Origin: Nitrosopumilales archaeon
GTDB taxonomy: Archaea > Thermoproteota > Nitrososphaeria > Nitrososphaerales > Nitrosopumilaceae
Length of the DNA: 35,008 nucleotides
Direction of reading: 5' to 3'
NCBI GenBank assembly: GCA_016838845.1
Contig: JAEHKV010000143.1
Coordinates: 1-35,008, forward strand
Position numbers and translations under genes: made by a program. The first letter of the stretch is position 1. Each line of letters opens with the position of its first letter. Under the pieces are notes generated by a model. The model worked only from the letters and a program-made list of their open reading frames with translations. It was not told where the DNA came from and searched no databases. This document shows positions 1 to 35,008 of this stretch, one piece after another.

Positions 1-9
1 TCTTAATTC

Positions 10-108
10 TTATTTTTTAAATAGGATCCACATCCTTGTGCCCACCAAAATTCCAACTGCACTAATTATCAATATTGGGACAAGATATTGACCAATATTT
101 AGCTCCAC
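10..108 (-). CDS. Tiny single-span membrane protein (hypothetical)
   Basis: A 32-residue open frame starting with GTG encodes MELNIGQYLVPILIISAVGI followed by LVGTRMWILFKK. It is almost entirely one hydrophobic helix (about residues 8-29) ending in basic residues, which suggests an inner-side C terminus. An in-frame stop lies two codons upstream of the GTG, so the start is well bounded. A TATA-like AAATTATAAG lies about 28 nt upstream on the minus strand, the spacing expected for a leaderless archaeal transcript. I do not recognise a family. The ORF is very short, so it could be chance; the helix plus promoter spacing are the only support. Confidence 0.42.
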   Translation of the reverse strand: MELNIGQYLVPILIISAVGILVGTRMWILFKK

Positions 109-188
109 TTGTTATCCTATAAGCAAACATCTTATAATTTGTCTGCCTGAATTGAGAAACGATTAGATAAACTTGAAAAGATTCGTTA

Positions 189-206
189 ACATTTGATACA
201 AACTGT
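189..206 (+). repeat. Dispersed core repeat, copy 1 (solitary)
   Basis: ACATTTGATACAAACTGT differs at one base from the consensus core ACATTTGATACGAACTGT, which recurs at seven other places in the window. It is preceded by TTA, as in several other copies. No inverted partner is visible downstream, so this is a core-only copy. It lies in the 364-nt gene-free stretch (109-472) before the protease gene. Confidence 0.7.
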
Positions 207-245
207 CGCTGAGTCTTTTTATCTCTGAAATAGCTATTTGAAACA

Positions 246-328
246 CGGAAGCTAGCATGTGCTTGGAATAGTACGATTCATCTATTCATTGGCTTAGACC
301 AATGTAACTCATGGCTTGTTGGCTTCCG
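246..328. other. Possible structured element (nested inverted repeats)
   Basis: CGGAAGC (246-252) is complementary to GCTTCCG (322-328). Between them CATTGG (287-292) pairs with CCAATG (299-304) around a 6-nt loop. Together they could fold into a roughly 83-nt RNA with an outer 7-bp stem and an inner hairpin. It is not a tRNA: there is no T-loop motif and no usable anticodon arm. It may be a small RNA, an operator region or chance. It ends three bases before repeat copy 2. Confidence 0.3.
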
Positions 329-331
329 CCT

Positions 332-423
332 ACATTTGATATGAATCTGTTAACGGGTCTAAAATTAAACCAATAACGGTGCGGGTCTCAATAGACCCAG
401 CATTAACAGTTGTTATGAAATGT
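332..423 (+). repeat. Dispersed element, copy 2 (composite, with inverted partner)
   Basis: It begins with ACATTTGATATGAATCTGT (332-350) and ends with ACAGTTGTTATGAAATGT (406-423), a near reverse complement of the core. The 55-nt interior carries a GGGTCT module (355-392) and a perfect hairpin, GGGTCT (383-388), loop CAAT, AGACCC (393-398). The left part (331 to about 395) is repeated directly after the protease gene. The right end lies about 50 nt before the protease start and so near its promoter. Confidence 0.65.
355..392 (+). repeat. GGGTCT module, copy 1
   Basis: This 38-nt stretch starts GGGTCTAAAATTAAACCAAT and ends in GGTGCGGGTCTCAAT. It matches 1849-1886 at most positions, including an identical 15-nt block GGTGCGGGTCTCAAT. 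A more diverged version begins at 1690. It lies inside dispersed-element copy 2, while the 1849 copy stands without a core. Confidence 0.6.
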
Positions 424-472
424 GAATCTTTAACTCGTAATGCTTTAATACTCATTTTACAAGTTCAAAAAC

Positions 473-1663
473 GTGAAAACACTTCTTGCAGTTATTGTTT
501 CATTAACCTTGTTACTAGGCACATTTACTTTGACAAACGCCTTTGCTGCACAACCTAATGCTGACTCTGATTGGGTATACCTAATAAAAAATCATAATCA
601 AGGTCTCAAAAACGTGTTTGGTGTAAGGCATAATTTTGATGTAGGTTTTACAACCATTTTGAGTGAAAATCAAGTAGCTGGTTTAGAACGTGGAGGACTC
701 GAAATTGAAAAAGTTCCATTATATCAAATTACAAAGCCACCAGGAGGATGTGATCCATGGCCAGATTGTAAAAATGGCGGTGGTGGTGATGAAGGAGGTA
801 GTGATACAAGAGCCTCTACTCCGTCAACACAAACCCCTTGGGGCATTGATATGATTTACAGAAATACAGGCGTTACTCCAAGTGGTGGAAACGGAGTTAA
901 TGTTGCATTACTAGATACTGGAGTAAACAAAGATCATCTTGACCTAAAAAGCAGAATCACAGATTGTAAAGATTTCACAAAGGGTCCTATGATAAAAAAC
1001 ACATGCAAAGATGGTAATGGACATGGTACTCATACGGCAGGAACAATTCTAGCTGATGGTGGTTTTGATAATTTAGGAATCTATGGTGTTGCACCAGATG
1101 CTAATTTAATGGCATACAAAGTATGTGCTTCTGGTTGTTGGACCGATGACATTGCAGCTGCCATTGACTTTGCTGGAAATAATGGTGCAAATATTATTAG
1201 TATGAGTTTAGGTGGTGATTCGCAAAGCTCCTTGATTAGTGCAGCTATTGCTCGTAATCCACATATTTTGATTGTAGCTGCTGCAGGCAACGATGGACCT
1301 GCAGATGGCAGCATAGATTATCCTGGGGCAAACTCAAACGTTGTTGCAGTAGGTGCAATAGATGTTAACGTATCTGTACCAAGCTGGTCAAGTAGAGGAG
1401 TAAATGACGGTGATTATATTGTTGAAGAACGAGAAGTGGAAGTTGGAGCTCCAGGAGTTGCAGTAGAATCTACTTGGAATGATGGAAGCTATAACACAAT
1501 TTCAGGAACATCAATGGCAACCCCACATGTTAGTGGATTAGCAGCAAAGTTCTGGCAAGGAAATGCACCAGATACCAGAGCATACTTGCATACTCTAGCA
1601 AGTGATATTTGGTTTATCGGTGATGACACCGCAACAGGATTTGGACTACCACAAGTTCCATAG
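473..1663 (+). CDS. Secreted subtilisin-like serine protease (peptidase S8)
   Basis: A 396-residue exported endopeptidase of the subtilase family. Residues 1-25 are a signal peptide ending ...TNAFA before AQPN. Residues of about 35-85 resemble an inhibitor-I9-type propeptide. A Cys/Gly-rich linker follows (CDPWPDCKNGGGG, about 93-105). The catalytic domain shows the full triad: Asp148 in LLDTG, His184 in GNGHGTHTAG, Ser347 in SGTSMATPH, with the oxyanion Asn273 in AAAGNDG. It ends shortly after the catalytic domain, with no extra C-terminal module or anchor, so it should be released or loosely held outside the cell. The start is GTG; a TATA-like GCTTTAATAC lies about 26-30 nt upstream, which suits a leaderless message. 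Direct repeats flank it on both sides. Substrate cannot be read from the sequence. Confidence 0.93.
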   Translation: MKTLLAVIVSLTLLLGTFTLTNAFAAQPNADSDWVYLIKNHNQGLKNVFGVRHNFDVGFTTILSENQVAGLERGGLEIEKVPLYQITKPPGGCDPWPDCKNGGGGDEGGSDTRASTPSTQTPWGIDMIYRNTGVTPSGGNGVNVALLDTGVNKDHLDLKSRITDCKDFTKGPMIKNTCKDGNGHGTHTAGTILADGGFDNLGIYGVAPDANLMAYKVCASGCWTDDIAAAIDFAGNNGANIISMSLGGDSQSSLISAAIARNPHILIVAAAGNDGPADGSIDYPGANSNVVAVGAIDVNVSVPSWSSRGVNDGDYIVEEREVEVGAPGVAVESTWNDGSYNTISGTSMATPHVSGLAAKFWQGNAPDTRAYLHTLASDIWFIGDDTATGFGLPQVP

Positions 1664-1666
1664 TCT

Positions 1667-1733
1667 ACATTTGATATGACCTGTTAACTGGGTCCAAAAT
1701 AAGACCAAATAACGTACCAGGTCCCTCTGGAGT
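1667..1733 (+). repeat. Dispersed element, copy 3 (right flank of protease gene)
   Basis: ACATTTGATATGACCTGT (1667-1684) is followed by TTAACTGGGTCCAAAATAAG and a degenerate GGGTCT-type module. Aligned to 331-395 it shares the same order of blocks: core with the TATGA variant, TTAAC, GGGTC, AAAAT, ACCAA, TAACG. The two copies are therefore direct repeats bracketing the protease gene. It starts four bases after the protease stop. No inverted partner of the core is evident. Confidence 0.6.
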
Positions 1734-1848
1734 AGGGAGTTGAACTTTTAGTTTGTATCCACTGAATGGAATCAAATTAGGTAGTGAAAAGAGTATCTAA
1801 AACCTCGTTTTAATCTAAATTTTTTCTCGCAGTTCACTATGATAATTT

Positions 1849-1886
1849 GGGTCTAAATTAAAACCAAAACTGGTGCGGGTCTCAAT
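1849..1886 (+). repeat. GGGTCT module, copy 2
   Basis: Starts GGGTCTAAATTAAAACCAAA and ends GGTGCGGGTCTCAAT, closely matching 355-392. It lies between the protease and the convergent histidine kinase gene. The right half of the GGGTCT/AGACCC hairpin seen in copy 1 is changed here, so the hairpin is not conserved. Confidence 0.6.
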
Positions 1887-1920
1887 GGATTCAACCTTTT
1901 TGGAAAAATAAAGATAAAAC

Positions 1921-3285
1921 CTATTTGTTAGGTAGTAACAAGTGAATTTCAGCACCTTGATTAGTTCCAGCTGATTTTGCCCAGATCTTTCCACCATGAA
2001 GTTCTGCTATGCATTTACAAACAGATAGTCCTAACCCAACTCCTCCATGTTCTCGTGTAGTAGAGAGATCTGCTTGATAGAATTTTGTAAAAATTTTATC
2101 AAGTTTTGATTTTTGTATTCCAATTCCATTATCCTTTACAATAATTTTAGTAAAGCGTCCCTCCAGGCATAATTTTACGTGTATTTTACCATTGTTTTTG
2201 GGGCAGAATTTTATTGCGTTCGTAAGTAAATTAATCAAAATTTGTTGTATTTTTTCTTCATCATATAAACATGAAAGATTATCTTCAATGTCAGCTGTAA
2301 TTACCACGCCATGGTTATCTGCTTGTGGTTTTACTTTTTGTATAGTTTTGGTAACTATTTCGCAAGGGTCGTGTATCTTTTTTTGTAATTGAAACTCTCC
2401 GAGTTCCATCTTGTGCACATCCAAAATGTCTGATACAAGTTTTATCATAGATTCTGTAGATTGATTTACGATTTTTAGGGCACGACGTTGTTTTTCATCA
2501 AGTGCACCAAACTGCTTTGAAAGTAAGAGATCGATATAACCCTTCATGGGAACAAGAGGCGTCTTTAATTCATGGGTAATCATAGTTATGAATTCGCTTT
2601 TTTCTGTATCAAATTTTTTAAGTTGTTGATTTTGTTTTCTAATGGTATTTTCCCTATTTTCTAGTTCACTTCTTACTTGATGTAATTCTGATATATCTCT
2701 AATAACGGTATTACTGCCAATTAATTTACCAGTATCATCATAAAGACTATTTGCACTAACAAGAGCTGGAAAAGTGGTTCCATTTTTTCTTTTCATCCAA
2801 ATCTCTCTATTTTTTACGTAACCATTCTTATTCCAAGACTCAAGAGAGTCAAACATTGCCACTTTGCTTTTTCCAGCAGTGTGATCAAATATTGAGCTTC
2901 CAATGACTTCTGGTTTGGAATATCCTAAGTTCGTTAGGTAAGAAATATTGCATTCAATGATTGCCCCATTTGTATCTATTATACGACAAAGATCAGGCAA
3001 ATCATCGTATAGACTTTTCAAGTTTATGTCATTTTTTATTATTTTTCTTAATTTCTGACGTGAATCTTGAACCACGACCTCTTTTTCGGGCAAATGTTTT
3101 TTATTATACTCTAGAACGTTTGGCTTCTTGATCATATCTAGAATAAATTCATCGGTTTTTACTAGTTCATGTTTTAACAGTCCTGACTTCTTTTCTAATA
3201 AATTAAAAATTTGTTCGTCAATAGCCTGTAGAGATTCTATTTTTGGGTTAAACACAACGTTTTCACTTTTAGTCAGTTCTTTCAT
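1921..3285 (-). CDS. Cytosolic PAS-domain sensor histidine kinase
   Basis: A 454-residue two-component kinase with no membrane segment or signal peptide, so it should sense a cytoplasmic or diffusible cue. Order of parts: N-terminal helical region (1-90); PAS domain (about 95-205; DTNGAIIECN, and a PAC-type end RDISELHQ); short coiled coil (205-230); HisKA with phospho-acceptor His238 in ITHELKTPL; HATPase with N-box Asn356 (NLLTNAIKF), G1 box DNGIGI (385-390) and G2 box GGVGLGL (414-420). All catalytic boxes are intact. The product reads toward the protease; the regulator-type gene at 3435 is divergent from it, about 150 nt away, which suggests a kinase/regulator pair. Confidence 0.92.
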   Translation of the reverse strand: MKELTKSENVVFNPKIESLQAIDEQIFNLLEKKSGLLKHELVKTDEFILDMIKKPNVLEYNKKHLPEKEVVVQDSRQKLRKIIKNDINLKSLYDDLPDLCRIIDTNGAIIECNISYLTNLGYSKPEVIGSSIFDHTAGKSKVAMFDSLESWNKNGYVKNREIWMKRKNGTTFPALVSANSLYDDTGKLIGSNTVIRDISELHQVRSELENRENTIRKQNQQLKKFDTEKSEFITMITHELKTPLVPMKGYIDLLLSKQFGALDEKQRRALKIVNQSTESMIKLVSDILDVHKMELGEFQLQKKIHDPCEIVTKTIQKVKPQADNHGVVITADIEDNLSCLYDEEKIQQILINLLTNAIKFCPKNNGKIHVKLCLEGRFTKIIVKDNGIGIQKSKLDKIFTKFYQADLSTTREHGGVGLGLSVCKCIAELHGGKIWAKSAGTNQGAEIHLLLPNK

Positions 3286-3434
3286 TTCTGGATAATAATT
3301 TGAGATAGTTATCTAAGTAAGCTAGTTTGTCATTTTTTGAATTTACAGTATGAAAAAAGATACCTATTAGGCTTTTATTAATATGAAAAAAATACTTATG
3401 AGCATTAAATAAGCCAATTAGAAATGTTTTGTCA

Positions 3435-4316
3435 ATGAAAGATAATGGTTTTACCAAAAGTGACAACATTATTCGCCTTATTGGCAAAAAATGGGTCCTA
3501 TTAATTCTGAAAGAAATTAAAAAGAAAGAGGAAATTCGTTTTAACCAATTGAAACTAGTAGTCGAGATCACTTCAGCTACACTATCTTCAATTCTTAAAG
3601 ATCTTGAACATAATCATATAATTCAGAAAACATATAGTGAATTTTATTCTGGTGTAGCTTATTCATTAACAGAAAAAGGAAAAAAAATTATCGATTTTAT
3701 TAAACCAATAGAATGTCTCCAAAGCAGCTCTGATATTGATAACTACAAAATATTAATGAAATCATTGTTGTCGTTAACTATTGAAAAGAAATTACTTGAA
3801 ATCGGGAACCACGAATTTCAAGAGATTTTGAATAGGCTGAAAGAGGATGAGCGTTCTTTAGCTGATTGTTATGACGATCAGGAGCTGCTCAAAAGAATAC
3901 TTTATGATCTTTTTGGAAAATCATATGAACGTGCTGATGTAATTACTACTGCATCCAAAACACTAGAAGACTGCCAAGGAATTATAATTGATGATGACCC
4001 TGATGCGGTGGATTCTATTTCACAGATTTTAGAGAGTAGGGGTGTATGTATTGTGGGCAAAGGATACAACGGCGAAGAAGCCTTTCAATTGTTTAAGAAA
4101 CTACGGCCAAAATTTGTGGTGCTAGACATGAAAATGCCCGAATATGATGGATCTTATGCTATCAAGAAAATAAAAAATGAAGATCCCAATGCCAAGATTA
4201 TTGGTATAACAGGATACCAAGAGCATGATTTTGATAAAAACGAAGTTACTGCAGTTTTTACCAAACCATTAAACATGATTGAAATTGTTTCATTCATACA
4301 AGACACGATTTGTTAG
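3435..4316 (+). CDS. HxlR-like winged helix fused to a C-terminal receiver domain
   Basis: A predicted DNA-binding response regulator with reversed order. Residues 1-95 form a winged helix of HxlR/MarR type (IGKKWVLLILKEI, RFNQL, LSSILKDLE, YSLTEKGK). A helical linker follows, then a CheY-like receiver (about 175-292) with acidic IIDDDPD, phospho-acceptor Asp in VVLDMKMPEYDG, switch Thr in GITGY and Lys in FTKPL. Most bacterial regulators place the receiver first. The receiver DNA is nearly repeated in the gene at 6857. I chose the ATG at 3435; an in-frame TTG at 3429 adds two residues. It is divergent from the histidine kinase at 1921-3285. Confidence 0.85.
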   Translation: MKDNGFTKSDNIIRLIGKKWVLLILKEIKKKEEIRFNQLKLVVEITSATLSSILKDLEHNHIIQKTYSEFYSGVAYSLTEKGKKIIDFIKPIECLQSSSDIDNYKILMKSLLSLTIEKKLLEIGNHEFQEILNRLKEDERSLADCYDDQELLKRILYDLFGKSYERADVITTASKTLEDCQGIIIDDDPDAVDSISQILESRGVCIVGKGYNGEEAFQLFKKLRPKFVVLDMKMPEYDGSYAIKKIKNEDPNAKIIGITGYQEHDFDKNEVTAVFTKPLNMIEIVSFIQDTIC

Positions 4317-4325
4317 TAATTGGTA
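3966..4325 (+). repeat. Receiver cassette, copy 1 (360-bp near repeat)
   Basis: The DNA from GAAGACTGCC to TAATTGGTA, including nine bases beyond the stop codon, aligns without length change to 7271-7630. Long identical blocks occur, for example the stretch encoding MKMPEYDG and KKIKNEDPNAKII. Similarity continuing past the stop codon points to duplication or gene conversion at DNA level rather than protein-level conservation alone. Confidence 0.8.
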
Positions 4326-4448
4326 AGCACAACTGTTTCAAATGAATCAGATCCCAATTTATGCCTGAAATATGCTCAAGATGAATGATTTTTTGCCATG
4401 TTTTGCATAATCAATAAAGTTTGCAATCTATTTTTTTATTCTAAATTA

Positions 4449-4466
4449 ACATTTGATACGAACTGT
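4449..4466 (+). repeat. Dispersed core repeat, copy 4
   Basis: A perfect consensus core ACATTTGATACGAACTGT preceded by TTA. It lies in the 207-nt space between the receiver/HTH gene and the cyclase-like gene, 58 nt before the latter's start. A weak partner-like ACCGTTATGTAATTT follows at about 4469. The TATA-like box of the next gene lies downstream of it. Confidence 0.75.
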
Positions 4467-4492
4467 CAACCGTTATGTAATTTTTAAGACAA

Positions 4493-4504
4493 CTTTATTA
4501 AATT
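4493..4504 (+). promoter_or_regulatory. TATA-like box for the cyclase-like gene
   Basis: CTTTATTAAATT is centred about 26 nt before the ATG at 4524, the normal archaeal TATA-to-start distance for a leaderless transcript. No ribosome binding site is present before the ATG, which agrees with leaderless translation. Confidence 0.45.
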
Positions 4505-4523
4505 CATCAATGCTTAATATTTA

Positions 4524-5231
4524 ATGGAATTTAGTGAACCAGAACCACAATTAGAGGATTCTAAGATTCCAAATGAAACTCCTGTAGGTTTTGAGCTTCC
4601 AAATGCGAATCTACAGACCCAGCAAAAAGAAATGTCCGCTGCGGATTATATGGTGGCTTTTTCTGGCCAGTCACAAAATTATTGTGTTGGTATTGTACAG
4701 ATGTGCGAATCAGCTATTATAACCAGTACTCTTCATCGAACAAAAATCATGAAGTATTACGAGGTATTTCTAAATTCCATGTCTCAAGTTTTGTCCAAAT
4801 ACGATGCTAATGTAATGAAAAATGCTGGCGACAGTTTATACTTCTATTTTCCAAGAACAGGCAGGGCTGACAAACAATATGGTTTTATGAGTTGTGCTGA
4901 ATGTGGCATTGAATTAGTAGATATGCGTGACGAACTTAATATGCATTTGGCAAAAATAGATTTGCCACCAGTGAATTATCGTGTTGGCTCAGATTATGGA
5001 CAGGTTGTAATGATGAAATCAAACAAATCTCTTTCAATTGACATGATTGGATCTCCTATTAGCATCTGTACAAAGATAGTTCAAAAATGCCCAGACAATG
5101 AATTTGTTGTAGGCAGTGAATTGCAGAAAATAATCAAGGTCTTTAACGATTATACTTTAGAAGAGATGAAGGGATACGAGTTGGAGATTGGATATGATTA
5201 CAAGACTTTTTCAGTCTCGAGACGATCATAA
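4524..5231 (+). CDS. Class III nucleotidyl-cyclase-homology protein, probably degenerate
   Basis: 235 residues. After a low-complexity N-terminal 45 residues comes an adenylate/guanylate cyclase homology domain (about 50-205). The second metal-site motif is clear (NAGDSLYFYF, Asp103), as is the central YRVGSDYGQVV strand (about 152-162). However, the first metal-binding Asp, expected in the IVD-type strand, is Gln59 (GIVQMCES). The normally conserved Asn of the substrate-binding helix is Ser180 (SPISICTKI), and the usual Arg is Lys184. The paralogue at 8820-9512 keeps the Asp and Asn. The product may bind a nucleotide without cyclising it, or act as a regulatory partner. It sits between a receiver/HTH gene and a histidine kinase. 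Alternative: an active enzyme with shifted ligands. Confidence 0.78.
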   Translation: MEFSEPEPQLEDSKIPNETPVGFELPNANLQTQQKEMSAADYMVAFSGQSQNYCVGIVQMCESAIITSTLHRTKIMKYYEVFLNSMSQVLSKYDANVMKNAGDSLYFYFPRTGRADKQYGFMSCAECGIELVDMRDELNMHLAKIDLPPVNYRVGSDYGQVVMMKSNKSLSIDMIGSPISICTKIVQKCPDNEFVVGSELQKIIKVFNDYTLEEMKGYELEIGYDYKTFSVSRRS

Positions 5232-5276
5232 ATAAAATATAACTACATTCAAAGGACATGTTAAATTCCAAAAACC

Positions 5277-6377
5277 ATGACCTCTGAATTAAAGACAACT
5301 AGACTCGGTACCACAACAGATAAGCTGATCAAAGATGTATCTGAGGCTCGAATTGAGGCCGAATTACAACTTGTACAGTTAAAAAACATGATCAGAGCAC
5401 TTGATGAATCATCAATTGTAACTATAATTGATACTGAAGGACATATCAAATACGTAAACGACAAGTTTTGTGAAGTCTCAAAATATTCTAGAGAAGAAAT
5501 TCTTGGGGAAAAAATCCAAACTATCAGGGCAGAAATCCATCCATCAGAATTTTACGACGAGTTATGGAATACAATAAAGAGTGGCAGGGTGTGGCATGGT
5601 GAGATATGTAACAAGGCAAAGGATGGAAGCTATTTTTGGAACAAAGCTACGATTGTGCCATTTTTTGACAAATACGGAAAAATAATTGAATATGTTGTCA
5701 TTCGAACAGATATCACACAACAGAAAAAAAATGAGAGGTTTCTGGCAATTGGAGAATTAGCTGCTAGGATAGCACACGACTTGCGTAATCCACTCAGCGT
5801 CATCAAAACTACAGTTGATGGCATGACAATCGAGCTTGAGAAAAACCAGAATGGGAACTTGAAACAGAATTTAGAAAGACTAAACCGAGGAGTTAGTAGA
5901 ATGACTCATCAAGTAGAAAATGTGTTAGACTTTGTGAAAGCTGTTCCACTGAATTTACAAAAAACGTCCTTACTTGATGTAATTAGGTCTGCCACTGATA
6001 GAGCAGATGTGGGCTCAACTAAAATAAAATTCCCACAAGATGATATCAAAGTTATCTGTGATGCTAATAGACTGGAGGTTGCATTTGCAAACATTATACA
6101 AAATTCAATTCAGGCAATAAATGGGAATGGTAAAATAGAAATTAGATTTATTGATAATCATTCAGATGTAATGATAGAGTTTGAGGATTCAGGCCCTGGT
6201 ATTACTGAAGAAAATTTGCCAAAAATTTTTGATCCTTTATTTACAACAAAACAAATAGGTACTGGTTTGGGTTTGGTGACAACCAAAAATATAGTGGAAC
6301 AGCATGATGGTGAGATTGCTGTGAAAAATAACCCGACTATATTTTCAATAGAGCTACCAAAAAATCTCTTAGATTAA
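5277..6377 (+). CDS. Cytosolic PAS-domain sensor histidine kinase
   Basis: A 366-residue soluble kinase. Residues 20-45 are a coiled-coil lead. A PAS domain with PAC end spans about 40-150 (DTEGHIKYVN, GEIC.KAKDGSYFWN, VIRTDIT); the GEIC/W-rich form resembles flavin- or heme-type PAS families, but no ligand residue can be assigned. HisKA has His167 in IAHDLRNPL. HATPase boxes are Asn276 (NIIQNSIQAI), DSGPGI (304-309) and GTGLGL (328-333). It begins 45 nt after the cyclase-like gene and has its own TATA-like AAATATAACTA at about 5235-5245. Its stop overlaps by 4 bp the convergent receiver gene at 6374-6724, a natural candidate partner. Confidence 0.92.
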   Translation: MTSELKTTRLGTTTDKLIKDVSEARIEAELQLVQLKNMIRALDESSIVTIIDTEGHIKYVNDKFCEVSKYSREEILGEKIQTIRAEIHPSEFYDELWNTIKSGRVWHGEICNKAKDGSYFWNKATIVPFFDKYGKIIEYVVIRTDITQQKKNERFLAIGELAARIAHDLRNPLSVIKTTVDGMTIELEKNQNGNLKQNLERLNRGVSRMTHQVENVLDFVKAVPLNLQKTSLLDVIRSATDRADVGSTKIKFPQDDIKVICDANRLEVAFANIIQNSIQAINGNGKIEIRFIDNHSDVMIEFEDSGPGITEENLPKIFDPLFTTKQIGTGLGLVTTKNIVEQHDGEIAVKNNPTIFSIELPKNLLD

Positions 6378-6724
6378 TTTAATATTTTCTTGATCAGCTC
6401 ATCAGCATCAAATGGTTTGGTAACTACCGAATGGACAATTTTGTGTTTTGCGATTTCATCTGTTCTATGGTCCAAACTACCGCTAACCACTATTACTTTG
6501 GCATTAGGATCTAACTTGCTAATCTCCTCAACTGCGTAATGGCCATCATATTCTGGCATCAGCAAATCCAACAAGACCGTGTCAGGATTATGTTTTCTGT
6601 AAAGCGTAACAGCATCTTTGCCGTTATATCCAACTCCAATTACATCAATTCCCTTCAATTTCAGAAGGTAGTCTAAACTTTCGACACTGTCTTGATCATC
6701 ATCTATTATTATTACGCTAGTCAC
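6374..6724 (-). CDS. Single-domain receiver (CheY-like response regulator)
   Basis: About 116 residues and nothing beyond the receiver fold: acidic IIIDDDQD, phospho-acceptor Asp in VLLDLLMPEYDG, Ser in VVSGS, Lys in VTKPF. It has no output domain, so it probably works by protein contact. I chose the GTG at 6724, which starts right at the first beta strand and has TTTAAATTAA about 30-40 nt upstream; a TTG at 6784 would add 20 residues unlike the family. Its last 4 bp overlap the 3' end of the histidine kinase gene on the other strand. The sequence is close to the receivers at 3966 and 7271. Confidence 0.88.
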   Translation of the reverse strand: MTSVIIIDDDQDSVESLDYLLKLKGIDVIGVGYNGKDAVTLYRKHNPDTVLLDLLMPEYDGHYAVEEISKLDPNAKVIVVSGSLDHRTDEIAKHKIVHSVVTKPFDADELIKKILN

Positions 6725-6856
6725 CTTTTTACCCAGTTGAATGGCATTAAATAATGTTAATTTAAAAAAACTTTTGATTGGCAATAGTTGCCTTCAAACT
6801 CGTAATCTGACTACAAAGGAATAGTTTTGACCAATATGTTGAAGCAAGAGTGCTAA

Positions 6857-7621
6857 ATGTTTTCATACTATAGAAATATTCCTAAAATGTTGACAAACGT
6901 AGCTGACAGGGATATTTTAATAATTGAAGACGCTGAACCCCTAGCAATTTTGCTTGGTAAGTATTTAAAAAAACTTGGTTACAAAAAAATTCACCATTGC
7001 AAGAATGGCACTTTAGGAATACGGAAATTTCAAGAACTGGTTGAATCAAATAATGTGCCTGTTGTCTTCTTGGATTATTATTTACCAGACATCACTGCAC
7101 TGCTGGTCTTAAAGCAAATTCTTGAGATTCATCCTAGTACAGATGTGATAATAGAAACAGCAGCAAATGAAAGTGAAAGTGGCATTAAGAGGTTATTCGA
7201 ACTTGGAGCCCATAGTTATCTTCCTAAACCGTACGAATTTGAGAAACTAAAAGAGATAATGAACACTCTTGAAGACTGCCAGGGAATTGTAATTGATGAT
7301 GACCCAGACATGGTGGATTCTATTTCAAATATTCTAGAGGACAAAGGTGTATGTATTATAGGCAAAGGATCCAACGGCGAAGAGGCCTTTCAAATGTTTA
7401 AGAAACTGAGACCAAAGTTTGTGATACTAGACATGAAAATGCCCGAATATGATGGAGCCTATGCTATCAAGAAAATAAAAAATGAAGATCCCAATGCCAA
7501 GATTATTGTTTTAACAGGATACCCAGAGTATGCTTTTGATAAAAACGAAGTTACTGCAGTTTTTATCAAACCGTTTAACACAGATGAAATTGTTTCACTC
7601 ATACAAAACACGATTTGTTAG
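6857..7621 (+). CDS. Tandem double-receiver response regulator
   Basis: 254 residues with two receiver domains and no output module. REC1 (about 17-135) has ILIIEDAEP, Asp in VVFLDYYLPD and Lys in LPKPYEF; it resembles the receiver of the zinc-ribbon regulator at 16761-17714. REC2 (about 138-253) has IVIDDDPD, Asp in VILDMKMPEYDG, Thr in VLTGY and Lys in FIKPF; its DNA nearly repeats the receiver of the gene at 3435. The gene therefore looks like a fusion of two receiver lineages. Both phospho-acceptor Asps are present. Possible use: phosphorelay or integration of the two kinases. The ATG is preceded by no clear ribosome binding site. Confidence 0.88.
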   Translation: MFSYYRNIPKMLTNVADRDILIIEDAEPLAILLGKYLKKLGYKKIHHCKNGTLGIRKFQELVESNNVPVVFLDYYLPDITALLVLKQILEIHPSTDVIIETAANESESGIKRLFELGAHSYLPKPYEFEKLKEIMNTLEDCQGIVIDDDPDMVDSISNILEDKGVCIIGKGSNGEEAFQMFKKLRPKFVILDMKMPEYDGAYAIKKIKNEDPNAKIIVLTGYPEYAFDKNEVTAVFIKPFNTDEIVSLIQNTIC

Positions 7622-7630
7622 TAATTGGTA
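7271..7630 (+). repeat. Receiver cassette, copy 2
   Basis: It aligns without length change to 3966-4325, from GAAGACTGCC to the TAATTGGTA after the stop codon. Here it forms the second receiver of a double-receiver gene, while copy 1 is the C-terminal receiver of an HTH gene. Differences are scattered and mainly at third positions. Confidence 0.8.
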
Positions 7631-7646
7631 CTCCATTCTAATTTTA

Positions 7647-7705
7647 ATGAGAAGATGCGCATCTAATGATGGGTTTGGGGCCTGACAATAGACGCACATT
7701 CTCAT
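7647..7705. other. Nested inverted repeat with a 12-bp perfect palindrome
   Basis: AGATGCGCATCT (7653-7664) is a perfect 12-bp palindrome. The outer arms ATGAGAA (7647-7653) and TTCTCAT (7699-7705) are also complementary, with ATGCG/CGCA pairing next to them as an alternative fold. It lies 26 nt after the double-receiver stop. It could be an operator for the next gene, a structured RNA or a 3'-end signal; there is no U-tract. Confidence 0.4.
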
Positions 7706-7795
7706 ATTTTGAAAGAATTGATTTCTATTAACAGGTTGTATGTAACGAATATTACATACGTGTCCTTTTATCAAATCGTGTGTACATTTTACGAT

Positions 7796-7936
7796 ATGAA
7801 AAGAGTAGTCTATATCGAATCGCGTCCAAATTATGGTGTATGGGAAAAGCTGGTTGAGATGGAGGATGACAAAATCGTATTTGAGACCTCTTGGGAACCA
7901 TCCCTAATGTCAAATTCAGTTAAGACACCTAAGTAA
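7796..7936 (+). CDS. Small hypothetical protein (46 aa)
   Basis: ATG at 7796 gives MKRVVYIESRPNYGVWEKLV and so on, a compact mix of charged and aromatic residues with plausible codon use. A longer frame from TTG 7709 adds a less protein-like N terminus. Its 3' part overlaps an open frame on the other strand (7831-8052), so at most one of the two may be real. No family recognised. Confidence 0.38.
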   Translation: MKRVVYIESRPNYGVWEKLVEMEDDKIVFETSWEPSLMSNSVKTPK

Positions 7937-8052
7937 AGTGGATTTTCTAATCTGTTTTTCCAATCTTCCCAAGGAACATGCCAATTTGATTTGTGAGATT
8001 CACCAAGCATAACAGTGATACTAGATTCATCAAAGGGGATTGAATCAATCAT
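7831..8052 (-). CDS. Small hypothetical protein (73 aa), overlapping on the opposite strand
   Basis: Begins MIDSIPFDESSITVMLGESH; the first 45 residues (WHVPWEDWKNRLENPLY) look protein-like with ordinary codon use, while the last part is Ser/Thr-rich and lies opposite the + frame at 7796-7936. The inverted repeat CGTAATC/GATTACG (8053-8059/8068-8074) is immediately upstream of the ATG. No family recognised. Confidence 0.3.
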   Translation of the reverse strand: MIDSIPFDESSITVMLGESHKSNWHVPWEDWKNRLENPLYLGVLTEFDIRDGSQEVSNTILSSSISTSFSHTP

Positions 8053-8074
8053 CGTAATCTTAGTAATGATTACG
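8053..8074. promoter_or_regulatory. Inverted repeat CGTAATC-N8-GATTACG
   Basis: Perfect 7-bp arms separated by 8 nt, placed directly before the minus-strand ATG at 8052 and about 135 nt before the plus-strand receiver gene. Position and symmetry suit a dimeric repressor site, but no second copy is seen. Confidence 0.3.
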
Positions 8075-8108
8075 AAGTTTGATGTTGTGGTGGTTTTTAT
8101 GACCTTGG

Positions 8109-8123
8109 AGAGTCATCGACTCT
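8109..8123. other. Short perfect hairpin
   Basis: AGAGTC, loop ATC, GACTCT: a 6-bp stem with a 3-nt loop, about 87 nt before the receiver gene at 8210. No U-tract follows, so a terminator is unlikely. Function unknown. Confidence 0.25.
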
Positions 8124-8209
8124 AAAACTAATTCCAAATCAGCTGTACATTGTTTCTCTGGGATACACAAATTGCCAAAACAAAGAAATAGTCCAAATAG
8201 ATAAACGCG

Positions 8210-8575
8210 GTGTTGATAAACAAGACAATTCTTATTGTTGATGACGATCTAGATGTAAAAGAATCCACTAGATTTGTATTGGAAAAAAATGGTTATGATG
8301 TAGCAGTAGCCTGTGGTGGAAAAGATGGAGTAGAAGAATATGCCAAGTCGAATCCAGACCTCACTTTTATGGATATTAAAATGCCTGATATGGATGGTTA
8401 TGATGCATTCTTTAAAATTCACGAAAAAGATCCAAATGCAAAGGTTGTATTTGTTACAGGATATACAATAGAAGACGATAGATATGAACAAGCAAAAAAA
8501 TATAATCTAATAGATACATTATACAAACCAGTGGATTTTAACTTTCTTCTAAAATTTATCAAAGAACACGCTTGA
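8210..8575 (+). CDS. Single-domain receiver (CheY-like response regulator)
   Basis: 121 residues comprising one receiver domain: acidic pair Asp11/Asp12 (VDDD), phospho-acceptor Asp55 (FMDIKMPDMDG), Thr83 (VTGY) and Lys106 (LYKPV). It is less similar to the other receivers of the island than they are to each other. The start is GTG at 8210 or TTG at 8213; no ATG is available before the first beta strand. It converges on the cyclase gene at 8820. No kinase is adjacent, so its partner must come from elsewhere in the island. Confidence 0.88.
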   Translation: MLINKTILIVDDDLDVKESTRFVLEKNGYDVAVACGGKDGVEEYAKSNPDLTFMDIKMPDMDGYDAFFKIHEKDPNAKVVFVTGYTIEDDRYEQAKKYNLIDTLYKPVDFNFLLKFIKEHA

Positions 8576-8596
8576 ATTTTTCCAAGTTTTTAAATC

Positions 8597-8659
8597 ACAT
8601 TTGATACGAACTGTTAATCCTGAAAATTCTTAAATCAGACTGTTATCATTACAAAATGT
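8597..8659 (+). repeat. Dispersed element, copy 5 (with weak inverted partner)
   Basis: A perfect core ACATTTGATACGAACTGT (8597-8614) is followed by TTAATCCTGAAAATTCTTAA, nearly the same spacer as in the 26762 copy, then ACTGTTATCATTACAAAATG (8639 on), a partner with small insertions. Total length about 63 bp, like the 64-bp copy at 26762. It lies just after the receiver gene, between convergent genes. Confidence 0.7.
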
Positions 8660-8714
8660 CTGCGTGAGTCACAATCAGATATCCATCCGCAAGAAATGTG
8701 GTTCGCCTAGGCAA

Positions 8715-8772
8715 CTAAGTGAGGGTTTCAAGGCACAATACTTGTTTGTCACGAATTCACTACCTCACTTAG
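8715..8772. other. Long-loop inverted repeat between convergent genes
   Basis: CTAAGTGAGG (8715-8724) is perfectly complementary to CCTCACTTAG (8763-8772). Within the 38-nt loop CAAG (8729-8732) can pair with CTTG (8741-8744). The unit lies between the 3' ends of the receiver and cyclase genes. It may be a structured RNA or a transcript-end structure; no function is assigned. Confidence 0.35.
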
Positions 8773-8819
8773 AATTTAAATCCTTAATTCTTGTTGAAAT
8801 AAATGGTGTATTGAACCAT

Positions 8820-9512
8820 TTACTTATTTTTTAACAAGGCGAATACAGGATAATCAAATTTGAAACCCAGTGAAACGCCAGATTTTTGTTTGAAAGAATA
8901 CCCCTGAATATTTTTTACATTTTGATAAAGGTCATTTCCGATTATCATACTGTTTGGGTCTGCCTTTCGATTAATTTTAGAACAAATGTTGACGGTAGGA
9001 CCAAAGATATCGTCGGATGAGGCCGTAACTGATTTTGCTAACATCACGGTGCCATAATCAGCGCTAATTCTATAACTAACAGATGGCAATCCTGCATCAT
9101 GCATGCTTTCATTAACAATTTTTGAACATTTGAGCATAATCATACCACACTCTAATGTTTTAGCAAAAGATCTTCCATCGGGATTTTTTTCGTCACAAAA
9201 ATAATACAAGAGACTATCTCCCACGTTTTTTACTACACAGGCACCATATTCCCTGGCAATCAGTGCCATCGCATTAAGGAATATACCATAATACTTGCAG
9301 GTGTCTTCTCTTGAGAGGTGTGCAGTTACCTTTGTTGAGCCAACTGCATCAACCATGGCCACACAACAATTCTTGGTTTTTCCATTAAAAGAAATTGTTT
9401 CATCAATATTAGATTTTAAGCGTTCAGTAAGGTAAGCATAGCCACTATCCTCTAACCACCCTTGCAAGGGAGTAGCTAAATATTGTTTTTTATTGGAAGC
9501 TTTCGTATTCAT
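8820..9512 (-). CDS. Class III nucleotidyl-cyclase-homology protein (catalytic residues largely kept)
   Basis: A soluble cyclase-homology protein, paralogue of 4524-5231. Numbered from the upstream TTG at 9545, the metal-binding Asps are Asp66 (AMVDAVGST) and Asp110 (NVGDSLLYYF); YRISADYGTV (about 158-167) and GPTVNICSK (182-190) match the substrate site with Asn186, although Lys190 stands where Arg is usual. This suggests a possible active adenylate or diadenylate-type purine cyclase; the substrate cannot be told. I chose the ATG at 9512 because the residues before it are not family-like and CATAATG lies about 45 nt upstream; TTG 9545 adds 11 residues. No regulatory domain is attached beyond a 50-residue N-terminal helix. 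Confidence 0.82.
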   Translation of the reverse strand: MNTKASNKKQYLATPLQGWLEDSGYAYLTERLKSNIDETISFNGKTKNCCVAMVDAVGSTKVTAHLSREDTCKYYGIFLNAMALIAREYGACVVKNVGDSLLYYFCDEKNPDGRSFAKTLECGMIMLKCSKIVNESMHDAGLPSVSYRISADYGTVMLAKSVTASSDDIFGPTVNICSKINRKADPNSMIIGNDLYQNVKNIQGYSFKQKSGVSLGFKFDYPVFALLKNK

Positions 9513-9733
9513 CTTGCGATCGTTTCCAGGGTCGGACTGGAACAAACATTATGCTTCTTTGCCCACTCATGCTGGTATTACGTTATGTAAGCACATAAGA
9601 AGATAGGAACTTTCGCACAAAAACCGAGTCCAAAATGGAAAAACAAACTAAAATTTATGTTTGAATAAATTACTAATCGATCTAAAATTATGCCATAAAC
9701 GGTCTGGCTCATCATACTTCTAGTTAGAGATAA

Positions 9734-10084
9734 ATGGAATTCATTTGGATTCCTCATGTGGCAGAAGTTACTGAATATAGAATTGCACAAATTGTTGATA
9801 ATGGACAAATAGTACAAATGTCACTTGTAGAAAATGTTCAGACTGAGCCTATATCACAAAAACAGATGATCATGGAATCAGTATCAAAAAAACTAGATGA
9901 TGAGACAAAAAAGCAGGTATTTCCTCTACTTGACGCAATCCTGCAGGCACAGCCAACAATCAAAATCAAGAGCTACCAACAGACTTCGATTACCATCACT
10001 ATGCCAAAAAACAGGTATGAAAGGATGGGTCGACCTCAAGTTGGTGAAAAACTTGACGTGAATTTGAAGAAAATAGGTGTATGA
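9734..10084 (+). CDS. Conserved-looking hypothetical protein (116 aa)
   Basis: A soluble protein beginning MEFIWIPHVAEVTEYRIAQI, with an N-terminal beta-rich part (1-35), a helical centre (40-75; KQMIMESVSKKLDDETKKQV) and a C-terminal strand-rich part ending in VGEKLDVNLKKIGV. No signal peptide and no cysteine. Not recognised. The ATG is 188 nt from the divergent cyclase gene and about 90 nt before the glycosyltransferase gene, which has its own TATA box. Confidence 0.7.
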   Translation: MEFIWIPHVAEVTEYRIAQIVDNGQIVQMSLVENVQTEPISQKQMIMESVSKKLDDETKKQVFPLLDAILQAQPTIKIKSYQQTSITITMPKNRYERMGRPQVGEKLDVNLKKIGV

Positions 10085-10143
10085 CTAAAAATGATTGTAT
10101 CCGTTAATTAGTTTGATTACTTCTAACAAATTATTATCTTGAA

Positions 10144-10155
10144 TTTTTTAAATTT
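10144..10155 (+). promoter_or_regulatory. TATA-like box for the exopolysaccharide operon
   Basis: TTTTTTAAATTT is centred about 26 nt before the TTG at 10176. This spacing supports TTG 10176 as both transcription and translation start of a leaderless operon message. Confidence 0.5.
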
Positions 10156-10175
10156 CACTAACAAGAGTGTAGTTA

Positions 10176-12194
10176 TTGAAAAATACTAGTTTAATTCAAA
10201 AATGTGAACTTTGTAAAAAAGAGTTAGGATTTAATGATAGGACTATCAGACATGAAAAAAAATGGTATCATGCGGAATGCTACAGATCAACTACCCAAGA
10301 AAAAACTGTAATCGAAAATACATATTCAAAAAAGGAACCTGTGGTAAGAGCAATTATAGTAAAAGCAGTAGAAAAAATTACTAAAGCCACAGTGGTAAAA
10401 ACAATTTCAAAACAATCTTCTAAAGTTGTAGTACCAGAAAAAAAATCTGAAACAATTTCGAGGTGCGGTCATTGTAAAAAAGAATTAGAATTTCATGACA
10501 GAACAGTCAGACATGGAAAAAAATGGTATCATGCGGAATGCTACAAATCAACTATTGAAGTAAAGCCTTTAGAAAAAGAACAGGTAGTAAAAGATACCAT
10601 AGTAGAACTAATTCCAAAATCACCTGTTGAAAAAGTTGTGGAACTAGAAACAAAACCAGAACGAACTATGAAAACGAAAGAACTTGAGATTGAAAAAAAG
10701 CGAGTTGTCGATTTGGAAGAGCAAGTAGTTCTTCCAAAAGTTAAACTCGATCCTGTTTTGATTCTTATTTCTTGCGGGATATTCTTTTTTCTTTTTTGGA
10801 CACCATTTACTTTGCTAGCAGGCTTTAGTGTAGGCGCGATGATGCTGGGTGGATTTTTGGTAATTTATCAGGTGTTGGATGCAAGACGTTGGTCAAAATC
10901 AAAATTTAGAACTGGTAAACATAAACCAGGTATTTTTTCTCTACTTCTCTTGGTCCTGCCTTTTGTTTTTGGCGGAGTCCTTGGTTATGAAGGATATACA
11001 CTCTGGGAATCTGGATATCGAGCGATAATTTTATGGGGATTGACAATTACCTTTTGGAGTGTTATGTTAATGGTTCCCTTGGCACTATATAGTAAAAACA
11101 AGGAAGAACAAACACCACGACCCCTTCAGTATCCAATGATTAGTGTGATTATTCCAGCATATAACGAAGAAAAAGTAATTGCAAAGACAATTGAAAGCGT
11201 AATGGAAATTGATTATCCAAAAAAAGAAATAATCGTTGTAGACGATGGAAGCAAAGATAAGACATTGCAGATTGCTAACGAGTATAAACGAGATAAGGTC
11301 AAAGTTTTACATAAAGAAAATGGCGGTAAGGCGTCTGCACTTAATTATGCGATGGCCTTTGCAAACGGAGAAATAATAGCGGTACTAGATGCAGATACTA
11401 TAGCTGGGAAGAATTCGTTAAAAGAAATTGCAAGAATATTTGGTGATGATGAAAATGTTGGTGCAGTAGCAGGAAACATAAAGGTTAGAAACAAAGTGAA
11501 CTGGCTCACCTGGTGTCAAGCTCTTGAATATGTTGCTGGATTACAAATTGCCAGGAGAGCTTTTGATTTATTTGGTGCTATCACAGTTGTTCCAGGGGCC
11601 TTGGGATCATTTAGAAAGTCTGTGCTTCAAGAGGGGGGTGGATACGATAAGGAAACACTCGTAGAGGATGTTGATACAACAATAAAAGTTCTAAAGTCTG
11701 GAATGGTAGTAAGAGGAACCACCAAATCAATAGCGTATACAGAAGCACCAGAATCCCTGCGCGATTTTTACAATCAAAGAAAACGTTGGTTTAGGGGCAA
11801 TCTTCAAGTACTTGTGAAGCATCGTAACGCTCTAACAAATCCACGTTTTGGTTTTTTACAGAAACTTGCATTTCCGTATATGGTGCTTGGAATGATAATT
11901 TTGCCGATAACAGGTTTTATTATGATCGCTTCTGCGATTATTGCAGTAATTCAGGGTGACTATGTCTTTGTTTTAGGTTCCTTCGCATTCTTTGCTGGTC
12001 TTCAATACCTATTGGTTGCCCTAGCAGTGAGAATAGACGGTGATGACCCCAAATTGATATTCTTCTCGGTCTTCTTTATTATCGGATTTAAGCAAATACT
12101 TGATTTTATTCTAATAAGGCAGCTACTTGAACAAATTTTCGGCAGGAAAGCTCGTTGGACAAGAACAAAGAGGGTTGGGTTTGATGAGCGCTGA
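10176..12194 (+). CDS. Processive family-2 glycosyltransferase with two N-terminal half-LIM zinc modules
   Basis: 672 residues. Two zinc modules with identical spacing, CxxC-x18-HxxC (Cys10, Cys13, His32, Cys35; Cys97, Cys100, His119, Cys122), each followed by a Lys-rich linker, face the cytoplasm. Three membrane spans follow (about 192-234, 253-275, 283-305), then the GT2 domain: PMISVIIPAYNE (320-331), VVDDGS (354-359), DAD (405-407), ED (497-498) and the processivity motif QRKRW (534-538). About three more spans close the protein. The layout matches PgaC/IcaA-type poly-N-acetylglucosamine, hyaluronan or cellulose synthases, which polymerise and export a glycan. Overlap of 11 bp with a downstream deacetylase points to an N-acetyl-hexosamine polymer. 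The zinc modules are unusual for this family. Start is TTG. Confidence 0.9.
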   Translation: MKNTSLIQKCELCKKELGFNDRTIRHEKKWYHAECYRSTTQEKTVIENTYSKKEPVVRAIIVKAVEKITKATVVKTISKQSSKVVVPEKKSETISRCGHCKKELEFHDRTVRHGKKWYHAECYKSTIEVKPLEKEQVVKDTIVELIPKSPVEKVVELETKPERTMKTKELEIEKKRVVDLEEQVVLPKVKLDPVLILISCGIFFFLFWTPFTLLAGFSVGAMMLGGFLVIYQVLDARRWSKSKFRTGKHKPGIFSLLLLVLPFVFGGVLGYEGYTLWESGYRAIILWGLTITFWSVMLMVPLALYSKNKEEQTPRPLQYPMISVIIPAYNEEKVIAKTIESVMEIDYPKKEIIVVDDGSKDKTLQIANEYKRDKVKVLHKENGGKASALNYAMAFANGEIIAVLDADTIAGKNSLKEIARIFGDDENVGAVAGNIKVRNKVNWLTWCQALEYVAGLQIARRAFDLFGAITVVPGALGSFRKSVLQEGGGYDKETLVEDVDTTIKVLKSGMVVRGTTKSIAYTEAPESLRDFYNQRKRWFRGNLQVLVKHRNALTNPRFGFLQKLAFPYMVLGMIILPITGFIMIASAIIAVIQGDYVFVLGSFAFFAGLQYLLVALAVRIDGDDPKLIFFSVFFIIGFKQILDFILIRQLLEQIFGRKARWTRTKRVGFDER

Positions 12195-14955
12195 AAAATC
12201 AATGTCTGTGGTAATGAGATACAAATTTTTGTTAGCAGCTTCGCTAGTTTTTTTCTTTATTATAACAGGTTCAACCTTATCCTTTGCTGAAGAAGCTACT
12301 GGCTCGATTAAATTGGAAATCAAATACACCAACCTTGATAGGATCAATAATTATCAAACGGTCTTACAAGTATTCCAAGATAATGGTGATAGTCCCTATG
12401 TTACCATTGAATTTCCCGAATCAAATCCGTATTTGATTGACTCACTTCCGTTAGGTCATAAATACACAGTGAAAGTTTATGTGAACAACATGTTTGCTGG
12501 TACAGGTTTTCTTAATTTAGAAGAAACCGAAGGACAAATAAAAATAAACATTCCACTTCAGGGAGGATATCGGTTTATAGCATTATACAATGATGATGAA
12601 ACACCGATAGAAGGTGCAATAGTATCTATAAAATCAGATGACGGTCATCAATGGAACCAAGGAAACACTGATAGTGAGGGCAAAACCACGAGATTTTGGT
12701 TACAGTCAAACAATTTAGTGGAAGATGACTATTACATAGCAGAAGTTTCACTGGATGAAGGCCTGGTTTATTCATATTCTCCCGTTATTTTTCATCCAGC
12801 AATTCAAGGAGACATTAAAATAAAAACACCGTGGCCGAAGATAATAGATTATCTCGTAACTATCTCAGTTTACAAGGATGTTTCGCAAAAAGTAGGTAAA
12901 TCTGATGGAAGTTTCATGGTAGAATTGTACGACGCAGAAAACAACAAAGTTGCTCAATCCTCAGTTAACTCACGTGGCGACGCATTCTTTTCAAACTTCA
13001 AGGTCGGAAAGTATTCAATTCAAGTGATTAAGAGTACTGATGATCCTAACCAAGAATCTGAAATCTGGGCTACCAAAGGCACAGCTATTACAGGGGAAGA
13101 GAGATTCATTTCAATTTTTAAAAAGGGTGTTTTAGATCAAAGTGCTCAAAGCACCTGTAACTGTGTGGCATTTAGATTAGACGATATTCAAGATTACTAT
13201 ATTCGAGTTCCTGCAGTAGATCTCATGGAATTATTCCAGCAAAAAAAAGCGGATCTTACAATTGGAATAATTGGTGGCTTCTTTGGAGAAGATCCACATC
13301 TAGTTGATTTTCTCAAAAGAGTAATAGTAAATAAGTATGCAACGCTTGAGATTGCAAGTCACAGTTGGAATAATAAACCATTAACTAATTTTGATAAGAA
13401 TGGTCAGAATACTCTTCTTCTAAAAACAAATGAAAAATTACTTGAAGTTCTTGGAGTAACCCCGAAAACACTCATTGCACCACATAACGAGTTTAATGAT
13501 GACACATTGGCTCTGTTGCCTGAGCTGGGTTTCACACATCTTACTGCTCACATAAAGGAAACTCACTCTCCACCATATCCTTTTGAAAATTTGGAGCTTT
13601 ACTATTTTCCTGCAAGTACTCAAACGGCCAAACTGCTGCCTGATGGAGTTACTTGGGTAATTCAGGATCGTGCGGTAACACTTGAGGAAATTCATGGTTT
13701 TCTAAACAAATACGGCTTTGCGGTAGTGATGATGCATCCCTACGAGTTTTCAACTACTGAATTGGGAGTCTACACTGGTGAGACAGACAAACAAATGATT
13801 GGTGAGGTTGGGAAGCTTATTGACGAATTAATAGATGAAGGAATAAAATTAGTTACCGTAAGCGAAATTAATGAAGAGGCCAGAAGGGTCAGCGAACAAG
13901 AGGTGGTTAAGAAACCAGACGTCTCACAGGTTACACCTCAAAGTTGTGATTGTGTGGCATTTAGATTTGCTCCCGTCCAAGATTATTTTTTAAATAATGT
14001 TCAGATTGAGATAATTGATACGTTCGTACGAAAAGGTTCCCCCATCACAACCGGTATCGTAGGGAATTTGTTTGGCAATGATGTAAAACTCGTCGATTAC
14101 ATAAAAAATACGTTAGAAAAAAATTGGCAGTTGATTGAAATCGCAAACAACGGATGGGAGTATGAAGATTTTACTGATTTGACATCGGAAGAACAAAGCT
14201 CCCTCATAAAACAAAGCAATGATCAAATATCTAGTGTTTTAGACACCGCGCCGGTAGTATTTATTCCACCTTACGAAAATTTTAACGCTGCAACCATTTT
14301 AGCTCTGCGTGAAAACAATATTAACCACATTAGCTCGACCATTAAAAAAGATCCTCCCCCATATCAACTCAGCAACTTGGAGTTATACCATTTCCCAAGT
14401 GGAGCTATAACTGGTAAATTTAATCCGGAATCTGGAGTTATTGAGCTAATTCCTTATGAGGAAACGTTTTCAGAGGTACAAAAAATTCTAGACCAACATG
14501 GCTTCACAGTGGTCACTGTACAATCCCCAGAATTTTCAGTAATAGAGAATGGTAATTACGTGAATCAGGTGGATGAACAAAAAATCCATGAGCTTGAATT
14601 ACTTATAGATATGATTCAAGCCCAAGGTTTGAAAATAGTTCCATTAGGAGAGATTGACCTTCACTCCGGAGGCATATCAATACCAAGCTGGATTAAGAAT
14701 AATGCCGGTTGGTGGTCAAAAGATCAAATCGGAGATTCTGATTTTGTCTTAGGAATTCAGTTTTTGATAAACGAAGGAATAATGAGAGTCCCTCCATCAA
14801 CGACAGATTCTACCTCTGAGATGACTAATGAAATTCCCTCTTGGATAAAAAACAATGCTGGATGGTGGTCCCAAGGAGTGATCACTGATACAGACTTTGT
14901 ATCAGGGATACAGTGGCTAATAAATAATGGAATAATAAAAATAGCAGATGCGTGA
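12184..14955 (+). CDS. Secreted tandem polysaccharide-deacetylase-like protein with C-terminal IPSWIKNNAGWW repeats
   Basis: 923 residues from the ATG at 12184, overlapping the glycosyltransferase stop by 11 bp. A signal peptide or anchor (about 11-35) is followed by beta-sandwich-like regions (40-310). Two NodB-type domains follow. The first (about 324-565) keeps Asp333-Asp334 (FRLDD), His393 (IASHSW) and a late His518 (MMHPYEF). The second (about 588-830) has the same frame but Ala-Pro at the DD position (FRFAPVQD) and Asn656 where His393 stands (IANNGW), so it is probably inactive and may bind glycan. Two C-terminal repeats (about 845-885 and 889-923), each starting IPSWIKNNAGWW, are a module common in thaumarchaeal exported proteins. 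Expected role: de-N-acetylation of the glycan made by the preceding synthase, as PgaB/IcaB do. A longer frame from 12127 would lie within the upstream gene. Confidence 0.88.
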   Translation: MSAEKSMSVVMRYKFLLAASLVFFFIITGSTLSFAEEATGSIKLEIKYTNLDRINNYQTVLQVFQDNGDSPYVTIEFPESNPYLIDSLPLGHKYTVKVYVNNMFAGTGFLNLEETEGQIKINIPLQGGYRFIALYNDDETPIEGAIVSIKSDDGHQWNQGNTDSEGKTTRFWLQSNNLVEDDYYIAEVSLDEGLVYSYSPVIFHPAIQGDIKIKTPWPKIIDYLVTISVYKDVSQKVGKSDGSFMVELYDAENNKVAQSSVNSRGDAFFSNFKVGKYSIQVIKSTDDPNQESEIWATKGTAITGEERFISIFKKGVLDQSAQSTCNCVAFRLDDIQDYYIRVPAVDLMELFQQKKADLTIGIIGGFFGEDPHLVDFLKRVIVNKYATLEIASHSWNNKPLTNFDKNGQNTLLLKTNEKLLEVLGVTPKTLIAPHNEFNDDTLALLPELGFTHLTAHIKETHSPPYPFENLELYYFPASTQTAKLLPDGVTWVIQDRAVTLEEIHGFLNKYGFAVVMMHPYEFSTTELGVYTGETDKQMIGEVGKLIDELIDEGIKLVTVSEINEEARRVSEQEVVKKPDVSQVTPQSCDCVAFRFAPVQDYFLNNVQIEIIDTFVRKGSPITTGIVGNLFGNDVKLVDYIKNTLEKNWQLIEIANNGWEYEDFTDLTSEEQSSLIKQSNDQISSVLDTAPVVFIPPYENFNAATILALRENNINHISSTIKKDPPPYQLSNLELYHFPSGAITGKFNPESGVIELIPYEETFSEVQKILDQHGFTVVTVQSPEFSVIENGNYVNQVDEQKIHELELLIDMIQAQGLKIVPLGEIDLHSGGISIPSWIKNNAGWWSKDQIGDSDFVLGIQFLINEGIMRVPPSTTDSTSEMTNEIPSWIKNNAGWWSQGVITDTDFVSGIQWLINNGIIKIADA

Positions 14956-14975
14956 TCAAATTAAATTTTAATCTT

Positions 14976-14981
14976 GGAGGT
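14976..14981 (+). promoter_or_regulatory. Shine-Dalgarno site deciding a TTG start
   Basis: GGAGGT ends 10 nt before the TTG at 14992. It is one of the few strong ribosome binding sites in the window and sits in the 36-nt gap between two operon genes, as expected for internal genes of an otherwise leaderless operon. Confidence 0.65.
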
Positions 14982-14991
14982 TCATCTTTAA

Positions 14992-16716
14992 TTGATTAAA
15001 CTTTCAAATTTCTTAATTTTGTTTTTGGTCTTCATGCTAGGTATGGCCCTTTTTAGTTACCAAGACACAAATGCACATTTTCATTGTGGACAATCTTTTG
15101 CACCATTTGTTAACTTGAGTACTTGTGATCTCACCGGTCAAGAACTCTTTCAAGTGAACCTCTCGGGAGCGGATCTTTCTGGCGCTAACTTCTCTGGAGG
15201 TATTTTCAAACGCGTAGACTTCGCAAACGCCACCCTTACAGGGGCAAACCTGTCTGGGATTGACTACTTCCAGGGTATACTTTCAGGTGCTAACCTCATG
15301 GGTGCAGACCTCTCAAATGCAAAGATCGATGAGGTCGCCGTCATTGCAGTTGATTTTTCAGATGCTATTCTCAAAGGCATAAGTATCTCAAATTTGAGCG
15401 CTGAAGGATCGAACTTCTCAGGTGCCGACCTCTCTGGAGCCATCATAAAAGGTGCTAGTTTCCTAAATGTTGACTTTACTGGGGCTAACCTCTCAGGAAT
15501 TGATCTCTCAGAAATCAACCTTGCAAATAGCAAACTCAAAGATGCAAATCTTTCAGGAGCTGACCTCTCGAAAGCTTCCCTCTTAGGAGTCGACCTTTCT
15601 GGAGCTATTCTCAATGGTGTTGACCTCTCAAAAGCTAATGTCAGAGAAAGCAACCTCTCAAAGGCTGATCTATCAGGGGTCATTCTTAATGCTACAGACT
15701 TTACAGATTCTGACTTCTCTGAGGCAAACCTCTCAGGGGTTGATTTCTCCGGAGCTGTTTTCAAAAATGTAGTCTTCACAAATGCTGATTTATCAGGAGC
15801 TAGCCTCAAAGGAACCGACATTTCTGGAGCTATTCTAAAGGGCGCTGTCCTTACAAATGCTGATCTTTCAGAAGTCGTTCTCAAGGGAGTAGATCTTTCA
15901 GGCATTGACTTCAAAGGAGTAAATCTCTCAGGAGTTGATCTCCACGAGGCTGTTCTCAAAGGTGTAGACCTTTCAAATGCAAATCTCAAAGAATCCAATC
16001 TCTCTGGAGCTAACCTTTCGGATGCAAATCTAAAAGGTACAGACTTTTCAAATGCAAATCTTAATGGTGCTGACTTTTCAGGAGCTCATGTCTCTGGAAT
16101 TAATCTCTCAAATGCAATTCTCTCAGGAGCTAACCTTTCAGGACTTGATCTCTCGCAAGTAATTCTCAAAAGTGCAGACCTCTCAAATGCTGATATCACA
16201 GGAGCTGACCTCTCAGATACTGATCTCTCGAAAGCAGTCTTCAGTGGTGCAGACCTCACAAATGCTGATATCACAGGAGCTAACCTCTCGGGTGCTGACC
16301 TCAATGGTGCAGACCTCTCAAATGCTAAACTATCAAGAGCTGACCTCTCAGGAGCTAACCTCTATGGTGCAATCCTCAAAGATGTCGATTTCTCGAATGC
16401 TAATATGAAAAGGATTGGCCTCTCAGGAGTTGATCTGTCAGGAATCAACCTCTCAGGAGCTGACCTCGAGCGCGCAGACCTCTCATATGCTGATCTCACA
16501 GGAGCTGACTTTTCAGGAGCTAACCTTGAAAGCGCAGATCTCTTTAAAGCTGTTTTCAAAGGGACTGACTTTTCTGGAGCAGATCTAACCAATTCAGACG
16601 TTGACCTAATTGATATTGAGAAAGCAAAAACTGATGGTAAGACAAAGCTGCCTGAAAAAGGATTTTTCTTCTTTAGAGAAATCTATAATTTATTCAGGAG
16701 TATCTTTGGTTTCTAG
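14992..16716 (+). CDS. Secreted pentapeptide-repeat beta-helix protein
   Basis: 574 residues. A signal peptide (MIKLSNFLILFLVFMLGMAL, cleaved near DTNA) precedes about 490 residues of pentapeptide repeats of type A(D/N)LSG, roughly 95-100 units, which fold as a right-handed quadrilateral beta-helix. At about 4 pentads per turn this predicts a rod of some 24 turns. A short N-terminal Cys pair (Cys32, Cys44) and a C-terminal cap (KTDGKTKLPEKGFFFFREIY) bracket it. The frame starts with TTG behind a strong GGAGGT and follows the deacetylase by 36 nt, so it is the third operon gene. A role in organising or tethering exopolysaccharide is inferred from position only. The 15-bp repeat period produces long false frames on both strands. 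Confidence 0.88.
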   Translation: MIKLSNFLILFLVFMLGMALFSYQDTNAHFHCGQSFAPFVNLSTCDLTGQELFQVNLSGADLSGANFSGGIFKRVDFANATLTGANLSGIDYFQGILSGANLMGADLSNAKIDEVAVIAVDFSDAILKGISISNLSAEGSNFSGADLSGAIIKGASFLNVDFTGANLSGIDLSEINLANSKLKDANLSGADLSKASLLGVDLSGAILNGVDLSKANVRESNLSKADLSGVILNATDFTDSDFSEANLSGVDFSGAVFKNVVFTNADLSGASLKGTDISGAILKGAVLTNADLSEVVLKGVDLSGIDFKGVNLSGVDLHEAVLKGVDLSNANLKESNLSGANLSDANLKGTDFSNANLNGADFSGAHVSGINLSNAILSGANLSGLDLSQVILKSADLSNADITGADLSDTDLSKAVFSGADLTNADITGANLSGADLNGADLSNAKLSRADLSGANLYGAILKDVDFSNANMKRIGLSGVDLSGINLSGADLERADLSYADLTGADFSGANLESADLFKAVFKGTDFSGADLTNSDVDLIDIEKAKTDGKTKLPEKGFFFFREIYNLFRSIFGF

Positions 16717-16760
16717 ATCATGATTCAGAAAAAAACTAAATTTACAGATAACACCATTAA

Positions 16761-17714
16761 TCACATATTGGCTGTTTTAAAAAATTGACTAGTTTTCCAT
16801 CGGACCTCTTCAATTGAGGACTTATTTTCACATTTTAAACAAAGGAATGAAGAAGATAGTTCCTGAAATATTTCACCACATTTGTTGCAAATATATCGAT
16901 TTTTAAGTACTCTATAATCAACACCAAGTGCCTTTATTTCTTTTCTACATTTAGGACATTTGTCATCAACATATTCATTTTCCTCAGAAAAATTTCCACA
17001 CTTAAAGTGCTCAATTATCTTAGCCATTTTGAAATCATTTCTTTGACAGGAGGGACAGTAAAATATCTGAATTACTTTTACAGAATCACATTGATTACAG
17101 CTCATCTCTCTTCTATTCTCTAGTTTTGTAAGCTTATTTTTAGATTCTAAATCTTTAATGTAAGATTCAATCTTGACTTCATCACCACCAACCAATTGTT
17201 TAATCATAGTCAAGCTGATTTGTTTTTGTGATTTTAAAACAAAATCAACTTCTTTGTAAAGATCTTTATCTGTATCTGCTGAAACTTTATGTTTAGAGTT
17301 TTTTTCAAAATATTTTCTTTCTTCATCAAGTGTATCAAGAATTTGTTTTAATTTCTCAAATCGTATTGGTTTCTCCATATATTGATATAATCCTCTACGG
17401 ATTAATTCTGTCACACCTGCATCAGTTTTTTCAGTAGCTGTTGAAAGTATTACCTTAACATCTGGTTTGACTTCGAGTAGTTGTGTCATTATAGATTTAG
17501 CATCCATGTCAGGCAACACAAAATCTAAAAGAACAATTGGATCCGTTCCTGATTTAACTAGATCTTTGAAAGAATCTATTCCAGTTTTACCATCTTGGCA
17601 ACTATGAATCTCTTTGTACCCCATACTAGTAAGATAATTTTTCAAAAGTATTGCAGTAGCAACGCTATCCTCAATAATTAGAACATGGTCCTTTTGAGAC
17701 GCCTCCTTCATCAT
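16761..17714 (-). CDS. Response regulator: receiver plus multi-zinc-ribbon output region (thaumarchaeal output type)
   Basis: 317 residues. The receiver (about 8-130) has LIIEDS, phospho-acceptor Asp64 (VLLDFVLPDMD), and Lys in MEKPIRF; it is closest here to REC1 of the gene at 6857. A helical linker (150-200) precedes a Cys-rich C terminus with pairs at 206/209, 220/223, 253/256, 276/279 and 292/295. This arrangement resembles the thaumarchaeal output domain known as TackOD1, thought to bind zinc. Whether it touches nucleic acid or protein is not known. It converges with the exopolysaccharide operon (3' ends 44 nt apart) and follows the DUF255 gene on the same strand. Either of the first two ATGs may be used. 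Confidence 0.85.
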   Translation of the reverse strand: MMKEASQKDHVLIIEDSVATAILLKNYLTSMGYKEIHSCQDGKTGIDSFKDLVKSGTDPIVLLDFVLPDMDAKSIMTQLLEVKPDVKVILSTATEKTDAGVTELIRRGLYQYMEKPIRFEKLKQILDTLDEERKYFEKNSKHKVSADTDKDLYKEVDFVLKSQKQISLTMIKQLVGGDEVKIESYIKDLESKNKLTKLENRREMSCNQCDSVKVIQIFYCPSCQRNDFKMAKIIEHFKCGNFSEENEYVDDKCPKCRKEIKALGVDYRVLKNRYICNKCGEIFQELSSSFLCLKCENKSSIEEVRWKTSQFFKTANM

Positions 17715-17754
17715 TCTTAATTTTCCCCAGCAAATTTCTTTTTAAATGTAAAAG

Positions 17755-19806
17755 TCAAGTTTTGCCTTTTTTTGTCAATAATGTGTCATCTATCTCTGAA
17801 ATTGACTCTAAAGGAAGAGAGCAAGAAAAGTCTTTGCAGACAAAAACTATAGTTTTTTCACTATTGAATTGTTTTCCTTCAAAAAATGAATATTTTGAGA
17901 GATTATCCAGTTGCGCCTCGTTCCTTACTAGAACAAGAATGGATTCTGGTAGGAATTTTTTTGTTAAATAATTAAGGATTTCAGCATTAACAGTATTCAG
18001 TAGAGTGATTTCAGTAGGTTTTTGCAAATACGTGTAAATCGTGTTCAACAGATTACCAAAACCAAATGGATTTTCAGCGGCCATTAATGCATTTGATTCC
18101 ATAATTTTTGTAGAAATTTCAAGAAAGTTCTTTTGTTGAGTCAAATGATAGAGTCTCAAGAGTAAGCTAGCCGCAATAGAGTTACCAGACGGTAGTGACA
18201 AATCATGGTTGTTTTTGGGTCTAATGATTAATTTTTCATGATTGTCTGCTGTCATGAAAAAATTATTCGTTTGTGAATCCCAAAAATGTTCAATTAAATA
18301 ATTTCCAAATTCTTCTGCACGTTGTAAATACTTTAACTCGGGATTAATTTCAAAAACATCTAGTAATGCGTTTACATAATAGGCATAGTCTTCAAGATAG
18401 CCATGAATTTTTGCAAAACCATTCTTATAAGTTCTTGATAGTTGATTATTTTGAATTAAATTTTTTTCAATAAAGGAAATGCAGTTTTCTGCTACTTCCA
18501 AGTATTTCTTTTCGTTTGTTACGAGATATCCTTTAGCAAATGCCGAAATCATTAGTGCGTTCCATGATGTGAGAATTTTATCATCTAATCCAGGTTTGAT
18601 TCGTTTTGATCTAATCTCAAGAAGTTTTTTGGAGCCATTTTCTATGATTTGTTTAACTTTTTCCTCAGTAATTCCAAATTGAAACGCAACAGATGAGATA
18701 TTGATGTTGTTGCATAGAATGGTTTCTCCTTCCCAATTGCCACCATCTGTTACATCATAGTAAAGACAAAAAACGTCAGCGTCTTGGCCTAAAATTTCTT
18801 TGATTTCATTTTTCTTCCAAACATAGTATTTACCTTCTTCACCTTCTGAATCAGCGTCTTGTGATGAATAAAATCCCCCTTCAGAGGAGGTCATTTCTCT
18901 TAAGACATAGTCTAAGGTTTTTCTTAGAACATCAAGATAGAATTGGTCTTTAGTGATTTGATATGCCTCAACATAGTTGATTGGTATCAACGCATTGTCG
19001 TACAACATTTTTTCAAAATGTGGTACAAGCCATCTTGCGTCTGTTGAGTATCTGTGAAATCCTCCACCGATTTGATCAAAGATTCCACCATTTGCCATCC
19101 TTTTCAAGGTTTTCAAAGAAAATTCTTGAAACCTGGAAATGTTTGAAAGGTTTGAGTATCTAAACATGAAAGAAATGTTAGCAGCGTTTGGAAATTTTGG
19201 TGCTTGTCCAAATCCACCAAAGTTTTGATCTGCCATTTGCAGCAAGTTTACTGCAGCTTCATCAAGAATTGTTTTTTCAAGTTTTGATGGTTTCTTAACA
19301 ACTTCAGTTTTTTGTAATGTTTGCAGAAAATTTTCAGCCGCATTTTTAATGTCTTGAGGTTTTTCCTTCCAAGATTGAGCAAGTTGCCGTAGGATGCCCC
19401 CAAAGCCAGGCCTCCCATACGAATCCAAAATTGGAAAGTAGGTTCCAACATAGAATGGTTTTTGATCAGGTGTCAAGAAAACGCTTAGTGGCCAACCACC
19501 TTGCCCTGTTGCAATTTGACAAACTTTTTGATATATATCATCAATGTCAGGACGTTCTTCACGATCAACTTTGATGTTAATGAAATTTTCATTCATTACT
19601 TTTGCTGTCTCTTCGTCTTCAAATGACTCGTGTGCCATTACATGGCACCAATGGCATGAACTATATCCAACACTAAGGAAAATGGGTTTGTTTTCGTCTT
19701 TTGCCTTTTTTAGGGCTTTGTCATTCCATGAATGCCAATTAACTGGGTTGTTTGCATGCTGTAATAGGTATGGGCTCGTCTCGTGGATAAGATTATTTTG
19801 AGACAT
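17755..19806 (-). CDS. DUF255 / YyaL-type thioredoxin-domain protein (SSP411-like)
   Basis: 683 residues from the ATG at 19806. The N-terminal thioredoxin-like domain shows the family hallmark NRL-type start ([21 protein letters not shown]) and CHWC (Cys51, Cys54) in [18 protein letters not shown]. The rest is an alpha/alpha-barrel similar to glycan-processing folds (for example [26 protein letters not shown] and the late LPSGNSIAA). Length matches the family. Its cellular role is not settled. The open frame continues 24 residues upstream to 19878, but those residues are hydrophobic and not family-like. The gene is divergent from the thrombospondin-repeat gene, 100 nt apart. Confidence 0.93.
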
Positions 19807-19906
19807 GAAAAAAAGTAGACAGAGTTGTATTTGTATGTAATAGAATTTAGCATCTTTGACCATACTAGTGAAAAACAACTTAAGGGGAAAATAACCAGAA
19901 AATAAT

Positions 19907-22366
19907 ATGAAAATTAGATATGTTTTTGGATTTTTGTTGCTGGTAGTTACGATTCTGGCTAGTGTTTCCAGTTTTTCTGCGTATGGTGATGAAGATGATT
20001 TAGATAATGATGGAGTTCCAAACGAACGGGATCATTGCCCTAATTTGCAAGAAGATTATTCAAGTGAAATAGATGGATGTCCTTCTGAACACAAAGTCTA
20101 TCATGACTTTGATAACGATGGAATAGAGGATAGTGATGATCTTTGTCCTAAATACAAAGAAACTTTTAACAAATACCAAGATGAAGACGGATGTCCGGAT
20201 GCTGCTCCGGAAGAACGAGTGGGAGAGGTTCCTGATCTAGACAAGGACGGAATTCCAGATAATTTTGATTCTTGTCCTTCTAGAGCTGAGACCTACAATG
20301 GTATTTTAGATCTAGATGGATGTCCTGACGATTACATTGTTACAACAGATACAGATTCAGATGGGTTACCAGATTCAATTGATGCTTGTCCAGAATTAAG
20401 TGAAACATATAATCGATATTTAGATGAGGATGGTTGTCCCGATTCGCCTGACGAAAGTGTTGATGCATATGAATTCCCAGATATAGATAACGACAGGGTT
20501 GATGATAGGTGGGACCAGTGTTTAGATCAAGCTGAAAACTATAATGGATATCTTGACTGGGATGGATGTCCAGATACGTTTGGTTCGGAAAATACTGGTG
20601 TGATTTTAGATGCTGATCGTGATGGAATTCCATTAGGTCAAGATTTGTGTCCAACGGAACGAGAACGGTACAACGGCTATCTTGATGGAGATGGATGTCC
20701 TGATTCTGTTACGTTTGATTTTTTTCTTTCAGGTTTATTTGATTCAGACTATGATGGAGTGGCAGACATAAATGATTCCTGCCCACTCATTCCTGAAAAT
20801 TACAATAATAATGAAGATGATGATGGATGTCCAGATTCCATTGAGTGGATAGGTAGGGGAACCTATGATTCTGATGGTGATGGACTTTCAGATGTTATAG
20901 ATTTGTGTCCAAATGTGCCAGAAACTTTCAATGACTATTATGATGAGGATGGCTGTCCTGATGAATTGCCTGAAGCAGACTATGACTTAGATGGAATTCC
21001 TAATTATCTAGATGCTTGTCCAGAATTAAGTGAAACCTATAATCGATATTTAGATGAGGACGGGTGCCCAGACAGATTTTATGAGGATCGTATTCTCTAT
21101 GAATTACCAGATGTAGATAATGATGGGATAGATGACAGATGGGACCAGTGTTTAGATCAGGCTGAAAACTATAATGGGTATCTTGACTGGGATGGATGTC
21201 CAGAGGAGATAGGCGCTGAAAATATTGGTGGGGATTTAGATTTTGATGATGATGGGATTCCATTAGGTCAAGATTTGTGTCCAACGGAACGAGAAAGATA
21301 CAACAACTATCAGGATGAAGATGGATGTCCTGACTTTGCACCGCATGACTCTTTAGTTGATTTTGATCGTGATGGCATAGCAGGTACATTAGATGCGTGT
21401 CCATATCAAAAAGAAACTTACAATAAGTATCAAGATGAGGACGGGTGTCCTGATAAATTTGATTTCTATTTCCAACTCCCAGGACTCAAAATAACAAATG
21501 AGGGACGTACTGTTTCAGATACTGATGGAGACGGAGTGTTTGATGAAGTTGATTTGTGCCCCAATCGTCCTGAAACAATGAATGGTTTCTTAGATGAAGA
21601 TGGATGTCCTGATGAGATTAGATCTTTTATCGATTCTGATCGAGACACTATAATTGATATTATTGATGAGTGTCCAGAAGATCCCGAAATTTTTAACAAT
21701 TATCAAGATGAGGACGGGTGTCCAGACAGATTTTATGAGGATCGTATTCTCTATGAATTTCCAGATGTAGATAATGATGGGATAGATGACAGATGGGACC
21801 AGTGTTTAGATCAGGCTGAAAACTATAATGGGTATCTTGACTGGGATGGATGCCCAGATACACGAGCTGCAGAAAATACTGGTGTGATTTTAGACCCTGA
21901 TTATGATGGAATTCCAATAGGTCAAGATTTGTGTCCAACGGAACGAGAAAGATACAACAACTATCAGGATGAAGATGGATGTCCTGACTTTGCACCGCAT
22001 GACTCTTTAGCTGATTCTGATCTTGATGGAATAATTGATACTGCTGACTCTTGTCCAAATGTAAAAGAAACTTACAATAGGTATCAAGACGAAGACGGTT
22101 GTCCTGATTCGGTTGTGAGCGAAAAAGGCTTTATCGATTCTGACGGTGATGGAATACATGACGCAAGAGATTGGTGCCCAAACCAACCTGAGACTTACAA
22201 CGGTATTTTAGATCTTGACGGTTGTCCTGATGATTACATTTCGTCCTATGACTTTGATTCTGATGGTTTGCCTGATGCAATAGATGCATGTCCCGAAGCA
22301 TCTGAAACCTATAACAGATATCAAGATGAAGACGGATGTCCGGATGAAATCCCTATCGGCCAATAA
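19907..22366 (+). CDS. Secreted protein of 19 thrombospondin type 3 calcium-binding repeats
   Basis: 819 residues: a signal peptide (1-27, ending SAYG) followed almost only by repeats of the form D.D.DGIPD..D.CP...[13 protein letters not shown] count 19 units by the D-x-CP/L landmarks. The Asp-rich DxDxDG loops are calcium sites and the paired cysteines should form disulfides, so the protein acts outside the cell. No membrane anchor, sorting motif or catalytic domain is visible. Three longer blocks (20471-20704, 21071-21356, 21725-22010) recur, giving a higher-order repeat. A role in the cell envelope, matrix or calcium-dependent adhesion is inferred. It is divergent from the DUF255 gene. Confidence 0.9.
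20471..20704 (+). repeat. Higher-order repeat block A in the thrombospondin-repeat gene
   Basis: Encodes [20 protein letters not shown] through [20 protein letters not shown]. It aligns to block B with a constant offset of 630 bp, without gaps. It is the most diverged of the three blocks. Confidence 0.75.
21071..21356 (+). repeat. Higher-order repeat block B in the thrombospondin-repeat gene
   Basis: 286 bp starting GACAGATTTTATGAGGATCG and ending in the codons for APHDSL. It is nearly identical to block C at a constant offset of 654 bp; the differences cluster in one internal stretch. Confidence 0.8.
21725..22010 (+). repeat. Higher-order repeat block C in the thrombospondin-repeat gene
   Basis: 286 bp, near copy of block B. 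Long identical runs at the DNA level, for example across the codons for [20 protein letters not shown], indicate recent duplication or ongoing gene conversion. Confidence 0.8.
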
Positions 22367-22385
22367 AATAGAATTAGTGCCAGAG

Positions 22386-22616
22386 TTAGCTGAAAATTCC
22401 CTTACCTTCTTCCAATTCATAAATTCTGGAATTAATCTGAGCGAGTAATTTCATTTTTGATTTATGGGCTTTTTTGTCATGGCTGTAATCTTTTTTTTCA
22501 ACTAAAATTAGAAGGCGTTTTAGTTGTTCTAATGATAAATCCTTAAAGCCTCTTTTTGAAACAATATTCAATAGTTTTATTCTTTCCAGATCATCTGGAG
22601 CTATTTTTTCAGGCAT
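22386..22616 (-). CDS. Small helical hypothetical protein (76 aa)
   Basis: Begins MPEKIAPDDLERIKLLNIVS and is predicted almost wholly helical and charged (LSLEQLKRLLILVEKKDYSH, then a Lys-rich stretch, then ELEEGKGIFS). No cysteine, no membrane segment. The ATG is followed by good coding-like composition. No family recognised; a nucleic-acid or protein-binding adaptor is possible. It converges on the thrombospondin-repeat gene and is divergent from the alcohol dehydrogenase gene. Confidence 0.7.
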   Translation of the reverse strand: MPEKIAPDDLERIKLLNIVSKRGFKDLSLEQLKRLLILVEKKDYSHDKKAHKSKMKLLAQINSRIYELEEGKGIFS

Positions 22617-22700
22617 AGGTATTGTTAAAGAACAGGTAGTTTAATTTTATTTTAATTTATTTTTGGGAATGTAAAAATATCCAAAAAAATTGATTATTGT

Positions 22701-23738
22701 ATGGCTGAAAAAATGCGCGCCATGGTTCTTTCTGCCTGTGGCCCAATTGAAACTAAACCTCTGAAATTAACTGAGATTGATAGACATCAGATTCAAAAAC
22801 CGAATGAAATTTTGATCAAAATTGAGGCATGTGGGGTGTGTCATTCCCAACTACATGGCATTGAAGGAGACTGGCAAGACATTGGAATTCCTCCCACACT
22901 TCCCACTGTACCTGGACATGAGTTGGTAGGAAAAGTAGTTGGGATTGGAAAAGATGTAAAACGGTTTAGTGTTGGGGATAGAGCTGGACTCTCACCTTTG
23001 TTGGGTTCTTGTATGAAATGCCAATATTGTAATGAAGGAAAGGAACAGCTTTGTGAGAAAATGGAAGTAACTGGTGAATCTCTCAGAGGCGGATACACTG
23101 AGTATATCAACGCGTCAGAAGATTTTGCAACAAAGGTTCCAGATTCAATGAAGCCTGAGTATGCAGCTCCTTTGTTTTGTGCTGGAATTACAGCATACAA
23201 TGCGGTTAAAGCTGTAGAACCAGCAACTCATAAGAAAATTGGAATTTTTGGTATTGGGGGAGTTGGGCATATGGCAGTAGAATTTGCAAAATTAGAAAAT
23301 TGTGAAATTATTGCCATTTCAAGAAATCAGAAACATCTTGATATTGCAAAAAGACTAGGTGCATCTGATGTGATGAGATATACATCAGACCAGAATACGT
23401 TCTTGGAAGAATTAAAAAATAAACATGGACTGCTAGATGCAGCCATTGTTTTTGCTCCAGCTGATCAAGTTACAGATACTGCAATTAAAGCAATCAAAAA
23501 AGGCGGATTGGTTGTGATTGGAACTGTTGGAAAAATTTCATCATTTTTAGCTTTTGAGGAGAAAACAATACGTGGGACATTGATTGGTTCCAGAAAAGAC
23601 ATGGAAGATGTAATAAGAATAGCAGATGAAAACAATTTGCAAGTTGTTTCAGAATCATTTCCTTTAGAACAAGCCAACGAGGCCCTACAAAAGCTCAAAA
23701 ACTCTGAAATTGACGCTAGGGCAGTTCTTATTCCTTAA
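22701..23738 (+). CDS. Zinc-dependent MDR alcohol dehydrogenase
   Basis: 345 residues of the medium-chain dehydrogenase family, which oxidises alcohols or reduces aldehydes with NAD(P). The catalytic zinc ligands are visible: Cys47 (ACGVCHSQLH), His73-Glu74 (PGHE) and Cys160 (PLFCAGITAY). The structural zinc cysteines are 104, 107, 110 and 118. The Rossmann motif GxGxxG is at 184-189 (GIGGVG). Length and domain order are normal. A TATA-like TAAAAATATCC lies about 25 nt before the ATG. Substrate is not readable; cofactor choice is also unclear, since no acidic residue is obvious directly after the second strand (IIAISRNQKH suggests NADP as likely). Confidence 0.93.
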   Translation: MAEKMRAMVLSACGPIETKPLKLTEIDRHQIQKPNEILIKIEACGVCHSQLHGIEGDWQDIGIPPTLPTVPGHELVGKVVGIGKDVKRFSVGDRAGLSPLLGSCMKCQYCNEGKEQLCEKMEVTGESLRGGYTEYINASEDFATKVPDSMKPEYAAPLFCAGITAYNAVKAVEPATHKKIGIFGIGGVGHMAVEFAKLENCEIIAISRNQKHLDIAKRLGASDVMRYTSDQNTFLEELKNKHGLLDAAIVFAPADQVTDTAIKAIKKGGLVVIGTVGKISSFLAFEEKTIRGTLIGSRKDMEDVIRIADENNLQVVSESFPLEQANEALQKLKNSEIDARAVLIP

Positions 23739-23763
23739 ATAAAAGACAGTAATTTTTTCAATC

Positions 23764-23916
23764 GTGAACTGTAGAAGATGTCACCACACTGCTGAAGCCC
23801 ACAAACCGTCGGATTCTAGTGAATCAATCTTAAAGTTGGGCAAGTGCCAAATTCCAGAATGTACATGTCATCAATACTTGGATACCATGGAACAAATCGA
23901 TGAAGATCTTTTGTAA
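23764..23916 (+). CDS. Small Cys/His-rich probable zinc-binding protein (50 aa)
   Basis: A short frame starting with GTG: NCRRCHHTAEAHKPSDSSES, then ILKLGKCQIPECTCHQYLDT, ending MEQIDEDLL. Its five cysteines and several histidines (CRRCHH and C-x5-C-x-CH) suggest one zinc site. It lies 25 nt after the alcohol dehydrogenase stop, in the same direction, possibly co-transcribed. Not recognised as a named family. Confidence 0.65.
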   Translation: MNCRRCHHTAEAHKPSDSSESILKLGKCQIPECTCHQYLDTMEQIDEDLL

Positions 23917-23957
23917 AATTCAATAATTCATATATCAATTTGAAATATCTCAGTAAT

Positions 23958-24191
23958 ATGAAAAAACATGCTCCTTCAGAAGAATTAAAAAAAGAACTAG
24001 ATATTGTGATGTCAAAAATTAATGCTCTTGAAGTAGTATCATCGGATGAATATCAAAAAGGAGTGGTCAAGGTTTTAAGAAGACTTGTGGAAGGACAAAT
24101 CCATTCAATAAATGAATTTGATCATTTGAAAAAGGCAATAGATTTAGTGACTTTACAATTATTTGAAGTGCAAAATAAACTTAATTCATGA
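23958..24191 (+). CDS. Small helical hypothetical protein (77 aa)
   Basis: MKKHAPSEELKKELDIVMSK and onwards is nearly all helix with heptad-like spacing (KKAIDLVTLQLFEVQNKLNS), suggesting a coiled coil. The ATG at 23958 is favoured over TTG 23940 because TTCATATATCA (about 23926-23936) lies 25-30 nt before it. Its last 6 bp overlap the 3' end of the zinc-ribbon gene on the other strand. No family recognised. Confidence 0.62.
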   Translation: MKKHAPSEELKKELDIVMSKINALEVVSSDEYQKGVVKVLRRLVEGQIHSINEFDHLKKAIDLVTLQLFEVQNKLNS

Positions 24192-24296
24192 TTTTACTTT
24201 TGTATCACTCAAGCCACAGTCAACGCATTTCATAATAACTGTATTTTCTAATTCTTTTTCCATTTTCATTTCAGAGCCACAGCAAGGACATTTCAT
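24186..24296 (-). CDS. Minimal zinc-ribbon protein (36 aa)
   Basis: Reads MKCPCCGSEMKMEKELENTV then IMKCVDCGLSDTKVKS. Two CxxC knuckles (Cys3/Cys6 and Cys24/Cys27, with an extra Cys5) form a complete four-cysteine zinc ribbon. A TATA-like TATTTTATC lies about 25-30 nt before the ATG on the minus strand, fitting a leaderless gene. It overlaps the tail of the + strand gene by 6 bp. Function unknown; such ribbons often bind RNA or protein. Confidence 0.65.
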   Translation of the reverse strand: MKCPCCGSEMKMEKELENTVIMKCVDCGLSDTKVKS

Positions 24297-24328
24297 AATT
24301 TTTTCATATTTGTTTAGATAAAATAAGA

Positions 24329-24661
24329 TTACGAATCGTTTTCCATATTACAGATAGGATTGTATTTAGCTATTGTTTTGTTAACAATCCTGTCTCTTTC
24401 TTCCTTTCCAGATTTCCACATAGGAAGGATCGAAAGGTAAAGACTTTCTTCTGATCCTGCGTTAGAAATCCAACACTTGAACTTGACATTTTTAATGAAA
24501 AAGTCTTTTTCTTCAGTTTTTTCAGATTGGTCAATGTATAGAATGTTGAAACTGTCTTTATCTCTCATCAATATTACATAAACAACTTCTTCCATCGGAG
24601 GACCCCATTCAGATAATTTAATTGGGCCAAGGAATTCGTAATGCAGAATTTGTATTGTCAA
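24329..24661 (-). CDS. Conserved-looking hypothetical protein (110 aa)
   Basis: Starts TTG with MTIQILHYEFLGPIKLSEWG and continues as an alpha/beta protein (EEVVYVILMRDKDSFNILYI, FKCWISNAGSEESLYLSILP, SGKEERDRIVNKTIAKYNPI). The YVIL...NILYIDQSEKTE layout faintly recalls a GIY-YIG-like fold, but the motif is not met. An A/T-rich AGTTTAACAAAAAA lies about 25 nt upstream. It is divergent from the Cys-rich membrane protein gene. Confidence 0.7.
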   Translation of the reverse strand: MTIQILHYEFLGPIKLSEWGPPMEEVVYVILMRDKDSFNILYIDQSEKTEEKDFFIKNVKFKCWISNAGSEESLYLSILPMWKSGKEERDRIVNKTIAKYNPICNMENDS

Positions 24662-24768
24662 ACACAGGTTTTTTGTTAAACTAACTTTTCTTTTTTCCGG
24701 CGTTTGTTAGGTCCGGATCGTGTTTTTTCTTGAAAAGAATAAATGTTACAAGAGAAGAATCTCGCTCA

Positions 24769-25143
24769 ATGAAGGACCCTCACAACCACAGAACTGTGGG
24801 CTATGGCATGATTATGGTTGCAGCGTCTCTCACAGTTATTGGTTTGATGTATTTGGCCATAGGAGAGGACGTTCTATATGCGGATAAAATACAGAGGGCA
24901 AATACTGCCCATTTTGAATACTGCAAAGACAATAATTTTGGTCCAGATGGCTGTGAAAGATTTGAGGTTTTTGTAAAATGGGATGAGTGTGTAGCAAATC
25001 AGGATCTTGAAAGTAGAGAATGTTATCTATTCAGAACTTATGTCGAGTCGGCAATTTTTGAAGAGTGTAGAGCAAACAGAGACATTCAAAGTCCACAGTG
25101 TCAAAAATACATAGATAATATTCCTACCGAATCTGAAATTTAG
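24769..25143 (+). CDS. Single-span membrane protein with a Cys-rich outer domain
   Basis: About 124 residues from the ATG at 24769 (a TTG at 24730 adds 13). One N-terminal helix (GYGMIMVAASLTVIGLMYLA) anchors a roughly 85-residue domain with six cysteines in repeated C-x8-12 spacing (EYC, DGC, DEC, REC, EEC, PQC), probably three disulfides outside the cell. The repeating pattern DECVANQDLESREC / EECRANRDIQSPQC shows an internal duplication. GAATAAATGTTA lies about 26 nt before the chosen ATG. No family recognised. Confidence 0.65.
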   Translation: MKDPHNHRTVGYGMIMVAASLTVIGLMYLAIGEDVLYADKIQRANTAHFEYCKDNNFGPDGCERFEVFVKWDECVANQDLESRECYLFRTYVESAIFEECRANRDIQSPQCQKYIDNIPTESEI

Positions 25144-25156
25144 TTGAATGATTAAA

Positions 25157-25846
25157 CTACAAGTGTCCTTTTGAATAATCTTCCCAGAAATTTAGGTTTT
25201 TGGTAAGCTTGTTCATTTCGTAAAGTGCACCGCCAATAATTCCAGCTTGATAAAATGTGTAAAGATATACTTGAGAATTGCTCGGATCACTTTGTGTAAA
25301 ACTTAGTGCGAGCATTGAGGAGAAAATGAAGGTTCCGACAAATGTAAATATTTGATTTAATCTACCGCCTAATCCAACAATTCTTCTTGTTGCGGCGGCC
25401 ATCAATGTAACGCTAGAAACGATGAGAAATGTTGCTCCACCATTGGAATAGATATAGTCGACTACCCACACATGTAATCCATCTTCCAATATTGTTGAGG
25501 ATGGCATTAGGCTTCCACCATTAAGCGCAAATCCTACAGAGCTAAAGAGGCCTCCCACTACAAAAAAGAAAAGGAAAATCTTAATGATTGATCTTTTCAT
25601 TGGACTTCTAGTTTCTGAAGGTTTCATAGCTCGTTCGGTAATTCGCATTCCATATACGAATCCAATTGCAAGTGAAGGTCCAAACATTATATTTAACAAA
25701 AGTGGGGATTCTTCGTTAAGACTTGAAATCTGTGGATGAAAGACTAAAAATAAAATTAATGCACTTACAGCCGCAATTAAAAAAATAAATAAATTTAGAT
25801 GCTTAATTCCACTAGATTCTGACAAGTCATATTCCCAGTTGGACAC
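25157..25846 (-). CDS. Multi-span integral membrane protein (hypothetical)
   Basis: About 229 residues with five or six membrane helices (for example LFIFLIAAVSALILFLVF, IIKIFLFFFVVGGLFSSVGF, IFTFVGTFIFSSMLALSF). Short polar loops and no large soluble domain. I prefer GTG at 25846 (MSNWEYDLSE); the frame extends to TTG 25900 but that extension is interrupted by a perfect 24-nt hairpin, better read as an upstream operator. No transporter or enzyme motif seen. Confidence 0.68.
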   Translation of the reverse strand: MSNWEYDLSESSGIKHLNLFIFLIAAVSALILFLVFHPQISSLNEESPLLLNIMFGPSLAIGFVYGMRITERAMKPSETRSPMKRSIIKIFLFFFVVGGLFSSVGFALNGGSLMPSSTILEDGLHVWVVDYIYSNGGATFLIVSSVTLMAAATRRIVGLGGRLNQIFTFVGTFIFSSMLALSFTQSDPSNSQVYLYTFYQAGIIGGALYEMNKLTKNLNFWEDYSKGHL

Positions 25847-25848
25847 TG

Positions 25849-25872
25849 TAATCCATTTAAAAAAATGGATTA
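25849..25872. promoter_or_regulatory. Perfect 10-bp inverted repeat next to a start codon
   Basis: TAATCCATTT (25849-25858), loop AAAA, AAATGGATTA (25863-25872). It sits directly upstream of the proposed GTG start of the membrane protein gene. It may be an operator between TATA box and start or an RNA hairpin hiding the start. If translation instead began at TTG 25900, it would lie in the coding region. Confidence 0.45.
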
Positions 25873-25971
25873 AAGAAATAATCAAAAAACATTTGTTCAA
25901 ATAATCAATTTTAGTTAAATTGTACCAATAATGGGGGTAATTTAGGCGTAAACTTTAGTGATTTTTTAAAA

Positions 25972-26037
25972 TTCTGAAAATTCTAATTCATATTCTAAAT
26001 ATTTAGAATATAGAACGATTCTAACTATTTGTTCTAA
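25972..26037. promoter_or_regulatory. 22-bp perfect palindrome within a cluster of TTCTAA half-sites
   Basis: ATATTCTAAAT (25990-26000) is followed immediately by its reverse complement ATTTAGAATAT (26001-26011), a perfect 22-bp palindrome. TTCTAA or TTCTGA half-sites also occur at 25972, 25981, 25993, 26019 and 26032 on the + strand and TTAGAA at 26003. The cluster lies 46-111 nt before the secreted-protein gene at 26083 and in the divergent space to the membrane protein gene. It has the form of a multi-site operator for a homodimeric regulator. Confidence 0.55.
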
Positions 26038-26082
26038 AGATACTATGGTGAACAAGGGCATTAAATTGTCATTCAAAGATTA

Positions 26083-26742
26083 GTGAAACTAATGATTAAC
26101 TCAATACAGAAAAAAGTAGTTTTAGCCTCAATCATTACAGCTTCTTTGGTTCTTTTGATTGGTACAACACATGATACACAAATTTTGGCAGAAGAATTAG
26201 AAAAGACAAAGTATACAAATGCAAATGAGATTGAAATTCACGCTGTTTTTGAATTTCGTGAAGGAATAGAAGAAACGGATGGATTTCAAGTGTACAAACA
26301 AATGGCTGGTTTTGACAGGATGTCAGAAACACCAAAATTCAAGCTTGAAGGAGTTGTAAGTTCAGACAAAGTGATGCTTTATGAAGCAGCCGACATGTTT
26401 CAACAAAGATCAAACTCTCCAACTGCACAACACAGTTTCAGTGAATTTGATGCTGATATTTACCTTCATCAAAATGGAGTTACCTTAAGACACTTCACGT
26501 ACGCTGACTGTGAAATAACTGAATACAAGGTTGATACATTCTTTGACAAAGAGGAAGGGTGGACCACCAGCAAGGGATTTGCGATTGTTGATGAGTTTGA
26601 GTTTACTTGTAGGGGATATGCACCAAATAATCCGTTGTATGATTTGATGAAAACCAATGGATACCAGGTCAGCACACAATCTTCACTTGATCTAGACAAC
26701 AATATAGAAACATGGGAAGATCATCCAAAGTTCCAAAATTAA
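26083..26742 (+). CDS. Secreted hypothetical protein behind a palindromic operator
   Basis: 219 residues. A signal peptide (about 1-36; KKVVLASIITASLVLLIGTT ... LAEE) leads to a soluble domain of about 180 residues, beta-rich and acidic, with two cysteines (TYADCEITEYK, EFTCRGYAP) that could pair. No enzyme motif. Start is GTG 26083; ATG 26092 is an in-frame option. The long 180-nt upstream space with the TTCTAA palindrome suggests tight regulation. A pyrimidine tract follows the stop. No family recognised. Confidence 0.75.
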   Translation: MKLMINSIQKKVVLASIITASLVLLIGTTHDTQILAEELEKTKYTNANEIEIHAVFEFREGIEETDGFQVYKQMAGFDRMSETPKFKLEGVVSSDKVMLYEAADMFQQRSNSPTAQHSFSEFDADIYLHQNGVTLRHFTYADCEITEYKVDTFFDKEEGWTTSKGFAIVDEFEFTCRGYAPNNPLYDLMKTNGYQVSTQSSLDLDNNIETWEDHPKFQN

Positions 26743-26761
26743 CCCTCTCTCTTTCTTTTTT
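26743..26761 (+). terminator. Pyrimidine/T-rich tract after the secreted-protein gene
   Basis: CCCTCTCTCTTTCTTTTTT follows the TAA stop directly. Archaeal transcription commonly ends at such T-rich tracts without a hairpin. The dispersed element at 26762 begins right after it. Confidence 0.45.
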
Positions 26762-26825
26762 ACATTTGATACGAACTGTTTAATCCTGAAAATTCTTAAT
26801 TCTATTGACAGTTATTATGAAATGT
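26762..26825 (+). repeat. Dispersed element, copy 6 (best full copy)
   Basis: A perfect core ACATTTGATACGAACTGT (26762-26779), a 28-nt spacer, and ACAGTTATTATGAAATGT (26808-26825). The partner matches the reverse complement of the core at 15 of 18 positions, so the 64-bp unit can form an 18-bp imperfect hairpin or act as terminal inverted repeats. The first part of the spacer, TAATCCTGAAAATTCTTAA, is shared with the copy at 8597. Confidence 0.8.
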
Positions 26826-26966
26826 GAATGAAATTATTGTTACCAACTATTGAGATTTTTTACCAATTGTTCGAAATATTAACAAGTGTGTTCCTTAAGT
26901 AATTTCATACCTAGTGGGGGGCTTTGCCTTTTTTGTGATCACGAGGATGTTAAAATGATCTATTTT

Positions 26967-26976
26967 GTATATAATT
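26967..26976 (+). promoter_or_regulatory. TATA box for the large secreted protein gene
   Basis: TGTATATAAT-type sequence, the clearest TATA box in the window, lies about 38-45 nt before the ATG at 27013, giving a short leader of around 10 nt. It supports 27013 rather than the longer frame from 26965. Confidence 0.5.
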
Positions 26977-27012
26977 TTTATTACAAACGTAGTGTTAATA
27001 ATAACGCTAAGA

Positions 27013-28806
27013 ATGACACAGGTGTTGAAAACTCATCGAATATATCCAATATTTGGAAGAACTATCTTACTGTCATTTATGATTTTACTCACACTTACAA
27101 GCGTAATATCATTACAGATGCAGGAGGCGTATGCAGTACCGCCTACTTTTACAGCTGTGACGGGGGACAGTGCTGCAGGTAATTCTGCAGCAACCAACCA
27201 AGTTATTGTTACTTTTTCCGAAGTTGTTAATGCTACAAACACAAATACGGCTGCAAGTTGGGGTGTAGCAGGTTTTAATGTTCAATCTGTGACTAACATC
27301 CTTTCTGCTGATTGTCCTGGAGGGGCAGGTGGAACAGCAACCATGACAATTACTCTAACTACAGCTATGGCTGCTGACGCAATCCCTAGGGTTACGTATA
27401 ACAGCGGTGGTGGAGCTGATCCAGTAATATCTAATTGTTCACTTGATGAAGATATGGTAGATGCCATATTTGATGATCCAACCGATGGTCTCTCACCTAC
27501 AGTATCAGCTGCAGCAACCACAAGTCCTACTACAATTGTTCTTACAATGACGGAACCAATGACTGAAAATGTAAACGATCCTGGTGACTTTACAATTGGT
27601 GGTGTTGCAACTAACCCAACTGTTACCGCTTCAGTCGTTGCTGGCACTTCAATTACTTTGACTACAAGTGCTGCAATTGTGAATTCTGATACGCCCACTG
27701 TTACCTATGATGGAGCTGCTAATGATATTGAGGATGCTTCAAATAATGATTTGGCAGATTTTGCTGATCAAGCTGTAGCAAATAATGCATTAGTAACTTC
27801 CGGCAGTAAAGGTTGTGTTGGAGATTGCTCACCACCCACATTAGGCGTTGACGAACAATTTACTCGAGTTGTAGAAAACGGTTTCACATACAATGGAAAT
27901 CAAATAAACGTTGAACGATACTTTACTCCTTATCCACTAATCACAGTAGATGTCGGAAAACAAAATACGGCAGTTTTCAAAATTTATGACGATTCAGGAC
28001 CAGACAATATACGACATTTTGATTTTGCATTTGGACTTGATGAAGGTCAGGTTATGGGAACGAGTAACGCCATGATAGTTTGGGATAAGTCTCACGACGG
28101 TACAGAGACTGTAACCCTTGTTGACCCAAACAATGCATTAGAAAATGTAAAAGTTCTTACCTCTGAAGGAAAGTGTAAAGCGGATTCTACCACTAATGGC
28201 TGTTTAATCATATCAGTATCTCATACATTCAGAGAATCACTTGACTTTGATATAGTTGGAACTAACGTGTGGGATTATAGTCATAATGCTTGGCAGAACT
28301 TTTACAATCATGGAATACACATTGAAGGTGAATCACTAAACCCTCCAGATGAGTATGTTGGATATTGTCATACTCTTCTTTGTAATTCGATCAAGGGCAA
28401 ACTGGTACACCTTATTGAAACTGGAAAGAATACTGCAGTAGATGAACAAGGTAACACTTGGACATTTGATAACACATGGATACAGGATTATGTTTCAAAG
28501 GGAAAGATTGAAGATCCAATGACATCACAGGGATATGATCGAGATCATGTAAAGTTTAACACAATCAAGCAAGAACAAGAACTAGTTGCAAGCTCTTTAT
28601 TTGAAAAATACTATAAAACATCGGTTTCAGATGAACCAGATTTTGCTGAAATTGATGATATTAAATTCTATGAGCTTCCTGATACGATAGATAAAAAGTT
28701 TGATCCAGTGCTACTAGCCAAAATGCATAAAGAAGACATTCGAGCACAAAAATATCTAGAAGAGATGTTTGCTAAAATGTATCCAGGTAAAGTTTTTGCT
28801 GAATAG
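27013..28806 (+). CDS. Large secreted protein with N-terminal Ig-like (Big-type) repeats
   Basis: 597 residues from the ATG at 27013. The signal peptide (about 1-42) ends in EAYA before VPPTFTAV, a cleavage style frequent in thaumarchaea. Residues of about 43-260 hold two Ig-like beta-sandwich repeats (ITLTTAMAADAIPRVTYNSG, ITLTTSAAIVNSDTPTVTYD), rich in Thr, Ala and Val. A linker with CVGDCSPP leads to a roughly 330-residue C-terminal domain (GFTYNGNQINVERYFTPYPL to KMYPGKVFAE) with four more cysteines. Probably a cell-surface or released protein; no catalytic motif and no anchor recognised. It lies between dispersed-element copies 6 and 7. Confidence 0.8.
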   Translation: MTQVLKTHRIYPIFGRTILLSFMILLTLTSVISLQMQEAYAVPPTFTAVTGDSAAGNSAATNQVIVTFSEVVNATNTNTAASWGVAGFNVQSVTNILSADCPGGAGGTATMTITLTTAMAADAIPRVTYNSGGGADPVISNCSLDEDMVDAIFDDPTDGLSPTVSAAATTSPTTIVLTMTEPMTENVNDPGDFTIGGVATNPTVTASVVAGTSITLTTSAAIVNSDTPTVTYDGAANDIEDASNNDLADFADQAVANNALVTSGSKGCVGDCSPPTLGVDEQFTRVVENGFTYNGNQINVERYFTPYPLITVDVGKQNTAVFKIYDDSGPDNIRHFDFAFGLDEGQVMGTSNAMIVWDKSHDGTETVTLVDPNNALENVKVLTSEGKCKADSTTNGCLIISVSHTFRESLDFDIVGTNVWDYSHNAWQNFYNHGIHIEGESLNPPDEYVGYCHTLLCNSIKGKLVHLIETGKNTAVDEQGNTWTFDNTWIQDYVSKGKIEDPMTSQGYDRDHVKFNTIKQEQELVASSLFEKYYKTSVSDEPDFAEIDDIKFYELPDTIDKKFDPVLLAKMHKEDIRAQKYLEEMFAKMYPGKVFAE

Positions 28807-28833
28807 CCAAATTAATGGAAATTAAGATAATTA

Positions 28834-28874
28834 ACACTTGATACGAACCGTCGTCGACATTTATTATGAGATGT
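28834..28874 (+). repeat. Dispersed element, copy 7 (short, with inverted partner)
   Basis: ACACTTGATACGAACCGT (28834-28851), a 5-nt spacer, then ACATTTATTATGAGATGT (28857-28874). The arms are more diverged (about 11 of 18 complementary, more with G-U pairs) and the spacer is much shorter than in the 64-bp copies. It lies between convergent genes. Confidence 0.6.
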
Positions 28875-28892
28875 TAATGAAATAATCAAATA

Positions 28893-29261
28893 TTATTTTT
28901 GCATTCTACGTCTTTCATTTTCTAAATCTTGTTTTCTAACTCTATAGATCTCGTAAACTAAAGTAAATCCAAATAAGACATTAATTAATGCTAAAAACGC
29001 TATTGATTCGTACCAAAAAGAAATCAAAAGAAATGCTAAGGCAATAAGAAAAGTAAAATGATCCAATTTTTTTATATCTCTACTTCCTTTTGAAATCTCA
29101 AATAATTCATAACCTAAAGTGAAAATAAACAATAAGGTACTGACCAACTTTATTTCAAAGAGGTTAGTGCCTGTGTAAATCAGAATTAAAGCAAATGCAG
29201 CAAGAAATGCAATGTGATCAGGCTTTCTAAAAAATCTAATTGACCGGGGTAGCTTTGTCAT
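28893..29261 (-). CDS. Four-helix membrane protein with internal duplication
   Basis: 122 residues with two similar halves, each a helix pair: residues 15-57 (DHIAFLAAFALILIYTG then LVSTLLFIFTLGYELFEI) and 67-108 (DHFTFLIALAFLLISFW then LALINVLFGFTLVYEIYRV). Each half starts with a basic stretch and DH, suggesting a two-fold or inverted-repeat membrane unit. The C terminus is charged. ATG start is clear. No family recognised. Confidence 0.72.
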   Translation of the reverse strand: MTKLPRSIRFFRKPDHIAFLAAFALILIYTGTNLFEIKLVSTLLFIFTLGYELFEISKGSRDIKKLDHFTFLIALAFLLISFWYESIAFLALINVLFGFTLVYEIYRVRKQDLENERRRMQK

Positions 29262-29312
29262 GAATTACTTTCTCATTTCTCACAAATTAATAAAAATTGG
29301 TTTTTCAAATTA

Positions 29313-29330
29313 ACACTTGATACGAACTGT
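29313..29330 (+). repeat. Dispersed core repeat, copy 8 (solitary)
   Basis: ACACTTGATACGAACTGT flanked by TTA and TAA, so that TTAACA and TGTTAA form perfect outer arms around the core. No downstream partner is found. It lies between the divergent four-helix membrane gene and the small membrane gene at 29408. Confidence 0.68.
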
Positions 29331-29407
29331 TAATGAGAAAATTTAGAAATTCCATCTTGTGTAATCAGTTCTGTTTACCTTTTTAGCCAGAAAAACCACC
29401 TTAGGAT

Positions 29408-29617
29408 GTGCGGTTCGGATATCCAATCATAATTTTGGGCATCATAATTCTTGTTTCAGGAATTGTTTTTCATTTTCAAGGTCAGGGTTTAGTGGGTCCA
29501 GAATCATCCTTCATGTATTCTAACCCAGACTGGATAACATATGGGGAAAAAATAGTTGTTACAGGAATTGTGATTTTAGCAATTGGGATAGGCATAACTG
29601 TTTCAAAAAAAGGCTAA
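29408..29617 (+). CDS. Small two-span membrane protein (69 aa)
   Basis: GTG start; MRFGYPIIILGIIILVSGIV forms the first helix and KIVVTGIVILAIGIGITVSK the second, joined by a polar loop of about 25 residues (FQGQGLVGPESSFMYSNPDW). No motif recognised. Its stop overlaps by 4 bp the 3' end of the convergent Lrp-type gene. Confidence 0.65.
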   Translation: MRFGYPIIILGIIILVSGIVFHFQGQGLVGPESSFMYSNPDWITYGEKIVVTGIVILAIGIGITVSKKG

Positions 29618-29844
29618 TTAGTTACACGTAAAGTGATAGTAGTTCGAATTTTTTCTAACTTTCTAATCTTAGTTGTTATTAGATCATCCATTTTTGTAGA
29701 ATCTTCTGTTTCGGCTTCGATAACGATGTCATAGTCACCATAAGTAATTATCACATTTTTTATTTCAGCAATATCCCTAAGTTTGGAAGAAAGGTCATGC
29801 TCAGTTCCAATTTCACATACGATCAAGATGTATGCTTGTTCCAT
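29614..29844 (-). CDS. Stand-alone Lrp/AsnC effector (RAM) domain protein
   Basis: 76 residues matching only the ligand-binding half of Lrp/AsnC regulators: beta-alpha-beta-beta-alpha-beta order with AYILIVCEIG, LRDIAEIKNVIITYGDYDIV and KIRTTITLRV. There is no helix-turn-helix. Such single RAM proteins bind amino acids or form oligomers with full-length Lrp proteins. The GDYD turn where effectors bind is present. It lies 58 nt downstream of TruD, same strand. Confidence 0.85.
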   Translation of the reverse strand: MEQAYILIVCEIGTEHDLSSKLRDIAEIKNVIITYGDYDIVIEAETEDSTKMDDLITTKIRKLEKIRTTITLRVTN

Positions 29845-29901
29845 ACTATCAAAATCTGATGGCTTTTCACTTCTAATTAATTATTGCGGAGCAACAATCT
29901 G

Positions 29902-31095
29902 TTAAAACCTTGATCCAATTGGATCAGTTGGTTTCATTATCTCGCGTAAAAGTATAGTAGCAAATGAACCTCTAGATAGTGAAAAAGATATGATGTTTTC
30001 CTTAACTGAATAATTTGTACAATGAATTGAACTGTTTCTGTATCCTCCTTCATTACTTACCTCTTGTATTTCTTTAAAGTAAAAGTCCTTTGTGGTAATT
30101 TCCTCATCTTGAAGAATTTGTGAGATATAATAATGAAATCGTGTTTTTTTATAATAAGAATAACCTACAAGAGGGATTGAAAGATTTTGATCTAATCCTT
30201 TTTCGTATTTTCCAAGAATTCCGTTTTTGTCATAGCAAACATCACCTTCTTGTGGAGTAAATAGTTCTTCATCATTCTCAAATGCCATGCAGAGTGTTCT
30301 GTTAAATAGAAAAGATTGATATGATTGCACAAAAAAACGTCGAATTGAAATCGGTAACGCCCTAATTGCTTTGAGATGGTCATTGTGGTTAATCATTTCA
30401 GAAACTACAATTTTTTCAAGATCCATTTGTGGGGGAATTTCTGAGACAAGTTCCTTAAAATTAGATTCATCAGCCAATCTCTTCCGTAAATCTATGTTTC
30501 TAGAATCATATTCGCTGGTAAACGAGAGAAGCAATCTGACTGCCTCTGGGAAATTACGCTGTAAAATGGCCTTACCTACTAAATGAGTTACAGGCCTTGA
30601 TGAGCCAAATCGTTGGTAACCATAAAAATTCAAAATTTTATCATAATCATTAAACTGGGAAGGGTTAGATGTTGGCTCTGAAATTTTGATTGTAAAATGG
30701 TTTCCAATCATATCCTTTTTTGTCAATGGTTTTTTTACAAATCCAACTTTTTCAATGGAAAATTTTTTTGTTGAAAAATTTTGAATTATTTTTGATTTCT
30801 TCATAGAACACACATATTGTTCTGTAATTGCAGATGCGTCCTTTAATCCAAGAGATTTTAATCGCATTCCTGTTTTGTGGAAAACATCTTTTAAGGCATG
30901 ATTTGTGTCGATGTTTTGTTTTTTTAGTTTGTAAACTGCATAACCGTCATTTTGTTTTATTAAAGACATGGTCTTGTCAGAAAGAATTTCAGAAACCAAA
31001 AAATCTTCTGCATTTTGACGAATTTTTCCGCCACATCCCTCTGATGATGTAGAATAAATTGAAATTCCTATATCAGTATCTATTTTTGGGATCAC
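29902..31095 (-). CDS. truD: tRNA pseudouridine synthase TruD
   Basis: 397 residues. TruD makes pseudouridine-13 in tRNA. The catalytic Asp86 lies in the family motif GLKDASAITEQYV (83-95); NFYGYQRFGSSRPVTHLVG (about 169-187) is the second signature. The N-terminal GGKIRQNAEDFLVSEI is also typical of the family. The ATG at 31095 overlaps the stop of the upstream propeller gene by 4 bp (ATGA), so the two are translationally coupled. Archaeal TruD/Pus7 proteins are usually of this length. Confidence 0.92.
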   Translation of the reverse strand: MIPKIDTDIGISIYSTSSEGCGGKIRQNAEDFLVSEILSDKTMSLIKQNDGYAVYKLKKQNIDTNHALKDVFHKTGMRLKSLGLKDASAITEQYVCSMKKSKIIQNFSTKKFSIEKVGFVKKPLTKKDMIGNHFTIKISEPTSNPSQFNDYDKILNFYGYQRFGSSRPVTHLVGKAILQRNFPEAVRLLLSFTSEYDSRNIDLRKRLADESNFKELVSEIPPQMDLEKIVVSEMINHNDHLKAIRALPISIRRFFVQSYQSFLFNRTLCMAFENDEELFTPQEGDVCYDKNGILGKYEKGLDQNLSIPLVGYSYYKKTRFHYYISQILQDEEITTKDFYFKEIQEVSNEGGYRNSSIHCTNYSVKENIISFSLSRGSFATILLREIMKPTDPIGSRF

Positions 31096-32684
31096 GATTC
31101 AATTGTAAGGGTGATGTATTTTGAAATTGTAACCTCATCAGTTTGTGCACCAATAAGGATTTTGTGAGAAGTAGCTAAAGCATTTTCATCAATAGTGATC
31201 GAAGTTTGTATTATGCGTGGTCCGTCAAAATCAAGTTGAAATTGAGTGACATCAGTTTCTATCATAATATCAGAAAATCCTTCAGTATCAGCAGTAATCA
31301 CTTGGACAATTGGGATATCGTCATTAGTGAGTGGTATTACTTGTAAAGTAAGTGTAATAGTTTCGCCTTTTCCCAAACTTATTTGAGTGTTATCCAGTTC
31401 TACTTTGAAAGGAAGTTGTACTGAAGTATCTAGAACACCAATATTGTTTTCAACCCATTCCGTAAACCAAATCTTGCTTCCATCAATGGTAAAATCAAAA
31501 ATCTGAGCCAAACCACAGTCTTTGATTTGTTCACAATCGGCCCAATTAGGATTCTTAGATGGGGCCACATATTCAGTTAGAGTTTCTATTTTTGGATCAA
31601 ATATGGCTATTCTGTTTGCGGTTTGTTCATTGAAAACCAATCTGTCATTCTCATCAAGAGTAATCCAATATGGTCTAGTGACTGGGTTTTTGATTAACCC
31701 AGAAGCATTACCATATGTAGAAATTGTTGGGTCAGATGTGACATATTTTGTAAAACTCTTGGTTCCAGGATCAAAACTAAAGAAATAGCTACTTGATGTC
31801 TCTGCTAACCAAATTTTTCCATCCGAATCCACAGCAACTCCATTTGGTGTGTTTAAACCAAGAGGGAGTGGGACTAATCGAAGAAAATTGAATAGTGGTG
31901 GTAAAGAACCTTCAGAATTAGATAGGGAAGTAAAAAAGTCTTCTTGATCGAATCGAACCAAAACTCCATCCTGTTGAAAAATCCAATTCGTATACCACAA
32001 ATTATCATCTGAATCAATTGCAAATCCACCAGTGGCAGAGTTTGGAACTGGTGAAGGTAGACTCACGTAAGTTAACTCTTCACTTGATTGAGCTGCATCT
32101 AAGAATGTAATTTTATTTCCAGTAAAGTCGTTCACAATAACTTGGGAACCTACTACCTGTAGTCTTTGTGGTAGAGATTCGCCCTCGGTAGGAAAGTTAA
32201 ATCTCTGATAATTTTCATCTTGAATTGAAAATTTCCAAACAGAATCAAATGCGTCATCAGTGTACCAAATAGAACCATCAGAAGAATAATCCATTCCCCA
32301 CATCATTGATCTTGCATTCTCTGGCCAAGTTGGGTTTTCATACTCGGTGAAGGTTTCAGTTGTTGAATCGAATTTTGCAATATTACCAGTGTTTGTTTCC
32401 GCAAACCACACGTTTCCTTGTGGGTCAGTTGTGATTGCTAAAGGTTGAGTACAGTCTGTTGGAATTTTATACTCTTTGACATATGCATTTGATTTTGCAC
32501 TACCAGTTCCACAAAATTGGGCTCTTATTTCATCAGGAAAGTTGTCAGCCGGGGTGCCAGTAATAGTCATCTCTGATTCTGAATCAGATGGGGAAAAGCC
32601 TTGCATTGATGCTGATGCTCCCCAAAATAGTAACAAACCGCCTATTGCTACAAAAAAAATCATTCCTTTTGTTTGTTTTTTCAC
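31092..32684 (-). CDS. Exported Vgb/SMP-30-like beta-propeller protein
   Basis: 530 residues. Residues 8-27 form a signal peptide or N-terminal anchor (MIFFVAIGGLLLFWGASA). Then come about six propeller blades of the virginiamycin-B-lyase type: GNVWFAETNTGNIAKFD, GSIWYTDDAFDSVWKF, DNLWYTNWIF, GKIWLAETSSSYFFSFD, NDRLVFNEQTANRIAIFD and SKIWFTEWVENNIGVLD. A C-terminal beta-sandwich (about 425-530) closes it. True streptogramin lyase activity is unlikely in this setting; more likely a surface binding protein. It is coupled with truD by a 4-bp overlap. Confidence 0.82.
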   Translation of the reverse strand: MKKQTKGMIFFVAIGGLLLFWGASASMQGFSPSDSESEMTITGTPADNFPDEIRAQFCGTGSAKSNAYVKEYKIPTDCTQPLAITTDPQGNVWFAETNTGNIAKFDSTTETFTEYENPTWPENARSMMWGMDYSSDGSIWYTDDAFDSVWKFSIQDENYQRFNFPTEGESLPQRLQVVGSQVIVNDFTGNKITFLDAAQSSEELTYVSLPSPVPNSATGGFAIDSDDNLWYTNWIFQQDGVLVRFDQEDFFTSLSNSEGSLPPLFNFLRLVPLPLGLNTPNGVAVDSDGKIWLAETSSSYFFSFDPGTKSFTKYVTSDPTISTYGNASGLIKNPVTRPYWITLDENDRLVFNEQTANRIAIFDPKIETLTEYVAPSKNPNWADCEQIKDCGLAQIFDFTIDGSKIWFTEWVENNIGVLDTSVQLPFKVELDNTQISLGKGETITLTLQVIPLTNDDIPIVQVITADTEGFSDIMIETDVTQFQLDFDGPRIIQTSITIDENALATSHKILIGAQTDEVTISKYITLTIES

Positions 32685-32742
32685 AACTCAAAATTTTGAA
32701 ATTCCTTGTTATATCTCATTCCAATGAGAATGTTCTAGAATG

Positions 32743-33087
32743 TTAAAGTAATTTCAAATCACCAGTGACTTTATTGATAAGATCTTCTGGAGCTGGCCCC
32801 AACGAAATACAAGTCGTTGTTCCTGGAGCGATTTGCGTATGTCCTGCATCCGTTACTTCGGACCAAGGGATATTTAATGAAATTGCGTGTTCTTTTACTT
32901 CTTCTAATTTTTTCATACTATTTACTTTGACAACAACTTTTTCCTGTCCGCCCCACCATTCATCAAACCAATCAGGATGAGACTTTCTGACATGCTCCGC
33001 ACCCAATACAGATGCATGGCCTACTTGGGCAGCAATTTTTCCTTTTCCCATATCTAGGTCAGTTCTTACTACAATGACTTGTTTCAT
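32743..33087 (-). CDS. pth2: Peptidyl-tRNA hydrolase, archaeal type (Pth2)
   Basis: 114 residues from the ATG at 33087 (MKQVIVVRTDLDMGKGKIAA), the usual family start; ATG 33096 and 33108 are in-frame alternatives. Pth2 frees tRNA from stalled peptidyl-tRNA. Signatures: KGKIAAQVGHAS with the catalytic-site Lys and His, and the C-terminal DAGHTQIAPGTTTCISLGPA. Length is that of the family. It is separated by 58 nt from the propeller gene and lies in a run of minus-strand genes. Confidence 0.93.
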   Translation of the reverse strand: MKQVIVVRTDLDMGKGKIAAQVGHASVLGAEHVRKSHPDWFDEWWGGQEKVVVKVNSMKKLEEVKEHAISLNIPWSEVTDAGHTQIAPGTTTCISLGPAPEDLINKVTGDLKLL

Positions 33088-33151
33088 GTTAGGCATATTC
33101 AATACCAATTAACAAGTGTAATGAAAAACTTTTGATCACAATAAAATCTAG

Positions 33152-33349
33152 TTAATTTATACGTGTAAATATCGAATCTAGTTTTGAATTAATAGAATCA
33201 TCTGTTTTGAAGGAATTGTCAAGCAGATGGCCTACGATGCTTGAAACGCTAATTGCTCTGTTTTTTTCTATAATCATATCAGCTTGTTTATTTTTAAGCA
33301 TAGAAAGAAGTTTTTCATCAAGTGAGATTGTGATTCTTTTCATACTCAT
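33152..33349 (-). CDS. Ribbon-helix-helix DNA-binding protein (CopG/Arc-like)
   Basis: 65 residues: MSMKRITISLDEKLLSMLKN is a typical RHH strand plus first helix, followed by the turn and second helix (AISVSSIVGHLLDNSF). ATG 33343 may be the true start, giving MKRITIS. Small dimeric regulators of this type often control their own operon or form toxin-antitoxin pairs, but no toxin gene is adjacent. Confidence 0.8.
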   Translation of the reverse strand: MSMKRITISLDEKLLSMLKNKQADMIIEKNRAISVSSIVGHLLDNSFKTDDSINSKLDSIFTRIN

Positions 33350-33428
33350 TAGAAATCACCGTGTTTTTCCATACTAAAAAAATGCCTCCGAACTTCCACA
33401 GTGAATTGAAATTCCATATGATCTTTTA

Positions 33429-33593
33429 CTAAGAGTCATCTGAAACCTCAACCCCCAACCCTGTGGCGTCATATACTACATACGACTGATTTTGATATAT
33501 CGAGTATGGAAGATCATAGGATTTTGCTGTTCCATTTTGGTCAATTTCGTTTGAATGTAGCCTTTGAATTAAATAATTGCATAAAAAATACAA
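33429..33593 (-). pseudogene. Coding-like fragment without a convincing start
   Basis: A 54-codon open frame ends ...NGTAKSYDLPYSIYQNQSYV then VYDATGLGVEVSDDS. The 45 C-terminal residues read like an extracellular beta-rich domain with ordinary codon use, but the only start (TTG 33593) lies at the beginning of the divergent flavoprotein gene and gives an odd N terminus (YFLCNYLIQRL). It could be a small real gene or the 3' remnant of a lost gene. No homologous stretch is seen in the window. Confidence 0.3.
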
Positions 33594-33596
33594 ACT

Positions 33597-34733
33597 ATGA
33601 ACTACGATGTTGTAATAGCTGGAGGAAGTGTTGCAGGATTATTTTGCGCTAGAGAAATTGCTAGAAATGGACACAGTGTACTTGTTTTGGAGGAGGATCA
33701 TGAAATAGGCACTCCTGAACATTGTGGCGGATTAGTTAGCCTATCAGCATTAGATGAATTAGGAATAATTCCACACAGTAAAACTTTTGAACACTTGATA
33801 GATTCCGCCCAAGTTTTTGCCCCAAATGGGGATAGCTTTACCATAAACTCGAAAAAGCAAAAGGTTGCAGAAGTAAATAGAAGAGAGTTAGACAAGCAAA
33901 TAGCACATCAGGCCCAAAAAAATGGCGCAGATATCAAAGTAAAAACAAGTTTTCAGGGTCTTACAGAAGAGGGAGTAAGGACAAGTGATGGCGATATTAA
34001 ATGTAAAATTGTTGTTGATGCAAGGGGAGTGTCATCCCTCATTAACAAAGATAGAGATGGTATTCTTTCATCTGCTCAATATGAGATTTATTCAGATTGG
34101 ATCAAGAAAGACAAAGTAGAAGTTTATTTTGATCAAGAAAAATATCCTGGTTTTTTTGCATGGGTTATTCCTTCTAATGATGGTGTGGGAAAGGTGGGGG
34201 TAGCAGGAAAAGGGATAAGAGCAGCTCAAGTTCTAGAAGAATTTCTTTCAAAGAAAGGAAAGTTTTCCATAATAAGAAAAATTTTTGCTCCAATTTGGAT
34301 CAAAGGTCCAATTGACAATTTTGTATCTGATAAGTTGGTAATAATTGGAGATGCAGCTGGGCAATCAAAACCAACAACAGCTGGAGGGATTTTTTCTTGT
34401 GGATTTGCTGGAATTCTGGCTGGACAGGCTATAGCAAAATATTTAGAGACTGGAAAAAAATCTGCGCTCCAGGAATATCAAAAAAAATGGAAGGAAAAAT
34501 TTGGAAAAGAGTTTGAAAAACAATTATTTGCAAGAAAATTACTTGAAAGATTAGATAATCAAACAATTAACAAGTTGTTCGAATCAGTTACCCCAGAAAT
34601 AACTAAAGAGATTTCAGAAAATGATGATTTTGATTTTCATACTGGTTCAATAATAAAACTTCTTGGGATAAAAGGATCTATCAAAACAGCTCAAACTCTT
34701 ATTGGTAGTGAAATCAAAAAACTCCTATCGTAA
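33597..34733 (+). CDS. Geranylgeranyl-reductase-family FAD-dependent oxidoreductase
   Basis: 378 residues. An N-terminal FAD-binding fold (VVIAGGSVAGLFCAREIARN; GGSVAG at 9-14), acidic E32-E33 after the second strand, PEHCGGLVS (40-48, the family Cys), DARG at 141-144 and GDAAGQSKPTTAGG (251-264). In archaea such enzymes saturate isoprenoid chains of ether lipids, for instance digeranylgeranylglycerophospholipid reductase; which substrate this paralogue uses is not readable. ATTAAATAATT lies about 26 nt before the ATG (leaderless). It is a stand-alone gene. Confidence 0.9.
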   Translation: MNYDVVIAGGSVAGLFCAREIARNGHSVLVLEEDHEIGTPEHCGGLVSLSALDELGIIPHSKTFEHLIDSAQVFAPNGDSFTINSKKQKVAEVNRRELDKQIAHQAQKNGADIKVKTSFQGLTEEGVRTSDGDIKCKIVVDARGVSSLINKDRDGILSSAQYEIYSDWIKKDKVEVYFDQEKYPGFFAWVIPSNDGVGKVGVAGKGIRAAQVLEEFLSKKGKFSIIRKIFAPIWIKGPIDNFVSDKLVIIGDAAGQSKPTTAGGIFSCGFAGILAGQAIAKYLETGKKSALQEYQKKWKEKFGKEFEKQLFARKLLERLDNQTINKLFESVTPEITKEISENDDFDFHTGSIIKLLGIKGSIKTAQTLIGSEIKKLLS

Positions 34734-34758
34734 TGTGACTGTATTTTTCCAAGGAAGG

Positions 34759-34766
34759 TATAAATT
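34759..34766 (+). promoter_or_regulatory. TATA box for the zinc-ribbon / aEF-1beta operon
   Basis: TATAAATT is centred 27-28 nt before the ATG at 34790, a textbook position for a leaderless archaeal message that probably covers both following genes. Confidence 0.55.
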
Positions 34767-34789
34767 CGGTCTGTAAAGAATCGGGGATA

Positions 34790-34969
34790 ATGTCTTCTAC
34801 TATATCACTTCCAGTATGTAGTTGCTGTCACAGAAATATTATGCCTAATGACAAGTGCGTAAAATTTGACTGTCCTAGCTGTGGTTCCGTGCTGATTTGG
34901 AGATGTCAAAGTTGCAGACAGGCAGCCAGAAATTATACATGCAGTTCATGTAACTTTTTGGGGCCTTAG
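34790..34969 (+). CDS. Zinc-ribbon protein of the HVO_2753-like / DUF1610 family (59 aa)
   Basis: MSSTISLPVCSCCHRNIMPN, DKCVKFDCPSCGSVLIWRCQ, SCRQAARNYTCSSCNFLGP. Four CxxC-type knuckles (10/13 region, 28/31, 39/42, 51/54) make two zinc sites. Length (59) and neighbour match the archaeal family of small two-zinc proteins encoded next to elongation factor 1-beta. The stop is followed after 3 nt by the next ATG, so the two genes form an operon. Suggested role: RNA- or ribosome-associated. Confidence 0.85.
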   Translation: MSSTISLPVCSCCHRNIMPNDKCVKFDCPSCGSVLIWRCQSCRQAARNYTCSSCNFLGP

Positions 34970-34972
34970 AAA

Positions 34973-35008
34973 ATGGCTCAGCTTTCGGTTACCGCTCAAA
35001 TAGTTCCA
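34973..35008 (+). CDS. Start of elongation factor 1-beta (partial, runs off the window)
   Basis: Only 12 codons are present: MAQLSVTAQIVP. The beginning resembles archaeal aEF-1beta, the nucleotide exchange factor of aEF-1alpha, and in many archaea this gene directly follows the 59-residue zinc ribbon, as here (3-nt gap). The call rests on this synteny plus the short N terminus. Confidence 0.6.
   Translation, partial: MAQLSVTAQIVP

Follow-up and report, generated by a model that had tools for sequence, protein, structure and literature searches.

A candidate synthase-dependent exopolysaccharide module with a pentapeptide-repeat rod in Nitrosopumilaceae

Gene layout and junctions

The window, the whole stretch of 35,008 nucleotides of Nitrosopumilales DNA that was analysed, carries three consecutive genes on the forward strand. 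Gene 1 (10176-12194) encodes a processive GT2 polysaccharide synthase, a membrane protein of 672 aa with a long N-terminal extension. It is followed by gene 2 (12184-14955), which encodes a secreted CE4 deacetylase-like protein of 923 aa, and by gene 3 (14992-16716), which encodes a secreted pentapeptide-repeat protein of 574 aa. The ATG of gene 2 lies at 12184 and defines an overlap of exactly 11 nt with gene 1. Gene 3 starts with a TTG codon 36 nt past gene 2, and a GGAGGT ribosome-binding site (14976-14981, forward strand), read from the sequence, precedes this codon by 10 nt. The initial annotation had placed the three genes here and had described the overlap, the gap and the GGAGGT, and all of them were confirmed. 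Co-transcription, as well as the secretion and surface location of the gene 3 product, are predictions. Open reading frames on the opposite strand within gene 3 (15264-15998) were regarded as shadows of its repeats.

A TATA-like box, TTTAAA (10147-10152, forward strand), is located about 26 nt before the start codon of gene 1 and represents a candidate promoter, which would be compatible with a leaderless transcript from gene 1. The sequence around the box, GAATTTTTTAAATT, recurs in locus L066 of the nearest relative, G254. Overlap and gap have the same lengths there as here, and 66 bases over the gene 2/3 junction, including the GGAGGT and the TTG, are identical in the two genomes, even though the rod proteins themselves share only about 72-81% identity. 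The gene trio is flanked by genes for a 116-aa protein that matches no Pfam family and for a response regulator of 317 aa with REC and TackOD1 domains (16761-17714, reverse strand), the latter convergent with gene 3 and with its stop about 45 nt from that of gene 3.

The synthase and its constant partner

The GT2 domain of gene 1 (PF00535, 9.4e-38) was delimited by domain match and motif scan at 11133-11798 on the forward strand, and its processive QxxRW motif is QRKRW (residues 534-538; 11775-11789). Among NCBIfam models, PgaC_IcaA (TIGR03937) was the top match, clearly above CelA and NodC, with a score of 198.7 bits that falls 224 bits short of the equivalog cut-off of 422.3. Matches to solved structures included cellulose, hyaluronan, chondroitin and chitin synthases, all at similar weak scores. 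The N-terminus of the synthase, which the initial annotation had left without comment, contains two LIM-like zinc fingers on the forward strand, the first (CxxC...HxxC) at 10203-10280 and the second at 10464-10541. These were identified by a pattern scan, which also revealed one or two such fingers in 25 of 31 synthase ORFs.

The gene 2 protein begins with a signal-like helix, followed by Ig/prealbumin-like β domains (residues 37-312; 12292-13119) with SpaA and SdrD_B matches and with Gram-positive pilins and SdrD as Foldseek hits. Its CE4 match (PF01522, 2.2e-17) agrees with Foldseek hits to CE4 structures of NodB fold. Motif inspection, complemented by fold search in the first case, resolved two CE4 domains on the forward strand, CE4a (13159-13908) and CE4b (13909-14643). 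CE4a holds the catalytic Asp-Asp (13180-13185), the motif 2 His (13360-13362) and the motif 5 His (13735-13737), and an Asn (13372-13374) replaces the second metal His. Its motif 2 is SHSWNN, and its triad is a conserved Asp-His-Asn instead of the usual Asp-His-His of CE4 enzymes. The catalytic base Asp and motif 5 His kept in CE4a are lost in CE4b, a pseudoenzyme with Ala-Pro (13969-13974) in place of Asp-Asp and without both motif 2 His residues. The motif 2 of PNAG deacetylases, with two metal His four residues apart, was found in neither of the two domains. The D-D-H-N-H pattern occurs in 19 of 22 CE4a domains while CE4b has drifted, which suggests selection on CE4a. Note however that the conserved Asn may have abolished metal binding; a review of the CE4 family counts proteins without the conserved motif 2 His residues as inactive (PMC5855634), so that CE4a might only bind glycan. 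An open-literature search recovered no published description of an Asp-His-Asn CE4.

Two PSWIKNNAGWWS repeats (14659-14952, forward strand) form the C-terminus of gene 2. They represent a thaumarchaeal secreted-protein module with 16 stretches in this genome, and they are missing from the fused relatives described below. A C-terminal glycoside hydrolase domain of the PgaB type (GH153) gave no Pfam match in gene 2, and no further CE4 of this family was found elsewhere in the genome. The Ig/prealbumin-like domains, the dead CE4 and the two C-terminal repeats had not been recorded in the initial annotation.

Since adjacency counts from loci found through the deacetylase are biased, we relied on a search that used the synthase only. 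In this search a deacetylase (TTR/CE4) gene lay directly after the synthase in 28 of 28 assessable loci, with two further loci at contig ends that could not be assessed. Judged from sequence, synthase and deacetylase form a conserved module, in which the gene 2 product is the constant, predicted exported partner of a processive GT2 synthase whose family keeps company with CE4 deacetylases. Outside thaumarchaea, the closest synthases adjoin or are fused with CE4 in haloarchaea, Bacteroidota, Acidobacteriota and Streptomyces. The closest bacterial ones are CE4 fusions, including Streptomyces CE4-GT2 proteins organised like the PNAG synthase MatB (PMC5972031). Of 200 Nitrosopumilaceae genomes sampled, 76 contained the synthase (48 of the 119 of good quality), and no published description of the module was found in an open-literature search.

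The pentapeptide rod and the neighbouring regulator

Gene 3 (PF00805, 8.7e-136) comprises 101 consecutive pentapeptides in a single register. The predicted structure (pLDDT 83.5) shows a signal-like helix (residues 3-20), a strongly acidic β-helix rod of about 25 coils and about 12 nm (residues about 32-535), and a C-terminal helix that bears a conserved GFFFFRE. The protein passes the cut-off of the HetL model, which we take as an effect of repeat number and do not use as evidence. A role as gyrase protector of the Qnr/MfpA type was discarded given the export signal, the fusion to an exported enzyme and a Qnr score of 187 bits, under the cut-off of 240.

The taxonomic distribution of the rod follows the phylogeny of the synthase. 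All five loci of a single synthase clade (SH-aLRT 99) carry a rod gene, and no other locus examined had one, about 28 homologous synthase loci outside the clade being without it. The conservation of the pentapeptide gene beside the synthase, which the initial annotation had named as a test of its proposal, therefore holds within the clade and fails outside it. The absence of the rod beyond the clade indicates a lineage-specific addition, and its absence from most loci indicates that it is dispensable for basic function. In two of the five loci (G186 and G090) deacetylase and rod form a single in-frame fusion, giving ORFs of 1433 and 1284 aa. These fused rods have lost the signal peptide and retain the GFFFFRE tail as well as the Cys N-cap. 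Unfused rod genes follow the deacetylase in two arrangements, with the 36-nt gap or with a 4-nt overlap. The in-frame fusions make the rod part of the synthase/deacetylase system and argue strongly that the β-helix rod and the polysaccharide-modifying enzyme are functionally linked. Gene 3 is thus predicted to encode an exported β-helix rod that belongs, in one clade, to the same system as genes 1 and 2. The gene arrangement is not attributable to chance, since the order of synthase and deacetylase recurs in every assessable relative and a rod lies downstream of the deacetylase, or is fused to it, in four other genomes. The constant order and the fusions support the earlier proposals that the three genes are one functional unit and that the rod belongs to a matrix-type synthase/deacetylase system.

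The REC-TackOD1 regulator is a fourth element that was overlooked in the initial annotation. It matches PF18551 with 89.8 bits (cut-off 32) and Response_reg with 55.9 bits (cut-off 30.2). Such a gene lies beside 21 of 29 of these loci, and genomes hold only about two to three TackOD1 genes above cut-off. A partnership dedicated to this synthase was rejected, because a synthase lies within 1.5 kb of just two of the best 30 phylum-wide TackOD1 matches; the link holds in Nitrosopumilaceae, in Methanosuratincola and in one Dehalococcoidales contig. The function of TackOD1 has been termed obscure (PMC5847659), and its presence next to the module offers a first handle on this widespread and uncharacterised archaeal output domain.

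Nature of the polymer and possible mechanism

Overall, the gene set very probably serves to synthesise and modify an extracellular sugar polymer. Its first two genes had been likened to PgaC/PgaB and IcaA/IcaB, and they resemble pgaABCD of E. coli and icaADBC of Staphylococcus in that one operon combines a processive GT2 with an exported deacetylase-like protein of CE4 fold. Direct equivalence was not upheld: the NCBIfam cut-off is unmet and the CE4 motifs differ, which rules out membership in the PNAG systems, and no counterpart of PgaA, PgaD, IcaC or IcaD is adjacent to the trio. The Ig-like domains, the dead CE4, the β-helix rod, the REC-TackOD1 neighbour and the zinc-finger N-terminus are additions with respect to pga and ica. 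The system is PNAG-like, not PNAG, and the comparison is kept in the sense of working alike. MatAB of Streptomyces (PNAG; PMC5972031) and bacterial GH18-CE4-GT2 fusions also couple GT2 to an extracellular CE4, but in a single protein where separate genes are found here; furthermore, the CE4 of MatB resembles canonical deacetylases, and the bacterial systems have no rod. In Nitrososphaera viennensis, EPS clusters likewise include genes for a glycosyl transferase and an exported polysaccharide deacetylase, and such EPS genes are up on solid surfaces. These clusters were described for Nitrososphaerales (Kerou et al. 2016, as cited in PMC11561398), whereas the present module belongs to Nitrosopumilaceae, and the excerpted account does not list a pentapeptide rod, a tandem pseudo-CE4 or a TackOD1 link among their features; it reports limited EPS capability for Nitrosopumilales (PMC11561398).

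We lean, with modest confidence, towards a synthase-dependent exopolysaccharide module of Nitrosopumilaceae that operates by the full mechanism outlined below. A glycan without amino sugars (cellulose-, mannan- or hyaluronan-like), with the CE4 pair serving as an O-acetyl esterase or as a glycan-binding or anchoring protein, is rather unlikely but deserves weight: the synthase scores below the PgaC_IcaA cut-off and resembles several structurally solved synthases about equally, the canonical triad is missing from CE4a and CE4b is dead, and acetylxylan esterases are also among the fold-search matches of gene 2. The CE4-coupled or CE4-fused state of the closest synthase relatives, MatB-like proteins included, favours instead an amino-sugar polymer, as does the rank of PgaC_IcaA before CelA and NodC.

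The pentapeptide protein could also be an independent surface or S-layer-associated protein that only happens to lie downstream and to have been fused in two relatives. The genomes concerned commonly encode pentapeptide proteins, and the many rodless synthase loci would fit. We nevertheless regard this as distinctly improbable, given that the rod has one and the same partner across the gap, overlap and in-frame fusion arrangements, that N-cap and C-tail survive in the fusions, that rod presence matches the synthase clade exactly and that the gene 2/3 junction is 100% conserved in G254. Nitrosopumilaceae possess an S-layer, and the fold search likens the Ig/prealbumin domains of gene 2 to surface proteins, one archaeal S-layer protein included. 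The deacetylase might then target S-layer glycans or chitin-like material from the environment, with the synthase product serving cell-wall glycosylation rather than a matrix. The invariable pairing of the deacetylase with a processive synthase favours the product of that synthase as its substrate, and we regard this alternative as very improbable.

Under the exopolysaccharide reading, the synthase, working from the cytosol, would polymerise a glycan of the N-acetylhexosamine type and export it through its own membrane channel. Outside the cell, the Ig-like and dead CE4 domains of gene 2 would hold the emerging chain while CE4a, with its variant Asp-His-Asn metal site, would strip some of the acetyl groups. 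The rod would associate with the deacetylase or be mounted on it, acting as a spacer or scaffold at the cell surface, where it may carry or organise the partly de-acetylated, positively charged polymer. REC-TackOD1 probably controls the module, either through transcription or via the zinc-finger N-terminus of the synthase. The matrix role of the rod, the identity of the glycan and the regulation of the module are accordingly put forward as inferences.

Attachment and aggregation of ammonia-oxidising Nitrosopumilales are poorly understood, and the frequency of the synthase among Nitrosopumilaceae genomes makes the module a concrete candidate locus for these processes. A bolder and more tentative version, possible rather than probable, sees here an archaeal matrix apparatus in which the β-helix rod, whether a protein of its own or joined to the enzyme, physically organises the partly de-acetylated polymer made by a zinc-finger synthase under REC-TackOD1 control. 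If true, it would provide the first testable role for TackOD1 and establish CE4 enzymes with Asp-His-Asn as a class.

Individual components have structural precedents. The CE4 pseudoenzyme BA3943 (PDB 7bkf) and BA0150 (PDB 4m1b) combine, as gene 2 does, the NodB fold with altered catalytic residues, but gene 2 pairs a near-intact with a dead CE4 in tandem and its Asn substitution is family-wide. In HetL, Qnr and MfpA, as in gene 3, A(D/N)LXX repeats build a quadrilateral β-helix; unlike these proteins, the gene 3 product is predicted to be exported, has about 25 coils, a Cys N-cap and a GFFFFRE C-tail, and belongs to a glycan operon.

A conserved synthase-deacetylase pair

The three genes proposed in the initial annotation were recovered as open reading frames on the forward strand: a processive GT2 synthase with a GT2 domain and a QxxRW motif (gene 1; 10176-12194, 672 aa), a deacetylase-like protein (gene 2; ATG at 12184 to 14955, 923 aa) and a pentapeptide-repeat rod (gene 3; TTG at 14992 to 16716, 574 aa). 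The 11-nt overlap of genes 1 and 2 and the 36-nt gap before gene 3, with its GGAGGT at 14976-14981, were also as described. The nearest relative (G254, locus L066) retained all three genes with the same overlap and gap lengths, and 66 bases at the junction of genes 2 and 3 were identical. Upstream of the synthase, the window encodes a 116-aa protein without a Pfam match (9734-10084) whose G254 copy, 94% identical, precedes the same synthase; also near the module, 19907-22366 encodes a large thrombospondin type 3 repeat protein.

When 200 Nitrosopumilaceae genomes were searched with the synthase alone, it was present in 76, and a gene 2 homologue lay directly downstream in 28 of the 30 loci fetched, the other two being at contig ends. 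The module suggests an ability to make at least one EPS-type polymer in many Nitrosopumilaceae. One study (PMC11561398) reports limited EPS capability in Nitrosopumilales; in Nitrososphaera viennensis, it finds that solid surfaces raise the expression of genes for glycosyl transferase and for exported polysaccharide deacetylase. Genome G065 carries a second, divergent synthase copy (L073, 11542-13512) that adjoins a TackOD1 regulator rather than a deacetylase. In G334, the synthase reading frame (L067 on contig C146, 225-1688) holds one in-frame TGA, and a second synthase on another contig is 52% identical to that of the window.

A lineage-specific rod

In the gene 3 product, a signal-like helix is followed by 101 pentapeptides that keep a single register and make up about 25 coils (length about 12 nm; net charge about -33), with a further helix at the C terminus. 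Conservation of this gene beside the synthase held within one clade: the rod was found at five loci (the window, G254, G334, G186 and G090) whose synthases group together (SH-aLRT 99) in a quick-search tree with long branches among distant rows and the rod clade among short branches, and it was absent from every synthase locus examined outside that clade. The rod gene overlaps the deacetylase gene by 4 nt in G334, and in G186 and G090 it is fused to it in frame (ORFs of 1433 and 1284 aa, respectively), replacing the PSWIKNNAGWWS repeats. Fused and separate rods share a Cys N-cap, and every complete copy has a GFFFFRE tail, the G334 copy ending at a contig edge. Judged from sequence, the rod is a lineage-specific yet integral part of the system, because of these fusions, the shared N-cap and tail, and the restriction to one synthase clade.

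Enzymes and the predicted polymer

The claimed likeness of gene 1 to PgaC/IcaA survives only in part: PgaC_IcaA (TIGR03937) was the best-matching model, at 198.7 bits, far under its cut-off of 422.3, and we therefore do not claim membership. The N-terminal region of the synthase contains two LIM-like CxxC...HxxC fingers, and of 31 synthase ORFs from relatives, 25 have one or two. Several of the nearest synthases outside thaumarchaea are likewise coupled to CE4, through neighbouring genes in haloarchaea, in bacterial GH18-CE4-GT2 proteins, and in CE4-GT2 proteins of Streptomyces; the last share their architecture with MatB, which is reported to produce PNAG (PMC5972031). This coupling favours an amino-sugar polymer.

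The gene 2 product has a signal-like helix, after which come β domains of the Ig/prealbumin-like type (matching SpaA and SdrD_B, with pilin-like matches in Foldseek), a pair of NodB/CE4 domains and a pair of PSWIKNNAGWWS repeats. The CE4 metal site is Asp-His-His, and PNAG deacetylases have a His spacing of four residues (PMC5855634). Among homologous loci, the five key positions of the first domain read D-D-H-N-H in 19/22 and D-D-H-H-H in 3/22, and those of the second diverged in many ways. By these residues, gene 2 is not a standard CE4 deacetylase. The first domain is probably catalytically active and has a variant Asp-His-Asn site, since the other four positions stay fixed, and the second would be a glycan-binding pseudoenzyme. 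No further CE4 of this family was found in the source genome beyond these two domains. In three loci, an intact, divergently oriented D-D-H-H-H CE4 gene adjoins the synthase (L086, 12696-14237; L089, 1879-3408; L095, 10587-12128) and the in-operon CE4 is degenerate, as if the former supplied the missing activity. The PSWIKNNAGWWS...DFVxGIxxLIxxGII repeats (14659-14952), without a Pfam match, recur in 16 stretches of the source genome and may be a domain through which secreted proteins of thaumarchaea are anchored or interact. AlphaFold models of gene 2 (pLDDT 83.0, pTM 0.38) and gene 3 (pLDDT 83.5, pTM 0.62) have pTM values too low for relative domain placement to be trusted.

A putative mechanism and its control

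From family knowledge, gene 1 would synthesize and export the polymer; gene 2, given its conserved active-site positions, would capture and partly de-acetylate it; and gene 3, from fusion and co-occurrence, may act as spacer or scaffold, its acidic surface being suited to a polymer that is partly de-acetylated and positively charged. Control would fall, by gene neighbourhood, to a REC-TackOD1 response regulator (16761-17714, reverse strand) whose gene ends at a distance of about 45 nt from gene 3. Of the 29 loci at which this could be assessed, 21 have a homologue beside the module, and genomes contain only some two or three TackOD1 genes that score above the cut-off. On this genomic evidence, the regulator is a fourth element of the module, absent from the earlier account. 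In Methanosuratincola and on a Dehalococcoidales contig, the related synthase likewise has a TackOD1 gene directly upstream (L109, 7931-8938, and L110, 6298-8766, respectively), and the Dehalococcoidales gene also encodes a REC-like domain plus Mrr-like domains. A dedicated role of TackOD1 in polymer function was rejected because it also occurs in many other gene contexts; its function has been called obscure (PMC5847659).

Upstream of the module, at 3429-9545, lies a dense signalling cluster, the like of which was not seen beside the G254 module; it encodes an HTH-REC protein (3429-4316), a histidine kinase (5277-6377), several REC proteins and, in two ORFs (4524-5231 and 8820-9545), products resembling class III cyclases.
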